A stretch of 64,000 nucleotides of DNA from Sphingobium sp. CR2-8 (GTDB lineage: Bacteria > Pseudomonadota > Alphaproteobacteria > Sphingomonadales > Sphingomonadaceae): the NCBI RefSeq assembly GCF_035818615.1, contig NZ_JAYKZY010000001.1, positions 660,501 to 724,500 of the forward strand. The letters run 5' to 3'. Below, piece by piece: positions 1 through 64,000 of this stretch (positions are counted from its first letter, which is position 1; each line of letters opens with the position of its first letter). Under the pieces are notes generated by a model, which saw only the letters and a program-made list of their open reading frames with translations, did not search any database and had not been told where the DNA came from. The position numbers and the translations under genes were made by a program.

Positions 1-93
1 ACGGCCTTCGCGCAGCAGCAAGGCGTCAGAAGCGCGCTGGCGCTCCTTTTCCTGCTGGCGCTCGGCCGGATCGTAATAGCGAACCTGCATCAT
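1..93 (-). CDS. Hypothetical protein, N-terminal part only
   Basis: The reading frame starts at 93 and leaves the window at its left edge, so only about 31 residues are visible. They begin MMQVRYYDPAERQQEKERQR and are rich in Gln, Glu and Arg, which suggests a charged helix. A GGAG ribosome-binding site lies just upstream of the start, which supports a real gene. It lies on the same strand as the CBASS genes and 77 bases downstream of cap3, so it could be the next gene of that operon or an unrelated gene. No family is recognised. Confidence 0.5.
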   Translation of the reverse strand, partial: MMQVRYYDPAERQQEKERQRASDALLLREGR

Positions 94-170
94 GCTTATC
101 TCCGAACTGAGATATAAGCGGTGGCGCGTTACCAGTCAATGAACGGCCCAGACCAAGCTGCCTGGCTCGA

Positions 171-635
171 TCATCCAAATAATAAAGCGTCCCTGCTCTC
201 CTCGACAAGACTGAGCTTTTGTACGCTTCGAAGCCACCCGGACTGGAGCCCGACATACATAGCGCTGTCACTGAAAATCAGGAACGTCATGGACTTCTTC
301 GCATGCCTTGCAAGCTTCGCCCAACTGGCCCTGTCGATAAATGAGGGTGCGGCCAGACCGCCTGGATGCGTATGCCATTCTCCCAGCCAGTCGCATGTCT
401 GCTGCGAACGCATCCATTCCCGTAGCGCCCTGACCCGATGCCCTCGTTCTGATCGTCGAAAGAGAGTTGGCGATGAATGATCCCATATTTCAGGGAAGGT
501 AACGGCTTCGACCTGAAGAGCGTCCGCTTTTCTGAAGCCAAGGATGATCCCTCCGCGCTCATGGCCACAGGTCCAGCGTTCGCCATGCGCCCGGATATCT
601 TCAATCACAGCTTTAGGCAGCAACACCTTAGTCAT
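171..635 (-). CDS. cap3: Cap3-like JAB/JAMM metalloprotease of type II CBASS
   Basis: This 154-residue protein has the zinc-binding JAMM signature: Glu26 in the segment HERGGI, then His88-x-His90 followed seven residues later by Ser98 and Asp101 (HTHPGGLAAPSFID). In type II CBASS, Cap3 is an isopeptidase that reverses or primes the conjugation of the cyclase by the E1-E2 protein Cap2. Its start codon overlaps the stop of the cap2 frame in an ATGA junction, so translation is probably coupled. The start at 635 is preferred over the longer frame from 767, because the extra 44 residues are cap2 sequence in another frame and the overlap gives the expected spacing. Neighbours make the assignment firm. 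Confidence 0.85.
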   Translation of the reverse strand: MTKVLLPKAVIEDIRAHGERWTCGHERGGIILGFRKADALQVEAVTFPEIWDHSSPTLFRRSERGHRVRALREWMRSQQTCDWLGEWHTHPGGLAAPSFIDRASWAKLARHAKKSMTFLIFSDSAMYVGLQSGWLRSVQKLSLVEESRDALLFG

Positions 636-2292
636 CGGTTCGCACGAACGCTGGCGCACGCAGGGCAGGCTTTGGATGGCGATGGATGCCTTGGCTCCTG
701 AGCACGACCTCGACGCACATCCACGACCGCTGATCGCAAACGCGGTCCAGGATCGCCATTTACCCAATCGAGCGCCGCGCGGACAGCCAGGCTTGCAGCC
801 ATGACGGGCGCATCAACTGTAAACGGCACGAACGCACCATCGCCGCAGGTGGCCGGTTGCAGATTGAGCTCGTCTTTCTCATTGCCGGCTGGGAACCGCC
901 ACGGACCATCAAAAACGGGCTTGAGACAACGAAAGCATGCATATTCGTCATTGAGGTTCAAAAAGCTCTGTACGCCAGCACCGTTCATGAAGACCCAGCT
1001 GTGGAGTAACGCCTTGGCCTTCTTTCGACCGCCATCGAGAAACCATTGGTTGAGCGCAGACTGCACGTTCCACTCGCCGGTAGCATCAATCACAAGATCA
1101 TGATTTCCAACATCGGCAAGGTGCCTCAGGGCGTCGTCCTCGATCGAAGCGACCTTGACCTGCGGATGAAAACGCGAAAGCTCTGCGCCAACGGCGCTCG
1201 CCTTGCCCTTTCCTATGTCACCAAAACCAAGCAGGTGGCGCCCGATATTGCCCTGGTCGAGCGCTTGCGTGTCGAAGAGAGTAAGCTTCCCCCATTCCCA
1301 GCGCCGCATTGGACGAGCATCCGCGCAAGATGGCTGCCGATCGTGCCACATCCGACCAGAGCAATGGACGTTCCCGAAAGGTCCAGTGCGGCCGGATTAT
1401 TCCTGTCTGTCACGTCCGATAAACTCGACCATTTCCCAGAAAACCTATCTAGCTCGATATTCGCCGCTCTTACATCCAGCAGATGAGGAAGCTTTTCCGG
1501 GCGGATCCGCTTTCTAACGACCGCAGCAGCAATATCTGCGGGAAGCTTCACCCGGAACCCCACCAGGGCATTCGGCGCACAAATGAAGAGGTAAGCGCGC
1601 GTGGCCAGAAGCGTGAGAACGCTCTCCCATTTTTGGCTTTGAAACGCACGATGCCCCTCCAGCCAAGTTTTAAGATCGGAAAGTGTCCGAGGAACGATCA
1701 TGTCACCGACCGGACCGATGAGTTCGTCGCTCACCCAGAAGGTGACACCGCTCGGCAGTTCGGTGTCATAGCCAGGCAGTCGGGCCTGATCTGCAACTGC
1801 TATGAAAAGCGTCTTTTCTCCCTGACGCGCGTAGAAAGCCCTCGCTTTGCCATTATCCCTGATCGCACTGCGCGCCAGAAGGCACCGAACAGGCAAATCA
1901 GCGTTCCAATAAGCCTGATACTCATCGACCAATTCCGCGCGGCCTTTGCCGCCATAGGAAAGTTCCAGGGTCGCACGAGCCTGCTCCAGCACGCGCAGGA
2001 CCGCCTCGCCTGGCTTGTACAGATCAATCGGAAGACCAGCGCCCGAGGCATAGCAAATCCCGGTGCCCGACTCGACATGGGCGAGCACCTCTACGGGAAT
2101 TTGGCTTTTGTCCTTGAGATGAACCCGCGGCTTCTCCGCAAAACGAACGTCAGGTACAGAAACGAGAACATCGACGGGTTTGCCATGAACCCGTATCTGA
2201 CCATCATAGTCAGCAACGCCCCGGGCGGCTGGTTTAAAGCCCTTTGCCCGAAGCGTCGCGTCGATTTCAAGAAGCGCAGCCCTCTGGTCCAT
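632..2292 (-). CDS. cap2: Cap2-like E2-E1 fusion of type II CBASS, broken by a frameshift
   Basis: The first part (2292 down to about 1294) is an E2-like domain with its likely catalytic Cys80 (GTGICYASG), a linker, and the start of a ThiF/E1 adenylation domain with the nucleotide-binding loop GCGTIGS at residues 314-320. The domain continues in another frame (KLTLFD, then QGNIGRH) down to the stop at 632. The switch lies at a run of five G on the coding strand (plus-strand C at 1289-1293); six G would restore one protein of about 553 residues, near the usual Cap2 length. Cap2 ligates the cyclase C-terminus to cellular targets and so raises cyclase activity. The gene follows the cyclase directly (TGA then ATG). 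Either a homopolymer sequencing error or a recent loss of function is possible. Confidence 0.85.
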
Positions 2293-3474
2293 TCAACCGG
2301 AGGTGGATGCAATAACCAGAGGCGCCGCTACCGTCGCAGCCGTGGCTTTCTGAACCGCAGAAATTTGCGAAGCGATTTTCACAGCATCGGGCCTGTAGGG
2401 GATGCGACTCCCAAATCGGTTCTGGAGCTTTCTGACGACCTGTTCTGCGTCGCCAGTGCGTTCCAGCGCAGCGTCCATCTCGGAAAACAGGGCACGAGCA
2501 CCTGCCACGATCACCGCGCGATTATCGCTATCCCACTCATTTATGCATAGATGGCGCAATACCGGATTGGCAACTTTTCCTGTAAGGATGTCCGGCAAGC
2601 GCCGCGCGACTTCAAGGACAAGTTCGTCGTCGCGATCATTGCCCGGCAAGCCATCCAATTGGGCTAGCGCCATGTCGATTGCATGCATCAAGCATAGCGA
2701 TGACAGCGTAGATTTCTCCCATGTAAAATCGCGCCAGCCTTTGAAAAAGCGGGAGAGTCGGCGAAACACAGGACCGTACCGTTCCGAACGTTCCTCAACC
2801 CAGTCATGCATCAACTGCGGGTCAGATTGCACCCAACCTCCATCGCGCTGCGCCAGCATGATCTGATCGGACGGTAGCTTCCACCCGCCTCGAACCGAAT
2901 CCTGGGCAAAGCTCGCCATACCAGCGTCTTCAAGGTTCTTGCTCAGTTGTACGAACCGATCCTGCGGTATCGAATAGATCGGAATATCGACATGTGCCCC
3001 CGGCCACAGCTTGACCCGAGCGCAACAGCTCTTGGTCGGATCGAGCGTCCAGCCCTTTTCGCGGCAGAGCACTCCTAAAACGCTGTCGACGAACTTGAAG
3101 AGGCCTTTGGCTGCTAGCGCGGGTTCCCCATTTTCGAGAAACTGGACCGGCACATACATGCCGTCGTCGAGGTCGATTTCCTGGGCCGGCTTTTGAGCTG
3201 GGTCATTCAGCGTCCGGTAGGCAAAACTGCCTTGCGTCATGAACTTGATGACAACCGATGGACGGTCCCGCCACGACACTCGCGCGCGATAGCTATCCTG
3301 CCAGTAATCGTCGAACCGCGGGATCTGATCGGCCGCAGCCTTGAGCGCCGCACGAATGTCCTTGCGAGCATCGAGCAGCCGCGATTTTTCATCGTTGCTA
3401 ACCTCCAGACTTGCAAGGTAACTCGGATCGGTCCGCAGACCGCAGAAGAGAGCATGTGCATTGGCTAAAGTCAT
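2293..3474 (-). CDS. CD-NTase (CdnA/DncV-like cyclic dinucleotide synthase) of CBASS
   Basis: This 393-residue nucleotidyltransferase carries the GS motif (Gly82-Ser83 in TQGSFAYRTLND) followed by the acidic pair Asp101 and Asp103 in EIDLDDGMYVPV, and a third probable metal ligand at Asp163 (HVDIPIY). This layout matches DncV-type cyclases, which make cyclic dinucleotides when phage infection is sensed. The start at 3474 has an AGGTG site about eight bases upstream; the longer frame to 3534 would run into the divergent promoter of the effector. The gene heads a three-gene operon with cap2 and cap3. The C-terminus ends in Thr-Ser-Gly, and a C-terminal glycine is what Cap2 would conjugate. The product nucleotide cannot be deduced from sequence alone. 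Confidence 0.88.
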   Translation of the reverse strand: MTLANAHALFCGLRTDPSYLASLEVSNDEKSRLLDARKDIRAALKAAADQIPRFDDYWQDSYRARVSWRDRPSVVIKFMTQGSFAYRTLNDPAQKPAQEIDLDDGMYVPVQFLENGEPALAAKGLFKFVDSVLGVLCREKGWTLDPTKSCCARVKLWPGAHVDIPIYSIPQDRFVQLSKNLEDAGMASFAQDSVRGGWKLPSDQIMLAQRDGGWVQSDPQLMHDWVEERSERYGPVFRRLSRFFKGWRDFTWEKSTLSSLCLMHAIDMALAQLDGLPGNDRDDELVLEVARRLPDILTGKVANPVLRHLCINEWDSDNRAVIVAGARALFSEMDAALERTGDAEQVVRKLQNRFGSRIPYRPDAVKIASQISAVQKATAATVAAPLVIASTSG

Positions 3475-3539
3475 TTCACACCTGAACCATTCCCGCTTTG
3501 TTCTCAGGATGGGGTGGTCAGGAATGCAAATCAAGGGTT

Positions 3540-4238
3540 ATGGTTTACGCCATGTATAGAATTTTGCCCAAGCAGTGGATTTTCGGCGCTTCTGCCTGGC
3601 TTGTCCTAGCGCTGATGTTCCTTTTTGGGACAGTGAATGAGTTTCGAGAGGGCACAGCTCGGTTAGGCGCCATTCCGAATCTAGCGTGGTGGATTGTGCT
3701 TGGCGTACTCTACGATCCGATATGGCGGTATGCTTGGAAGAAGATTTCTTGGCTGAGAAACTGGTTTCCCGACCTCAACGGTGACTGGGACGTCGAAATA
3801 CGCTCCAATTGGTCCAGGCAACTCCAGTTGCTGGACGCTGCAGCTTCAACCACCGTCGGTTTCGACACGCGAGGCACAGGCTCAGCACACCTCGTCCCCT
3901 TGGATACCGTGAAGCTCAAGGCAAGAATCAAGCAGGGATGGTGGAAAATCGAAATGCAGATGTGGAATCCTGCGGGTGACACTCCGATTAAGGATTCAGA
4001 TACGCTGCTTGTCGATCCTTTCCCGGCAAATGGCTTACGGCGCCCCGGCATTGCATATTTTTTCAAACAGCGGAACCAGACCGACGAGTGGTCCGACGCC
4101 AGTGAATTCGATGGTGCCGCGAAAGTAGAATATGACGAAGAAACCGGGCAGCTGTCGGGTCTATTTTGGACCAATCGTGTCTGGCAACGTGCTATGAACA
4201 CCGCAGGAACCATAACGTTTACGCGAGTGGTCACTTAA
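3540..4238 (+). CDS. cap15: Cap15-like membrane effector of CBASS
   Basis: The protein of about 232 residues has two N-terminal membrane segments (around FGASAWLVLALMFLFG and LAWWIVLGVLYDP) and then a soluble, strand-rich domain opening with FPDLNGDWDVEI. This two-membrane-segment plus beta-barrel design is that of Cap15, whose barrel binds the cyclic nucleotide and whose membrane part then damages the inner membrane. It is divergent from the cyclase gene, with only 65 bases between the starts, so both promoters sit in that gap. The ATG at 3540 follows an AAGGG; starts at 3498 and 3552 are alternatives. Having the effector divergent from a type II cyclase-cap2-cap3 set is a less usual layout. 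Confidence 0.8.
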   Translation: MVYAMYRILPKQWIFGASAWLVLALMFLFGTVNEFREGTARLGAIPNLAWWIVLGVLYDPIWRYAWKKISWLRNWFPDLNGDWDVEIRSNWSRQLQLLDAAASTTVGFDTRGTGSAHLVPLDTVKLKARIKQGWWKIEMQMWNPAGDTPIKDSDTLLVDPFPANGLRRPGIAYFFKQRNQTDEWSDASEFDGAAKVEYDEETGQLSGLFWTNRVWQRAMNTAGTITFTRVVT

Positions 4239-4384
4239 GGCTTGATGATCAACCTTGCGGAACTGATATAACGCTCAAGCTCTGCATCATCCTCCATCAA
4301 TAGGTCGGCAACAGCCTTACATCGGTCGCGTCTTAATCAGGCTGAAACCGACCTTCCGGTTACTGACCGATCACAGCGAAGCTG

Positions 4385-4402
4385 AGGCAAAACGCCTTTT
4401 TT
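4385..4402 (+). terminator. Weak Rho-independent terminator after cap15
   Basis: AGGC (4385-4388) and GCCT (4394-4397) form a short stem with an AAAAC loop, followed by a run of T to 4402. It lies about 150 bases after the cap15 stop. The stem is short, so the call is tentative. The rest of 4239-4501 shows no convincing gene, apart from a short frame on the minus strand that reads like a gene tail. Confidence 0.35.
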
Positions 4403-4501
4403 CATCAGATGAAGGTCGCAACCAATGATAACAGCCATATCCTACCTCTTGGACTTTCGAACCGGCATATCAAGCTTGCATCCCTTCAAGCATCTTGGAC
4501 A

Positions 4502-6931
4502 TCAACTGAGCTTCGCGTGAACCACATGGCGAGCGGTGCTCCGCGAATAGCTCAATCCCAGGTCCAGCCAGTGCGTCACCTGATAATAGATGCCTTTTTC
4601 ATCGGCTTTATAGGCCAGTAGCAGCTTCCTGATACGTCCTCGTGAAAGGCTGTAGGATATCTTCATCGCAGTCGCCCTGCGAACCAGATGATCGTCCGTC
4701 ACCAGGTTGGAGAGGATATCCTGATCGCTGAGGCGAGCAAATTCCGCCGCTGGAACGAGTTGGATCAGCTTGGCACGCATTTCTTCAGGGAGAGGTCGAC
4801 CAAGCAGATCGCCGAAATCTTCGGCCAGCTTAAGGATGGCATTTGCTGCCGCGGCAAACTCCCCTTCAAGGTCTTCCTGAACGATACCATACCAGGAAAA
4901 GCGAGATGTTCGAGCCAAGCGATCAATGTCGTCTTTAGACCCCAGTGCCTTGAGATAGGCTATCACCGGGATTGTTGGAGAGATATTATACTGATCGAGG
5001 AGATCACGGACCAGCCCCAGGTCGGCCTTGTCCCGTTGCCCGACAACCACCTCAAGCCCCTCGCGAACAAGGTCGCGCGCCTTAGTCGCCGCCATATCAT
5101 CAGGCGTCGCGGAGGCTCCCAGCATTAGCCCGCCTAGAACCGTGCTGCTTTCAGGTTTGAATCCATCCGGCCAATTTTCGGCAACATATTTCACATAACC
5201 ATGTTTGAGATGCTCTCTGAGTGCTGGACCGGTCTGGACCGGGTCCCTCAGAGCCAGCACGCGGCGTGCCTCATGGCGATGCGAGGGATGGTCAAGCAGG
5301 GGTTGTAATGCGGCGACTGTCAGCAAACGCAATTTTTCAGCACGATACCGCCCGAAAAGCGTCTTGCCGACCGGATCGGCACTAGGCTGCGCAAACAACA
5401 AGCCTCTGGGCCTGCTCTGCGCCCTTACCATCACAGTTTCTGCCTCATCGAGCGATAGCGGTTGGCCGATACGTTCTCTTGCCCTGACCGCCTCCAACCG
5501 GACGATGGCCGCTTCGTCATCCAGAGCGCGATCGATCGTCTCATAGGACAGAGCCGACCGCTTGCTGAGGACTGAGACGGATTCAGCGCGGACACGCGGC
5601 GCCCGGTGATCCAGTCCAACCAGAACTTCGTCAGACGCCAAGTCGGCAAAATGAGAGAGACCCTCGACGAGAACGGCATTCTTCATCGATTCGAAAGAAG
5701 CGGAAAGAAGATAGCGCGCCGCTGCAAGTTCATCGGTTCGAAGCAGCATGCCGATCATGGCAACGAGCGCCGCGTCGCTCGTATCTTGCGACGCTCGGTC
5801 AATTTCCCTCTGCACCGATGGCAAATGTGCAGCTGATCCATGGCTCTCAAGATATCGCAAAGCCGCATTTCTGACCGCTTTCGGGGTATCATCGTCAAAC
5901 CAAAACTCAACTATCTTGTTAGGGCTGACGCCGGCAACGGCCTGGACTGGCTCCCCAAGCAAACGCATCACAATCAGCGCGCCAAGGCGCTCGCTTTCCT
6001 CGCCGAGCACGCTTGAAAGTGAGAGCGCTCCGGGGCGCTCTGCCTCAACCAGTGCCAGCCACGACCACAAGGGCGCATTTTCATTATCGATGCTTGCCAA
6101 ACCGCGACTTAACAGCCCGCGTTGCTCGATAAATGAAAATTCTACCTGCTGGTTATAAAGGATGTTGGCGTCATGAACGCCGATCAGTTGCTTGTCATTC
6201 TGGCTCTTTCCGGACGTGCCCGCGACAAGGCGCAACCTTGCAACGTCGGCAAGACTGGGATCGTCTCCGGCTTCATGTAGCCGTACATATTGCTTGAGAA
6301 ATTCGACTTCACTCGCAGACGCCCGCATGTTGCCGGCTGGCTGCGCATTCTCATCAGTCGGCTGGCCACCCGGTTTCTTTTGCTCGGCTGGGAGGGTCGG
6401 CTCGGGCTTGAGCATCTTGATGACATGGCTCGAAAGAAACTCCCTGACCTTAGACGCAAAATGCCCAGCGTCGGTGAAGACATTGTAGAGCAAGGATCGT
6501 TCGGCTCGAAGCTTCTCCTGAAAGGCGAGAACTTTTTTGAGCTCTTCGCCGGGGTCACGCTGGCGTTCCGCCTCGATCTCCTTGAAGAACATCGCCATGA
6601 GCGGACTTTGGGTTGCCTGATGGCGATCAAAAGAGAGAGAAAATTCTTCTTCGAAGCCCGAGCTATAGGGTCCATCCTGCGATGGTCGCGACCCCCAACT
6701 GGTCCACATCACGCCGATAAACAGGTCGCAGGTTTCCATGTCGGCGTTGATGATCGCCTGAGGCCGACCGATCCCCGACAGCGTCTCTTCCCAGCCGATG
6801 AGCTCAAGCCGCCCACCCAAAGGCCGGGCTACCGATCGATTGACTTCTTCAGCGGCAGCAAAGGCCGCCTGCCGTTCAGCCTCAAGTCCACCTGGAGAGG
6901 CAATGAAAGCGCGGATGAGCTTGATATCCAT
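4502..6931 (-). CDS. DUF4062/TIR-like protein with long helical-repeat region
   Basis: This 809-residue protein opens with a Rossmann-like sensor or TIR-related domain: IRAFIASPGGLEAERQA at the start, then ADMETCDLFIGVMWTSWG and a glutamate-rich SSGFEEEF segment, the pattern of DUF4062-type domains found at the front of many bacterial immune proteins. From about residue 240 onward it is mostly amphipathic helices with alternating Leu/Ala, consistent with HEAT/ARM-like repeats. There is no visible NTPase core, so it is not a classical STAND protein. The small membrane ORF upstream overlaps its start, which suggests coupled translation. Its place directly beside CBASS suggests a defence role, but the function is inferred from context only. 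Confidence 0.75.
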   Translation of the reverse strand: MDIKLIRAFIASPGGLEAERQAAFAAAEEVNRSVARPLGGRLELIGWEETLSGIGRPQAIINADMETCDLFIGVMWTSWGSRPSQDGPYSSGFEEEFSLSFDRHQATQSPLMAMFFKEIEAERQRDPGEELKKVLAFQEKLRAERSLLYNVFTDAGHFASKVREFLSSHVIKMLKPEPTLPAEQKKPGGQPTDENAQPAGNMRASASEVEFLKQYVRLHEAGDDPSLADVARLRLVAGTSGKSQNDKQLIGVHDANILYNQQVEFSFIEQRGLLSRGLASIDNENAPLWSWLALVEAERPGALSLSSVLGEESERLGALIVMRLLGEPVQAVAGVSPNKIVEFWFDDDTPKAVRNAALRYLESHGSAAHLPSVQREIDRASQDTSDAALVAMIGMLLRTDELAAARYLLSASFESMKNAVLVEGLSHFADLASDEVLVGLDHRAPRVRAESVSVLSKRSALSYETIDRALDDEAAIVRLEAVRARERIGQPLSLDEAETVMVRAQSRPRGLLFAQPSADPVGKTLFGRYRAEKLRLLTVAALQPLLDHPSHRHEARRVLALRDPVQTGPALREHLKHGYVKYVAENWPDGFKPESSTVLGGLMLGASATPDDMAATKARDLVREGLEVVVGQRDKADLGLVRDLLDQYNISPTIPVIAYLKALGSKDDIDRLARTSRFSWYGIVQEDLEGEFAAAANAILKLAEDFGDLLGRPLPEEMRAKLIQLVPAAEFARLSDQDILSNLVTDDHLVRRATAMKISYSLSRGRIRKLLLAYKADEKGIYYQVTHWLDLGLSYSRSTARHVVHAKLS

Positions 6932-7166
6932 GAAAATAATTCAGCCATGTCAGAATGGAAACGGCAAGGATAATCATGATCGAGGAAGCGTTGATGGTGC
7001 GGTCGTCCAACGGTACGCTCGAAAACGGGGTGCTATCTTCCTGCGCTCCTTCAAACTGATCAAACGCTTTTTCCGGAGTTCCGACCGTGCGGACGGACTG
7101 TCGAATTGAAAAAATGACCCTCTCGGAATTGGCAGTCAATTCCTCGAGAAAGTGGGACCAGGCCAC
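6882..7166 (-). CDS. Small protein with one C-terminal membrane segment
   Basis: A 94-residue frame with a GTG start shares 50 bases with the start of the DUF4062-type gene downstream. The first 60 residues are polar and helical. One hydrophobic stretch (about residues 61-78, SSIMIILAVSILTWLNYF) could anchor it in the membrane. A purine-rich GAAAGG touches the start, so the ribosome site is not ideal. If real, it may be the membrane partner of the 809-residue protein. The upstream 7167-7403 shows nothing recognisable. Confidence 0.35.
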   Translation of the reverse strand: MAWSHFLEELTANSERVIFSIRQSVRTVGTPEKAFDQFEGAQEDSTPFSSVPLDDRTINASSIMIILAVSILTWLNYFHGYQAHPRFHCLSRWT

Positions 7167-7541
7167 CCTTTCGGCTTCGATTTAAGTTGCCATGGTCCGT
7201 TCGCTGACGCGTTCAACGTCCGGCAAGCTGTTATAATGGATGACGTAAACTTCTTGCCCCATCAATGCGCCCCTCGCTTTGTCATTCGGTCATACCGTTT
7301 CGAAAGCGACATTAAACCCACATTCTTCCGCTCCAATTTTTGGACCTGCCTCACCGGTCCATCTGAAATATCGACGCGCCATATCGCCGCCGCATGTGCC
7401 TGGCTACGGATGCGGAATACCGACGCTGGCGCGTAGGATTTGGGCTATGGTAGATACCGACTGCAACCCAGTAATTTCCCGTGGAAGCCAAGGCGGACGT
7501 AAAAATCCACCTGGCGGCGTTCGCATTGAAACATGGATCAA

Positions 7542-7814
7542 ACCGTATCCATTTCTGTCGAGCGGGTAGACGAGGAGACTGTCGCCCTCGGCGAGATCAA
7601 GCCGGCAACCAACGATCAGCCGAACATTGGTGAGCTTAGCGGCCTCATAGCCGCGCACAATTCCTGCTAGGCTGTTGCGGTCGGTGATCGCGAGGGCTTC
7701 CAGCCCGCATGCCTCAGCCTGCGCGAACAGTTCCTCACAGCTCGAGGCGCCCCGCAAAAAGGTGAAATGGGAGGCGCATTGAAGTTCGACATAACGCAGG
7801 CCATCGGAACGCAT
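7542..7814 (-). pseudogene. dnaE2: N-terminal stump of error-prone DNA polymerase DnaE2 (ImuC)
   Basis: The frame opens MRSDGLRYVELQCASHFTFL and continues with RGASSCEELFAQA, LAITDRNSLAGIVR and RLIVGCRLDL, which is the start of the PHP domain of DnaE2, the polymerase of the ImuA-ImuB-DnaE2 mutasome. Similarity stops after about 91 residues at DRNGYG; the frame then runs on to 7404 with unrelated sequence. A full DnaE2 has over 1,000 residues, so the polymerase core is gone. An AAGGA ribosome site and a LexA box sit right upstream. The intact imuA and imuB lie about 21.5 kb away on the same strand, and no other dnaE2 is visible in the window. Confidence 0.8.
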
Positions 7815-7816
7815 TT

Positions 7817-7831
7817 GTTCCTTATATGTTC
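7817..7831 (-). promoter_or_regulatory. LexA (SOS) box of the dnaE2 stump
   Basis: GTTC-CTTATAT-GTTC is the alphaproteobacterial LexA direct repeat (GTTC-N7-GTTC on the plus strand, GAAC-N7-GAAC on the coding strand). It ends three bases before the dnaE2 start and overlaps its ribosome-binding site. The same arrangement is found upstream of imuA at 31536-31550. Confidence 0.7.
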
Positions 7832-8321
7832 TTTTAATGCAAACGGGAAGCGGGACCGAGGCTCATTCAAGGAACTCGAATGGCCTGGCCTTGTTAAGTC
7901 GATATCGGATCGCAATTCTGCCCCCCGCAATCGGTCCGATATAATTTCGGCCCTGCCAGCATCCCCCCGCTGGCGGAGCCTTTCTTGATTTTAGAAGGCT
8001 CGCTGCCTGCTTGACGAAACATCCAGACGAACTGACCCCGGCGGCCAAAAGAAACCCCGCCGGAGACAACTCAACGACGGGGCCAGGTTCAGGGAGGTGT
8101 CGCTCTAAAGGGGGAAAGAACGACAATGCAGAGATAGCAATGCCAGGTCCCATTTCAAGTGCTTGCTGAGGCGAGACACATCCATAATGATGGGAATCGT
8201 TCTTCGTTTTGAACTTTTCAGCGTCTTAAAACGCGGATCACGGCCCAAGCCTTGATTGGCGCGAATCATCGCTGACCGAGACCCAGCCACCGCGCGGTAG
8301 CGGGTCTGATCATTCCTGAAG
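7832..8321. other. Intergenic stretch without a clear gene
   Basis: Frames here lack ribosome sites or family resemblance. A minus-strand frame (8105-8350) contains IRANQGLGRDPRFKTLKSSK, which looks protein-like, but it overlaps the small gene at 8322-8489 and has no convincing start. The only clear element is the hairpin at 8046-8082. Confidence 0.4.
8046..8082 (-). terminator. Rho-independent terminator on the minus strand
   Basis: On the minus strand CCCCGTCG (8082-8075) pairs with CGGCGGGG (8061-8054), with one G-T wobble and a 13-base loop, followed by the T-rich TTTCTTTT (8053-8046). It would end transcripts coming from the small genes at 8322-8702. Confidence 0.55.
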
Positions 8322-8489
8322 CTAAGGCCCTTCACCCGTTCCAGCGGCAAGCGCGTTGATAATCATGCTCGTGATCGTCTCCTCGGCTGTGCGGCGTACG
8401 CCCGCGTCCTTCGACACGAAATCGTTCCGCAGCCAAAGCGGCGCTCGCTCGACGGCTCGGGCAATGATGTCCTTGGTCTGGTCGTCCAT
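8322..8489 (-). CDS. Small conserved-looking sphingomonad protein (DUF6771-like)
   Basis: This 55-residue protein starts MDDQTKDIIARAVERAPLWL and continues RNDFVSKDAGVRRTAEETIT before ending SMIINALAAGTGEGP. From memory this resembles tiny proteins common in sphingomonad accessory DNA (DUF6771 group), which have no known function; I am not certain of the family number. A GGAG lies directly against the ATG, and a TTG two codons upstream is an alternative start. It follows the 67-residue gene upstream by nine bases, so the two may be co-transcribed. Confidence 0.55.
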   Translation of the reverse strand: MDDQTKDIIARAVERAPLWLRNDFVSKDAGVRRTAEETITSMIINALAAGTGEGP

Positions 8490-8498
8490 CTCCAATGC

Positions 8499-8702
8499 CT
8501 ATGATCTCCAGTTGGAGGTGACGCAAACCGAAACTCGCCGACCATCCTCGATAACCAGCAGACGATAGAGGACGACCGGTCCTGGTGTGAAGCGGGCATT
8601 CGCACAGATACGAACTACAGCGGGGGGAATGCGCAACTCTGGCCGGTTTCGGACTGTCTGGTCTGAGTCAGGGGCCTCGAATAACTGCCTTTCGAATACC
8701 AT
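8499..8702 (-). CDS. Small hypothetical protein
   Basis: A 67-residue frame begins MVFERQLFEAPDSDQTVRNR and ends VLYRLLVIEDGRRVSVCVTS plus four residues. The strand-like ending and the even spacing to the next small gene support coding. No family is recognised and the start is uncertain. Confidence 0.4.
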   Translation of the reverse strand: MVFERQLFEAPDSDQTVRNRPELRIPPAVVRICANARFTPGPVVLYRLLVIEDGRRVSVCVTSNWRS

Positions 8703-8870
8703 CGCCTCGCGATCATCTTACGACTTTCCGGTGCGGCTGCGGATATGTCGGGTTACGTCGAAACCTATCATCAGCAGTTTAACATTGAACGTGCAGCTAC
8801 GCGCCCACCGGGACCAATGCGAGCTGATTTCTTTCGCCAAATACCGTCATGGCAAATGCATTTGAGCCGT

Positions 8871-9659
8871 TCACAATGGAACCTCACTTGGCCGCTGGCG
8901 CGGATCGTTTCGGAAACTGTCTGGCTTGTTATCCAGTGCCCAATATAGGTAGTTCGCAGCTTCCATAGCGGCAATAACATCGTCATCGGCAACTGGATCA
9001 CCATGAATTGCTCTTGAGGCAGTTCTATAAAAAATCTTGTAAGCCTTAGCAGCCTCAACATCAGAAATTAATCTACCTGGGTTGACCATAACCCCTGCGC
9101 CAGACAAATTACGCAACCTTACCTCCAGATCGCGCCTTATTGCAAATAAGGCATTCCAATATTTTCCTGACTTCAACTCTTCCATGGCTTCATTTAGAAT
9201 GGAGCTATTGGAAACGGCAGCAGGTATTGGCTGCACAGATGTGTCCAATACATCGTCCGGATCTGTAATTTCGGGCTGATGGCTTTTTTGTGATGCGGCG
9301 ACCGTCTGCGAAGACACCTTACCAGAATCATTAGGATCGAGGGCGACAACTTTCGAGATCGTTTCTATGGTCGCATTAACTTGGCGACGGACGGTATCAT
9401 TATTAACATAACTTCCAGCACTTACAGTGCCTAAAGATCTTTTCAAATAATCGCCAATTATGGCTATGTCCCCTGAATCAAGAACACTCTGAAACTTCGC
9501 AGCTTCAGTCGCCTTTTTAGCTTTGCGATTGGTGAACCAAGTGCGCGCGAACGATGATGCGCCTGACGCTGCGGCACCTATCGCGACGGCAGATCCATTA
9601 GCACCTAGTTTTTGGGCTAAATCTGGTAGCCAACTCAGTGCATCGAGAAACGAGCTCAC
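8871..9659 (-). CDS. Hypothetical protein, second gene of a two-gene membrane cassette
   Basis: This 262-residue protein has an Ala/Gly/Ser-rich N-terminal stretch (SAVAIGAAASGASSFARTW) followed by the basic NRKAKK, which could be a weak membrane contact. The C-terminal half is helical and includes ALFAIRRDLEVRLRNLSGAG and KAYKIFYRTASRAIHGD. The arginines and the late His suggest a HEPN-like or tetratricopeptide-like helical fold, but no catalytic motif is certain. The base composition is more AT-rich than its neighbours, which points to recent transfer. Its start overlaps the stop of the upstream membrane protein (ATGA), so the pair is surely one transcript. Confidence 0.65.
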   Translation of the reverse strand: MSSFLDALSWLPDLAQKLGANGSAVAIGAAASGASSFARTWFTNRKAKKATEAAKFQSVLDSGDIAIIGDYLKRSLGTVSAGSYVNNDTVRRQVNATIETISKVVALDPNDSGKVSSQTVAASQKSHQPEITDPDDVLDTSVQPIPAAVSNSSILNEAMEELKSGKYWNALFAIRRDLEVRLRNLSGAGVMVNPGRLISDVEAAKAYKIFYRTASRAIHGDPVADDDVIAAMEAANYLYWALDNKPDSFRNDPRQRPSEVPL

Positions 9660-10084
9660 TGCTGCTTATCTCGTAGCAGGCGTAAAAACGGCTTTATCTC
9701 GTCTAGACGGTACGCCAAGGCTGTAACTCGCGCTAGTCGAGCAGGCATTGTCCCAGCCCGCCATAAAGCAACAAATCCCGATACAATCGTTGCAGCACCC
9801 CCTCCAGCGAGAATAAAAAGAAAAATGGGCTCAACTGGTGGCTCTTTCGCTCCGAGAGTTACAACACCGATGAATGCCGCAGTTCCTGTGGCCAGCAACC
9901 ACTTACCAGCTTCCAGCTTGCGAGTGTGTTCCCAATCGTAAGCTTTCTCTATTATCTTCTGAACATCACCGCCTTCATTGGCGACAAGATCCATTATGTC
10001 TGCGATTGCCAGACTGTTAGGCCGATCAGTCATCACCCATACCCGAATTTCCCCTGCTACATGGCCCCATAAATATTGCGACAT
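9656..10084 (-). CDS. Two-membrane-segment protein, first gene of the cassette
   Basis: From the ATG at 10084 this is 142 residues. A helical head (PNSLAIADIMDLVANEGGDV) leads to two hydrophobic segments (WLLATGTAAFIGVVTL and PIFLFILAGGGAATIVSGFV) joined by a short loop, then a basic tail (RLDEIKPFLRLLRDKQQ). This hairpin topology resembles SLATT-like membrane effectors of defence systems, which are thought to open pores. Neither the start at 10084 nor the one at 10033 has a strong ribosome site. It overlaps the downstream gene by four bases. The resemblance is topological only. Confidence 0.55.
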   Translation of the reverse strand: MSQYLWGHVAGEIRVWVMTDRPNSLAIADIMDLVANEGGDVQKIIEKAYDWEHTRKLEAGKWLLATGTAAFIGVVTLGAKEPPVEPIFLFILAGGGAATIVSGFVALWRAGTMPARLARVTALAYRLDEIKPFLRLLRDKQQ

Positions 10085-10585
10085 AAATAAGCCGACAAGT
10101 GAAGGCGAGACATATAACGACGTCCCGTCTTGGATCGAGATGGTCGAGGCACTCAAACAGCGGAAAAGGGCTGGTGACAATTCTTGATGCGGCGTTTCGG
10201 CGCAGTCAGCTTCCGTATTTCGGGCGGGTAGCAACGGCAAATAATTGGCTCCAATCACGCAATTCATATGGGCCAGGCTTGCGCATTTATGGGCTGATCG
10301 GGGCAGCTAACGTCCGCTTCTCGTGACGGCGATTGAGCTGTTGAACAGCCAAGAAGGGCGCACTGCAGACTGGCCGGCATGCTAGACCCGAGTGGCAGGA
10401 TAGCTGACGTTTGTGCGGAGACGGCAGTCGACGAGATGAGTTGTTTCCGAGGCCGTTGCAGAATGGCCAGTCCGGTTGCAAAGCTGTCCTTCGCGCTTAC
10501 CCGCAGGGGTGCCAACCATCCCACGGCCTCGACGACATCTCACTGCGGGCTGCGCGTTGTCATTGCAAAGGCCTAAGATCGACTG
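10085..10585. other. Intergenic stretch between cassette and catabolic island
   Basis: No supported gene. Overlapping short frames on both strands lack ribosome sites and look like noise. The segment probably carries the promoter of the two-gene cassette and the left end of the catabolic island. Confidence 0.4.
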
Positions 10586-11941
10586 TCATGACGTCGTGAA
10601 GAGCCGTCGGGGTACAAGGCCGGAATTATGGGCATCTTCTCCCAGCTCATCGCGAAAATTGGGGTGGGCCAAGGCAATTAGCCCCGCCGCGCGTTCCGCC
10701 AGGCTTTTGCCCTTCAGATCAAGCCAGCCAAACTCCGTCACGATGATATGGGTATCGTTGCGCGGCGTTGTAACCGGTCCTGTCAATTGCGCCGCAATCC
10801 GCGAAATCGATCCTCTTGCAGCTGTCGAATGACAGGCGATAATCGACTTTCCGCCATTCGAAGCATAGGCGCCTCGCACGAAATCAAGCTGGCCTCCGCT
10901 CGCGCTGAACTGGCGGCCGTTTACGACCTCGCTGTTGCAGGCACCGCTCAGATCGATCTGAAGGGTGGCATTGACGGATAGCACCCGATCATTGCGGGCA
11001 ATGATCGTGGGGTTGTTGACGTAATCGACCGGGCGCGCTTCCATCGCTGGGTTCTCGTGCAGGAAATCGTAGAGCGACTGGTCGCCGAGCGCGAAGGTGA
11101 AGACACTCCGACCGACATGGGTCTGCTTGCGACTGTTATCCACCACCCCGGCTTTCATCAGGTCCGCAAGCCCGGAGGTCATCATCTCGGTATGGATGCC
11201 AAGGTTGCGGTGTCCATGCAGATTGGCACACACCGCGTTCGGCAGCGCGCCGATGCCCATCTGCAGGCAGGCGCCGTCTTCCACAAGGCCGGCGATGATG
11301 GCTCCGATCATATCGTCCGTGGCTATGCGCGGCGTTGGCCCCAAGCAGGGAAGCGGAGCTGCATGTTCGACCAGCGCCATCACATCGCTTACATGGATTT
11401 CGCAGTCTCCAAACGTGCGCGGCATGTCGGGATTTACTTCAAGAATGATGCGGATACCCGGCTTGCGCGCAACGCCCAGAGTGTAATCCACATTGGTGCC
11501 GAGGCTGAAATTGCCGCGCTCATCCATGGGAGAAACAGTAGCGATCAAGGTATCGACGCCTATGGCATCGACCATCGCTCGCGGAACCTGGTGAAAATGG
11601 CACGGCAACATCGGCACCGCGGGTTTGCCGTGCGCTCGGTTGAAGGCGTCCAGTTCACGCTCCACGCTGCCATGGAAGAAACTCATGGGCGTGACGTGAT
11701 CCATCAGATCGGGGGCAAGCACGGTGCCGCCAGCACACGCTGCGGACAGCATGTAATAGAGCTGCAGATCGGTAACGCCGCCAGCGCGAGCACGATCCGC
11801 CAGCGCCGCCAGCATGGCAGGCGGGGCGCCGGCAGCCGGTGGGAGGACTACTTTGGCTCCGCTCGGGATCAGTCGCACCGCCTCGGCCGCAGTGGCCAGC
11901 TTCTGCCTGTATAGCTCTGCGCAGGAACCGTGCATCGTCAT
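10586..11941 (-). CDS. Acetyl-CoA hydrolase/CoA-transferase family protein
   Basis: The 451-residue protein has the two-domain layout of the acetyl-CoA hydrolase/4-hydroxybutyrate CoA-transferase family. Markers are the glycine-rich LQMGIGALPNAV and, shortly after it, GIHTEMMTSGLADL, where the Glu would be the residue that carries the CoA. It would move CoA from acetyl-CoA to a carboxylic acid, or hydrolyse a CoA ester. It is the last of four genes running left from the operator region near 15.8 kb, which suggests it acts on an organic acid made by the aminotransferases. The substrate cannot be read from sequence. An ATG at 11935 is an alternative start. Confidence 0.85.
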   Translation of the reverse strand: MTMHGSCAELYRQKLATAAEAVRLIPSGAKVVLPPAAGAPPAMLAALADRARAGGVTDLQLYYMLSAACAGGTVLAPDLMDHVTPMSFFHGSVERELDAFNRAHGKPAVPMLPCHFHQVPRAMVDAIGVDTLIATVSPMDERGNFSLGTNVDYTLGVARKPGIRIILEVNPDMPRTFGDCEIHVSDVMALVEHAAPLPCLGPTPRIATDDMIGAIIAGLVEDGACLQMGIGALPNAVCANLHGHRNLGIHTEMMTSGLADLMKAGVVDNSRKQTHVGRSVFTFALGDQSLYDFLHENPAMEARPVDYVNNPTIIARNDRVLSVNATLQIDLSGACNSEVVNGRQFSASGGQLDFVRGAYASNGGKSIIACHSTAARGSISRIAAQLTGPVTTPRNDTHIIVTEFGWLDLKGKSLAERAAGLIALAHPNFRDELGEDAHNSGLVPRRLFTTS

Positions 11942-12061
11942 CTTCTCTCTCCCAGCCTACTACGCGACAAGCATGTTTTGTTTCTGTGGTTCTGTTTTTG
12001 CGGATGCCGCGATCGAGCATGCCCGATCGCTGCATCCGCAATCTTCTCTCATCTACGGCTG

Positions 12062-13270
12062 TCAGGGATTTGGCATCCAAGGTGCGGTGCCCGCCGGGCA
12101 TGGGGAACTGGACCGGCGCTCCGCAATCCGGACTGCCAGCACTGAAATCACGCCGGCCATCACCATAAGACCTGCACCAAGCCAATAGGCAGGCTCGACA
12201 TCAGTGTGCGTAACCAGAAACGAGGTGGTGAACGAGCCGAGCGCGAGACCGACAAGCGTCAGCGGCATCAGCTGCGTCGCGGCCCGCCCGGATGGGTCGA
12301 ACATAATGAGCAGCCGAACGGCGCACGGCGACAGGACGATCTGCAAGAATCCATAGACAACGGTGAGGACGAGCAGCGGAACACCGACGCGCATGGCCAG
12401 GAAACCGACGGTCACGATGCCCAGGATCGCGCTAAGGTGGAAAAGGGAATACCGGTTCCTGTAGAGACTGTGACGACCCGCCGCAGTCGAGGCTCCGAAG
12501 AATTGTGCGACCAGAAAGAGGGCAACGGCCATTCCCACATCGAAACGAGTCGCTCCCGCAAGAGTGCCCAGTCGTTCAAGGTAGTACCACACGCACCCTA
12601 TCGCTGCGTTGTGCAGCATGATCACCACGCCCACCAGAATGGCCGGCAGGGTCCAGGTAGACCGCAGCGTAGGTGTGAAAGCCACCGACCGGCGCGGGGG
12701 CGCAACGGGCATCAGACAGGATGCCATCACCCCGATCAGCGCAAGTGCCGCCATCATGCCGAAGCCCGACACGCCCCCAAAATGGGGGATCAGGACAAGG
12801 GCGAGCGCGTAGTTGGCAATGACTTGGGGTACGGTCGATGCGGCAAGGTATATGGCGTCGAAGCGTTCCGGGTCGCGTGACGAGGCCATCATCATCATCG
12901 TGGAGGAGAGCAGCACCCCTTCGAAGAGCCCCGCTGCCGACCGCACCAAATATATACTGAGTGGCAGGCCGCTCCAGTAGGTCAGCACGTTGGCTCCCAG
13001 CAGCAGCAGGGACACCGCGACGAGGCGGCCGCGCATCGTGCCGCCCGATAGAACCGCCGGGCCGATCATTCCGCCAAGCGCTAGGACCAGCAGCTCCACC
13101 GTGGCGACGCGGCCCATGGCGGACGCGGTCAGTTTGCCCGCTTCCACCATGGCGCCCATCGAAAGGGGGGCGGTCCCAATGCACATGATGGCCAGCGTGC
13201 CCAGCATCATGCTAGCCGCTACGGGCACGCGGCCATGATCGATCCCAGAACCGTTCTGCGTCCCGCTCAT
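12062..13270 (-). CDS. Major facilitator superfamily transporter
   Basis: The 402-residue protein is strongly hydrophobic, with about twelve membrane segments. It begins with a short polar tail before PVAASMMLGTLAIMCIGTAP. A basic loop near the middle (APPRRSVAFTPTLRS) separates two six-segment halves as expected for the superfamily. The gene lies between the CoA-transferase and the class III aminotransferase on the same strand, so it probably carries the substrate or a product of that pathway across the inner membrane, complementing the TonB receptor in the outer membrane. Direction and substrate are unknown. Confidence 0.85.
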   Translation of the reverse strand: MSGTQNGSGIDHGRVPVAASMMLGTLAIMCIGTAPLSMGAMVEAGKLTASAMGRVATVELLVLALGGMIGPAVLSGGTMRGRLVAVSLLLLGANVLTYWSGLPLSIYLVRSAAGLFEGVLLSSTMMMMASSRDPERFDAIYLAASTVPQVIANYALALVLIPHFGGVSGFGMMAALALIGVMASCLMPVAPPRRSVAFTPTLRSTWTLPAILVGVVIMLHNAAIGCVWYYLERLGTLAGATRFDVGMAVALFLVAQFFGASTAAGRHSLYRNRYSLFHLSAILGIVTVGFLAMRVGVPLLVLTVVYGFLQIVLSPCAVRLLIMFDPSGRAATQLMPLTLVGLALGSFTTSFLVTHTDVEPAYWLGAGLMVMAGVISVLAVRIAERRSSSPCPAGTAPWMPNP

Positions 13271-13316
13271 GGCCTACCCCACCCTTTCATGCCTGACCCC
13301 TTCCGAATGCGATGCT

Positions 13317-14618
13317 TCAAGCGGAAACTTCCTGCAGGTAGGCCCAGCGCAGAACATCGCAGAATTCGTCGATGTGCGCCTTGTCATGAGCAAGGCTCAG
13401 ATAGGCCTTGCTGAACTGCTTGTAGATGCCGGCCTTATACATCCGACGGTGAACCGCGTCTGAGAAGGCGTTGTCGGCACGACGAACCGCGGCATGGTCG
13501 TGAACCTGCTCTTCGGTGAGGTAGAAATGGAAGATCGGTCCGTCACCCGTGATGCAGGCCGGCCGGTTGAGATCCTGGAACAGCCCCTTGAGGCGATCCC
13601 GCGCGTAGAGCCCCAGTTCGGCGAGACGACCAATGCCATCCTCGTCGACCAGCACGTCGAGCGCGGTGTGGGCACATGCGATGCTCATGGGCAGGCCGTT
13701 GAAGGTGCCGCAGTGGAAGCTGTACTGGTTCGATCCATCATTCGGATCGAGGTGCTCCATGAAGCGGCGCTGCCCGACCACTGCGGCCAGGGGCATCCCG
13801 CCACCGAACGCCTTGCCAAGCGCGGTGAGATCGGGTGTGACACCATACTTCTCCTGTGCGCCGCCAGGAGCGATGCGGAACCCCGAGACGACCTCGTCGA
13901 AGATCAGGGCTGTTCCGGCAGCATCGCACTCCTCGCGCAGGGTTTCGAGAAAGCCGGGCAACGGGTTGAGCGTGCGCTGCATGGGCTCGCAAATGACTGC
14001 AGCGAAGCGGCCGGGATATGCTCGCATCATGGCACGGAATGCCGTGGCGTCATTGTAAGGAAGAACGACGACTTCGTCCGTGACGCCCTTCTGGATGCCA
14101 TTGCTGATCGCATAGGGCACGGGAATCTGGGTTGGCGAGTATTCCATCGAAAAGACCGCCAGGTCGTGGTGGCCATGCCACGCGCCGTCGAACTTGATGA
14201 TCGCTTGGCGTCCGGTCACCGCACGAGCGAGCCGCAGGGCATGGAATGTGGCTTCCGATCCGCTGGAAGTGTAGCGCACCATCTGGGCTGAAGGCACGAT
14301 TCGGCACACCCGCTCCGCCAATTGGACGGCGGCTGCAGTGAGATTGAAATAGTGGGTTCCGCGCTGCGCCTGTGTGGCTATCGTTTCGACCATTCGGGGA
14401 TGAGCATGTCCCAGAAGCAGGGGACCTGCGCCGATCATAAAGTCCAGGAAACGGCGGCCGTCCACATCGTAGAGATAGGCTCCTTCGCCCCTGTCGACAA
14501 GAAATTCCAGACCGTTTGGCGGAAGCAGCGAGTTGGTGGAGCCGCCGGGAATAATGGTTTTCGACAGCGCAATCTGGTCGATCTGGGCCAAACTGCGTTC
14601 CTGGATTGATTGGGTCAT
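13317..14618 (-). CDS. Class III PLP aminotransferase, glutamate-1-semialdehyde aminomutase-like
   Basis: The 433-residue protein has the markers of the HemL-like branch: the loop IPGGSTNSLLPP, GSEATFHALRLARAVTGR, IFDEVVSGFR with the Asp that contacts the pyridine ring, and the PLP-binding Lys in TALGKAFGGGMPLAAVVG. The usual haem-pathway enzyme would not sit in such a cluster, so this is more likely a catabolic omega- or alpha-aminotransferase or aminomutase. It is followed by the MFS gene and preceded, 70 bases away, by a class V aminotransferase. In the context of lysine or aminoadipate breakdown it could act on a terminal amine. This is inference. Confidence 0.85.
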   Translation of the reverse strand: MTQSIQERSLAQIDQIALSKTIIPGGSTNSLLPPNGLEFLVDRGEGAYLYDVDGRRFLDFMIGAGPLLLGHAHPRMVETIATQAQRGTHYFNLTAAAVQLAERVCRIVPSAQMVRYTSSGSEATFHALRLARAVTGRQAIIKFDGAWHGHHDLAVFSMEYSPTQIPVPYAISNGIQKGVTDEVVVLPYNDATAFRAMMRAYPGRFAAVICEPMQRTLNPLPGFLETLREECDAAGTALIFDEVVSGFRIAPGGAQEKYGVTPDLTALGKAFGGGMPLAAVVGQRRFMEHLDPNDGSNQYSFHCGTFNGLPMSIACAHTALDVLVDEDGIGRLAELGLYARDRLKGLFQDLNRPACITGDGPIFHFYLTEEQVHDHAAVRRADNAFSDAVHRRMYKAGIYKQFSKAYLSLAHDKAHIDEFCDVLRWAYLQEVSA

Positions 14619-14688
14619 GAGTGTTTCCTGCTAATGGCCCTTTGGCGGGGCGCGTAGTGTGTGACGTGAACTGTAACGTGAGCGGATT

Positions 14689-15801
14689 TCAGTGGGCCAG
14701 CACGGCGCCGATCGCGCCAATCACGCGCGAGAGGGTTTCATCGGCCATCTGCGGCGCGCTCATCAGACCCAGGCGGAACGAGCGCCCCTGCCATGCCCCG
14801 ATGTTGCCTATTACGTGAATGCCATGCTCGGTGGCCAGGCGGTGACGGAACTGCCCGTCATCGATGCCTTCCGGATAATGGACGGCCTGCACCGCCACCG
14901 AGAGATGGCGGTCGTCGGTGCCAGCCAATTCAGGCAGCATGGTCATGCCAAGCTCACGCATGCTTTCTCGGAACCGGGCGGCCACAGCACGGTGCCGCGC
15001 GAACCATGCATCCAGTCCGTCCGCTTCCAGTTCCTCCAAGGCTGTCGCCAGTGAATGGAACAGCGTCGGCGGGAGTGTGAACAGCGGGCGCTGCGGCCGG
15101 TCGAGAATTTCCCGCCGTAAACTCGCGATGCTCAGGCTGCAGAGGGCGGAGTTGCGCCCCTCGATGCGCGAGAGAGCCTTGCCTGAAAGGGTCAGAATGG
15201 CCAGACCCGGGAGACTTCCCAAGCACTTGTGCGAGCCCGTGACCCCTATGTCGATGTGCGACTCGTCGGTCTCCACCGGTTGGGCGCCGGCGGAACAGGC
15301 CGTGTCTACAAAGTAGAGCGCATCGGTTCCGGCCACCATGGCGCCGATCTGCGCGATCGGATTGACGATACCCGCGTTCGTTTCGCAATGGACGATCGAA
15401 ACAAGGTCGAAACGTTCCTTGCGCAATGCCTGCTCGACAAGTTCGATTGGGACCGGGGCAAGGTCGGACGTCTTGAGTTCCGTAACGATGGCGCCTCGTT
15501 CCCGCATGTAGGCGCCGAGAAGCTCGCCCCAGAAGCCATTGCTGATTGCGAGAACCTTCATGCCGGGCTCTACAAAATTCGCGAATGCAAGGCTGATGCC
15601 CATGCGAATCGACCCGGGCACGGCTAGCACCGTGCTCCTGGTGCCCAGCACCGTCCCGAGGCGCGCCACGGTGCGGTCATGCAACTCCCAGAAATTCCCG
15701 ATATGAGGTGAAGCGATCACCCCCACGCCGGCATTACCGACGGAGGGCGAAACCTCGACCGGGCCAGTGGTCATGTTCAGCGTGCCATGTGAGGTTGCCA
15801 T
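14689..15801 (-). CDS. Class V PLP aminotransferase (alanine-glyoxylate type)
   Basis: From the ATG at 15801 the protein has 370 residues. It shows the class V pattern: an N-terminal TTGPVEVSPSV, a conserved VDTACSAGAQPVE with the PLP-ring Asp, and the PLP Lys in GVTGSHKCLGSLPG. It would use the alpha-amino group of an amino acid with glyoxylate, pyruvate or 2-oxoglutarate as acceptor. A longer frame reaches 15870, but those 23 residues are encoded by the operator repeats and should be untranslated. It is the first gene of the leftward group and shares its promoter region with the TonB receptor. Confidence 0.85.
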   Translation of the reverse strand: MATSHGTLNMTTGPVEVSPSVGNAGVGVIASPHIGNFWELHDRTVARLGTVLGTRSTVLAVPGSIRMGISLAFANFVEPGMKVLAISNGFWGELLGAYMRERGAIVTELKTSDLAPVPIELVEQALRKERFDLVSIVHCETNAGIVNPIAQIGAMVAGTDALYFVDTACSAGAQPVETDESHIDIGVTGSHKCLGSLPGLAILTLSGKALSRIEGRNSALCSLSIASLRREILDRPQRPLFTLPPTLFHSLATALEELEADGLDAWFARHRAVAARFRESMRELGMTMLPELAGTDDRHLSVAVQAVHYPEGIDDGQFRHRLATEHGIHVIGNIGAWQGRSFRLGLMSAPQMADETLSRVIGAIGAVLAH

Positions 15802-15817
15802 GCGAACTATCCATTCA

Positions 15818-15848
15818 ATGTATTGTCTTATGTATTGGTACATGTATT
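15818..15848. promoter_or_regulatory. Triple direct repeat, probable MocR operator for the leftward genes
   Basis: ATGTATT occurs at 15818-15824, 15830-15836 and 15842-15848, that is AATACAT on the minus strand with an exact 12-base period. It lies just upstream of the class V aminotransferase start. A TTGACG near 15869 on the minus strand could be the -35 element. The same half-site recurs at 15980-16006 and at the MocR gene's own promoter. Confidence 0.65.
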
Positions 15849-15970
15849 TTTTTGTTGTGTTATTCGTCAATAGGGAAGTTCGTGCATCAAGTGAGATTCG
15901 GCCGATGATATGTCCCGAATATAAAAAGATTCCTTATTTTCAGATGGTTAAACTAGCAAATAATATTTTC

Positions 15971-16006
15971 TTGACATGCAATACAATCAATACGACGCTA
16001 ATACAT
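15971..16006 (+). promoter_or_regulatory. Promoter and operator half-sites for the TonB receptor operon
   Basis: A consensus -35 element TTGACA (15971-15976) is followed by three copies of AATAC, at 15980, 15989 and 16000, the last within AATACAT. The matching -10 is not obvious at standard spacing. The repeats overlap the promoter, so the regulator could act as repressor or as activator here. Confidence 0.55.
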
Positions 16007-16036
16007 AATAGGTCAAGGCGAAGGGGTGGAGATACC

Positions 16037-18241
16037 ATGGATTACCGTTATGAGTGTTCCGTAGGATTTTTCAGGATGGGCGCGATGGGTGCGCATCGAG
16101 CCATGACGGTTTCTGCTCTGGCATTGGCTTGCGCGGCTCTTTACGCCCCGGCGGCTATGGGTCAGGCCGCTGCGCCTTCGGATGGGGGAGACATCGTCGT
16201 CACCGCCCGCAAGCAGAGCGAACGCCTGCAGGATGTTCCGATGACGGTAACGGCCGTGGCAGCCGACAAGCTGGCCAGCGTCGGTGCGAGCAAGATCCTG
16301 GATATACTTGCAACCGTGCCGGGCATCTCTGCGGCATCGCAGACAGGCGCTCCGGGCAGCATCTCGCTCAACATCCGCGGCATCTCGACCGCTGATGCGT
16401 CGTCAATCACGGTTGCCACGACGCTGGACGACGTGCCCGTGAACTCCAGTTCCGCTAACGCCTACGCTGGATACTCGGGTCTTGACCTTCTGCCGTCCCT
16501 AGTGGGCGGCATCGAAATCCTCAAGGGACCGCAGGGCACGCTGTACGGTGCAAGCAGCCTGGGCGGCCTTATGAAATATGTGACGCCGACCCCGAGCCTC
16601 ACGGAGACGTCGGTCGAAATCGGCGGAGGCGCGGCCATCACCGCCCATAGCGGCCAAGTGGGCACGCGCATCTACGTCAAGGGCGAGACGCCGATCGCCG
16701 ACGACACGCTGAGCCTGGGCTTCGCGTTCGAGCAGGTGTACACGCCGGGCTACCTCGACAATGCCAGGCGCGGCATCAAGGACGAGAACCACGGTATCCA
16801 GCGCGGTGGCCGGGCTACCCTCTATTTCGTGCCGAACGACAATTTCAACATCAAGCTGAACGCTATCGTGCAGCATACCGATTTCAACGGGCTCAGCGCC
16901 ATCCAGATCGACCCTGTCACGCAGGCGCCGCTCGACGGCTACTATAATTCCGATTTCCCGCTCGCTAACGGCTCCAAGCAGGACACGCAGATCTTCAGCG
17001 CCAACGCCAGCCTGGACCTTGGTGGGATCAACATCACCTCAGTCACCGGCTACTCGCACCTCAAATCGTCCTACATGCTCGACCTGTCGCGCAAGAACTA
17101 CAGCATCGCCCTGGGCGTGAACGGTCAGGATAGCTATACTTTCACCACCAACAAGTTCTCGCAGGAACTGCGTTTGTCGTCGGACATCGGCGACAACTTG
17201 AAATGGAATGCCGGCTTTTTCTACACCTCGGAAGACAGCGCATACGTCGAAAACGCCATTGCCTACGACAAGACGACTGGCGCCACCTCCTCGACGCTCA
17301 ACCCTTACTATTTTAGCTCCACGGATAGCGGTTACAAAGAGGTCGCAGGCTTCGGTTCGCTGGAATGGAAGATCACCGACAAGTTAGATGTTAATCTGAG
17401 CGGGCGATACTCTTCGAACCGGCAGCATGCTCAAGCCGACACCTACGGCGTACTGGCGGACTACGAATTCTTCTCGCCGGTATTCAAGTCATCCGACAGC
17501 AAGTTCACTTACGCCGTGAACGCCCGATACTTCTTCAATCCTGACGTGATGGTCTACGGCCGTATCGCGACCGGCTATCGTCCAGGTGGCCCCAATCTTC
17601 TGCTCAACGTGCCAGCGACTTTTAAGCCGGACACCACGACCAATTATGAAATTGGCTTGAAATCCACGCTGCTCGACAGGAAGCTTGTCTTCAATCTCAC
17701 CGGCTTCTATATCGAGTGGAACGATATTCACACGTTCGAGCGTCAGGGCAGTCTCGCCACCTACACCGGTAATGGCGGCGGAGCGCGAAGCCAAGGCATC
17801 GAATTGATGACCTACTATCGTATCACTCCGGATCTGCGTGTCGGATTGAACGGCGGCTATACCGATGCCCATCTCACGAGCGCCTATACCGCACTGGCGG
17901 CTCCGTCCGGGTTCCCACTGCCGAATCAGGCTAAGTGGAGCGGGGCCCTGACGGCCGACTGGTCCCATGAACTGAGTGACGACAGCAAGCTGAATGTGGG
18001 TGCGACGTGGTCCTACGTCGGCCCGCGCTGGTCCGATTTTCCGGGTTCCAATCCGGGAGGCATCCGCCTGAGCGCCTACAATACCGTCAGCCTCAACGCA
18101 GGTGTCGATACCGGAAACTGGTCCTTCGGTGTCTACGTACGTAACCTCGCCGACGAGAAGGCAATCGTGACGCGCCGCAATGCGGGCGCGGTCATCTTGC
18201 AGCCCCGCACCATCGGCGTGACGGCAGCGCACAGGTTCTAA
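16037..18241 (+). CDS. TonB-dependent outer-membrane receptor
   Basis: The 734-residue protein has a signal peptide (SALALACAALYAPAAMGQAA), a TonB-box-like DIVVTARKQSERLQDVP, the plug domain with VEILKGPQGTLYGASSLGG-type sequence, and a long beta-barrel ending in a terminal Phe (AAHRF). It lacks the extra STN signalling domain, so it is a transporter rather than a surface-signalling receptor. The start at 16037 has GGTGGAG upstream; the long frame from 15767 reads through operator DNA. It heads the rightward gene group and probably imports the compound that the following enzymes degrade. The ligand is unknown. Confidence 0.9.
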   Translation: MDYRYECSVGFFRMGAMGAHRAMTVSALALACAALYAPAAMGQAAAPSDGGDIVVTARKQSERLQDVPMTVTAVAADKLASVGASKILDILATVPGISAASQTGAPGSISLNIRGISTADASSITVATTLDDVPVNSSSANAYAGYSGLDLLPSLVGGIEILKGPQGTLYGASSLGGLMKYVTPTPSLTETSVEIGGGAAITAHSGQVGTRIYVKGETPIADDTLSLGFAFEQVYTPGYLDNARRGIKDENHGIQRGGRATLYFVPNDNFNIKLNAIVQHTDFNGLSAIQIDPVTQAPLDGYYNSDFPLANGSKQDTQIFSANASLDLGGINITSVTGYSHLKSSYMLDLSRKNYSIALGVNGQDSYTFTTNKFSQELRLSSDIGDNLKWNAGFFYTSEDSAYVENAIAYDKTTGATSSTLNPYYFSSTDSGYKEVAGFGSLEWKITDKLDVNLSGRYSSNRQHAQADTYGVLADYEFFSPVFKSSDSKFTYAVNARYFFNPDVMVYGRIATGYRPGGPNLLLNVPATFKPDTTTNYEIGLKSTLLDRKLVFNLTGFYIEWNDIHTFERQGSLATYTGNGGGARSQGIELMTYYRITPDLRVGLNGGYTDAHLTSAYTALAAPSGFPLPNQAKWSGALTADWSHELSDDSKLNVGATWSYVGPRWSDFPGSNPGGIRLSAYNTVSLNAGVDTGNWSFGVYVRNLADEKAIVTRRNAGAVILQPRTIGVTAAHRF

Positions 18242-18247
18242 TGGGAT

Positions 18248-18281
18248 CGCCCGGCGTTGACGCCATAGTCAGCGCCGGGCG
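18248..18281 (+). terminator. Strong hairpin after the TonB receptor gene
   Basis: CGCCCGGCG (18248-18256) pairs perfectly with CGCCGGGCG (18273-18281), and TGAC/GTCA extends the stem inward. No T-run follows, so it may be a partial terminator or an mRNA-stabilising structure that lowers expression of the downstream enzymes relative to the receptor. Confidence 0.5.
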
Positions 18282-18343
18282 CGAGATTGTGGGGCCGCAC
18301 GGCACTGTGCCTCACAGAATAACGAAACGGCAGGGAAGATAGT

Positions 18344-19363
18344 GTGGCGCCGATCGATGTTCATCTTGTCACGGGCTTCCTGGGAACAGGCAAGACGCGC
18401 CTGATGGCCGCGCTGCGCGCGCTGGACGGTGACGCAGCACGTCATTTCCTGGTCAGCGACTTTGCAACCTCGGCATTCGACAGAGATGTGCTGGGGCTTG
18501 CCTCCAGCGGTGCCTCGCCGAACGGTTGCATCTGCTGTCGAGGTTACGACCGTGCGTTGGAGGAGCTGGCCTATATCGGCGCACAGGCGCGGGATGGCGC
18601 ACACGTGCAGGAGGTCTTCGTAGAAACCTCTGGGCTATCGGATCTCGTCACCCTGATCGACCGACTGACCGAGGACCCGCGTTTCACCGCCGGCTTCCAG
18701 TTGCGCAGCGTGGTCTCCCTAATTGACGGCGCGGCCGATCCGCAGGCACATGCGGGCACGCTTGAATGGCGGCACCAGGTGGGTGTTGCGGACCTGTGTT
18801 TGATCACACATCTTGACACGCTGCCCCCCGAGCAGGCGCTGGAGAATGCAGCCAGCGTCAAGGAGATGCTCCGCGACTATATCGCGCCGGGCGTTCCGGT
18901 GATGCCTACGCCAACGATGGAAGTGTTGCTGGCGATAATGGGCGGCCTCCCAGTTGCAGACGGAAGATTTAGCCAAAGGCTGGCCGTCCGCGCTGGCAGT
19001 GAAGGGCGAAATGGCCATACCGGTCTGCAGGTCGTCGATATTCCTTTGCGCGATCCGCAGAACATCGAAGCAGTGATGGCGTTCGCTCGTGGTCTCCTGT
19101 GCCTCTATCCCCGGCTGATGCGCCTCAAGATGCGCGTGCGTCTGCAACACGAACCAGAAGGTTGGTTGTTGCTGCACATCGTGAATGGACGGCTGCAACC
19201 ACTGGAGTGGCTTGCGCGCTCCGGCACGGAACTCGTGGACGGGGTGTTGCAGCTGATTGACGCCGAGGCCGGACCGCAGGAACTGACCTCCGCAGTCGGC
19301 CTGTATCTATCAGCGAACGCGGCGGATGGAAGCGCGAGCTCCTCCAATCGTATGCAGGCATGA
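18344..19363 (+). CDS. CobW/COG0523-type GTPase, putative metal chaperone
   Basis: The 339-residue protein (GTG start) opens with the Walker A loop VTGFLGTGKTRL and carries the GCICC metal-binding motif of the CobW/ZNG1 family. A Walker-B-like VFVETSGLSD and a C-terminal CobW-like domain (RLKMRVRLQHEPEGWLLLHI) follow. Such GTPases deliver zinc, iron or cobalt to client enzymes. The next gene encodes a metal-dependent amidohydrolase and the one after it an iron(II) dioxygenase, so either could be the client. The THLD element seen in place of the common NKxD guanine motif is a variation worth noting. It ends ten bases before the deacylase gene. Confidence 0.85.
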   Translation: MAPIDVHLVTGFLGTGKTRLMAALRALDGDAARHFLVSDFATSAFDRDVLGLASSGASPNGCICCRGYDRALEELAYIGAQARDGAHVQEVFVETSGLSDLVTLIDRLTEDPRFTAGFQLRSVVSLIDGAADPQAHAGTLEWRHQVGVADLCLITHLDTLPPEQALENAASVKEMLRDYIAPGVPVMPTPTMEVLLAIMGGLPVADGRFSQRLAVRAGSEGRNGHTGLQVVDIPLRDPQNIEAVMAFARGLLCLYPRLMRLKMRVRLQHEPEGWLLLHIVNGRLQPLEWLARSGTELVDGVLQLIDAEAGPQELTSAVGLYLSANAADGSASSSNRMQA

Positions 19364-19373
19364 GAGAGAAGAA

Positions 19374-20978
19374 ATGCATTTTGACCTAGTCATCCGTGCC
19401 GGAACCGTCGTCACTGGAAACAGCGATCCCAGCAGACTGGGCGACATCGGCATCAGCGCCGGCAAGATTGCCACCATTGCAGATGCAGGAGCTCTCGACG
19501 GTAAGGATATGATCGACGCGCAGGGCCGCATCGTCACTCCGGGTTTCATCGATATCCATTCTCACGCCGATTACACGGTGCTGCTCGACGGTCGAGCGCA
19601 CAGTGCGGTGATGCAGGGTGTCACCAGCCTGGTTGTAGGCAATTGCGGACTGGGCATCGCTCCAGTGTCGCCCGTGTCGGCCGGGATCATCGCAGGCAAC
19701 GCGCCAGGATGGCGTCGCGATGGCGGGCTAGAGCTCACCTGGTCATCTTTCCAGGAATACATGACCAAGCTCGCCTCGAGTGGTGTTGGACCAAATGTGT
19801 TTCCTCTTATCGCGCACGGTGCGATGCGGATGGCGGTGGCAGGGTTCGAGGATCGTCCGCTTACAGCCGACGAGATTGCGCAAATGCAGGCGTTCCTGAA
19901 GGACGCCATGAAAATGGGCGCGGTGGGGTTCTCCACCGGGCTTGAATATGCACCGGGCATTTCCTCCTCGACCGACGAACTGATCGCGCTTGCAGAAGCC
20001 ATGCGGGGGTTCGACGGTATCTACGCGACGCATTGCCGCAATCGCAGCGATCGGATGGTCGAGGCGACTCGCGAGGCGATCGCCGTCGCCCGCAGTGGCC
20101 AGACTCGGCTCCAGCTCTCTCATTTCATTAAGCGACCCTATGCCGACCCAGCTGTCTCCGGCCACGTCTGGGCGGAGATCAAGCGGGCGCGCGGGGATGG
20201 GATGACAGTGCTCGCGGACGTGTTTCCCTTCGATTACGGTCCAACGCCGCTCTCTGTCCTCCTGCCTCCCTCCATGCTGAGCGAGGCTGGTGACAATGTC
20301 GGCAAGACACTGGCCGACCCGGACTTCCGCACCAAGGTTCTGTCAAGCCTGGATGGCATGTTCGGAGCGGCAGTGGAGAGCGGGCTTGCGGAATCGATGT
20401 TCGTCGCCTGCGATGGCGCTGATGGTCGCATGCATGGCAAGACGTTGCCGGAAATCGCAGAAGCGCAGGGTATGTCGGTAGCCGAGGCCGCGTACTGGCT
20501 GCTTGAACGGGCAGGCGACAATTTCCAGACGGTGATGATCGTCGAGCATTGGGTGCTATGGAAGGATCTCGTATCCGCCCTTTCGGACCCGTCCTTCCTC
20601 ATCATGGGCGATGGCGCCACCAGCGTGCTCGACGGCCCCGGGTCGCAGTTCGATATGTGCCCGTCGGACTGGGGATACGCTCCCCGCTTCCTGTCGCAGT
20701 TCGTGCGGGACATGGGTCTGTGCACGATCGAGCAGGCGGTCGCGCGCATGGCGTCAGGTCCGGCCCAACAGCTTGGCCTGCGCGATCGCGGCGTGATCGA
20801 GATCGGTATGCAGGCTGACCTTGTTGTGTTCGATCTTGCGAAAGTGGGCACGCGGGTATCGCCCCGCAGCCTGCGCGAGCTGCCCACCGGTATCGGCGAC
20901 GTATTGGTCAACGGGGTTCCGGTCGTGAGGAACGGTGAGGCCACCAACGCGCTGCCCGGAACCGTCGGCAGGCGGTGA
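19374..20978 (+). CDS. N-acyl-D-amino-acid deacylase (amidohydrolase superfamily)
   Basis: The 534-residue enzyme shows the D-aminoacylase pattern: an N-terminal beta sandwich, the metal-binding DIHSHADYTVLLDG, GVTSLVVGNCGLGIAP, then STGLEYAPG and the later metal-site segment THCRNRS. The C-terminal DLVVFDL closes the sandwich. It removes the acyl group from an N-acyl-D-amino acid (or an analogue), releasing the free D-amino acid. The start at 19374 has GAGAGAAGA before it, and the gene follows the CobW gene closely, which suggests metal supply. In this cluster a D-lysine- or D-aminoadipate-like product would feed the next steps; the specificity is inferred. Confidence 0.88.
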   Translation: MHFDLVIRAGTVVTGNSDPSRLGDIGISAGKIATIADAGALDGKDMIDAQGRIVTPGFIDIHSHADYTVLLDGRAHSAVMQGVTSLVVGNCGLGIAPVSPVSAGIIAGNAPGWRRDGGLELTWSSFQEYMTKLASSGVGPNVFPLIAHGAMRMAVAGFEDRPLTADEIAQMQAFLKDAMKMGAVGFSTGLEYAPGISSSTDELIALAEAMRGFDGIYATHCRNRSDRMVEATREAIAVARSGQTRLQLSHFIKRPYADPAVSGHVWAEIKRARGDGMTVLADVFPFDYGPTPLSVLLPPSMLSEAGDNVGKTLADPDFRTKVLSSLDGMFGAAVESGLAESMFVACDGADGRMHGKTLPEIAEAQGMSVAEAAYWLLERAGDNFQTVMIVEHWVLWKDLVSALSDPSFLIMGDGATSVLDGPGSQFDMCPSDWGYAPRFLSQFVRDMGLCTIEQAVARMASGPAQQLGLRDRGVIEIGMQADLVVFDLAKVGTRVSPRSLRELPTGIGDVLVNGVPVVRNGEATNALPGTVGRR

Positions 20979-21075
20979 CGGCCTTACAGTACCTCTGAAA
21001 AGTAGGAACCGCGCCCTGCGTCAGGACGCATCTTTGCTCGGGTACCTACGTGCATATTACAAAAGGAAATAATCC

Positions 21076-22365
21076 ATGGTTTCAGAATTCGTCGAGACGA
21101 GCAAAATACGCTCTGCGTTTTGCGCAGCGTTGTCGGAAATGTATCGTACCGAAGTTCCCCTTTACGCCGAGCTGATCGACATCGTTGATACGGTGAATGC
21201 CAGGACGTTGGCCGCATCAGGCGGGAGCCCGGCGGAGGCTCGCCTCGGGGTCGAGCGGCACGGCGCAATCCGCCTGGGCACCGATGACGAACTGGCGACG
21301 ATGGCCCGGGCCTTCGCGGTCATGGGGATGGAGCCGGTAGGCTACTACGATCTTGCCGCAGCTGGTGTGCCGGTCCACTCCACGGCCTTCCGGCCGATCC
21401 TGAGTTCGGAACTTGAGAGGAACCCCTTTCGCGTATTCACCTCGCTCCTGCGCACGGAACTGATCGAAGACGAGGCCCTGCGTGAACAGGTCGTCTCGAT
21501 CCTGGCGCGGCGCCAGATCTTTTCCAATGTCGCCGTGGAGTTGATCGCGCGTGCGGAAAGCGACGGCGGGCTCGGTGCCGGAGACGCCGCCCGGTTCGTG
21601 GCTGCACTGATGGAAACATTCCGCTGGCATCCGGATGCCACGGTGGACGCGCAGACCTACCAGGGCCTAGTGGAAGCCCATCGGCTGATCGCCGACATCG
21701 TGGCTTTCAAGGGGCCGCATATCAATCACCTGACGCCGCGCGTGCTCGACATTGATGCGGCACAGGCGGAGATGCGGGCCCGAGGCATCGACGCAAAGGA
21801 CGAGATTGAGGGGCCGCCGACACGTAGGGTTCCAATCCTGCTGCGTCAGACCAGCTTCAAGGCGCTCTCGGAACGAGTTCGGTTCACTGACCAAAAGGCC
21901 GGCGACGAAGGCCGCCACACCGCCCGGTTCGGGGAGATAGAACAGCGCGGGATTGCGCTCACGCCCAAGGGACGTAGCCTGTACGATAGGCTGCTGAACG
22001 AGGCACGACAAGATTCCGGGGCCGGCGAAGATCACGGGGCACGCCTTGCCCGGATATTCGCCGCGTTTCCCGACGACCTGGAAGCGCTGCGAGAGCAGAA
22101 GTTGGCCTATTTCCGGTATGCGGTCGATCCAGACGGATCCGTGGTGGCGCACCCCGTGACATACGAAGATTTCCTGCCCGTCAGCGCTGCAGGCATCTTC
22201 CAGTCGAACCTGTCCGGGGCGTCGCGGCAGAGCTATAGCATAGCCGAAAATCAGGCCGCCTTCGAGGCCGCCCTCGGCAAGGCCGTGCTCGATCCTTTCG
22301 CGCTTTACGCGGACATCGAAGCGCAGTCGCTGGCGGTGTTGGGCGATACCGGCCAGAGCCAATGA
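21076..22365 (+). CDS. hglS: 2-oxoadipate dioxygenase/decarboxylase, HglS-like (DUF1338)
   Basis: The 429-residue protein matches the DUF1338/HglS family of iron(II) enzymes that turn 2-oxoadipate plus oxygen into D-2-hydroxyglutarate and CO2. The first metal and substrate motif is VERHGAIRLG, with His62 and Arg66 in the expected four-residue spacing. The second His lies in KGPHINHLTP and the metal Glu in the segment RFGEIEQRG. In pseudomonads this is the ring-like shortcut of D-lysine breakdown. Its stop overlaps the start of the dehydrogenase gene (ATGA), which fits direct handover of D-2-hydroxyglutarate. Confidence 0.88.
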   Translation: MVSEFVETSKIRSAFCAALSEMYRTEVPLYAELIDIVDTVNARTLAASGGSPAEARLGVERHGAIRLGTDDELATMARAFAVMGMEPVGYYDLAAAGVPVHSTAFRPILSSELERNPFRVFTSLLRTELIEDEALREQVVSILARRQIFSNVAVELIARAESDGGLGAGDAARFVAALMETFRWHPDATVDAQTYQGLVEAHRLIADIVAFKGPHINHLTPRVLDIDAAQAEMRARGIDAKDEIEGPPTRRVPILLRQTSFKALSERVRFTDQKAGDEGRHTARFGEIEQRGIALTPKGRSLYDRLLNEARQDSGAGEDHGARLARIFAAFPDDLEALREQKLAYFRYAVDPDGSVVAHPVTYEDFLPVSAAGIFQSNLSGASRQSYSIAENQAAFEAALGKAVLDPFALYADIEAQSLAVLGDTGQSQ

Positions 22366-25302
22366 TCCTTGCTTCCGTCCCTGACGAGAGCCGCACGCCT
22401 ATCCTGCGCGCGGCACTTGAGACTTCAGGATTTGCAGGAGATCTGGAAACCGGTCTTGGGGCACGCGAGGTCGCCTCTACCGATAATTCGATCTACCAGC
22501 AGCGGCCCGCTGCGATCGCCTATCCTCGAGAAGGCGCGGACCTCAACCGCCTCATGCAGGCCGCCGCCGCCGCGCAACTGCCTGTTGTCGCCCGTGGCGG
22601 CAACACGGGCACGAACGGGCAGTCGCTGGGCACCGGTCTGATCGTCGACTTCGCCCGGCATATGACGGCGATCACCGGTGTTTCGCCAAATCGCCTGCGC
22701 GTCGAGGTCGAACCGGGCGTGGTGCTGGGACAACTGAATGCGGCTCTACACCCCGCCGGCCTGTTCTTTCCTCCGATGGTTTCGACGGCAAGCCGTGCCA
22801 CGCTGGGCGGCATGGTCGCGACCGATGCCTCGGGCAAAGGGTCGCGCCATTACGGCAAGACCTCGGATTACATCGAGGCCATCGACATTGTCCTCGCCGA
22901 TGGCAGTGACTGGCGTGTCGAGCCGATGACCCGGGCACAGGCCGAGCAGATCGCTTCCGGTGACGGTCTGATCGCCAGGATCCACCGCGAGGCACTGCGC
23001 ATCGTCGATACACACGCGGACGAAATTGCCCGCGTATTTCCAAAGATGAATCGCGGTTTGACGGGCTACAATCTGCAGCGGCTCTATGATGCCGATGCCG
23101 ACCGGTTCTTTCTGGCCTACCTGTTGGCGGGGTCAGAAGGTACGCTGGCTCTGACGAAAAGTATTACCCTTCGGGTCGCACCTCGCCCAACCCTGCGTCG
23201 ACTGGCTGTGGTCCGATACGACAGCTTCGCCAGCGGCCTAGCGCACGTCGGTGAAATTCTGAAGGCCGATCCACTTGCCGTCGAGATTCTGGACGACAAG
23301 GTCCTGGCGGCAGCGCGCGACGATGTGGTGTGGACCCATATCGGGGCGCTTCTCGGCGGTGAAGATGGCGCCGCGAGCGTGACTGCGGCATCCATGAACT
23401 TCGTCGAATTCTCGGGATGCGACGAGGAAACCCTCGACCGTTCGCTCGACTGTCTCGCCGGCATACTGCGCGACGGCTGGCAGGGGATGATCGACTGGGC
23501 GGTGGTGCGCGAAGACAGGCAGATCAGTCAGCTCTGGAAGCTGCGGGAAAAGGCGGTCGGGCTGCTCGGCCACGCCGGTGGGGGGCGGCAGGGGATGCCG
23601 TTCGTCGAGGATACCGCCGTCCCCCGAGGAACTGGTCGACTACGTCGCACGGTTCCGCGAACTGCTCGATAGCCACGGGCTCGTTTACGGCATGTTCGGT
23701 CATGCGGACGTGGGTTGTCTGCACGTCCGGCCGTTCCTGGACATGAAGGATCCGGCGCAGGCCGCGCTCATCCGGCCCGTTTCGGACGCGGTCGCGCAGC
23801 TGACCCGATCGCATGGCGGACTGCTCTGGGGAGAACATGGGCGCGGCTATCGCGGTGAATATTCGCCCTTCTTCTTCGGCCCTGTCCTGTATGCCGAGAT
23901 CGAGGCGATCAAGCGGGCCTTCGACCCGCACAATCTACTCAATCCCGGAAAACTGGCTACCCCGAGCGACGATCACAAACTCGACCGCATCGACAAGGTT
24001 GCGCTGCGGGGGGAGCATGACCGGCGTATCGCGCCAGCGCTCGCAGGCGAACTGGATCGGGCCATGGCCTGCAACGGCAACGGCCTGTGCTTCTCATGGG
24101 ACGCGAACGATGCGATGTGCCCGTCCTACAAGGCGACCAAAGATCGTGCCCAGTCGCCCAAAGGGCGGGCAGCGCTCTTGCGCGCCTGGGGCCGCCTGGC
24201 CGAAAGCGACGACGGGGGAGAATTCGCCCAAATCGAGGAGGACCTTGCCGCGTCGCTTTCGACGTGCCTGTCTTGCAAGGCCTGCACCAGCCAATGTCCG
24301 GTTCGTGTCGATGTCCCCACAATGGGATCTCGATTTTGGACGCGCTACTACAAGCGCCATCGCCGACCGTTCAGCCACCATGCGATGCGTCTAATGGAAG
24401 TCGCATTGCGCGCGGGCCGTGCCATGCCGTCGATCGCGAACCGAGTTGGCGGCTCACTCACGCTGCGCCAGATAGTGGCAAGGTTTCTGCAACTCGAAGA
24501 CTTGCCGACTTTCAGCCCGGCGGATCAGCGGTTGAGGCTTCCATTGGCGGACGCCGGGGAACTGTCGAAACTGGATGCATCCGCGCGCGCCAAGACCCTC
24601 GTCCTTGTCGAAGATGGGTTCACCGCCAGCTTCGACGCCGCCGTGCCGTTTGCCGCGGCTGCGGTTCTGACGCGGCTCGGCTACAAAGTCTATCGCGTGC
24701 CGGCCAGAAGCAACGGCAAGATGCTGCATCTTCTTGGACTGAACAACGCCTTCGTCAAACTGGCAAGCGCGCGCGCGTCGGAAATGGCGGCACTGGCCCA
24801 AACCGGCGTGCGACTGGTGGGGCTGGATGCTGCGACGGCGCTCATGTTCGAGCAGGAATATCGTGCAGTCGCCGCGCAGTCTCCCCGGCTCATGCTGCTC
24901 GACGAGATTCTGGCCCAGGACATCGAAGCGGGTCATCTGGGAGCGGCACGTGAACGGTCCTCGGCAGATCCGCTGCGCGTCCTCGGCCACTGTACGGAAC
25001 AAGCCTTGCGTCCCGATGCGCTGCGCCAGTGGGAAGCGATCTTCGCCCATTTCGGCATTCCGGCGGCAGTCGAGCAGACCGGATGCTGCGGCATGGCAGG
25101 CATGTTCGGCCATCGGACCAACAATCGCGCCATGTCGCACCGCCTTTTCGACATGAGTTGGCGGCAGGTGGTGGAACGCTCGCCTGAACAGACCGTCGCT
25201 ACCGGGTTTTCCTGCCGATGCCAGATACACCGCATGATGCATACCCGCGCACCGCATCCAGCGGAGGCGCTCCTAGCGCATCTTTCAACCATTACCGCTT
25301 GA
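22362..25302 (+). CDS. YdiJ-like FAD/Fe-S D-2-hydroxyglutarate dehydrogenase, split by a frameshift
   Basis: The first part (to about 23620) is an FAD-linked oxidase domain with VARGGNTGTNGQSLG and TLGGMVATDASGKGSRHYGK. The second (to 25302) carries the rest of that domain (YGMFGHADVGCLHVRP), a ferredoxin-like Fe-S domain (LSTCLSCKACTSQCPVRVD) and a CCG-type domain ending EQTGCCGMAGMFGH. The two frames meet at five C (23621-23625); a one-base change would join them into about 979 residues, close to E. coli YdiJ. The enzyme oxidises D-2-hydroxyglutarate to 2-oxoglutarate, the next step after HglS. The flanking sequence is well preserved, so a sequencing error or a very recent mutation is likely. 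Confidence 0.85.
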
Positions 25303-25316
25303 GGAGTCTCATTGAC

Positions 25317-26546
25317 GTGTCAACGTCCGTCTTCCAGTCAGCTACGCGTCTAGCTGACATCGGTGTCTCCGAAATCCTCGTGCGCTCTGCCAATGCAACG
25401 GCGCTGAAGAAGGTCGGGCGCAACGTAATCATCTTCGGGGCGGGAGAGCCGGATTTCGACACGCCCGATCATATCAAGGCCGCTGCCGAGAAGGCCATGG
25501 CCGACGGGCAGACCAAATACACCGCACTCGACGGATCGCCCGCGATGAAGGAGGCGGTGCGCGGCAAGTTCCTGCGGGATAACGGCCTGTCATTCTCGCA
25601 GGACCAGGTGACGGTCGGTGCAGGCGCGAAACAGATACTCTACAACGCCTTCATGGCGAGCCTGGAACCTGGCGACGAGGTCCTGATCCCGGCGCCGTTC
25701 TGGACGAGCTACATCGATATTGTCCGGATCTGCGGAGGCGTCCCCAAGATGGTTCCGTGCTCGCAAGCCGACGGCTTTCGGTTGAAGCCGGAAGCACTGG
25801 AGAACGCGATCACTGCGCGGACGCGCTGGCTGCTGATGAATTCTCCCTCAAACCCGGCAGGCGCGGTACACGGGGTGGATGACTACATGGCGCTGGGCGA
25901 GGTGCTGGATCGCCATCCCCATGTCTGGATACTCAGTGACGACATCTACGAACATATCCTGTTCGATGGGGCCACCTTCACCACTTTCGCGGGCGCCGTC
26001 CCGCGCCTGGCGGACCGCACGTTGACGGTGAACGGTGTCTCTAAGGCGTTTGCAATGACGGGATGGCGGATCGGCTACGGCGCAGGCCCCGCTGCGCTGA
26101 TCGGCGCCATGGCGATCGTGCAGAGCCAATCCACATCCTGCCCGTCATCGGTTAGTCAGGCCGCTGCCGTTGCCGCCCTAGAAGGGTCGCTGAATTGCGT
26201 GGTTGCGATGAAGCGCTCCTTTCAGACGCGGCGCGACATCGTGGTCACGCAGATCAACGCCATCGAGGGTCTGTCCTGCTCGGCCCCGGGGGGCGCGTTC
26301 TATGCTTACATCTCATGCGCGGGGCTAATGGGGGCGTCCACCACAGATGGGCGGATCATTCACGATGATCGCGCCTTTGCAGACCATCTCCTGACGCACG
26401 ACGTTGCCGTCATACCTGGTGCGTGTTTCGGTCTCTCACCATTCTTCCGGCTTTCCTACGCCTGTGGCGATGCCGAGCTGCGAAAGGGACTGGATCGCAT
26501 TGCCGCAGCCTGCGCTGCGCTGAGGAAGTCGCCGCAACTGAACTAG
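25317..26546 (+). CDS. Class I aminotransferase (aspartate aminotransferase-like)
   Basis: About 409 residues from the GTG at 25317. It shows fold-type I features: IFGAGEPDFDTPDHIKAAAE, QTKYTALDGSP, NSPSNPAGAV, SDDIYEHILFDG, and the PLP Lys in NGVSKAFAMTGWRIGYG. Such enzymes take an amino acid and 2-oxoglutarate; here it could make 2-oxoadipate from aminoadipate for HglS. The frame is open further upstream, but that part overlaps the dehydrogenase gene, and a GAGGAG lies before the chosen start. It is the last enzyme of the rightward operon. Confidence 0.85.
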   Translation: MSTSVFQSATRLADIGVSEILVRSANATALKKVGRNVIIFGAGEPDFDTPDHIKAAAEKAMADGQTKYTALDGSPAMKEAVRGKFLRDNGLSFSQDQVTVGAGAKQILYNAFMASLEPGDEVLIPAPFWTSYIDIVRICGGVPKMVPCSQADGFRLKPEALENAITARTRWLLMNSPSNPAGAVHGVDDYMALGEVLDRHPHVWILSDDIYEHILFDGATFTTFAGAVPRLADRTLTVNGVSKAFAMTGWRIGYGAGPAALIGAMAIVQSQSTSCPSSVSQAAAVAALEGSLNCVVAMKRSFQTRRDIVVTQINAIEGLSCSAPGGAFYAYISCAGLMGASTTDGRIIHDDRAFADHLLTHDVAVIPGACFGLSPFFRLSYACGDAELRKGLDRIAAACAALRKSPQLN

Positions 26547-26776
26547 GCGATGCGCCTGATCACTTCCCCAATCCCGGAATTTTCGTGAAGGATATCATCC
26601 AGATATACGGCCAGCTCATCCGGTCCCACGAAGTGAGGTATGACGAAGTCATGCAACACCACATGCCGCTCGCCGATTTGCTTTTCGATCTTCCAATGGC
26701 CGTCGATCATGCTGATTTCCAGCTGGTACCGACCGTAGATGTCGAAGCGCAGGGGACTGGCGGGAATTTCGCTCAT
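26543..26776 (-). CDS. Small DUF7661-like protein
   Basis: A 77-residue protein starts MSEIPASPLRFDIYGRYQLE. It ends with HFVGPDELAVYLDDILHENS and a short tail. The pattern of a short beta-rich head followed by a conserved VIPxFVxxDELxxYLxDxxHE segment matches small proteins I recall as DUF7661, of unknown function. It is convergent with the aminotransferase (they share the stop region) and divergent from the MocR gene, and its start lies 12 bases from the operator repeats, so it is probably under MocR control. It may be a small partner or sensor in the pathway. Confidence 0.6.
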   Translation of the reverse strand: MSEIPASPLRFDIYGRYQLEISMIDGHWKIEKQIGERHVVLHDFVIPHFVGPDELAVYLDDILHENSGIGEVIRRIA

Positions 26777-26788
26777 TTCACAACAAGC

Positions 26789-26820
26789 AATACATAACAA
26801 TACATTGTGCTGCAATACGT
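26789..26820. promoter_or_regulatory. Direct-repeat operator at the MocR promoter
   Basis: AATACAT lies at 26789-26795 and 26799-26805, one helical turn apart, with AATACGT at 26814-26820. These are the same half-sites as near 15.8-16.0 kb. They sit between the divergent DUF7661-like and MocR genes, as expected for autoregulation. Confidence 0.65.
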
Positions 26821-26839
26821 GACGGACTATGGGCAGGGC

Positions 26840-28342
26840 ATGGACAACATGCAAAACAAGCCGTTTCCGTGGCTCAATGTCAATCGCAGTGGCGATACGC
26901 CGATATTTCAGCAGATCGTGGACAGCATCGATTCCGCTGTTCAGCAAGGAACATTGGGCAATGGGGAACGGCTTGCGCCTGTCCGAGCCATGGCCGACCA
27001 TCTCGGGATCAACGCGCTGACCGTGTCGCGCGCGTACAAGGAACTGGGCGCGCGGGGCCTTCTTGTCGGCCGCGGACCGCTGGGCACCTTCGTGACGACC
27101 GATCAAGCGGCGTCGCACCCATTACCTGAACCGGCTAAGCTGGCGGGCAACTGGCGGTCGCGCTATCCCGAAGATACATTCCGGCAGATGCTGGATGCCT
27201 CAGCGCTGCCCGGCGCCATTTCACTGACCCAGGCCTACCCCACCGCTTCCGCCGTTGACCTCAGACCCTTCGAAAGGGCGATGAGCGAGACCTTCGCCGA
27301 AGGTTCCGGATCTCTATACTGTTATCATCAGCCCGATGGCGCATCGGCTCTCAAGGATGCGGTGCGGAATGTTCTATTGCCTGCGCAGAGCGGCATCGAT
27401 GGCCCCCTTCTAGTAACGAACGGCGGACAGCAGGCGATTGCTCTGGTGATGCGGGCCCTTTTGCGCGCGGGCGACACCATAGTCATGGAACGGCCAAGCT
27501 ATTTTGGGGCGCTGGATGTGGCCCGGTCGATTGGCGCACGCATTATCGGGGTCGATCTGGAACCCGATGGGCTCAACCTCGATCAGTTGAGCGACGCGCT
27601 CGAGCGTCACGATGTGAAGCTACTCTTCCTCATGCCCAACTTCCACAACCCGACCGGCGTGACGACTTCGCTCGACAAGAGAAAGAAGATCCTCGAACTA
27701 ATCCGCATACATGGTGTGCCGGTGCTTGAGGACGACCATGCCCCAGAGATGCGCTTCCGCGGTGAACCGCTGCCCAGTTTGCGCGCACTCGCACGGCCGG
27801 AAGACCCGATATTCTACGGGCGCGGCTTTGGAAAATCGTATGTCCCGGGCATTCGGTTGGGCATGGTGATGCCGCCCCCGTCCTATTTCCAGGACATCGC
27901 CAGCCAGAAATCGATGACCGACCTTCACACATCCTGGCCGCTTCAGGAAGCCTTCGCCAGGTACCTTGGCACTCCAGCGGCGAGGGACAATGTGGAAAGG
28001 CAGTGCGTCGCCTATGCGCGCGTGCAGGATTTCGTGATCGATAAATTGAAGGCGACCCTGCCCCCGGAGTTCAGATTTATCGTCCCTGATGGTGGGTTCA
28101 ACATGTGGATCGAGACGCCGCCCCATATCGATTCCGTCGACTTGTGCTGGGCTGCAGCCCAGCGGGGAGTGGCGCTTCTGGTTGGCGCTCCGTTGTTCCC
28201 GGATATTGAGAACTATCAAAGCTTCCGCCTCAGTTACGGAATCGCCGATTTCGATAAAATCGAATCAGGCATCGATCGCATCGGCGCGGCCATCCGCGAC
28301 GTCGGTGCCAAACGGTCTCGCAGGTCGGCACCCGTCGTCTGA
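26840..28342 (+). CDS. MocR-family (GntR-type HTH plus aminotransferase-like) transcription regulator
   Basis: The 500-residue protein starts with a GntR-type winged helix (PIFQQIVDSID, then RLAPVRAMADHLGINALTVS) and continues with a class I aminotransferase-like domain. Its PLP Lys is in GRGFGKSYVPGIRLG. MocR regulators sense an amino compound through PLP and bind direct repeats, which fits the AATACAT repeats upstream and near 15.8-16.0 kb. It therefore is the likely switch of the whole island. Starts at 26840 and 26849 are both possible; the longer frame from 26807 begins inside the operator. Confidence 0.88.
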   Translation: MDNMQNKPFPWLNVNRSGDTPIFQQIVDSIDSAVQQGTLGNGERLAPVRAMADHLGINALTVSRAYKELGARGLLVGRGPLGTFVTTDQAASHPLPEPAKLAGNWRSRYPEDTFRQMLDASALPGAISLTQAYPTASAVDLRPFERAMSETFAEGSGSLYCYHQPDGASALKDAVRNVLLPAQSGIDGPLLVTNGGQQAIALVMRALLRAGDTIVMERPSYFGALDVARSIGARIIGVDLEPDGLNLDQLSDALERHDVKLLFLMPNFHNPTGVTTSLDKRKKILELIRIHGVPVLEDDHAPEMRFRGEPLPSLRALARPEDPIFYGRGFGKSYVPGIRLGMVMPPPSYFQDIASQKSMTDLHTSWPLQEAFARYLGTPAARDNVERQCVAYARVQDFVIDKLKATLPPEFRFIVPDGGFNMWIETPPHIDSVDLCWAAAQRGVALLVGAPLFPDIENYQSFRLSYGIADFDKIESGIDRIGAAIRDVGAKRSRRSAPVV

Positions 28343-28795
28343 CGACGGCAGGCACAGCAACGTAGGTCAATTGAACTAGAAAATCGCCACCTCCGCAAAA
28401 TCCGCCCAGATTCTGGGCAGGTTAAAGTCCGGATTGTCTAATGATGAGTGTCAGCTTTAGGTTGAACCGGCCGTCATGCAGGCTTCCCACGAATCGCAGA
28501 GTCTCAGACCCAATATCATCTGAATGTCCGCTTCCAATCGGGGCGATTTCGCTGTCGAATGGCTTGGATGGGCGCTTAGCAGCCAAGCCGCCGCTGCACC
28601 AACGAATGACTGATCCCATCGAGAGCGGAAGGGACAGTGGTTGGCTAGCTTATCCGGCAGAGCCGCGCCAATAGATCAGATGCCAAGCGCCTATGACTTT
28701 GATCAGCTTAACCGTTGATAACAAAGAGGTTCAGGATCACGCCACTTCTTCCTCGGCATAAGGTCATCCAACGACACACTGTGAGGAGACAAGAT
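28343..28795. other. Intergenic stretch after the MocR gene
   Basis: About 450 bases without a supported gene. A 65-residue minus-strand frame (28422-28619) has no ribosome site. The right edge must hold the promoter of the next small gene, whose GAGGAG ribosome site lies at about 28783. Confidence 0.4.
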
Positions 28796-29137
28796 ATGTC
28801 CATGCGCAAATCCGTTCTTGCCATGACTCTCGCAGCCGCGACCCTTTCGGCGGCGATGCCTGCACCCTCTTTTGCCCGCGATGGCGGCTGGAACCGGTAT
28901 GACCGCTACGAGCGGGTCCGCTATTCGGATCGCCGCGACGACCGTGGCTATCGCAATGATCGCGGCTATAGCTGCCGCAAGTCTGGCGGCACCACCGGCC
29001 TCCTTCTGGGTGGTGTTGCGGGGGCCCTTCTTGGCCGCGCGATCGACACCCGCGGCGACCGCGCGCCCGGCACAATTATCGGCGCAGGCGCCGGCGCCCT
29101 TGCCGGCCGGGCGATCGATCGCAATTCGAACTGCTAA
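28796..29137 (+). CDS. Exported glycine-zipper protein
   Basis: The 113-residue protein has a cleavable signal peptide (MSMRKSVLAMTLAAATLSAA, then MPAPSFA). An Arg/Asp/Tyr-rich middle (DRYERVRYSDRRDDRGYRND) follows, and then two glycine-zipper helices, LLLGGVAGALLGRAID and IIGAGAGALAGRAID. Such 2TM glycine-zipper proteins sit in the periplasm or outer membrane, often in envelope stress. The start at 28796 has a GAGGAG site upstream; the longer frame from 28715 is not needed. It is a housekeeping-like gene between the catabolic island and the repair block. Confidence 0.75.
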   Translation: MSMRKSVLAMTLAAATLSAAMPAPSFARDGGWNRYDRYERVRYSDRRDDRGYRNDRGYSCRKSGGTTGLLLGGVAGALLGRAIDTRGDRAPGTIIGAGAGALAGRAIDRNSNC

Positions 29138-29147
29138 TTTACAAAAT

Positions 29148-29175
29148 GCCCGGCCATCCTTCAGGATGGCCGGGC
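29148..29175. terminator. Bidirectional terminator hairpin
   Basis: GCCCGGCCATCC (29148-29159) pairs perfectly with GGATGGCCGGGC (29164-29175) around a TTCA loop. An A/T tract (ATTTTGTAAATT on the minus strand) follows on one side. It lies between the convergent glycine-zipper and imuB genes and could end both transcripts. Confidence 0.7.
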
Positions 29176-29306
29176 CAGATAGAAGCCTCTCTGGCTCAAA
29201 GCCAAGAGCCTTCGGGTCGCATGGAAAACTTACCACGTCTATGATGCGGATATTGTACAGCTTGGCCATTCTGAACCGGGCTACGTAACTATTTCGCTTA
29301 AAAAAT

Positions 29307-30827
29307 TCAGCCAAAGAGGCCATGCAGGAACCAGCCCTGTCCACCGGTCGCGCTGTCCATGCCGTCGCCCTGCCGAAAAACCCAGTAGCGCGCTCCGGTC
29401 TCGTCTTCGACGAGGAAATAGTCCCTGACGCTGAGCCATTCCGCGTCGCTAACATGCCACTCGCCATAGATGCGTTCCGGCCCGTCAGCATGCTTCACGC
29501 GGCGCCGCGAACCGCGCCAGATGAAATGGACAGGCGGATGATCGGGAAGCAGCGCCATCGTATCGATCGGCTCTGGACGTGCAAACAAGCGCGAGGGTCT
29601 GGGCCATCGCTCGGGCCAGCGCAGAAGCGTAGGGTCCGCCATCGGCGCGATACGGGTGACCGACCGTTCGGGAATATCGCTCTCGCGAGCCGCGAGGCGA
29701 AACAGGCGGTCCTCCCCTACCCTGTTGCCCAATATGTCCACCAGCGCGGCGACGTCCGGCAACGGCGTCTCGCCAAGATTGGAGATGGTGCGATAACCAA
29801 GTGGCTCAACCGAAGGCGCAGCCAGCAACATTCGCTCAACCCCAAAGCCCGGATCGATAGTTTCCAGCCGATCGCAAAGGAGACGCCCCATCTGTTTCCT
29901 ATCGCGGCTAGGCTTTGCAAGGCCCGCACGAATGGCCTCGATCCGATTGTCGACCCGGTGGAAGCGCAGATCGAGCCGCCTCGCGCCCACGCCAGCTTCC
30001 TCCAGTTGCTGGCATAGCTGCGCCACCAGCTTGTGCGTGTAGCGAGCCAAGGTTTCGGGCGCGCCGATCGGCTCGGCGAAGCAGCGCTCGATTTCGATGC
30101 GTTCTGGCGCTGCGACCGGTTCGAAAGGCTCAGCAACCCGGCCATATGCCTGGTCCAGCCGCAGGCCTGGCATCGAGCCGAAACGAAGGGCAAGGGAAGC
30201 GCGCGGCATCGCTTCAAGGTCTGCGATCGTCTCCATGCCCAGCTTGCCCAGAGCCGAAACGATGCCGACATCGAGCCGCAGGGCTGCGATAGGCAGGCCG
30301 CCAATGGCTGCGTTCAGGTCAAGCGGATCGACAATGCGCACCGGATCGGCGCCATAGCGTGCCAAAGCATGTGCTGCGCCGAAGGTAGGCGCACAGACCG
30401 CCCGGCCAGCCGTCTCCACCTGCCCCAAGCGCGTCAGCATGTCCTTGAGCAACCCATCGGCGCCGCCGTGCCTGTGGGTGGCGCCGGTGATGTCAAGCAT
30501 CAGCCCGTCGGGTGGATCAACCGCGATGATCGGCGCGTATCGCCGAAGCGACCAGACCGCCAGCCGTTCAAGCCCTTCAAGATCTGCCTCGGGCTCAGCA
30601 TCCATGATCTGAAGATCGGGCACCAGCGCTTGCGCCTTGGTGATGGCCATTCCGGCATGCAGGCCGATCAGGCGAGCGGGGGCATTCGCCGCGGTCACGA
30701 CGCGGCGTTGCCCATCCATCCCAGCCAGGATCAGTGGCGCGTCATGAAGCGGCGCGCTCTGCCCAAGCCTGCGACGCAGCCGATCGGTCGGCCAGGTCGG
30801 CAGGAAGAGCGAGACAACCAGTCGCAT
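29307..30827 (-). CDS. imuB: ImuB, Y-family polymerase-like mutasome subunit
   Basis: The 506-residue protein is a Y-family polymerase relative, opening MRLVVSLFLPTWPTDRLRRR and carrying the family's LQIMDAEPEADLEGLERLAV and LMLDITGATHRHGG segments, with the C-terminal ending GWFLHGLFG typical of ImuB. ImuB has no polymerase activity of its own and tethers ImuA and DnaE2 to the sliding clamp during SOS mutagenesis. It overlaps the imuA end by 86 bases. Normally dnaE2 follows directly; here a terminator and a convergent unrelated gene follow, so the third subunit is missing at this site. Confidence 0.9.
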   Translation of the reverse strand: MRLVVSLFLPTWPTDRLRRRLGQSAPLHDAPLILAGMDGQRRVVTAANAPARLIGLHAGMAITKAQALVPDLQIMDAEPEADLEGLERLAVWSLRRYAPIIAVDPPDGLMLDITGATHRHGGADGLLKDMLTRLGQVETAGRAVCAPTFGAAHALARYGADPVRIVDPLDLNAAIGGLPIAALRLDVGIVSALGKLGMETIADLEAMPRASLALRFGSMPGLRLDQAYGRVAEPFEPVAAPERIEIERCFAEPIGAPETLARYTHKLVAQLCQQLEEAGVGARRLDLRFHRVDNRIEAIRAGLAKPSRDRKQMGRLLCDRLETIDPGFGVERMLLAAPSVEPLGYRTISNLGETPLPDVAALVDILGNRVGEDRLFRLAARESDIPERSVTRIAPMADPTLLRWPERWPRPSRLFARPEPIDTMALLPDHPPVHFIWRGSRRRVKHADGPERIYGEWHVSDAEWLSVRDYFLVEDETGARYWVFRQGDGMDSATGGQGWFLHGLFG

Positions 30828-31503
30828 CGCAGGCTTCCACAAGAAAATCGGCGCTCTCGCCTGCCCGGCACCGGATGAGCTCAACGAACCAGCGGTGTCG
30901 ACCAACCCCCGGCACCGGAAGTGGATCGGATGGAACAGCCATCACCCGCCACCGCGTCGAGGACGCGGTAGGCTGGCCAAAATCAGCGGCTTCAGCCAGG
31001 CGCCGCCACCGCCGGATCGCGATCCCGATCGTGCCGCTGTCCTCAGCCGCCAGCTGAAGGCGCCGCGAGGCGGTCATCGACAATCGCGCGACCTCGGCGA
31101 CGACACCGCCAAGACCACCATGGCGCAGCCCTTCTTCAAAACAGCTCAAAATGGCGGTTTCATCGCGCGCTTCGACATAGATGATCCGGTCAGGATCAAG
31201 CCCGGCCTGGGCAATCGCAGGCGCGAACAGATCCGCCTGTGTCATGCACCAGAGGATCGAGCCGCTTACCCGTGCCAGGATGCCGGCGGCAAACAGCGCG
31301 GGTGCAGCGCCATCGGTCACGCCTTGCGCGCCGCCAGCGATTTCATGCAACGCTCCAAGTGTGAGGCCGCCGCCCGGCAGCTTCGAGTCGATGGCGTCGA
31401 TCCCAAATGGCAGCACTTGTCTGGCTTTGCGCTCAGCGCCTTCGATCTCAGCAATCCGGGCGCGCAAAGCAGCAACATGGGCGCGCGCCCCTCTGTCCGT
31501 CAT
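30742..31503 (-). CDS. imuA: ImuA, RecA-like mutasome subunit
   Basis: The 253-residue protein has the ImuA pattern: RQVLPFGIDAIDSKLPGGGL near the N-terminus, GALHEIAGG, and the RecA-like core SILWCMTQADLFAPAIAQAGLDPDRIIYVEA without a good Walker A. It is the first gene of the SOS-induced mutagenesis operon and is followed by imuB with overlap. A LexA box lies 33 bases upstream of the start. It acts in damage-induced mutagenesis, together with a DnaE2 that is not intact in this window. Confidence 0.88.
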   Translation of the reverse strand: MTDRGARAHVAALRARIAEIEGAERKARQVLPFGIDAIDSKLPGGGLTLGALHEIAGGAQGVTDGAAPALFAAGILARVSGSILWCMTQADLFAPAIAQAGLDPDRIIYVEARDETAILSCFEEGLRHGGLGGVVAEVARLSMTASRRLQLAAEDSGTIGIAIRRWRRLAEAADFGQPTASSTRWRVMAVPSDPLPVPGVGRHRWFVELIRCRAGESADFLVEACDATGCLALPADLADRSAASQAWAERAAS

Positions 31504-31535
31504 CGAAGGGCCTCCTTGGCTCGGCGGTTGGATTC

Positions 31536-31550
31536 GTTCTCATTTTGTTC
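31536..31550 (-). promoter_or_regulatory. LexA (SOS) box upstream of imuA
   Basis: GTTC-TCATTTT-GTTC, a direct repeat with a seven-base gap, is the alphaproteobacterial LexA site. It lies between imuA (minus) and the small gene and SRAP/AlkB group (plus), so it may control both directions. Confidence 0.75.
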
Positions 31551-31631
31551 TATTGAGAGAAAGAGTCAACGGGCGGAGTCGGCGCATGGCGGTCGACACT
31601 CCCGACGGCTGCGAAACAAGTGAGGAATATC

Positions 31632-31798
31632 ATGGCGAATGCGCCACGAAAGAAATTAAGCCTACGCCACGAAGGCAAGCAGGAACAGGCGCTCGAAACG
31701 CCGCCGGCTCCACCAAGCCCCCCTCCGACTCGGCCGGCCTCCATTATCATCCGAGCCACGATCCGGCACTCGTCAGCGACGACGAGATCCCCTGGTAA
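31632..31798 (+). CDS. Small proline-rich protein, frameshifted
   Basis: A good ribosome site (GTGAGGAATATC then ATG) starts MANAPRKKLSLRHEGKQEQA and a proline-rich middle. The likely true ending is in another frame: SDSAGLHYHPSHDPALVSDD then EIPW and a stop at 31798. The frames join if the run of six C at 31718-31723 had seven, giving a protein of about 55 residues. Without that change the first frame runs on to 31904 and overlaps the next gene. It sits beside a LexA box and may be SOS-induced. The function is unknown. Confidence 0.5.
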
Positions 31799-31812
31799 GC
31801 AGCGAGCAGCCC

Positions 31813-32472
31813 ATGTCTCGGCTTCATTGCATGGCCGCAGGCCTTTCCCAGGTCGCCGATCATTTCAAGGCGGAGATGCCCGCACCGATCGAGTTGCCTT
31901 CTGAAACCACGGAGGGCGCGCTTGGGCTCGTCATTTTCGAGAACCGTGGCAGGCGGCTGATGCGGGCGGTCACCTGGGGCTTCCAGAGGCTCACCCGTGA
32001 TATGCGCGAACGCGGCGAGGAGCCCGGCCGGATCGGGCTCGTGGCAGACCTCACCAATCCAAAATGGGATCAGATGGCTGCGGATCCACGCTATCGATGC
32101 CTGATCGTCATGACCCATTTCGCGAACCCTGACGGCGTGCCTGGCGAGCGTACCCGAACCTGGTTCTCCCTGAAGCACGAACCGATCATGGCCTGGGCCG
32201 GCTTCTGCCGAAACATACCCGATCAGGGGCCGCTCTATGCCGGCATGACCATGGATGCGAATGAGGCGATCCAGCCGACCAACGACCGGATGCCGGTGCT
32301 GCTCGACCCTCACGAATATGAGCCATGGCTGCATGGGTCGATCCGGGATGTCATCGGTTTCCAGTTTCGACCACCCTTCGCAGCCGAGCGCTTCAGGGTA
32401 GAGCAGACCGATGATCTCTGGCGCAGCGGCAAAGGGCCGCCATCGGCCAGCCCCCAACTGGCGCTCATCTGA
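31813..32472 (+). CDS. SRAP-domain protein lacking all catalytic residues
   Basis: The 219-residue protein aligns without gaps over at least 160 residues with the canonical SRAP protein encoded at 33117. SRAP proteins (HMCES/YedK) protect abasic sites in single-stranded DNA by forming a covalent link through Cys2. Here residue 2 is Ser (MSRLHC). The catalytic Glu (105 in the neighbour, GFAEAEG) is Asn (HFANPDG), the catalytic His157 is Asn (QPTNDRMPV), and the Asn near 75 is Gly. The fold core (TRTWFSL, NEAI, DRMPVLLD) is well kept. It is probably a DNA-binding or regulatory pseudoenzyme. The alkB gene follows one base after its stop. Confidence 0.85.
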   Translation: MSRLHCMAAGLSQVADHFKAEMPAPIELPSETTEGALGLVIFENRGRRLMRAVTWGFQRLTRDMRERGEEPGRIGLVADLTNPKWDQMAADPRYRCLIVMTHFANPDGVPGERTRTWFSLKHEPIMAWAGFCRNIPDQGPLYAGMTMDANEAIQPTNDRMPVLLDPHEYEPWLHGSIRDVIGFQFRPPFAAERFRVEQTDDLWRSGKGPPSASPQLALI

Positions 32473-32473
32473 C

Positions 32474-33052
32474 ATGGGCAGCGCTGCATTTCAGATGGAC
32501 ATGTTTGCTGAGCCGCTGCTGCCAGGGCTCGACTATGCCCGAGATTTCCTGACGCTAACGGAAGAGGCCGCGCTGATCGCCCGGATCGACACTGAGCCTC
32601 TGGCCCCTTTCCGTTATCAGCAGTGGACCGGCAAGCGGCTCACGCATAGCTTTGGCTGGAGCTATGATTTCGGGACGGGGCATTTCGGACCGACCGATCC
32701 CCTGCCCGATTGGCTGCTCCCGACCCGAGACCGCGCTGCAGGCTTCGCAGGCCTTGAATCAGACGCCCTCGTTCAGGCGCTGCTGATCCGTTACGACGCG
32801 GGCGCCGGGATCGGCTGGCACAAGGATCGACCGGTTTTCGAGGACGTCATCGGGGTGTCGCTCGGGTCATCCGCGCCCATGCGGTTTCGCAGGCGCCAGG
32901 CGACCGGCTTCGAACGGCGAACGGCGCCGCTCGAACCACGGTCGATCTACAAAATGGCCGGCGAGGCCCGAAATGATTGGGAGCATAGTATTGCCGAGAT
33001 GGAAGCACCGCGCTGGTCGATCACCTTCAGGACCATGCGGCCCGCTCGATAG
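32474..33052 (+). CDS. alkB: AlkB-type iron(II)/2-oxoglutarate DNA dealkylase
   Basis: The 192-residue enzyme has the dioxygenase motif His-x-Asp in IGWHKDRPVF. The later metal His (WEHSIAEMEAPRWS) and the 2-oxoglutarate-binding arginine (ITFRTMRPAR) follow, as does the AlkB-type nucleotide lid (FRYQQWTGKRLTHSFGWSYD). It would remove methyl or larger alkyl groups from DNA bases oxidatively. The start one base after the upstream stop indicates co-transcription with the two SRAP genes, forming a damage-repair operon beside an SOS box. Confidence 0.88.
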   Translation: MGSAAFQMDMFAEPLLPGLDYARDFLTLTEEAALIARIDTEPLAPFRYQQWTGKRLTHSFGWSYDFGTGHFGPTDPLPDWLLPTRDRAAGFAGLESDALVQALLIRYDAGAGIGWHKDRPVFEDVIGVSLGSSAPMRFRRRQATGFERRTAPLEPRSIYKMAGEARNDWEHSIAEMEAPRWSITFRTMRPAR

Positions 33053-33116
33053 CCCACGCTCAAATACTAAGCCCCCTTCCCATTGCGCCGGCGCTGTTTG
33101 ATGCTAGCCTCGCGGC

Positions 33117-33767
33117 ATGTGCAATCTGTACACGGTCCGCAAGTCGGCAGCAGAAGTGGCCGCGCACTTTGGTGTGTCGGCCCCCGTCACGCAGTTCAAT
33201 GTCCCCGAGGATGTCTATCCGGGCTACCCCGGCATGGTGGTCCGCGAACAGGACGGCGAGCGTCACCTTCAATCCATGGTCTGGGGCTGGCCCCTGCGCC
33301 TGAAGGGCATGAAACCTGAATCCAAGCCCAAGCCAGTCAACAATATCGCGGACCTCAAGAAATCCATGTGGGTGGGCTTTGCGCGAAAACCGCAGTGGCG
33401 CTGCATCATTCCGCTGACTGGCTTCGCCGAAGCCGAAGGCGCGAAGGGAAGCAAGACCCGGACCTGGTTCTCGCTCCATGATCGACCGATCTTTGGATGG
33501 GCAGCGCTCTGGCGCGACAGCGCAGAATGGGGACCGGTCTATTCAGGGGTCATGACCGACTGCAATGAGGCGATCCGACCGGTCCATGACCGGATGCCGG
33601 TGCTGCTTCTCGCCGACGAATATGATCGCTGGCTCCATGGCGATTTCGACGAGATCATAGGCTTTCAGGAGCGCTCCTTCCCTGACGCGATGATCGCCAT
33701 CGATCGAACGACGGACCCGTGGGTAAAAGCGCGCTCGCCCCAACCTGAAAATCCGATGTTGCTCTAG
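33117..33767 (+). CDS. SRAP-domain abasic-site protein (YedK/HMCES family), canonical
   Basis: The 216-residue protein begins MCNLYTV, so Cys2 is exposed after Met removal and can link to abasic DNA. Glu105 (PLTGFAEAEG), His157 (IRPVHDRMPV) and the Asn near residue 75 (KPVNNIADL) complete the active site. It crosslinks to abasic sites in single-stranded DNA and shields them from error-prone repair. It is 64 bases downstream of alkB and pairs with a catalytically dead paralogue upstream. Confidence 0.88.
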   Translation: MCNLYTVRKSAAEVAAHFGVSAPVTQFNVPEDVYPGYPGMVVREQDGERHLQSMVWGWPLRLKGMKPESKPKPVNNIADLKKSMWVGFARKPQWRCIIPLTGFAEAEGAKGSKTRTWFSLHDRPIFGWAALWRDSAEWGPVYSGVMTDCNEAIRPVHDRMPVLLLADEYDRWLHGDFDEIIGFQERSFPDAMIAIDRTTDPWVKARSPQPENPMLL

Positions 33768-33969
33768 AAGCTCGGACTCAGCGCCGCCAACGCAGGTCGA
33801 TCAAGTACATATTTATGGCTGCAGCGCGCGGTTGAGCAAAGTTGACATGCAACTGCGTGGGCATACCCATTCTGATTTTGTGCAGGTTTAGCGATCATAA
33901 GACAGAAAGCGTCATCTGCTCAGCCTCGAAGCCCTTCTGGATCGCAAACCGCAAGGGCCTTGTTCTTGA

Positions 33970-34017
33970 ATGAGCGACACTGCACGCCATTGTATCGGCG
34001 AAATCAGTGTCGCTCAT
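33970..34017. repeat. 13-bp perfect inverted repeat in an intergenic gap
   Basis: ATGAGCGACACTG (33970-33982) and CAGTGTCGCTCAT (34005-34017) are perfect inverted copies with a 22-base spacer. They lie in the 345-base gap 33768-34112, which otherwise holds only an unsupported short frame on the minus strand. It could be a terminator-like structure without a T-run, a binding site, or a relic end of a small mobile element. Confidence 0.6.
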
Positions 34018-34112
34018 CGGCATTGCACAATTTGAGCGAGCCGAGTTCCTAAAAGCGATGCTATCGCAAAAGTCGGCCAACGCTGATTGGGACTATGCCC
34101 GTCTGATCGATG

Positions 34113-34991
34113 TCAGCCTGCAGCTGCCGTTTCGGTCTCAACCTTCTTGTCGACCGGCTTGATGTCTTTCACAGGACGTCCGCCCTTTCCGCTTCTGGCC
34201 GTTTTCGCCCTTGTTGCGGGCTCAGCTTTGATGGCGGTCTTATCCGCGGCCTTCGGCTTTTGCGGAGCAGGAGAGTCAGCCGGAACAGAAGGCGTAGCGG
34301 CTTCGACCACCGGCGTAGCTGCGGGTTTGCGGGCCGGCTTTGCAGCCGTCACTTTTGCAGTCGCAGGCGCTTTTGCTGCGGATCGGGTCGGCTTGATCGC
34401 AGGTTCACCCTCGACGGCCGTGGGTGCGGCGGCTGGAGCTTCCACACTCTTGCCTGGTTCAGGCACGGCCTTGGAAGGCTTTGCCCGAGCGACCTTGGCC
34501 TTCGTGGCAACCGACTTCTTCTGGGTGGCGACCTTTTTGGCAGGAGGCGTTGCGACCAGGAGTTCGGGTTCAGATGCTGCCAGTGGCTGGACAGCTTGCC
34601 GACGGCCGAGCCCGATCTTTGCCGCGATAACGCGTCGCTGTTCAGCAAAAGCCGACGCCACCATCGGATAATCAATCGGGAGCTTGTAGCGTTCACGATA
34701 CTGTGCCGGCGTCAAACCGTGGGTCGAGAGATGACGCTTGAGCGTCTTGTATGGCTTGCCGTCAATCAGGCTTAGGATGTGTTCAGAGGACGCAAGACTT
34801 TTACGGACCGATACAGCAGGCGTGACCTCAGGTTCGGCCGCGATTCCAGGAACCGTATCCCCTTGCAACGCAGTACGCGTCGCCGTGATCAATGCGGCTA
34901 GATCTTCATTCGCCACGCTGTTGTTGGATACATAAGCGCTGAGCAACTGAACGGTGAGTGTCGTGAGGTCTGTTTCATTGGCTTGCGACAT
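34113..34991 (-). CDS. MucR/Ros-family regulator with a long basic tail
   Basis: From MSQANETDLT the protein has 292 residues. Residues up to about 145 are MucR-like: TLTVQLLSAYVSNNSV, then EHILSLIDGKPYKTLKRHLS and THGLTPAQYRERYKLPIDYP. The CxxC of Ros is absent (Ser and Asp stand in), so zinc binding is doubtful. The remaining roughly 150 residues are Ala/Lys/Pro/Thr-rich, like histone H1 tails, which is not usual for the family. MucR proteins act like H-NS and silence AT-rich foreign genes, so this copy may control the surrounding island. The ATG at 34991 is preferred over 35030. Confidence 0.8.
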   Translation of the reverse strand: MSQANETDLTTLTVQLLSAYVSNNSVANEDLAALITATRTALQGDTVPGIAAEPEVTPAVSVRKSLASSEHILSLIDGKPYKTLKRHLSTHGLTPAQYRERYKLPIDYPMVASAFAEQRRVIAAKIGLGRRQAVQPLAASEPELLVATPPAKKVATQKKSVATKAKVARAKPSKAVPEPGKSVEAPAAAPTAVEGEPAIKPTRSAAKAPATAKVTAAKPARKPAATPVVEAATPSVPADSPAPQKPKAADKTAIKAEPATRAKTARSGKGGRPVKDIKPVDKKVETETAAAG

Positions 34992-35384
34992 GGTCTTTTC
35001 CTTCTTCGGGCCTGGTTCGCTCGCAGTCATGTTTCATCTGCGTTAAATCAACGTGAATCAAGCGGGTTCTTTACACTGCCGAGTCGCAGAATGACCTTCC
35101 CTCAAGGCGCGTATTTCCGTAATCCGGCGGGCTGGATTGCCCAGCGGTGCATCGATCGGCGCAATGAACATGATTGCATTATGGGTCGCCCAAGGCGTGG
35201 TTCATCAACCGGCCATTCGCATCACAAGGAATATAAAATCGAGACATGCACATAGCGATAAATCAACTCCACCAGTCGCGGGTAAAACATGTCCCCTACG
35301 AACCCCACTATCCCTGTCGACAAATTGCGACTGCCAAGACACAAGCAAGGTCAGTAAAAGGCTAGTTCAGGCAAAGCACGATAT
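34992..35384. other. Divergent promoter region, no gene
   Basis: This 390-base gap separates the MucR gene (minus) from the sacsin-like gene (plus). Short frames here have no ribosome site. Part of it is AT-richer than the surroundings, and it must hold both promoters. No clear -35/-10 pair or palindrome was picked out. Confidence 0.4.
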
Positions 35385-38300
35385 ATGACGCCAGAATTTC
35401 TCAGAGTGGCAGAGCAGGTAATTGAACCGGAAAGCTATACACCGACAACAGCTGCTCAATGGGAAAGCTGGATCAGTGAACAGATCTCGGCTACCGCAGC
35501 GGGCTACCTCGCAAAACCTGATTGGCTGACCGGCCACCACAATGGAGAAGCCTCCATATCCGGCGACTATGCCGGGCGCGAGTTGCTCGAGCTCGTGCAG
35601 AATACCGCAGATGCAGCCGCGGAGATTGGCGGGCATGGTCGCGTACGGATTGAGATTTGCGAAGACGGCCTTTGCGTCGCGAATACAGGCATGCCGTTCA
35701 GGGCTGGCGGTATCCGATCCCTTATGACCGCTCACACGAGTGACAAGCCGACCCGGCGCACTCCTATGATCGGCGCAAAAGGACTTGGCTTTCGTTCTCT
35801 GCTCAACTGGTCAACAGAGCCATTTGTGACGAGCGGAGTTCTCGAAATCGGCTTCTCTCGTTCTCATGCGAGGGAACAGGTTCGCATGCTGGGGCAGAAA
35901 AGCGCCCAGATCGCCAGACTGATCGAGAGCTCGAGAGTACCGCCAGCGCCCGTACTGGCCTTCCCGATGATGAGCGAAGCGATCAAGCAGCAGAACGACC
36001 CGGCAATGCAACGGCTCATTTCGCGTGCCCGAACGCTGCGAGAAACATATGACACTGTGGTCGTCTCCGCCTTCCAGAGCGCGAAGGCCAGGCAGGAAGC
36101 TTTCAATCAACTCACCGAGTTTCGCCCGGATTTTCTGCTATTTGTAGAGGCGTTGGATGAAATCGCGATCGTCGAGGACGGTGAAGAGCGCATATGGCGT
36201 AAAACACCAACGGGCAAGCTCCTCACGCTCGAGATCATCACGCAGGAGAAGACGGAGGTACAGCAGTGGGTTTGCACGCGCGATGCGGGCGATCTTGCGG
36301 TCGAGGCAGAGAAATTGGGCTTCAGGCAGCGTTACGAAATAGCTGTTGCGACCCGCAAGGATGTGGCAACGAAGAGCGGAAACCTCCACTGCTTTTTCCC
36401 GACCTCGCTCGAGGTTCCCTTCCCGGCCCTCTTCCATGCCACACTCGATCTCGATTCAAACCGGAAGTTTCTCAATGCGAACTCGCCAGCGAACCAAATT
36501 GTTCTAGGCGCGCTCTCGACCCTTTATGCCAAGCATATCGAGAAGCTGGCAGTTCTCGATCCTGCTGCCGAACCGCTCACGCTGTTGAGACGCGAGACCA
36601 ACTTCCCAGCGCCGCTTCAGGCGTTCGAATCGGCCATCTACATGGCCGCAAGCCTTGCTCCAATCATTCCCAATAACGGGGCAAAGCGCGTCAAAAGCAG
36701 CGAAACGCAGGTGGGTCCCAAAGATTATGGGCGATATCTTCCCCGGCGGTTCTTTCGTTCGCTTGCCAGATGCAGGGATGAGCATGATCGCGCGACCCTG
36801 AAGCGGCTCAAAGTGGCCGAACTTGATCCCGCAGAGATGGTGCGGGCTCTGGCGGGGGCATCCTTGAGCCTTGATGAAAGAGCAAAGGCGATCGCCGGCA
36901 TCGCACGCGATTTGCCACCAAAGCTGCACGACCGTACCCTGCTGCTCGACACCCAGGAACGGCGACTGACGCGGGATAATAGCTGCTTTCCGCCGCCATC
37001 GACGGGACGTCCGCCTGCATTACCGCGCTGGGCGCGCGCACGGTTCATTCATGCTGAACTCTGGCAGAAAATCTGCAAGGAAATGCCGGGCAATGCCCGA
37101 GAGCGGTTCGATCGCCTTTCTGCATTTGGCATTAACGAATATAATGCCATTGGTGTGATCAGCGCGCTGCGACGGCAGGCGATCGAGACGATCAAGCGCG
37201 GAAAGATGGAGCGATCGAAGGTCCGGCGTGAGTTCCTGGCCGCTCTGCTAAGCCTGAGGCAAACGATCGCCAAGGACACTGCTTATACGCTGGGGCGCCC
37301 TGAAGTTTTTTTGCGCTGATGGCAGATGGCGCGACTGTGGCCAGGTTCACCTCTCCAGCTCCTACGGAGGCCACGGCCCTGTTCTGAGCGCACTGTACGG
37401 GTCGCAGCCCTCATATCTGCTGGGATCTATTGAGGGAAATGGACTTGAAGGCCAGCCCGACGAAATCTCGGCGTTCTTCCGTTGGATTGGAGTTCAGGAA
37501 TGGCCCGTCGGCGTGCGCGAGCCGTTGTCCAGATCGCAGCAAATGCGCGTCAAGAAGGCCCTGCCGACGCATTTCGAAGTCTCAGACGAAAATTACCGGC
37601 GCGACATCCAGCGAGACCAGCTGGCATGGGGCACGAACTGGACTGGCGATCATGAAAGCGTGGCGGGTCTCAGCGGCATTCTGGCAAACGCACCAAGTGC
37701 CGCGATCCTGGCCTGGCTTGCGCTCGATCCGCGTTTCGACATGATCAGACCACATCGGTTTCAGACAAATATGCAGGCCAAGTCCGGCGCTGCGGCCTAT
37801 AGACGCTATCATGGCGCGCTTCCCGATCTTGTACGCGACGCCATCGCTACGCAATCCTGGCTTGAGGTTGCCGGCGGCAACCGCGTTGCCCCCATCGAGG
37901 CCATGCATATTCCTGGGCGGCTTGGTGATCTGTTCCATCAGCCCGAGCGGCCAACCCTCTCGGAGGTCGAATCATATGGCATTTCGCGGCAAGTCTGGCA
38001 CCGGGGTCTGCTTCACGCAGGCGTTCCCGATCGCCTTGCCGATGTACCGGCCAGTCAAATCTATCGGCTGCTCTTAAGCCTCAAGGAAAAGGGGGCGGCG
38101 CCTGACGTAGTGCGGCGGCTTTACGGCCAAATTCTCGAGATCGACGATCTGCAGCCTGGGAATACGCCAGAAGCGAAGATATTTTTTGATGAAGGGAAGG
38201 TGCAGGTACGCCAGCATGGGACGCTGTGCTGGGTTCCGGTCCGGCAAGCGCTCTATCTTGATCGGGATAATTTCCCCGTGGCGGCGCGTGATCATCTTGC

Positions 38301-39651
38301 GATCATCGATTTGCCCGCACGGCGCAGCGCTAAGGACGTGCAGACGCGGTTCGGAACTGCCCCGGTGAGCCGGCAGGCTTTCACGCAAACGGTATCGGAG
38401 GTGATCCAGGCAAGGGACGGTGTACGCACAGTCTTGAGAGATCGTCTTGCTGGCGCACTCCCGTTCATCAAGGCCTATCGGGCCGCGATCAATGCTGAGG
38501 TTCAGAACCTTCGGCGGCTTGACCGATTGGACTTGCAAATCGTCTCGGAAGCCAAACTTGCATTCAGCCTTGGAAGCAGTCTCTTTGAGGGTATGCTGGA
38601 ACCTGGGAGCTATCTGCTCGACGGTGACACGCTCATCATCGCCATCGATGGCGCGGAACAGGAGGATCTGGCCATTGCCCGTGCGACCAGTGCGATCAGC
38701 GACGGCCTTGCAGAGCTGTTCGAACTACAGACTGGTGATGATTTCGAAAAGCTGCTTTCAGCAGTGAACAACGACTTGCGGATGCTGCAGCTTAAACGGC
38801 TACTCAGTCATCACAGCGCTGAAGAAATCGAGATGCTTCTCGCTACCCTTGATGAAGAGCTTGCCAGGTCCGATCCGGGTCCGAGTGTGGATGCCGATAT
38901 CTTCGCACGCGCTACCGCAGCACAAGAGCCGGCTATAGAAGACGCCAAAACGCAATCAGACAGCGCCCAGAGCCCTACCGCTTCTGCACCAGTCGCGCCT
39001 TCTACGGCCGCCTTTACCCATTCCTCTGCGGCTACGCCTCCCCCACCGCCACCTCCCCCACCGGCACCTCCCTCTCCGCCACCCCCACCCGCACTACCGC
39101 CCAAGGCAACCGGCGTGACAGCGACACCGCTCGAGCTAAACTCTGGTTCAGGCACCAGCTCTACGGTGGGATATGTAGGCATAAGGATCGGTGCCCCCCC
39201 ATCTAACACGGGACATTCCGCACGAGACGTCTCGGCGCCGGCGGATGCTGAGACCTGGGCAATTTTCTACGAGGAGAGCCAGGGGCGTTTTCCTGTGCTG
39301 GTCTCGCGTTTACAGGGGGAAGGCGCGTTCGGCTGTGACTGCCTGAGTTTTGCGGCGCATGAAGACCGCACCGCCTTTCAGGCGGCGCCGCATCGGCTGG
39401 ATCTCGTTGCACGCTTCATCGAAGTGAAGTCAGGCCAGGTAAAACTCACACGCAATGAGGAGCGAGCCGCACGACGGCAGAAGAAGCGTTACTTCATCTA
39501 CCGGATCCTGCTCGATACCAATCGGGCATCAGCGCATCTCACGATCATCGAAAATCCCATGCACTACTCGACCGCACTCGTGCAGGAATGCGAGGTGAAC
39601 GTCAGCAAGATCGAAGACCGCAAGGAGCTCAGGCTCAATGCGACGATCTAG
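35385..39651 (+). CDS. Sacsin-like GHKL ATPase with C-terminal DUF3883 domain, split by a frameshift
   Basis: The first frame (to 37319) has an HSP90/sacsin-type ATP site: GRELLELVQNTADAAAEIGG, then MIGAKGLGFRSLLN. Coding clearly continues in another frame through 37320-39651 (for instance GLEGQPDEISAFFRWIGVQE), so the apparent GTG start at 37513 is internal. Removing one T from the run of seven at 37306-37312 gives a single protein of about 1,420 residues. A helical middle and a long proline-rich linker lead to a nuclease-like DUF3883 end, RFIEVKSGQVKLTRNEERAA with the IEVKSG core. ATPase-plus-DUF3883 proteins occur in defence islands. The function is inferred. Confidence 0.8.
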
Positions 39652-39746
39652 CAAGCTGGCCTTCAGGGCACTATTCGGGTTGGCGATGACCAGGTTTCGG
39701 GTCCATCAAAGCGCGGACCTGACATGGCCTCCCGACGCTTCACCCG

Positions 39747-40649
39747 TCACTCGCCCTTCGTGAGATAGGCTCGGGCCTCGAGATAGACCTCCCATCCACG
39801 GTTCGGATCTGACTTGAGGACATCCAGATAGGCTTTGGCACAGCCCGACTGAGGGGAATTCACACTGGTCAGCTCAATAAGCTGGAGGGCCGCGTCCTGT
39901 TTCTTCACGTCAGACGTCGTAGTTTGCAGAAGTTCATAGGCGCTGAAGACCGACCGGATTGCCCTGAAACGGTCGGAACGCAGTTCCTCGCGCGTATTGA
40001 GTTTGAAGAGCGCGATGGTCACCGCCGCTCGTACATGTTTGGGGCCGGAGCTGTGGACGGGCACCGCAAGAATTCCGTTGAACGTAATCAGGGAAGCAGG
40101 ATCTTCCACCATTGGAAAGATCACCAGCGGCTGTTCTTCATGATCGAGCTGCGCGATGCTATCGACCGCCTTGCCACGCGCGCCCGCAATGGGGAAATAA
40201 CTCGACTTCTGGGTGGAGTTACAGGGCTTGCAGGCAGCCGCGTAGTTGCCGGTATCAAAGGCCAGCCAATAGTAACCCGTGTCGGCGGCGCCACCTGCCA
40301 GATGGGGCACCGTCGCCAAAGGCTTGGGCGCTCTCCAAGCCTTCAGTGCATTTTTCGGGCGAAAATGCTCGACATCATGCTCAATCGACCCCTCCTCTTC
40401 CGCCATCGCACGCTCGCAGAAGATGCATTTGAACTGCTGCAGCCGCATGTAGACGATCTTGACGTCAGACCAGATCGATGGAGGCGCTTTGCCTTTCTTC
40501 CCGCCCTTCACAGTGGGTTTGGGCGGCGTGAAATAGCCAGCCGTCACCACCTTGGCCGTTTCTTCAGCCGCCTTTTGCATCCAGTCAGGCTTTAGTGCAG
40601 CGATCTGAGCAAGGATTTGGGCCTGCGTCGCCTCCGGGTAACGGATCAT
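39747..40649 (-). CDS. ptuB: PtuB-like HNH endonuclease of the Septu system
   Basis: The 300-residue protein has an HNH zinc core with two Cys-x-x-Cys pairs (FKCIFCERAM and AACKPCNSTQK) and between them EHDVEHFRPK and GYYWLAFDTGNY, the pattern of PtuB. Septu combines this nuclease with the ATPase PtuA, which holds it silent until infection. It starts three bases after the ptuA stop, and the two overlap in function as one operon. The N-terminal segment has a basic stretch (KGGKKGKAPP). The convergent sacsin gene ends 95 bases away. Confidence 0.85.
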   Translation of the reverse strand: MIRYPEATQAQILAQIAALKPDWMQKAAEETAKVVTAGYFTPPKPTVKGGKKGKAPPSIWSDVKIVYMRLQQFKCIFCERAMAEEEGSIEHDVEHFRPKNALKAWRAPKPLATVPHLAGGAADTGYYWLAFDTGNYAAACKPCNSTQKSSYFPIAGARGKAVDSIAQLDHEEQPLVIFPMVEDPASLITFNGILAVPVHSSGPKHVRAAVTIALFKLNTREELRSDRFRAIRSVFSAYELLQTTTSDVKKQDAALQLIELTSVNSPQSGCAKAYLDVLKSDPNRGWEVYLEARAYLTKGE

Positions 40650-40652
40650 CGA

Positions 40653-41942
40653 TCAGCCTTCGCCAGTCGCCAGCTTCCGGAGCCATTCAGGCGCATCGAC
40701 ACGTGCTGACTTGAGCTGCCGGCCAACGGTACCACTCTCGCCCCGCGCCGCCATTCGCATGAAGGTCATCGCAGCTCCCGCGTCGCCGCTCACGGCCTGC
40801 TGAGCGACCTTGTCGAGTTCCTGTGTAAAACCAACATCGCGCGTGGAATCCAGGCCGAACAGGTCCGACCTCAGTATCTGGTCTGCCGAGAGGCCGAACA
40901 CCTCTTCCTCGGGCCGGCTGATAACCGGCCGCCCCCTTACATTCTCGACGATCCAGATATTGGCCCGTTCGAGTGTACCGACGATGATAGGGCTGTGGGT
41001 CGTGAAGATGAATTGCAAGCGGGGCAGCGCTTTGGCGATCTTGGGGATGAGTATCCGTTGCCATTCCGGGTGGATATGAAGATCGACCTCATCGACCATC
41101 ACAACGCCTTCCATATCCGAAATGCGGCCATTGGGTGGGCAGGCGGTCGAGAGGTGAGACAAAAGATCGCTCGTCCAGCCGAGATAAGCCCTGTACCCGT
41201 CCGACAGCGCACCAAAAGGGACAATCGCCCCATTTGCCCTGAAGAGATATTCTCCAGACTCCATATCACCGGTAAACTTGATGCCTGGCGGCAAGAGCTT
41301 TCCGATCAGACGCACAATTTCATCAAATCGCTGGGTGTCACCATGCCATTCGGGCAGCCATGTTCGAAGCGGCGCCAAGGGAAACTGGTCCTCGAACAGA
41401 GACGCCACCCGCTGATAACGAGGGTGACGCGACGTGCCTCGGTGCTCGGACGACCCTTGCGCTTCGACCCGACGCATGGCGCCGTAGCCAGCGACAAAGA
41501 AGGCGGGCGATGAATCGAGGAAAAGATTCTCGAGCCATTGATCATCCACAGTACCGGGCTTGACGAACTCGACGTCGCCCCGCCGCTCGATCCTGGCGCT
41601 GAGCTCATAGTCATCCTGCCGTTGCCTCGCGCCGACAAAATCCTGAGCACCAAGGGACACCTTGATTGAAACCTTGGCCTGCTTGGCCGGCTTGGCCCCG
41701 CCGCGCCTGATGAGCGCGTATGGCCTGTAGCCGGTCGAGCCCATGAGCGGAGAGAGGAGTGCAAGGGCGATAGCATCGAGTATGGTGCTCTTGCCCGACC
41801 CATTGATACCTAGCAGAACGTTTACATTGAACAGCCGGGGCGGCTTGCCCCCTCCATCAGGGCCAATGCCTGGCGCGAGAAAACTCGTCTCTGCCGTCCG
41901 AAAGGACCGAAGATTTTCGATTTTCAGCGACTTCACATACAT
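40653..41942 (-). CDS. ptuA: PtuA-like ATPase of the Septu system
   Basis: The 429-residue ATPase begins MYVKSLKIENLRSFRTAETS, has Walker A in VLLGINGSGKSTILDAIALA, an ABC-type signature region (PFGALSDGYRAYLGW), and the Walker B/His loop VVMVDEVDLHIHPEWQRI with TTHSPIIVG. This SMC/RecF-like layout is typical of PtuA and of related OLD-type ATPases; the direct linkage to a PtuB-like HNH gene decides for Septu. The small upstream frame overlaps its start, suggesting coupled translation. Confidence 0.85.
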   Translation of the reverse strand: MYVKSLKIENLRSFRTAETSFLAPGIGPDGGGKPPRLFNVNVLLGINGSGKSTILDAIALALLSPLMGSTGYRPYALIRRGGAKPAKQAKVSIKVSLGAQDFVGARQRQDDYELSARIERRGDVEFVKPGTVDDQWLENLFLDSSPAFFVAGYGAMRRVEAQGSSEHRGTSRHPRYQRVASLFEDQFPLAPLRTWLPEWHGDTQRFDEIVRLIGKLLPPGIKFTGDMESGEYLFRANGAIVPFGALSDGYRAYLGWTSDLLSHLSTACPPNGRISDMEGVVMVDEVDLHIHPEWQRILIPKIAKALPRLQFIFTTHSPIIVGTLERANIWIVENVRGRPVISRPEEEVFGLSADQILRSDLFGLDSTRDVGFTQELDKVAQQAVSGDAGAAMTFMRMAARGESGTVGRQLKSARVDAPEWLRKLATGEG

Positions 41943-42229
41943 TCAGAGACAGCCTCGGCCAGGTTCGATCGCATCATAGTCCGCGCTCTTGCGAGATGCG
42001 AGTGTCGTCTTGCGATCGACACTTCCCTCATCCGACGTGCCAGCTTTTGGCTTGTGTCACGCACTACTCGCCATCTCAGATAGCTCCAGACCAATGCTAC
42101 CATACAGGCCGGGAGCGCGCCAACGCTGCATCGGCGCCAGCACCATCGGGGCCATGCTGTCCCTAGCAGCAGGATCAGGTGGGCGCTCGACCAACCGATA
42201 GCAGCGATGCGATGCTCAAAGGAAACCAA
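41933..42229 (-). CDS. Small Arg/Trp-rich membrane-like protein upstream of Septu
   Basis: A 98-residue frame with two hydrophobic stretches (SAHLILLLGTAWPRW and LPACMVALVWSYLRW) and a basic C-terminal half. Its stop overlaps the ptuA start in ATGTATGTGA, and it follows the transglutaminase-like gene by 15 bases. Such tight packing supports a real gene, but the composition (many Arg, Trp and Cys) is also what a chance frame in GC-rich DNA gives. The function is unknown. Confidence 0.4.
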   Translation of the reverse strand: MVSFEHRIAAIGWSSAHLILLLGTAWPRWCWRRCSVGALPACMVALVWSYLRWRVVRDTSQKLARRMREVSIARRHSHLARARTMMRSNLAEAVSECM

Positions 42230-42244
42230 GGAGCAAGCCTGTCG

Positions 42245-42841
42245 TCAGCCCTTCAGGAGACCGAATATCTGAAGCGCACCGCCGGCATTTGCAAGGACCT
42301 GCTCGGGCGTCAGCACATATTGCGGTAAATACTGCAATCCAACATCCCGGGCACCCTTCTGGGTTAAGGCAATCATGCCTGGGCGTGATCCAAAGACCGC
42401 CAAAATCCGCCCAGTCAAAGGTGGGCGGCAATGGCCTGCTACGGCCGTGCGGCCAAGCGAGATGTCAATTATCAGGTCGCCAAACAAAATCCAGCAATGG
42501 CCGTCCCAGTGCTCGCCGTCTTCGCCGGAAAATACCCGCCGTCCATCAAAGCTGCGATCGCTGCCGTACATATAGGCGCTGTCGAGTTTCAGCGCGCCGG
42601 CTACGACAGGTACGATCGTCCCCAGTGGCTCTTCGAGCGATGCCGCCAGAAGCGCGCTCATGATCACACAACTGCTTCCAGTGGGCGGCACGCTGTGGAG
42701 CATGCCCTTTGCAATGTCACAGACCAACTCAAACGCCGGATCGTCCGGCACGGCATCGCGAAACCGCTCCATTGCGGCCTGGCCATGCGATGCAGAGATC
42801 AGGGAAAAGAGAGGCTTTGGCCAGACACTCTGGCCGCTCAT
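42245..42841 (-). CDS. Possible transglutaminase-like cysteine hydrolase
   Basis: The 198-residue protein has a Cys in TGSSCVIMSALLAASL, then EHWDGHCWILFGDLIIDISL with His and Asp spaced as in transglutaminase/papain-like folds (Cys, His, Asp triad). That order and the strand pattern suggest a peptidase or amide-modifying enzyme, but the similarity is weak. Its start overlaps the stop of the regulator-like gene in ATGA, and it precedes the Septu genes on the same strand. It may be the partner of the DNA-binding protein, or an accessory of Septu. Confidence 0.6.
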   Translation of the reverse strand: MSGQSVWPKPLFSLISASHGQAAMERFRDAVPDDPAFELVCDIAKGMLHSVPPTGSSCVIMSALLAASLEEPLGTIVPVVAGALKLDSAYMYGSDRSFDGRRVFSGEDGEHWDGHCWILFGDLIIDISLGRTAVAGHCRPPLTGRILAVFGSRPGMIALTQKGARDVGLQYLPQYVLTPEQVLANAGGALQIFGLLKG

Positions 42842-43341
42842 GCCATCACCCGAGCGCCGAGAATACGCCGCGCGTCGATCCGATCGCGTTTAGTCAGCTC
42901 GCCGATGAGAGCCTCGAAACTCACGCGATAGCTTGGTGCGAGGTCAAGCGCCGCAATATGTTCAAGGAGATGCTGCCCGATCGCCCGCGTGTTGATCGAC
43001 ACGGTGAGGATGTCATCGGGTGACCAGGAGGCACTCCAGTTGTCACCTAGCCTGGTCAGGCGAAAGGTCTGTTCCGGATCATGGAGAAATGTGCGGTAGA
43101 AGCCAAAATTGCGAACAATCTTCGCGGCTTCCGCAGCGGGCAAACCGAGGTCCAGCATCGCAGCCAACCCCACCAGATCGAATAAATGGCTCAAGCGATA
43201 TGCGACGGCAGCGCCCGGTATGATAGGCATATCCTGCCAGAGCGAAAGGCGATCTAGCCAGTTGCCCAGTCTGGATGCAGGCACCCCGATCAGGGCGGGA
43301 AGATCGCGACGACTAAATGCGGCATGATTGGGAAAGTCCAT
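42838..43341 (-). CDS. Putative MerR-like DNA-binding protein
   Basis: The 167-residue protein begins MDFPNHAAFSRRDLPALIGV, and the following PASRLGNWLDRLSLW resembles a MerR-type helix-turn-helix. An AYRLSHLFDLVGLAAMLDLG segment fits the second wing of that fold. The rest is mixed and could be the sensor part. The ATG at 43341 has AAGGAG five bases upstream, better than the longer frame from 43359. A small palindrome lies 22 bases upstream. It is the first of a run of four or five leftward genes ending in Septu and may regulate them. Confidence 0.65.
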   Translation of the reverse strand: MDFPNHAAFSRRDLPALIGVPASRLGNWLDRLSLWQDMPIIPGAAVAYRLSHLFDLVGLAAMLDLGLPAAEAAKIVRNFGFYRTFLHDPEQTFRLTRLGDNWSASWSPDDILTVSINTRAIGQHLLEHIAALDLAPSYRVSFEALIGELTKRDRIDARRILGARVMA

Positions 43342-43363
43342 AACATCTCCTTGATACAATCAT

Positions 43364-43376
43364 CATCAACTTGATG
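43364..43376. promoter_or_regulatory. Palindromic operator candidate
   Basis: CATCAA-C-TTGATG has two perfect six-base arms around one base. It lies just upstream of the MerR-like gene and on the promoter side of the rightward FtsZ-like operon, so it could be the binding site of that protein. No second copy was noticed in this gap. Confidence 0.4.
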
Positions 43377-43596
43377 TTAGATGTCAAGGGAAGGGCGGAT
43401 CGATGGCCGCGCATATAAAATTGTGAGATGAAATTGCGGAAGTTTCGACCAAGCAATTAAGACCTGCGGAATTGCGACTGGCGCCCGACGTTCCAAATCT
43501 CTAAACATTCGGTCCACAACCGAAACGAGATGATTCAACCAGAATGAGGTGCAAGGTCTATGGCCGCCCCACGCTTTAGAGAGAGGGCAACCGTGA

Positions 43597-44130
43597 GTGA
43601 CCGTTCTTGATTCGCGCCTCCTGGAACTGATTGAAATATTGGTCGCCGCGCGGCTCGATTGGCTCGCGTTCGAACTCGTCTTTGTTGTCGAAGCGGGGCG
43701 CCATGCTGAGGAATCCGAAGAAGCGCTCGAGATAGCCCGACATGCGATCCGTAGAGGGGGCCCTGTCGAACCGCGTAGCGAGCCAGTTAGCCTGATCGAA
43801 CAACCTGCCCCCATCCCAACCGACGCGCAGCTCGCGTGGGCCGCGAACTATGTAGAGCGCAGGCTTGGCGATGCTCTGGGGCAGCTTGGCGCGTCGATCG
43901 AGGCTCTCGATTCCCTTGTAGACGGAACAATCGAGCAGCAGGATGCCAAGATCGCCATAGGAGGTCCCGGCGTTGGACGCGCAGTAAGCGCCTCTGCGCT
44001 ACTGCTGGATGGGGAGAGCGAGCGCGAATGTGGGCGCGAAGATGTCGAAAATGCAATTAAGAGTCTTCCCAAACTTCGCGCGGCGCTGCGCCAATGGGCT
44101 GGACAGTCGCCGGATGAGGTTCTGCCATGA
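43597..44130 (+). CDS. Hypothetical protein, first gene of the FtsZ-like operon
   Basis: The 177-residue protein (GTG start, GAGAGAGGG upstream) begins MTVLDSRLLELIEILVAARL and is rich in helices and acidic residues. A middle segment (PIPTDAQLAWAANYVERRLG) and the ending KLRAALRQWAGQSPDEVLP give no match I know. Its stop overlaps the start of the nuclease-like gene, so it belongs to the same operon. It may be a small adaptor. The 220 bases before it separate it from the divergent MerR-like gene. Confidence 0.65.
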   Translation: MTVLDSRLLELIEILVAARLDWLAFELVFVVEAGRHAEESEEALEIARHAIRRGGPVEPRSEPVSLIEQPAPIPTDAQLAWAANYVERRLGDALGQLGASIEALDSLVDGTIEQQDAKIAIGGPGVGRAVSASALLLDGESERECGREDVENAIKSLPKLRAALRQWAGQSPDEVLP

Positions 44131-44918
44131 TGCAGACCGATATCCAGTCCGCGCTCGACGCTATCGTCGGGCATGTTACCGCTCTGGACCATGCTTCGGG
44201 CGCCGGACGCATTTTCGAGTTGTTCATCATGACCAGCATCGCGCAGGGCTTGCGTAATGCTCACTTCAGCGTCTGGGTACAACGCTCAGATGGAAGCATC
44301 ATCCATCCCGGCGATCCAGACCGCCGCTTCATTCAGCGCGGCGGCGCGCCGACAGGGGTTGCTCCCGCCTCGGACGGGCCTGAAAATGCGAGCGTCATTG
44401 GATTTCGGCGGGAAAACGGTCCGGCCTGGGAAATCTGGAACGGTATACAGTTCGCGGGGCGGAGCGCTGCCACCCATGAGATCGACATCTCCATCGTTCC
44501 AGCGAGCGTCGGCGCGGCGTTACGGGTCCATGGAGGCATTCCCTTCGGCCGCCCGCGCGTCGCAATCGAGTGCAAGGATGTCCGTACAGCAGGTAGCCTT
44601 GACGAGATGCGCGCATTCATAGCGCGGCTCTATGATGTGACGCTGTTGCGTGCGCATCATCGCCATTTGACTTTTCCCGATGTCAGGGCGCTGCATCCGG
44701 GAAGCCCCAATACCCCCAGACACCGCGCGACTGTGACCTACTGGCAAGAGAACCGGCGCACCAGAAACATCATCGCTCGGCGGACAGGCTTTACCAGCGG
44801 TACCGCTCCTCTGGGAGAATATCATCGGGTGGAAGGCCATCGCGACATCGATGTCGGAAGCTCCACCCTTGACGAGCTTGTCTTCTCGGTCGTGAACTGG
44901 GCTGCTCAAAATGCCTGA
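44127..44918 (+). CDS. PD-(D/E)XK-like nuclease, second gene of the FtsZ-like operon
   Basis: The 263-residue protein shows the restriction-fold arrangement: Glu31 in an early helix (GRIFELFIMT), Asp120 in a strand (THEIDISIVPA) and Glu148-Cys-Lys150 in the next strand (RPRVAIECKDV). These would bind the catalytic metal. The C-terminal part (YWQENRRTRNIIARRTGF) is basic and may touch nucleic acid. Overlapping starts and stops on both sides bind it into the operon. The assignment rests on motif order, so it is probable rather than proven. Confidence 0.65.
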   Translation: MMQTDIQSALDAIVGHVTALDHASGAGRIFELFIMTSIAQGLRNAHFSVWVQRSDGSIIHPGDPDRRFIQRGGAPTGVAPASDGPENASVIGFRRENGPAWEIWNGIQFAGRSAATHEIDISIVPASVGAALRVHGGIPFGRPRVAIECKDVRTAGSLDEMRAFIARLYDVTLLRAHHRHLTFPDVRALHPGSPNTPRHRATVTYWQENRRTRNIIARRTGFTSGTAPLGEYHRVEGHRDIDVGSSTLDELVFSVVNWAAQNA

Positions 44919-45723
44919 GCCTGACGACTTCACCCGGCAGCAAAGCACGGAGGCGATCCGGCTCTACCAGCTCTATCGCGACGCGCTCGACCAAAGCGCG
45001 GTGGACGGGCAGTTCATGCCCTACCAATGGTGGTCGCTTCCCGACCCACTGAGCGTCCCTTGGATGGCTTTCTCCGGCATGCTGAGCGACTATGCAACGG
45101 AGCTTGCGAATATCATCAATAGCCTGACCCATGACGTGCATCGATTGCGGGCGTGGGCGAATGTCAGCGCGTCGCTGACGGACAAGGAAAAGCTTGTCGT
45201 CTCCCACGAGTTTGTCGACACTTTGGGAACGGTCGCTCTCGGCCGGCCCTATGCGATCAAGTCACGCTTTGCGTTCGCAGCCGGCCATCTTGGCCACCAG
45301 GCCAATATGGCGAAGGACATGGCAGGCTGGCGCGACATATTCCCTGCTGACCGCGTGCTCTATCTTAATGATATCGAGGACGTCTGTCGTGGTTGGCGGC
45401 GATTTCGGGCATTCAAACGACGAGTCGAGCCAATCGGCGGCGCGGCCTTCAAGGAGGCCACAGAGGATTTTCGCAATGCCTACAACCACCGCTTCTCTGC
45501 GCGTCTCCTCATCGGGATGAGTGCTATGGTGACGCGTAAAGTGCGCAAGAATGGGCAGGTTTCCTATGGGATCGGTAGAAGCCCGCCGCTCAATCTCGCT
45601 CAGGTCGCCGACCTCCTCGCTGCCGAACGGGATCATTGTTACCGGGCGTTCGAAGCCTTTCAGAGCCTGGTTGACGAGCAGTGTCAGAATATCTCTCGGT
45701 TCGAGCAACAAAGCCCAATTTGA
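44911..45723 (+). CDS. HEPN-like protein, third gene of the FtsZ-like operon
   Basis: The 270-residue protein is all helix by appearance and has an R-x4-H motif at Arg188-His193 (EDFRNAYNHRFSAR), the active site of HEPN ribonucleases and of their toxin relatives. The surrounding pattern resembles the Cthe_2314-type HEPN group. If active it would cut RNA and halt growth. It overlaps the nuclease-like gene by eight bases. The FtsZ-like gene begins 87 bases further on, the largest gap in the operon. Confidence 0.65.
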   Translation: MPEPDDFTRQQSTEAIRLYQLYRDALDQSAVDGQFMPYQWWSLPDPLSVPWMAFSGMLSDYATELANIINSLTHDVHRLRAWANVSASLTDKEKLVVSHEFVDTLGTVALGRPYAIKSRFAFAAGHLGHQANMAKDMAGWRDIFPADRVLYLNDIEDVCRGWRRFRAFKRRVEPIGGAAFKEATEDFRNAYNHRFSARLLIGMSAMVTRKVRKNGQVSYGIGRSPPLNLAQVADLLAAERDHCYRAFEAFQSLVDEQCQNISRFEQQSPI

Positions 45724-45810
45724 GGTTTCATATTATCTCGCAGATGCCAGCAAAGGCATCTCGCGGCGCGATATCAAGAGGATGTCGCTCATCGGGGGGA
45801 AGGGGTCGAC

Positions 45811-48531
45811 ATGCCAGTAGTATTGGCGGCAGGAGCCGGCAAAGCCGGAGCGGTCATGTTGCGTTGGTCCGCAATCAAGCATTTGCGTCAGATTCGATAC
45901 GCCATCATAGACAGTGATGCATCCGAGCTTGAACGTTCCGAGATCGAGCAGAAAATCCATCTAAAGCGAAGTCTCCCTGGACATGCGAACATGGATGTCC
46001 TGCATATGGCTGATTTGAAGGCACTCTCGAAAATCCTGGGGGGCGTTGATATTTGCGTCGTGGTCGCCGGCATTGGCGGTATAGCCGGCAGTGTTGGAGC
46101 AATCACCATGATTGAAGCCGCACGACGGATGGGCATTCCGTGTCTCACCATTGCTTTGATTCCCGCCCATGGCGAGGATGAAACGAAGGTAAGTCGAGCG
46201 CTGAACAGCCTTGATCAGATAGTCGACATGAGCGACGTGACTTTCCTCGCCCCCATCGACCCAGGGATATTGGGCTCTCTTCAGGATGATGAGAATGCCC
46301 TGAAGGCCCAGGACCTTTATGAGTATGTGGATCGCGTTCTTCAGATCGGTTGTGCGCCCCTTCCGACCAATCTCGTCGCCCGCGCAGCTTTGACGCGCGC
46401 AGCCGAACGTGGGCACCTCGGACTGTTTCGTCGATATCTTTTCCGCCCCAGCGAAGAGAGCGCCATGGTAGCGCAGCTCTGGTCCCATCTGACCTCAGAC
46501 CCCAATATACAAGATGTCCAGTTAACCCGAGCAAGCGACGTTACCATAATCGTGCAAAGCTACAGGCAGCCTTCGGCTGCGATCGTCGGTCAAATTACCT
46601 ACTCGCTCTCCAAGGCCTTCCCTCCCGAGATCCAGCTTGATCTCATCACCCGGCGCAACCAGGACTGCGGCGACGCGCTTGGCCTTGAGTTCGTAAGTTT
46701 CTGTCCTGCACCGCTTAACCTGATGGCGCGCGTCTCGCGGACTTTGCAATTGCAGCCCTGGAACCCATTAATGCCCTGGCTTGATCGAACCATTCCGAGC
46801 CCTATCGCCGGCCGCGAGGTTGGTTTGACCGGAGGGCAGATTGTGGTGGCGGGAGCGGCGACCAGGGTTCCGGTGGATCGCCAACGTAAGTCGATGTTCA
46901 TCGGGATACGGAGTCTGTTCCGGCCTTCTACCGGTCCATCGGGATTTGCCCAAGGCAGCTATCTTGCACGGTTAGATGAGCTGCTGACGCACATCGAAGC
47001 GAGCGGAGCGCAACTGAGCAATGTGACAAAAATCCTCTGGGCGGCATTTAGAGCCAATGGCTGGCGCCTTCCGCCACCCAAGACCGCGCCTCTGGCCAGC
47101 ATCTCCGGTGCTTGGCGCAATCGTCGCGGATCGAGACTGTGGAACTGGCGTAGTGTGGCGATCATCGGCCTTCTTGTGGCTATCCCGTTCGCGACCTCGT
47201 CGCTGATACTATGGAATATGCAGTCGATAGTCCGTGCCAGCCTGGCCATGAACGACACACCTATAGATATCGGGGAAGAGCTTGTGGATGCAGACAAGTT
47301 CCGTATCCTCGCAGCAAGCAAATTCACGCCAGCTACCTACGGGCGATATGAAACGATGGGCCTGGCCGCAGCACTGCCATCGGTCCAGACCTCTCATCTT
47401 GATCTCTGGGCTGTCCAGCAGGGCTATCTTCAGTTGGACAGGTTTAATGATGCCAAGCCTCCATTTGCCTTCGTCGAGGTCGGCAACGCCATGACAACCG
47501 GTCAAATACGGTTGGTTGCCGATTATCTTAAAGCGGTCTCTTCGTCACCTGCCCAAGCGATGTTCGCATTGGGTATCTTCCCGGAGCTTGAACGCTTCGC
47601 GAAGCTCGCCGACGTATCCAAGGACCAAGCCGCCTCGGACATGTTCGCCGTCTATGCCGCCGCGGGGGCTGGCGGAGATCTTGACACGATCCTGGGCATT
47701 GCCGGTTGCCGTACGGTGAGGGCCGCGGTTGATCGCCATTTCGCCTGGAAGCGTGAAGCGCCGACCGACATTGCCCTTTCCGATCGTCACTATCTGATGG
47801 CACTTGCCTTCAGGGACACCGCAGCCTGCCGTCGTGATCCATCAAAAATTTTCGACGCCGGCCGCAGCTTCAGCGATTTCACGAAAATTGCTTATGTACG
47901 GCAAGAGAATAAGGGCGCGACACGGAGCAGCGCCGTAACATATGATGTCGTTATTCCTCGAGGTCTAGCGAAGGAACCAATAATCGATGGCGATCTCGGG
48001 GTGTATCTATCCGGCCTGCGGGCATTTTATTTTCTTGATTTTTCTCGGGCGCGCGAGAAATTCGACCGGCTCTCTAGATCTTCTGATCGCGATACCGCAA
48101 CGCTGGGTTCATTCCTGCTCGCGCGTATCATCTTTTGGGCGCATGATTTCGATAGCGGCTCATATCGGCCTGACTTGTTCCCGCCCTGGCGCCATCTCGT
48201 CGAGGATGCCGATTACAGTGTTACGGACCAGGAACTTGGACACCAGGTCAATGAAGCAGCAAAGGATCTGATCGACGAGGGCGAACTGGAAAACTGCTCG
48301 CAGGCCAGCAAAAGCGACACTTGCCGCTGGGCCGTGCGGAAGCAGCGCGCTGATGAGGTATTCAGCCCCTTTCCGCCATCGGACGCCGAACTCATACAGG
48401 CAGCCCTGAAACGCGTGGAACGCAATCCGATCATCGATCCAGAACTTGTGCGTCTATATCTCGGAGCGACTACGATAGAAGGCGATGACGGACCAGAAGA
48501 CACAAACAACTCTCTGGAGGAAGAACTGTGA
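45811..48531 (+). CDS. Membrane-anchored FtsZ/tubulin-like protein, core of the operon
   Basis: In this 906-residue protein the N-terminus is an FtsZ/tubulin-type GTPase fold: VVLAAGAGKAGAVML, AIIDSDASEL, then CVVVAGIGGIAGSVGAITMI around residues 82-101, and ALIPAHGEDETKVSRALNSL. The tubulin signature GGGTGTG is replaced by GGIAGSV (residues 89-95), so nucleotide handling may differ. A single membrane segment follows at about 448-469 (VAIIGLLVAIPFATSSLILW), and then some 430 mostly helical residues that should lie outside the inner membrane. AAGGGG precedes the start. Bacterial FtsZ-like families tied to membrane remodelling are known, but I do not recognise this architecture with a nuclease and a HEPN protein. 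Confidence 0.8.
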   Translation: MPVVLAAGAGKAGAVMLRWSAIKHLRQIRYAIIDSDASELERSEIEQKIHLKRSLPGHANMDVLHMADLKALSKILGGVDICVVVAGIGGIAGSVGAITMIEAARRMGIPCLTIALIPAHGEDETKVSRALNSLDQIVDMSDVTFLAPIDPGILGSLQDDENALKAQDLYEYVDRVLQIGCAPLPTNLVARAALTRAAERGHLGLFRRYLFRPSEESAMVAQLWSHLTSDPNIQDVQLTRASDVTIIVQSYRQPSAAIVGQITYSLSKAFPPEIQLDLITRRNQDCGDALGLEFVSFCPAPLNLMARVSRTLQLQPWNPLMPWLDRTIPSPIAGREVGLTGGQIVVAGAATRVPVDRQRKSMFIGIRSLFRPSTGPSGFAQGSYLARLDELLTHIEASGAQLSNVTKILWAAFRANGWRLPPPKTAPLASISGAWRNRRGSRLWNWRSVAIIGLLVAIPFATSSLILWNMQSIVRASLAMNDTPIDIGEELVDADKFRILAASKFTPATYGRYETMGLAAALPSVQTSHLDLWAVQQGYLQLDRFNDAKPPFAFVEVGNAMTTGQIRLVADYLKAVSSSPAQAMFALGIFPELERFAKLADVSKDQAASDMFAVYAAAGAGGDLDTILGIAGCRTVRAAVDRHFAWKREAPTDIALSDRHYLMALAFRDTAACRRDPSKIFDAGRSFSDFTKIAYVRQENKGATRSSAVTYDVVIPRGLAKEPIIDGDLGVYLSGLRAFYFLDFSRAREKFDRLSRSSDRDTATLGSFLLARIIFWAHDFDSGSYRPDLFPPWRHLVEDADYSVTDQELGHQVNEAAKDLIDEGELENCSQASKSDTCRWAVRKQRADEVFSPFPPSDAELIQAALKRVERNPIIDPELVRLYLGATTIEGDDGPEDTNNSLEEEL

Positions 48532-49595
48532 CAGCGCGAGAATCCGAGCCATCTGGCAAGGGCGCGCGCTGGTTCCTGGCGCTCGTCAGTATTATCGTTG
48601 CGATCGTCACGTTCGATCCGCATTTCGAGAATATTAAACTTCTTTACTACGCTTGGGACACATTTCTTCCCGAGTTGACTATAGCAAGCCTTGTGATCGC
48701 CGGATTTGTCGCTGCAAGGACGGGCGTTCTCCATCTTGTCGCAAGGCATCGCCTTATATTTGCATGCCTCTTCATCCTGCTCGCCTGGAGCAGCTGGGGC
48801 CTCATAAAGCGAAGCGCAACCAAGGCCGATGGTCCTGGCGCAGCAGAAATCTCGACTTTCATGGAACGGCCGATGACTTCACTCTTGGAGTGGCTCGGGA
48901 CGCGGCATGAGGCCTATTCACTGCGACAGGCGAAATATTTCCACAAAGAGATGCGCCTGCGGGCAGTGGATGCCTTCTATGCGCAGGATATTCAGCGAAC
49001 AGCAGCGTATCTTCGCGCGTCTAAGAGCATATTCGAACCAGACGACCAAGAGGGCAAGAATGTCGATGATGCTTTGAGCTTTCTTGTGTCACGCGAACGC
49101 TACATCGCAAATCACAAGGAACGCATCGCAAAGTTCGAACCGCTATTCCCCTTGGCCCCTGCCCGTCTCTACATGATGAGAGCGGTCTCACAGCTCGAAC
49201 GTGACGATCAGCAGGCTCCGGAACTGACAGCGGTAAGAGCAAGAATATATCGCGGAGGCAATGAAGCGAAAGCTGCGGTCAGTGACTGTCTCATGACGCA
49301 AAACAAACCATCAGCGGGCGATGATGGTCGTATGATGATCAACCTCATGCTTGATGCCATGGGGCAATATACGGTTTGGCGTAGCGGAATTGCGGGCGAG
49401 CAATGGTGCAAATCGCTGCAATATCAGTTGCCGAATCATGCAACCAGAAATTCGTTTCTCGATCAGTTTGATACGTTGATGCGTAATCTCTGGGGATCAG
49501 CGCTAGATGACCCATCTAAGGAGATAGAGCCAGGCGGTCCGATACGGAGCCGGTCGAACGAACGAGACGAGAATGCGATTGATCGTAAGCGGTAA
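48528..49595 (+). CDS. Multi-pass membrane protein, last gene of the operon, probably truncated by IS66
   Basis: The 355-residue protein overlaps the FtsZ-like stop by four bases. Three hydrophobic stretches lie in the first 92 residues (WFLALVSIIVAIVTF, ELTIASLVIAGFVAA and LIFACLFILLAWSSW). The remainder is soluble and helical, similar in character to the outer part of the FtsZ-like protein. The last codons, from GTAAGCGGTAA at 49585, are the left end of the IS66 element, so the natural C-terminus is lost and the stop comes from the insertion. It is probably the membrane partner of the FtsZ-like protein. Confidence 0.75.
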   Translation: MTARESEPSGKGARWFLALVSIIVAIVTFDPHFENIKLLYYAWDTFLPELTIASLVIAGFVAARTGVLHLVARHRLIFACLFILLAWSSWGLIKRSATKADGPGAAEISTFMERPMTSLLEWLGTRHEAYSLRQAKYFHKEMRLRAVDAFYAQDIQRTAAYLRASKSIFEPDDQEGKNVDDALSFLVSRERYIANHKERIAKFEPLFPLAPARLYMMRAVSQLERDDQQAPELTAVRARIYRGGNEAKAAVSDCLMTQNKPSAGDDGRMMINLMLDAMGQYTVWRSGIAGEQWCKSLQYQLPNHATRNSFLDQFDTLMRNLWGSALDDPSKEIEPGGPIRSRSNERDENAIDRKR

Positions 49596-49661
49596 AAATC
49601 CCCCACATTTTCATGATTTGGCGATTTGGTAATTAGTGCGCCTTGCATTTGCGAGGTTGCG

Positions 49662-50123
49662 ATGAGTGGTGATTTCGAAACGGGTTTCGAAACTGAAAGG
49701 GCTGAGAGGGTAGGCAAGGCCGAGCGTCTTGATGTCATTCCCTTGTCGAATGGCAACCGTGGATGGACTCCGGCGGCGAAGGCGCGGATCATTGAGGAGA
49801 GCTTCAAGCAGGGAGCGAATGTGTCTGAGGTGGCGCGGCGTCATGGCATGCTCCCGCAACAGCTTTATAACTGGCGAGGGCGTTTCCGAGAGCGGGCCGA
49901 GGGGATGGCCTTTGTTCCCGCGGTGATCGAAGACCCGGCTGCACCTCCCGTACCGCCGCCATCTTCCGGGCCACCGGCGCCCTCAGTGTCATCGTTGCCC
50001 GCGAGCCTGAGGAGTGGCGGTGAGATCGTCATCGAGACCCGCGGGCTGTCGATCCGCATCCCGTCGCACGTCGATGCCGACCATATCGAGCGGGTGCTCC
50101 TGGCCGCGCGGGTGACCACGTGA
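49662..50123 (+). CDS. tnpA: IS66 TnpA
   Basis: The 153-residue protein has the IS66 helix-turn-helix near residues 30-70 (WTPAAKARIIEESFKQGANV, then SEVARRHGMLPQQLYNWRGR). A proline-rich linker follows and a C-terminal EIVIETRGLSIRIPSHVDAD. It overlaps tnpB by four bases. The protein is needed for transposition together with TnpB and TnpC. Confidence 0.85.
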   Translation: MSGDFETGFETERAERVGKAERLDVIPLSNGNRGWTPAAKARIIEESFKQGANVSEVARRHGMLPQQLYNWRGRFRERAEGMAFVPAVIEDPAAPPVPPPSSGPPAPSVSSLPASLRSGGEIVIETRGLSIRIPSHVDADHIERVLLAARVTT

Positions 50124-50473
50124 TCATCCCGCCCGGGCCGTTGAAGGTGCTGGTTGCAACCCAGCCCGTGGACTTCAGGAAGGGCATGGTAGGCCTCGCC
50201 TCACTGGTGCAGCAGGAACTGCGGCTCGACCCATTCTCAGGCATGCTTTTTGTCTTCCGGGCACGCCGGGCAGACAGGATAAAACTCCTGCTATGGGATG
50301 GCACCGGGCTCGTACTCGTGACGAAGCGGTTGCAGGATGGGAAGTTCCGCTGGCCCCGACCGGGAGACGGCGTGATGAAGCTGTCGGCGGCCCAGGCTTC
50401 GGCGTTGTTCGAGGGGCTGGACTGGTCGCGCATGCATGTGCCGCGCGTGCCAAAACCACTTCATGCACAGTAG
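50120..50473 (+). CDS. tnpB: IS66 TnpB (Orf2)
   Basis: The 117-residue protein (GTG start) shows the family pattern: VATQPVDFRKGMVGLASLVQ, then DPFSGMLFVFRARRADRIKL and LLWDGTGLVLVTKRLQDGKF. It is complete. Its role in transposition is accessory and not understood in detail. Confidence 0.9.
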   Translation: MIIPPGPLKVLVATQPVDFRKGMVGLASLVQQELRLDPFSGMLFVFRARRADRIKLLLWDGTGLVLVTKRLQDGKFRWPRPGDGVMKLSAAQASALFEGLDWSRMHVPRVPKPLHAQ

Positions 50474-50540
50474 ATCGCACGCCTGATTCTGTCTGGCGCA
50501 GGGGTGTTCCCAGCCGTGCGAAACCGGCTAGAATACGGGC

Positions 50541-52030
50541 GTGGCGGCGCATCCTGAACCCCCTCTCGAGACCAGCCCGGAGGCTGGATATGACGAGCTT
50601 CCCGATAATGTGGAGCAGCTCAAGGCGATGGTGCTGGCCGAGCGCGCTCGCGCGGCGCGGCTTGAACATATCCTCAAGCTGATCAACCGCTCGACCTTCG
50701 GCAAGCGTTCGGAAAAGCTCCCGGTCGATCAACTGGCATTGACGCTGGAAGACCAGGGCGTCGCCCTTGGCGAAGCCGATGGCTTGCAGGACAAGACCGC
50801 CGAGGAGGCCGAACGTTATGGCCTCAGGCCGCGTCGTCGACGGGCTCCGGATGCCGAGCGCGCATCACTGCCAGCGCATCTGCCGCGCTTCGAGACAGTG
50901 ATCGAGCCCGAAAGCCTGGAATGTGCCTGTGGCGGGGCGCTACACAAGATCGGTGAGGACCGGTCCGAAAGGCTCGACATCATCCCGGCCCAGCATCGTG
51001 TGATGGTGACGATCCGACCCCGCTATGCCTGCCGCTGCTGTAGCGACGGCGTTCGCCAGGCGTTGGCACCGGCACATGTCGTGCCGGGCGGCTTGCCGAC
51101 CGAAGCGCTGATCGCCGATGTTCTGATCAACAAATATTGCGACCACTTGCCGCTTTACCGTCAGTCGAAGATCTTCGCCCGGCAAGGCATCGAGATCAGC
51201 CGCGCCACTCTGGCGAACTGGGTTGGTCGCGGCATCGCTGCGCTGATGCCGATCACCGACAGGATGCGCGCCGATGCGCTTGCCCGTGCCCGTCTGTTCG
51301 TCGACGAAACTACGGTCAAGGTGCTGGCACCGGGAACGGGCAAGACGAAAACCGGCTACATGTGGGTCATAGTGTGCGACGATCGCGCTCATGGCGGCGT
51401 CGATCCGCCTCTGGCGCTCTATACCTATATGCCGGGACGCGGAAAAATGTGGGCCAGGCAGTTGCTAGGGTCATTCCAGGGCATCCTACAGGTCGATGCC
51501 TGGCAGGCTTATGACCAGTTCGGCAAGGATGATAGCGCCGACGTCGGCGTCACGAAGTCCTTTGTTGGGCTCACCTGCGACGCGGCTTCGTCGATGCAGG
51601 CAGCGATGCCCCGGTCGCGCAGGACGCTTTGCAGCGCATTGCCGAAATCTATCGCATCGAGAAGGAAATCCGGGGGCGCGCGGCCGAGGAACGCCTTGCC
51701 GTCAGGCAGGAGCGAACCCGTCCACTGGTCGACAAGCTCCATGCCTGGTTCGCCGCCACCGCACCGCGCATGATGGCTGGATCGGCAACGAGCGATGCGA
51801 TGAAATATGCGCTCAAGCGCTGGGCGGGCTTTACCCGGTTCCTCGACGACGGCAGGATCGAGATCGACAACAACGCCGCCGAACGGGCCGTCAGGCCGGT
51901 GACTCTCCAAAGAAAAAATGCACTCTTCACCGGCCACCAACTCGGCGCCGAAAACTGGGCAGCGATCTCCTCGCTGGTCGAAACCTGCAAGATGCTGGAC
52001 GTCAATCCCTACGCTGTTGATTGCCACTGA
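50541..52030 (+). pseudogene. tnpC: IS66 transposase TnpC, frameshifted
   Basis: The frame from 50541 has the N-terminal coiled region, a zinc-like CACGG/CRCC segment, and the DDE domain with LFVDETTVKVL and GILQVDAWQAYDQF. Near 51555 the reading shifts: the expected CWAHLRRGFVDAG continues in another frame that ends at 52030 with the Glu-containing IEIDNNAAERAVRPVTLQRK. No long homopolymer lies at this break, so a genuine indel is more likely than a read error here. Confidence 0.8.
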
Positions 52031-52124
52031 GATGTGACCCGGGGGCGCTATAAGTTTCCACTGAGAATTGACCCATGTTTCCCTCCCCTCCGGCTGTCAG
52101 TCGGAGGGTCTCGGAGTGATCAAC

Positions 52125-52640
52125 ATGGACTTACTCAGTGTGATCCGCCGATGGCATTTCCGGCAGGAGATTTCCATTCGGGAGATCAAGCGACGGACCG
52201 GCCTATCGCGCAACACCATTCGCAAATACCTGCGTTCCGATGCGGTGGAGCCCAGTTTCAAAGTTCCGGTGCGCCCCAGCAAACTCGATCCCTTCGCGGA
52301 CAAGCTGTCGGCTTGGCTGCGGGTGGAATCCAAGAAATCCCGCAAGCAGAAGCGGACCGCCAAGCAACTCTACGTGGATCTAGTGGAGCTGGGTTACGAT
52401 GGCTCCTATAACCGGGTGGCCGCCTTTGCCCGCCGATGGCGGACCGAGCTTCAGTATGAACAGCAGACCAGCGGACGCGGGACGTTCGTTCCTTTGGTTT
52501 TCCAGCCTGGCGAGGCCTTCCAGTTCGACTGGAGCGAGGATTATGCCGTGCTGGACGGCAAAGTGACGAAACTGCAGGTCGCTCATACCAAACTCGCGCA
52601 TAGTCGCGCCTTCATCGTCCGAGCCTATCCCCCTCGCTGA
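52125..52640 (+). pseudogene. istA: N-terminal fragment of an IS21-family IstA
   Basis: MDLLSVIRRWHFRQEISIRE, then IKRRTGLSRNTIRKYLR and FQFDWSEDYAVLDGKVTKLQ identify an IstA of a different IS21 type from the complete one at 56.5 kb. The frame ends after about 171 residues, where it runs into fecR sequence at about 52629, so the DDE core is mostly missing. An IS21-like end is seen just after the IS66 tnpC. Confidence 0.8.
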
Positions 52641-53308
52641 TCGCCCAGAGCGAAGCCCGCACGCCAATCGAAACAAGGATCGGCGAGGTCCGGACCGAAC
52701 GCCTTGAGGACGGCACATCCGTCCTCCTCGACACTGACACGCTGCTGCTTGTCACCATGACCCCCACGCAGCGCCGCGTCGAGGTGAAGCGCGGCCGCGC
52801 ACGGTTCACCGTCGCCCAGGACGCCCGTCGCCCCTTTGTCGTCCATGGCGCCGGAACGGATGTCACAACCAAAAGCGGCAGTTTCGACATGACCGTCCGT
52901 GAGGGGCTCCGCCTCAATCCGGTCGACACGCTGCTGGACCTATCCTTTGCTCGTGCGCTTGCCGAGGGCCAAGCCAGAAGGCTTCAGCTGCGGCCGGGGC
53001 AACTCCTTACCCTCAAGGCTGGACAAGGCGCTCAGATCTCTGTCATTTCTGCCCCTCGTTCCGAGCAGCAGTGGGTGACCGGCGTGAAGAGCTTCGACAA
53101 TGTCCCGATCAGTGATGTCATCGCAGAAGCCAACAGCTACAGCGAGACCAAGATCGAGCTGGCGTCACCGGCGCTTGGCCGTCGCGAGATTTTCGCCGAC
53201 ATCGACATTCGTGACATCGAACGGGTCGCCCAGGCGATCAGCGCCTTCCTCGACGTGGACATCGATCGATCTCACCCCGGCAAGCTGGTCCTCGGCGCCA
53301 AGAAATAA
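52629..53308 (+). pseudogene. fecR: FecR-like anti-sigma protein lacking its N-terminus
   Basis: Starting in SLIAQSEARTPIETRIGEVR, the frame encodes the FecR domain (LEDGTSVLLDTDTLLLVTMT, then RGRARFTVAQDARRPFVVHG) and the C-terminal secretin-like part (FDNVPISDVIAEANSYSETK). The N-terminal cytoplasmic tail and membrane segment are missing, replaced by the IS21 fragment. FecR proteins link TonB receptors to ECF sigma factors. With the next genes it formed a lasso-peptide uptake locus. Confidence 0.75.
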
Positions 53309-53391
53309 TATTTGCGAACAGCTTTAGAATAACGCGCGCCCGTCTCTCTCATTGAACCCCAAAAAGGGGCAATGAAAGACAGGGGCAAATA

Positions 53392-53720
53392 ATGGGCATC
53401 ATGAAGATCGCGCTGTTGAGCAGCGCTGCACTTTGTATGAGCGCTGTTACTGGGCAAGCGCAAGCGCAGGAACCCGTCAGGACCTATGATCTTCCTGCGC
53501 AGGATCTTTCCACAGCGCTGCGCACGATCGCGCGCGGCAGTGATTACCAGCTTGTCGCCGATGCCAAAAGCCTCAAGGGCGCGCGCGCCCCCTCCCTCGC
53601 CGGCGCCTACACGGTCGAAGAAGCCGTGGCCGCCCTCCTCGCGCCGTCAGGCCTCACCGCCGAGATCAGGGATCGCACCATCACCCTGCGGGGGCGAGAC
53701 GCGCCGTCGCGCGAGGAGGT
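53392..53720 (+). pseudogene. Signal peptide and STN domain of a TonB receptor, rest deleted
   Basis: MGIMKIALLSSAALCMSAVT is a signal peptide, followed by an STN signalling domain (TYDLPAQDLSTALRTIARGS, then SLAGAYTVEEAVAALLAPSG). After REEV the frame passes at about 53720 into an isopeptidase gene in a different frame, so plug and barrel are missing. This was a signal-transducing receptor working with the FecR protein upstream. Good ribosome site (ACAGGGGCAAATA). Confidence 0.75.
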
Positions 53721-53721
53721 A

Positions 53722-54427
53722 CCCTATCCAGTTGCTCGCCAAAGCCGGATATCTGGTTCTCTCGGTCCAGCGGCCACCCGCGCCACTGGGCAATCAAAAG
53801 ATGGACCCACATGAACGTGAGCGGCGCCAACTCGAGGGCTTTATGGAGCGGCGCAGCATCTTGTCAGCCATCGAGACGAAGGTTCAACAGCTTATCGTTG
53901 CCGGCCTCGTCGATCCAGAACGCATCGGCATCACGGGCCTGAGCGATGGCGTATCGACCGTGCAATTTGCTGCCCTTCACAGCACGCTTTTCAAAGCCGC
54001 TGCGATCAGCAGCTGCTGCTGGGAAGGGTCGCAAACCTGGCTTCTTGGGCCTGTTATCCAGGCAGAATATGAAAAGCGAGGCTGGCCCGCCTCACCTACC
54101 GACAATCCGCCTCTTTGGGAGGGCCTATCCTGGTCGCGGAATGCGGATCGCATTCCTTTCCCCGTCCTAGCCCAGATGTCGGACGATGAATATCTTTCAG
54201 GGCTCGAAGCCCTCACGGCCCTTCGCCGCGCCGGCAAGCCCGTGGATCTCTATGTCTTCCCCGACGAGCATCATGTGAAACGACAACCTGCTCACAGGGC
54301 TGCGATCTATCGACGGGCTATCGACTGGTTCAATTTCTGGTTGCTCGACAAGCTGCCTCATGGCGCAGGTCAAGCAGCCCAAGAGGCTGAGCGTTGGCAG
54401 CAGATGCGAGGAAACTTGATTCAATGA
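53722..54427 (+). pseudogene. C-terminal part of an Atxe2-like lasso-peptide isopeptidase
   Basis: The frame (PIQLLAKAGYLVLSVQRPPA onward) has the alpha/beta-hydrolase nucleophile GITGLSDGVSTVQF and the late His in YVFPDEHHVKRQP, the catalytic part of the prolyl-oligopeptidase-like isopeptidases that open astexin-type lasso peptides. The beta-propeller is missing; an intact enzyme is over 600 residues. It is joined to the STN domain at a GGTACC sequence near 53716-53721, which may be chance or short-homology recombination. Confidence 0.7.
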
Positions 54428-54654
54428 GAGGCAAAACTGGGTGCATGATGGGCCTGACCTTTCGGGATTGCTCGCCAACGCGTTATCCACGCCTCCATGT
54501 CGAGAAGCGCCATGAGACGGACATAGTGACGATCGATAGCTGGACCACGTACAAGCACCTCATCCAAGGCTGATCGACTGATAAGCCGGTGCCGGGCAAG
54601 TTCACCATCCATCAGCCGCTCGCGTATTTCGTCGAGACGCTGGTTGACCAGACC
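54421..54654 (-). pseudogene. C-terminal remnant of a lasso-peptide cyclase (asparagine synthetase-like)
   Basis: On the minus strand MDGELARHRLISRSALDEVL and HYVRLMALLDMEAWITRW match the end of lasso cyclases (McjC/LarC type), where such a Leu-Ala-Leu-Leu-x-x-Glu-x-Trp helix is conserved. Only about 75 residues remain. It is convergent with the isopeptidase fragment, as in astexin loci. The assignment rests on a short segment. Confidence 0.5.
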
Positions 54655-54827
54655 TCAACGCATCGGAATATCGGATCGAGGCGGCGAGCGACATTGAGGT
54701 AGATGAGCGCCTCTTTCTGGACGCTGCCCTTGGCACCCGGATTTTCAGCGCAACGCTCGACCGGCTGTCAATTCGCGCCGGTGAAACGGCCCGACTTATC
54801 ATCCTGCGCCGGGGAGACGGGCTATGA
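54655..54827 (+). pseudogene. traK: C-terminal fragment of TraK (F-type conjugation pore)
   Basis: The frame reads YRIEAASDIEVDERLFLDAA, then LDRLSIRAGETARLIILRRG and stops, overlapping the next start in ATGA. This is the end of TraK, the secretin-like outer-membrane ring of F-type type IV secretion. The front is missing and replaced by the lasso cyclase remnant. Confidence 0.55.
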
Positions 54828-55757
54828 GCGATGAGCGACAGGATATGCCACAAGGCCCTGACGAACCCGGATCGCCCGCGCAGGGCAGCGGCGCCAAGGG
54901 CCATTCCCGGCCAACACGCCCCGCATCTACACCGACGGACAGGGACAACAGCGTCCTCCATCTGCGCGGTCCTGCCCGCGCCACCGATGCCGAGTGGGCC
55001 GGCTGCTCCGCCAGCGCCGCCGGTCGAACGCCAGGTCGGCGCGATCGGCGCTGCCATCAGTGCGGTCGTAGCGGAGGGATCATCCGCTCCAAATGGCGCT
55101 AAAAAAAAGACCAGGACGATCTATCTGCCACCTGGTTTCATGAGGGCACGGCTTTTGACCGGGATCGACGCGCTCGCCAGCCGGGACGCGACGAGCAACC
55201 CGGAACCGCTCATCGCCCGCGTCCAGGCCCCCGCCGTGCTTCCCAATGATGTGAAGGCCAATCTTTCGGGTTGCTTCGTTATCGGCAACGCGACGGGAAG
55301 CCTTGCCAAAGAGCGGGTCGAGGTGCAGCTCATCTCGCTCTCCTGCGTCGATTTCGATGAGCGTTCGGTTATCGATCAGCCGATCAAGGGCTTCTTCGTC
55401 GATACCGATGGCAAAAAGGGGCTTTCGGGCAAGGTCGTCACCCGCGCCGGCGCCGCGCTCGCCCGCAGCTTCATCGCCGGCACGATCGCGGGCGTCAGCC
55501 AGAGCGTCGAGAACACGTTCGGCAACACGTCGACCTCAGCGCTCGGCACCGTCCGGTCCCTGGACGCGGGCGATGCGCTCAAGACCGGCATCGCCAGCGG
55601 GCTTTCCAAATCCTCTGACAAGCTCACCGATTTCTATCTCGATCTCGCCCGCCAGGCGGGGCCCATCGTCGAGGTCGGCGCCGCCAAAGATGTGGTGGTC
55701 GTGATCCAGGAAGGCCTCGCGCTCGAGATCAAGTCCACCACAGCCACCAAATTCTGA
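54824..55757 (+). pseudogene. traB: TraB-like (VirB10) conjugation protein, degraded
   Basis: The C-terminal two thirds (KKKTRTIYLPPGFMRARLLT, then IKGFFVDTDGKKGLSGKVVT and FYLDLARQAGPIVEVGAAKD) are TraB/VirB10-like, which spans both membranes in the secretion channel. The N-terminal membrane segment is missing and the coding jumps between frames around 54960 (RIYTDGQGQQRPPS is in another frame). It is followed by traV and traC pieces in the usual F-type order. Confidence 0.65.
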
Positions 55758-55789
55758 TGTCCGCCCGCCAACCTCAGGGAAACACGCCC

Positions 55790-56262
55790 ATGTCCGATCT
55801 CCATTCTCGAAACGTGGCGCGCCTCGCGAGCCCCGCCCTTCTCGTCCTGCTTTGTACCTTGCCCGGCTGCTCGAGCGCGATCTGCCCATGCCCGCCAAGG
55901 CGGCCGCGCTGCTGGCGCCCGTCCAGACCGATTTTCGCGGCGGCGGCCGCCCTGCCCTGCTCTATGTCGGTCGCAAGGGCCAGCTCATCACGCTCGACCT
56001 CTTCGACCCGCGCATCAACAATTATAATTTCATCGTCTCGGCCGAAAGCGGGGCGGGCAAGAGTTTCCTCCTCAACAATCTTTGCCTCCAATATTATGCC
56101 CAAGGCGCGCTCATCCGCATCATCGATATTGGTGGGAGCTACAGGAAGCTCTGCACCCTTTGCTCCGGGCGCTATATCGACATCGGCGAGGAGGCGCTGG
56201 TCCTCAACCCTTTCGACATGGGCTTTGCGCTGGATGGCGACGACCGCCACCCGTGCTCCTGC
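55790..56262 (+). pseudogene. TraV lipoprotein start fused to a TraC ATPase fragment
   Basis: MSDLHSRNVARLASPALLVL plus a LPGC lipobox is the signal of a TraV-like lipoprotein. After about 27 residues the frame gives way to a TraC/VirB4-type ATPase segment in another frame, PVQTDFRGGGRPALLYVGRK to NPFDMGFALDGDD, with Walker A in VSAESGAGKSFLLNN. Both genes are cut, so a deletion joined them. The TraC piece ends near 56262 at an IS66-type remnant. Confidence 0.65.
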
Positions 56263-56325
56263 TGGGATCATCGCAAGGCCTTCCTCGTCGCTCCAACGCC
56301 GCCGCCGTTCCGGCCCGGTCATTAC
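56263..56325 (-). pseudogene. tnpA: IS66-type tnpA start, split by the IS21 element
   Basis: Reading the minus strand across the IS21 insertion gives MGQITVMTGPERRRRWSDEE, the usual beginning of an IS66-family TnpA. The start codon is at 58969, right of the IS21 element, and the rest is here to its left. The similarity ends near 56262, where it meets the traC fragment. It is a short relic, different from the IS66 at 49.6 kb. Confidence 0.55.
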
Positions 56326-56501
56326 TGCGTGTTTCGGAAAATCCCGGACAGTTATTTCACTAAATCGCGGACAGGCATTTCGGTAAATACGGGACAGTGA
56401 TTCCGCTAAATCCCGGACAGGGTTTGGGACAGGATCAAGGTTAGGTTTTGTGATGCGCCGCTCTGGCATTGTTGCTCCTCATCGTTGCGATGGGAGGGGT
56501 G

Positions 56502-58055
56502 ATGCCAAGGCGGAAGCAGACGAGACGAACCGACGTGAAGGACATGCGATCGATCCTCCGGCTGACCTACGATCAGGGTTTGTCGGTACGGGCCGTGTCA
56601 GAGCGGCTGAAGCTTAGCAAGACGACGGTGTCGACCTATTTACTGCGGGCGCGCGAGGCTGGGCTGACAGGCTGGCCGTTGCCGGCCGGCTACGACGATG
56701 ACACAGCGATCGAACGGTTGGTGTTCCGCCGTGTCGGCCGCCCTCCTCAGGATCTGGGCGAGCCGGACTGGCCAGTGGTTGCGCGGGAGATCAAGCGCAA
56801 GGGCGTGACGCTGGTTTTGCTGTGGCAGGAATATCGGGCTGCCCATCCCAACGGCTATGGCTATACTTGGTTTTGCGATCGGTTCCTGTCCTTCCAGCGG
56901 CGGACCCATGTCAGCTTTCGCAATCGGCATGAGGCTGGAGCTGTCCTGCAAACCGATTATGCTGGGCAGACTGTGCCGCTGATCGATCCTGTGACCGGCG
57001 TCATCACCCAGGCACAGATCTTCGTAGCGGTGCTGGGTGCTTCATCCTTCACCTTCGCAATGGCTAGCTTGAGCCAGCAGTTGCCGGACTGGATCGACGC
57101 GCAGTGCCGGGCATTGGCCTTTGTTGGCGGCGTTCCGCGCGCGATCGTGTGCGACAATCTGAAAGCGGGCGTTGCCAAAGCGCTATGGTTCGAGCCCACG
57201 CTCAGCGCGACCTTTGCGGCGATGGCCGAGCATTACGATACGACGATCCTGCCTACCCGGAGCCGGCGGCCGCGCGACAAAGGAAAGGTCGAGGGCGCAG
57301 TGTTGATCGTGGAGCGCTGGATCCTGGCGCGGCTGCGCAATCGGCGCTTCTTCAGTCTGGCGGATCTCAATGCCGCGATCGCAGACTTGCTGGTTGATCT
57401 CAATGATCGGCCCATGCGCCATGTCGGCAAATCCCGTCGCGCAATCTTTGACGAGATCGAACGGACGGCATTGGCAGCGTTACCTACGTCGGTGTTCGAA
57501 TATGCCGAGTGGAAACGCGCCAAGGTCCATCCTGATTATCATGTCGAGGTCGACAAGACCTTTTACTCCGTGCCGCACGGACTGATCGGTCGGCAGGTCG
57601 ATATCCGCCTGACGCATCGAGTAGTCGAGATCTTCTACGATCATGCGCGGGTCGCCAGCCATATGCGGACATCGCAGCGCCGTGGGCACGTTACCGTGAA
57701 TGAGCACATGCCCAAAGCGCATCAGCGCTACGCGAATATATCGCCAGCGAGCCTGATCGAGCGCGCCAGGAAAACGGGTCCTAACACAGCGACGTTCGTG
57801 GAAAGGCTGATGGTCGACAAGCCGCATCCCGAGCAGGGCTATCGCTCCGCCATGGGCATCCTCTCGTTGGCCCGGCGCTACGAACGCAATCGGCTTGAAG
57901 CCGCCTGCGATCGGGCGCTGGTGATCGGCGCTGTCACCTACTCATCCGTCAACGCCATCCTCAAGGCCGGGCTCGACAAGATCCAGCCGGCAACGGGGCC
58001 ACTCAAACCGACACCGGCGCACGGCAACATCCGTGGTGGGTCCTATTATCAATGA
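56502..58055 (+). CDS. istA: IS21-family transposase IstA
   Basis: The 517-residue protein has an N-terminal helix-turn-helix (LSVRAVSERLKLSKTTVSTY). The DDE core has Asp in VLQTDYAGQTVPLID and Asp in AIVCDNLKAG, with Glu in KGKVEGAVLIVERWI. A C-terminal beta domain (VEVDKTFYSVPHGLIGRQVD) follows. The start at 56502 is chosen over the longer frame from 56469 because it gives the usual MPRRKQ-type beginning. It is complete. Confidence 0.9.
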   Translation: MPRRKQTRRTDVKDMRSILRLTYDQGLSVRAVSERLKLSKTTVSTYLLRAREAGLTGWPLPAGYDDDTAIERLVFRRVGRPPQDLGEPDWPVVAREIKRKGVTLVLLWQEYRAAHPNGYGYTWFCDRFLSFQRRTHVSFRNRHEAGAVLQTDYAGQTVPLIDPVTGVITQAQIFVAVLGASSFTFAMASLSQQLPDWIDAQCRALAFVGGVPRAIVCDNLKAGVAKALWFEPTLSATFAAMAEHYDTTILPTRSRRPRDKGKVEGAVLIVERWILARLRNRRFFSLADLNAAIADLLVDLNDRPMRHVGKSRRAIFDEIERTALAALPTSVFEYAEWKRAKVHPDYHVEVDKTFYSVPHGLIGRQVDIRLTHRVVEIFYDHARVASHMRTSQRRGHVTVNEHMPKAHQRYANISPASLIERARKTGPNTATFVERLMVDKPHPEQGYRSAMGILSLARRYERNRLEAACDRALVIGAVTYSSVNAILKAGLDKIQPATGPLKPTPAHGNIRGGSYYQ

Positions 58056-58070
58056 AGAAAGGACGATCTT

Positions 58071-58847
58071 GTGCTGACGCATCCTACCCTTGATCAAATG
58101 CATAGCCTGGGGCTAGCAGGCATGGCGGCCGCATGGCGCGACATTGCCGAGCAGGACACCGCTGGCGATCTGACCCGAGACGAATGGCTCGGGCTCATGC
58201 TTGACCGCGAGATCGCCACTCGCGCCGATCGACGGCTGACCAATCGTCTTGCCAGCGCGAAACTGCGCTTTGTCGACGCCTGTGTCGAAAATATCGACTT
58301 CGGGGCGCACCGCGGACTGGATCGCCGCAATATCCTCTCTCTCGCACAGGGCGCCTGGCTCAAGGCAAATGAGAATCTCATTATCACCGGCCAAACCGGC
58401 ACGGGAAAAACGTGGCTGGGATGTGCGGTCGGGCGACAGGCAGCGCGCCAGGATCACTCCGTCTTATATCTGCGCATGCCGCGACTCTTCGAGGATCTTG
58501 CTCTTGCGCGCCTCGACGGTCGCTTCCCACGCGTCGTTGACAAGCTTGCCCGCGTTCAGCTGCTCATTCTGGACGACTGGGGTACCCATAGCCTCAACGA
58601 TCAGCAACGCCTTGATCTACTCGAAATCTTCGAGGAACGGTATCGCCGTAGATCCACACTCATCACCGCCCAGCTCCCGGTGGCGGCCTGGCACGAAATG
58701 ATCGGCGAGCCCACGATCGCCGATGCTATCCTCGACCGCATCGTCCACAATGCCCATCGCATCACGCTAAAAGGTGACAGCATGCGGCGACAAAAAGCTC
58801 CGCATGGCTTGACCCAGGACGCAAATATCGAAATCACTCAACCATGA
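58071..58847 (+). CDS. istB: IS21-family helper ATPase IstB
   Basis: The 258-residue AAA+ protein (GTG start) has Walker A in [18 protein letters not shown] and Walker B in [16 protein letters not shown], plus the typical opening [20 protein letters not shown]. IstB selects the target DNA and stimulates IstA. It follows istA by 15 bases and is complete. Confidence 0.92.
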
Positions 58848-59045
58848 CAGCAACCAGGCATCCACTGCCTACACCAGCTGTCCCGGATTTACTGAAGCGC
58901 TTGTCCGGGATTTAACGAAGCAGCTGTCCGGCTTTTGCGAAATACGCACATTACCGTTATCTGCCCCATGAACCGCTCCTAAACCTACTCTCGAGAGCAT
59001 TCTTAAGAGCAGTCCACTACCTCACGACAAGGCGGGCGCCGCCGG

Positions 59046-60603
59046 CTTGCGATTACCCATAAGTCGCAAGCTCGGTGCCGATCTGGATATCGACGAGGCG
59101 CCGCAATCCACGCCAGACGACGGTGTTTCCCGGTGGTGGATCGGACATCCTCGCAAGATAGCCGCCGAGGCGCGATAATTTGTTGAGGTAGAACTGAAGC
59201 GTCCCGGGCTTTGCGCCACGGTTTCCGCTATCGGCAATGAGGCGATCAAGGATAGAGATTTCTGTCGCCGTAAACACGATTGTCGGGCTGGCCTCGGGAG
59301 CAGTGCGTGCAATCATGGTCATCCACAAAACCCGCCAGCTGACAATACAAAACAATGCAACCAGGTTGGTCAGGCGATCGGCGGTGCGAAGCTTGGCATC
59401 CTCGGCGCGACATCCTGATTTTAGGATTTTATGGAAGACCTCGATCTTCCACCGCAGAGAATACCAACGTATTTTCTCGATCGCTGCGTCAAGGTCGGCA
59501 ACTTCCAGATCGGTGACGAGCTTCCACAAGATCGGCTTGCGGCCTGATGGAACGCCGACTTCCGACGCATGGATCACTGTCAGATCAAGCGCCGGGTAGC
59601 GTTTTTGCTTCCCGATCGGCGGTCGGACATGGATCCGTTTATACCGGATATCGAGGGTTACGCGCTCGATCGTATCGTCATCGATCCTCACATCGATACT
59701 ATGGGTGCCCGCAGATGGTACCTCATGCATTTCGCTTTTCACGGTGTGGTCCCCGTTACCGGCAAGCCTGTCGACAACGGTGCGGACAACGAAGTGGGTG
59801 CCGAGATTCTTGGCCAGACAGTAAAGTTCATAAATGTCGCTCTCTCGATCTCCGACATGGACACATCGATCTGGCTGTCCCAGCAGAGCAACCGACTGGC
59901 GGAGATTATCGAGCCAGCGGACACTTTCCTTTGCTTCGATTGGAACTCGCGTCGGGTTGATCTTTCGCTTGAGCTGGGCAGTGCCCTTGAACTTGTCGCG
60001 ATTCCAGAATTTGACCGCCGCGAGACCGAGAGGGAGTCCCTCTTCGGTGACGACCAGACTGGAGTGCATCAGTTTTCCGCAAACGGCGTGATGCCGGAGA
60101 CGACCATTCTTGTCACGGCCGCTGTTGACGCTCTTGGTAAAACCGATGTCATGCGGATTTCGGCGCTGATATGTGAACTCCGTCGTATCCTGCAATACCA
60201 GGATTGGCCCTTCCGATGCCGCATACCGCGCCTTGGTCGCATCCATGTGGCCCGCAAGAATTTCTCCCTCTTCCACTTTCGGGTTTGAAAAGAACCTATA
60301 TGCGGCTTTCGTGCCCGCCCAATCCTGGCAAGCGAGGGGGATTGTCCCTCCCATTCTGTCGCTCAGACGGCAGAGAAGATCGCTGAACCGGCGCCCGAGG
60401 CGAGCATCCTTGAACGCCGCCTGATCAACTTCACTCTGCGACCAATGGTCACCAAGAGCCTGCTGCTTATCCCTTCCGGCCGACATCGCCCACCTCACGA
60501 ACACACCATGGTGCCTGTGAATGAATCATAAGAGATTCATCTGATTCAACAAATTTTGCTCTCAGGCCCGTAAGTGATTCAAATACTTATGGGTAATCGC
60601 AAG
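59046..60603 (-). mobile_element. Complete IS4-family element
   Basis: Perfect 19-base inverted repeats bound it: CTTGCGATTACCCATAAGT at 59046-59064 and its reverse at 60585-60603. Directly outside lie CGCCGCCGG at 59037-59045 and again at 60604-60612 (ten bases if one end base is counted differently), a target duplication of the size seen in this family. It holds one intact transposase gene and interrupts an IS110 remnant. Confidence 0.85.
59053..60486 (-). CDS. IS4-family transposase
   Basis: The 477-residue protein begins MSAGRDKQQALGDHWSQSEV after a GAGGTG ribosome site. It shows the small N-terminal DNA-binding domain (FKDARLGRRFSDLLCRLSDR) and the RNase-H core with Asp in ILVLQDTTEFTY and Asp in CVHVGDRESDIYELY. 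The IS4 YREK-like signature reads WYSLRWKIEVFHKILKSGC, with its Glu. It looks complete, so the element may be active. Confidence 0.9.
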   Translation of the reverse strand: MSAGRDKQQALGDHWSQSEVDQAAFKDARLGRRFSDLLCRLSDRMGGTIPLACQDWAGTKAAYRFFSNPKVEEGEILAGHMDATKARYAASEGPILVLQDTTEFTYQRRNPHDIGFTKSVNSGRDKNGRLRHHAVCGKLMHSSLVVTEEGLPLGLAAVKFWNRDKFKGTAQLKRKINPTRVPIEAKESVRWLDNLRQSVALLGQPDRCVHVGDRESDIYELYCLAKNLGTHFVVRTVVDRLAGNGDHTVKSEMHEVPSAGTHSIDVRIDDDTIERVTLDIRYKRIHVRPPIGKQKRYPALDLTVIHASEVGVPSGRKPILWKLVTDLEVADLDAAIEKIRWYSLRWKIEVFHKILKSGCRAEDAKLRTADRLTNLVALFCIVSWRVLWMTMIARTAPEASPTIVFTATEISILDRLIADSGNRGAKPGTLQFYLNKLSRLGGYLARMSDPPPGNTVVWRGLRRLVDIQIGTELATYG

Positions 60604-60805
60604 CGCCGCCGGATGGATACGCGCAAGCTTCTCTGCGAGGCAGCCAACTCGTTCCTGTGTCGGTGCCAGAAGAAGTTCGCGCTGAAAACAATGGCCATGA
60701 ATATCGCGAAGCGCCGTGGCTTCAAGAAGGTGCGCGTTGCGCTGCCCGGCGGTTCGAAGTAATCATGCACGCCATGCCACCTTGTTCCAGGTTGGAGACG
60801 ATGTA
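60604..60805 (+). pseudogene. C-terminal remnant of an IS110-family transposase
   Basis: Joining both sides of the IS4 element gives RQGGRRRMDTRKLLCEAANS. It continues in KKFALKTMAMNIAKRRGFKK and VRVAL, the C-terminal domain of IS110-type transposases. The left part of it lies at about 59008-59045. After VRVAL the frame shifts; the expected RRFEVIMHAM continues in another frame to a stop near 60805. Both the IS4 insertion and the frameshift make it dead. Confidence 0.65.
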
Positions 60806-61160
60806 AAAGCGGTTTGCTAGCGGTGAGGCACTAAAGCTGACCCGAGGGAAATGTCCCGCGAGTGAACGCAGTGACAACGATCTGCGACGTAGCCCGATCG
60901 GCGCCCGTAGCCCGCTTCGAATCAATGCAGCGTTCGTTCTTTTGAGAACCGATACCGCACGACCGAACTTCAGTTCGGCCAGTGCGGACAGATCCATGAA
61001 ACCCGCAAGGGATCACATTGCCAGAGTTCTGCAATTACAGATCAGACATTAAGAGGGATAGAGACCGTTTGTGCAGCCAAGCAGCCGACGATCCGGGTGG
61101 CTGACGTGCCAAAGGGAGCTACCCTTCGCATTGTAGGGGCACGATCGAAAAGCCCAGAAA
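60806..61160. other. Gap with probable IS110 downstream sequence, no gene
   Basis: About 355 bases between the IS110 remnant and the LacI gene. Minus-strand frames (60722-60997, 60831-61034) have no ribosome site and look like noise. The first part is probably the tail of the IS110 element. Nothing else is recognised. Confidence 0.4.
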
Positions 61161-62198
61161 CTATCGTGAACTTCGATTGTCGCGCAGAGTGCTCTTGCGG
61201 ATAACGAGTTCTATATTCTGATCGATGCGTCTTGGTTCGTCCGGCAATCTGTTGCGGTCGAGAAGCAGATGCGCGGCTGAGACTGCCTGTTCGACGATTG
61301 ACTGTCTGACAGTTGTAAGAGTTGGCCAGATCATGCGGGCAATTTCGCTGTCGTCGAAGCCCGTTACTGCGACTTCGGCTGGCACCGCAATACCGCTGGC
61401 GCCCAGCACGCCGATCACGCCGGCCGCCATTTCATCATTGGCAGCGCAAATGACGGAGGGCCGCGTATCTCCGGACCGCTCCAATATTCTTCTGGTCGCC
61501 TTTGCGCCCGAATCATAAGTATAATCGCCCTGTTCAATAATGATTGAGGCAAGTGGGATGCCGTGATCCGACAGCGCCCTTTTGAACGCGGCCATCCGGA
61601 CGAGTGAGGAACTATGGCTCGACGGCCCACCAATAATGGCAAACTGACGATGTCCCAACTCGTGGAGGTGTTCGACCAGCGCCCGGACACCGTCTCCATC
61701 GCGAGCAAATACGGCCGGGGTTCGTGCCACGTCGTGGGCAGGCGACATGCGGATTATGGGGACCCCGCGCGCCTCAAGCAGGTCGAGGACCGCCAAATCA
61801 TCGGTCATTGGAGGAATAAGGATCGCCCCCGCCAAGCCTATCCTGTCGAGTAGAGCTGCTATGCTCCTGGCTATATTGACATCGTCTGGTAAAAATTCTT
61901 CCAGCGTGAGGAAGGTACCTGTCTGGCGGCAGACTTGAGAAACGCCTCGCACCACATCGGCGACATAATGCGGCGAAGGGTTATTGTTAAGGATCGCGAC
62001 GAGAAACGATCGTTCGCTCCGTAATGCCTTCGCCGCTAAGTTCGGATGAAAATGCAGCGTTTCTATGGCCTTGCGGACTTTCTCCTTTGTGCTCTTCGAT
62101 ACACTCGGTTCGCCGTTGACGACGCGTGAAACAGTTCGCGCCGTAACGCCCGCGAGCGCGCCGACGTCGTGCAAAGTTGGCTTGGTATCTCTGCTCAT
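61161..62198 (-). CDS. LacI/GalR-family repressor
   Basis: The 345-residue protein has a LacI helix-turn-helix (PTLHDVGALAGVTARTVSRV, then VNGEPSVSKSTKEKVRKAIE) with the hinge helix LAAKALRSERS. A periplasmic-binding-like effector domain follows (SHYVADVVRG-type start, AVTGFDDSEIARMIWPTLTT near the end). The start at 62198 gives MSRDTKPTLHDV, the usual length to the HTH. A perfect palindrome lies 68 bases upstream in the divergent promoter, so it very likely controls itself and the TonB receptor. The effector is probably a sugar or related compound. Confidence 0.9.
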   Translation of the reverse strand: MSRDTKPTLHDVGALAGVTARTVSRVVNGEPSVSKSTKEKVRKAIETLHFHPNLAAKALRSERSFLVAILNNNPSPHYVADVVRGVSQVCRQTGTFLTLEEFLPDDVNIARSIAALLDRIGLAGAILIPPMTDDLAVLDLLEARGVPIIRMSPAHDVARTPAVFARDGDGVRALVEHLHELGHRQFAIIGGPSSHSSSLVRMAAFKRALSDHGIPLASIIIEQGDYTYDSGAKATRRILERSGDTRPSVICAANDEMAAGVIGVLGASGIAVPAEVAVTGFDDSEIARMIWPTLTTVRQSIVEQAVSAAHLLLDRNRLPDEPRRIDQNIELVIRKSTLRDNRSSR

Positions 62199-62241
62199 CC
62201 GCTCGGCTACTCCCAGAGGAAATGTCGATCCCTGCGCATAG

Positions 62242-62294
62242 ATTGTCAACGATCATTCCAACCATATTGTCAACGTTGACAATCGTGATAATAC
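62242..62294 (+). promoter_or_regulatory. LacI-type operator overlapping the receptor promoter
   Basis: ATTGTCAACGTTGACAAT (62266-62283) is a perfect 18-base palindrome with the central CG usual for LacI operators. A partial copy, ATTGTCAACGATCATT, starts 24 bases upstream at 62242. The sequence TTGTCA (62267-62272), 16 bases, TAATAC (62289-62294) could be the receptor promoter; the operator would then cover the -35 and spacer, giving repression. Confidence 0.75.
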
Positions 62295-62362
62295 TTGTCA
62301 AACATCAAGCAAGTTGATGATCTGCGCACAGCAGAATGCGCATATTGGGAGGGGTTATAAAC

Positions 62363-64000
62363 ATGATCAGTCGTCGTCTTTGCGTGTCCGCGTTCACCTT
62401 TTTCGTAGGGTTTTCTGTTCCTTGTGACGCGTTTGCCCAAAGCCAGGAGGCGGCTCAATTTCCTGAGGGGGAAATTGTCGTAACGGCGACCCGAAATGAA
62501 TCCTTGGCTTCGAGAACGCCAATCGCGCTGACCGCAGTCAGTGGTGAATCCCTGCTGTCGGGCGGCATTACAAACCCCACCGCCCTTGCCGATCAGGTTC
62601 CCAACTTGTCGTTCGATCGCAACGCTGGCGGATTGCAGATCACGATCCGAGGTGTAACCAGTTCGGATGTTACCGAAAAGGGAGATCCGTCCGCCGCATT
62701 CATGGCCGACGGCATCTATATCGCCCGTGCCCAGGCGCAGGAGGTGAGCTTCTTCGACATTCAGCGTGTCGAAGTACTGCGTGGCCCGCAAGGCACCCTC
62801 TTTGGCCGCAATACCACCGCTGGCCTTATTAACATCATTACCAACAAGCCAAAATTTGAACGCTTCAGCGGTTCGTTCGACGCCGCATATGGCAATTTCG
62901 ACACGCAGCAAATCACGGGCGTCATCAATGTGCCCATCAGCGAGACGATCGCGATCCGGGCCGCAGCAAATTATGACCGGCGCGACAGCTATCTGATTGC
63001 CGGCCCCGCCTGGACGGCCCCACTGGATCCGTTCAAGAAAAATATTTCAGGGCGTCTTTCCGCGCTGTTCGACCTCGGCGCGGGCGAACTACTGCTTCGC
63101 GGCGACTATTCTTCGATCAAGGGCTCGCCGGCTAATTCGCTACTGACCAGCAATTTCTATTCCAATTTCGATACGCCAGGCGTTGATCCGATCTATGTCG
63201 GCACAGCTAATGCCAGGCGATTGCGCACGGTCAGCCCATCCTTCACCGGTTCGATCGGGCGCGATAATAATACATGGGGTATCGTCGCTGACCTGGGTTA
63301 CGATCTGGGTCCCGTGACCGTGAATTACCTTGGATCCTATCGCGAGTTCAAAAGGCGCGAGAATGATGCCTATGTGCTGGGCGGCTTAGGTGCGGTGTTC
63401 CCGTTCCGCTTCAACGGCGACTATTGGCAAAACAGTCAGGAATTGCGGCTTTCGACTAATGGTGATGGCCCGCTCAAGGCGCAGGCAGGCCTCTACTATT
63501 TCAAGGAAAAATCGGCCGTCGACCTGAGCGTATTTGGTTTGATATCGCCGACGCCCGGCACCTTCGGCTATGTGTACGGCTTCCCGCAGGACCCTACAAT
63601 CTCCGAGTCCTGGGCCGGATTTGGCCAGGCGACATACACTATCGCGGAACGTTTCCGCCTGACCGGAGGCATCCGCTATTCCAATGACAAGAAATCGCGT
63701 GACGGCTTCACCATATTCTGCGGCACAATCACATGCGACGAGCCAGGCGATGCGAAGATACCGAATGTCGCCAACCGAACATTCTCCAAGGTGACGTGGC
63801 GCGTCGGCGCAGACTTCGATGTCGATGAGCGCACGCTCCTTTATGGTGTCGTAGCGACTGGCTACAAGGCGGGAGGGTTCAACGATGGCTGTGAAACAGG
63901 CACCAGCGCCGTCTGCTCGCAGCCTGCGGAGGCGCTCTACTACGAACCGGAAACGCTGACGTCCTATGAGGTAGGACTTAAAACCCAATTCCTCAATAAT
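62363..64000 (+). CDS. TonB-dependent outer-membrane receptor, 3' end outside the window
   Basis: The visible 546 residues have a signal peptide (MISRRLCVSAFTFFVGFSVP, then CDAFAQ), the TonB-box-like GEIVVTATRNESL, a plug with VEVLRGPQGTLFGRNTTAGL and NIITNKP, and the start of the barrel up to YEVGLKTQFLNN. No STN domain is present. GGAGGGG lies upstream of the ATG. It is divergent from the LacI gene and probably imports a carbohydrate or other compound sensed by that repressor. The gene has no stop before the window edge. Confidence 0.92.
   Translation, partial: MISRRLCVSAFTFFVGFSVPCDAFAQSQEAAQFPEGEIVVTATRNESLASRTPIALTAVSGESLLSGGITNPTALADQVPNLSFDRNAGGLQITIRGVTSSDVTEKGDPSAAFMADGIYIARAQAQEVSFFDIQRVEVLRGPQGTLFGRNTTAGLINIITNKPKFERFSGSFDAAYGNFDTQQITGVINVPISETIAIRAAANYDRRDSYLIAGPAWTAPLDPFKKNISGRLSALFDLGAGELLLRGDYSSIKGSPANSLLTSNFYSNFDTPGVDPIYVGTANARRLRTVSPSFTGSIGRDNNTWGIVADLGYDLGPVTVNYLGSYREFKRRENDAYVLGGLGAVFPFRFNGDYWQNSQELRLSTNGDGPLKAQAGLYYFKEKSAVDLSVFGLISPTPGTFGYVYGFPQDPTISESWAGFGQATYTIAERFRLTGGIRYSNDKKSRDGFTIFCGTITCDEPGDAKIPNVANRTFSKVTWRVGADFDVDERTLLYGVVATGYKAGGFNDGCETGTSAVCSQPAEALYYEPETLTSYEVGLKTQFLNN

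Follow-up and report, generated by a model that had tools for sequence, protein, structure and literature searches.

The window analysed here, a stretch of 64,000 nucleotides (contig positions 660501-724500) from the ~4.5-Mb genome of Sphingobium sp. CR2-8, carries five consecutive open reading frames on the forward strand, g1 to g5, which an initial annotation had described as a five-gene operon built on an FtsZ-like protein. All five frames were recovered from the ORF list at the positions first given (Table 1), and the overlaps claimed for three of the four junctions were confirmed from the ORF coordinates (g1/g2 4 nt, g2/g3 8 nt, g4/g5 4 nt), the exception being the 87-nt gap between g3 and g4, where a simple consensus scan found neither promoter-like nor terminator-like sites. 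The probability of a chance open frame corresponds to ln P of -33.9 for g4 and -15.9 for g5. GC content is 0.599 in g1-g3, 0.563 in g4 and 0.530 in g5. Comparison of g1-g5 with PADLOC 2.0.0 led to a sole match at E ≤0.1, that of g5 to PglW (E 0.012, 10.8 bits).

Table 1. Features of the window, with coordinates counted from its first nucleotide.
Feature	Coordinates	Strand	Description
CBASS genes	1213-3534	-	DncV-like cyclase (PADLOC 4.3e-174) and E1-E2 protein
809-aa protein	4502-6931	-	DUF4062 similarity; PADLOC candidate PDC-S60 over residues 3-179
TmtA-like protein, two ORFs	35385-39651	+	PADLOC: profile 4-619 in first ORF; 727-1144 plus a weak later match in second ORF
PtuB of Septu	39747..40649	-	PADLOC 1e-93
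PtuA of Septu	40653..41942	-	PADLOC 1.4e-152
Divergent neighbour	42245..42841	-	possible Cys58-His115-Asp126 triad (reading from sequence)
g1	43597..44130	+	177 aa, GTG start; no significant family match (Pfam, NCBIfam, PADLOC)
g2	44127..44918	+	263 aa, PD-(D/E)XK-type nuclease candidate
g3	44911..45723	+	270 aa, helical, R188-x4-H193, HEPN-like
g3-g4 gap	45724..45810		87 nt
g4	45811..48531	+	906-aa orphan; FtsZ GTPase-like head, TM ~447-470, predicted outer C-terminal part
g5	48528..49595	+	355 aa, GTG start; about three TM segments, then soluble part

Upstream of these genes, the Septu system said to adjoin them was indeed matched with both PtuA and PtuB. The gene called sacsin-type is likewise present nearby; its match is to PADLOC TmtA, and it is split over two ORFs. 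Of the more distant CBASS genes, the E1-E2 protein is encoded by a 359-aa ORF that covers positions 1-335 of a 549-position profile. The divergent pair ahead of g1 (42245-43359, minus strand) has as its second gene a frame of 173 aa that reads like a helix-turn-helix regulator and gave no family match. Near the island lies an SRAP gene (33117-33767, Pfam), and a similar one was seen by eye beside a g3 relative (L054:7470-8120), which hints at a shared insertion neighbourhood of the two places. Directly 3' of g4-g5 are transposase-like genes, which we take to be IS66.

PD-(D/E)XK nucleases follow the pattern E...D...(E/D)xK. The Asp120 and Glu148 proposed for g2 were found in place together with Lys150, and the acids and the (E/D)xK are conserved in the g2 alignment, with E31, D120 and K150 in 10/10 rows and E148 in nine of ten, the remaining row (L047) having D. 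A g2 profile gave nothing significant against the PDB sequences. For HEPN proteins the motif is R-x4-6-H, and the Arg188 and His193 pointed out in g3 are present where expected and conserved in 25/25 aligned rows. An AlphaFold model of g3 (pLDDT 86) forms a bundle of long helices, which is compatible with HEPN though not diagnostic. Fold searching with g3 led to no significant match; the structural rows include sacsin HEPN and Csm6, and a lack of HEPN entries among the top rows does not count against a HEPN assignment.

We found g1-g2-g3 in the same order at four further loci, each with all three genes, namely a plasmid of Sphingomonas sp. NBWT7 (L047), S. pokkalii (L062), Novosphingobium profundi (L064), whose g3 is a short ORF of 221 aa, and Aminobacter anthyllidis (L075). 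Identity to the window across these cassettes is 68-79% for g2 and 53-74% for g3. One scan of the species-genome collection with g3 relatives as bait yielded 24 loci, three of which have g1 and g2 directly upstream of g3 in the same order (L062, L064 and L075), the plasmid L047 being the fourth copy; at the remaining 21 of the 24, where the available DNA is short for some (L065, L073, L085), g1 and g2 were not found. With blastp, neither g4 nor g5 was matched in the 24 g3 loci at E 0.01 or in L047 at E 0.05, and DNA homology between the window and the four copies stops between 45497 and 45680, ahead of the g3 stop. The unit of five genes in the operon first proposed is therefore unsupported, as the cassette recurs without detectable g4-g5 and the homology ends in g3. 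Within the cassette, g1 lies immediately 5' of g2 at eight of the ten loci that have g2, counting the window (the g1 profile was made from these same eight loci), and the g1-g2 pair occurs without g3 in L050, L058 and L059. From the occurrence of g1-g2 without g3, and of g3 without g1 or g2, it follows that the cassette joins two modules, g1-g2 and g3, which can also stand apart.

Elsewhere in the genus of the window (93 further genomes), two genomes had a g3-like match, one a g2-like match and none the full cassette. A Mesorhizobium remnant (L048) shares homology with the window over the last part of g2 and into g3, with a transposase gene adjoining. The g3 frame is split over two ORFs in L083 and L089, reduced to a fragment in L081 and not recovered as an ORF in L085. 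A search of phages with g3 gave no match; viral contigs held three g3 relatives, and relatives of g2, g4 and g5 were not found in them. In L054, L077 and L083, g3 is divergent from related proteins of ~1500 aa at a distance of ~100-160 nt, possibly a second g3-containing system; the ~1500-aa proteins of L054 and L077 have no PADLOC match. Two g3 relatives (L054:8204-9574 and L065:1406-2767) carry an extra C-terminal extension of ~190 residues. An ORF 3' of the g1-g2 pair in L059 (10694-11482, minus strand), opposite in orientation to the pair, contains an RNQILH stretch of the R-x4-H type.

The surroundings of the other cassettes were sampled by eye, and 8 of the 10 neighbouring proteins picked match PADLOC families. 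Three cassettes, those of L047, L064 and L075, have AbiE nearby, L075 has PD-Lambda-4 as well, and a type I specificity subunit was found in L062; a helicase in L064 gave weaker PADLOC matches, and the proteins L062:7293-9614 and L047:2554-3804 gave none. A 63% identical counterpart of the divergent neighbour at 42245..42841 adjoins the cassette of N. profundi (L064), linking this gene to g1-g3 in two of five cassettes. Known defence genes are thus present around the window and around the other four cassettes, in agreement with the defence-island setting first suggested, and make the cassette a defence candidate through guilt by association.

The N-terminus of g4 is FtsZ-like, as the initial annotation had claimed. 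Its match to the Tubulin/FtsZ GTPase family PF00091 (E 6.7e-7, 30.2 bits) lies slightly below the 33-bit cut-off and rises above it in a six-frame search (33.4 bits), the match to NCBIfam ftsZ (E 3.3e-8) is well below that family's cut-off, and a phmmer search of the PDB led to FtsZ with E 2.7e-7. A profile of 29 FtsZ-type sequences built without g4 gave 44.0 bits over residues 2-182, and none of 200 shuffles of g4 residues 1-340 exceeded 1.5 bits, indicating genuine homology to the GTPase domain. Past residue 182, FtsZ similarity is not significant. Of 137 FtsZ columns conserved at ≥90%, g4 retains 32. GGIAGSV is aligned to GGGTGTG of the T4 loop, and since GGGTG is absent anywhere in g4, the signature GGGTG(S/T)G is lost; the residues opposite N34 and N149 differ as well, and D174, the aspartate of H7, is retained. 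The catalytic T7 loop has the acidic pattern N-x-D-x-x-D. Residues 175-229, where T7 aligns in a part of the alignment beyond the significant region 2-182, contain no Asp; the string NQDCGD at 283-288 fits the pattern, either as a displaced T7 or by chance. Given the changed T4 loop and the lack of acids where T7 aligns, it is doubtful that g4 is a GTP-hydrolysing polymer, and from these motifs GTP hydrolysis is expected to be weak or nil. The proposal of a polymer-forming protein is weakened by the same two changes, though less so if the string at 283-288 is a T7 loop.

The membrane segment predicted for g4 was found as one strong hydrophobic segment at ~447-470, in addition to stretches within the FtsZ-like part. 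Arginines ahead of this segment suggest a cytoplasmic head, with residues 470-906 on the outer side. An AlphaFold model of g4 from the single sequence has a mean pLDDT of 36, too low to speak for or against the tubulin fold predicted for residues 1-350. The host genome contains a separate FtsZ-type match (G000:C2, 2.3e-50).

Relatives of g4 were sought at several levels. A protein search that scored the best 8000 candidates by shared words, and which a relative of ~40% identity could escape, revealed nothing beyond ordinary FtsZ similarity, and the matches listed for a class search of 385 genomes were taken up by ordinary FtsZ-type proteins. When ORFs of at least 100 aa from the window and from L047-L104 were searched with an FtsZ profile including g4, only g4 was recovered, in the window and as a copy in L086. 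The g4 C-terminus and g5 matched, at E 0.001, only their own genome in sets of 94 genus, 397 family and 398 phylum genomes, each including that genome and the latter two with at most two candidates scored per genome, if one match in G548 is set aside. We regard this match (E 8.3e-4, a 104-aa frame containing a stop) as due to chance, as we do a Pseudomonas plasmid match to g4 (E 2), a marginal match of g4 to L049 (E 0.008, 55 residues, in an 85-aa ORF) and short g5 matches at E ≤0.1 in 15 of 327 class genomes, three regions of which were inspected. Neither the g4 C-terminus nor g5 was found a second time in the own genome.

No plasmid match was obtained for g5. About 5.8 billion proteins compared by shared words led to a single relative (P0003), a 371-aa protein from a JGI metagenome that is 50% identical over 94% of the length, which argues that g5 is a real gene. 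The membrane nature ascribed to g5 holds, as its hydrophobic segments are present and lie inside the first 95 residues. C254 and C294, in the predicted outer part, are common to g5 and this relative and might form a disulfide.

From the absence of detectable g4-g5 at the other cassettes, the end of homology within g3 and, weakly, the GC difference, we consider it probable that two adjacent modules lie in this defence island, a mobile g1-g2-g3 cassette and an orphan g4-g5 membrane pair. Against two modules, all genes share a strand, g3 and g4 are just 87 nt apart and the scan of this gap found no terminator-like site, as in one operon; the difference in GC is also modest when set against other genes of the island (PtuB 0.576; the gene at 42838-43359 0.571). 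As the other cassettes number only four and L064 has a short g3 (221 aa), the addition of g4-g5 may represent an uncommon variant of a single system. In such a system of five genes, the membrane-bound FtsZ-like g4 together with g5 would respond to phage entry or to damage of the envelope by activating the nuclease g2 and the RNase g3. The shared strand, the close or overlapping genes, the gap in which no terminator-like site was found and the setting in a defence island are consistent with it; nevertheless we judge it unlikely, as detectable g4-g5 are missing from 4/4 other g1-g2-g3 cassettes, DNA homology ends in g3, and the GC of g1-g3 differs slightly from that of g4 and g5. A single machine, with an FtsZ polymer coupled to DNA and RNA cutting, had been the initial suggestion, and here the co-occurrence check went against it at all four other cassettes, g4 itself having yielded no relatives to compare. 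Co-transcription of all five genes from a promoter ahead of g1 is plausible, and a joint function is possible, with comparative support lacking.

The two-module reading has a variant in which g4-g5 are an independent envelope pair with no defence role that came to lie next to the cassette, the head positioning the complex or affecting division. Its odds overlap those of the explanation preferred here, and on its own we rate it as somewhat improbable: the orphan state of the pair, its lower GC and the transposase-like genes directly downstream agree with it, whereas the lack of a second g4 C-terminus or g5 copy in the own genome does not. That g4 is a decaying gene without function could explain the altered T4 motif and the relatives not found, but seems very improbable for 906 codons that have stayed open (ln P -33.9) next to an overlapping partner, g5, that has a metagenome relative of 50% identity.

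For the two modules as we propose them, the g1-g2-g3 cassette (43597-45723) is most likely anti-phage or anti-plasmid, in view of the conserved order, the close or overlapping genes, the nuclease- and HEPN-type motifs and the defence neighbours observed. The small g1 protein might bind the g2 nuclease and restrain or target it, g2 would attack invading DNA, and g3 as an RNase-like subunit would shut down the cell when this attack fails or g1-g2 is disturbed. In the second module (45811-49595), g4 would be an inner-membrane protein with a cytoplasmic, divergent FtsZ-superfamily head and a helical outer part, and g5 its partner with three TM segments and an outer part of its own. Together they may make up a complex of the envelope, with the FtsZ-like head serving for binding or as a scaffold rather than as a GTP-hydrolysing polymerase.

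With g1-g2-g3, a candidate defence system without significant match in the family libraries searched becomes available that is small enough for cloning and testing. The second module adds a membrane-anchored protein of the FtsZ superfamily that has kept the outline of the nucleotide domain and lost the signature loop; if functional, it would represent a reuse of the tubulin superfamily as a membrane module outside cell division. Should the five-gene device be true after all, the tubulin superfamily would be used in immunity, for which no precedent, that is no FtsZ-superfamily defence protein, was found in the titles and abstract starts of the literature searched, a coverage outside which most subscription journals and preprints lie.

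Compared with FtsZ, the GTPase of cell division, g4 is alike in the N-terminal GTPase-like domain (residues 2-182) and differs in the T4 loop, in the T7 acids at the aligned place, in its length of 906 aa, in the TM segment and in the outer part. FtsZ-like proteins with an extra C-terminal region have been described beside a normal FtsZ as FtsZl1 and FtsZl2 in a survey (Makarova and Koonin, 2010; PMC2875224), which proposes a membrane role for FtsZl1, accompanied by vWA, kinase, GTPase or OmpA genes, and states that FtsZl2 retains T1, T4, T6 and T7 and is without conserved neighbours. In these terms g4 resembles both in its extra C-terminal region and in occurring in a genome with a normal FtsZ. 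We do not assign it to FtsZl1, as the neighbours differ, with no vWA, kinase, GTPase or OmpA match among the nine proteins that were scanned between 39747 and 49595, nor to FtsZl2, judged against its published description, as T4 is altered in g4 and the FtsZl2 motifs are kept. The g2 protein is unlike the PD-(D/E)XK nucleases of defence islands in having no significant Pfam, NCBIfam or PADLOC match and in being accompanied by the small partner g1 in 8/10 loci, and appears like them in its E...D...(E/D)xK pattern. Likewise, g3 shares with the HEPN RNases an R-x4-H motif, conserved in all 25 rows, and its modelled helical bundle is compatible with theirs.
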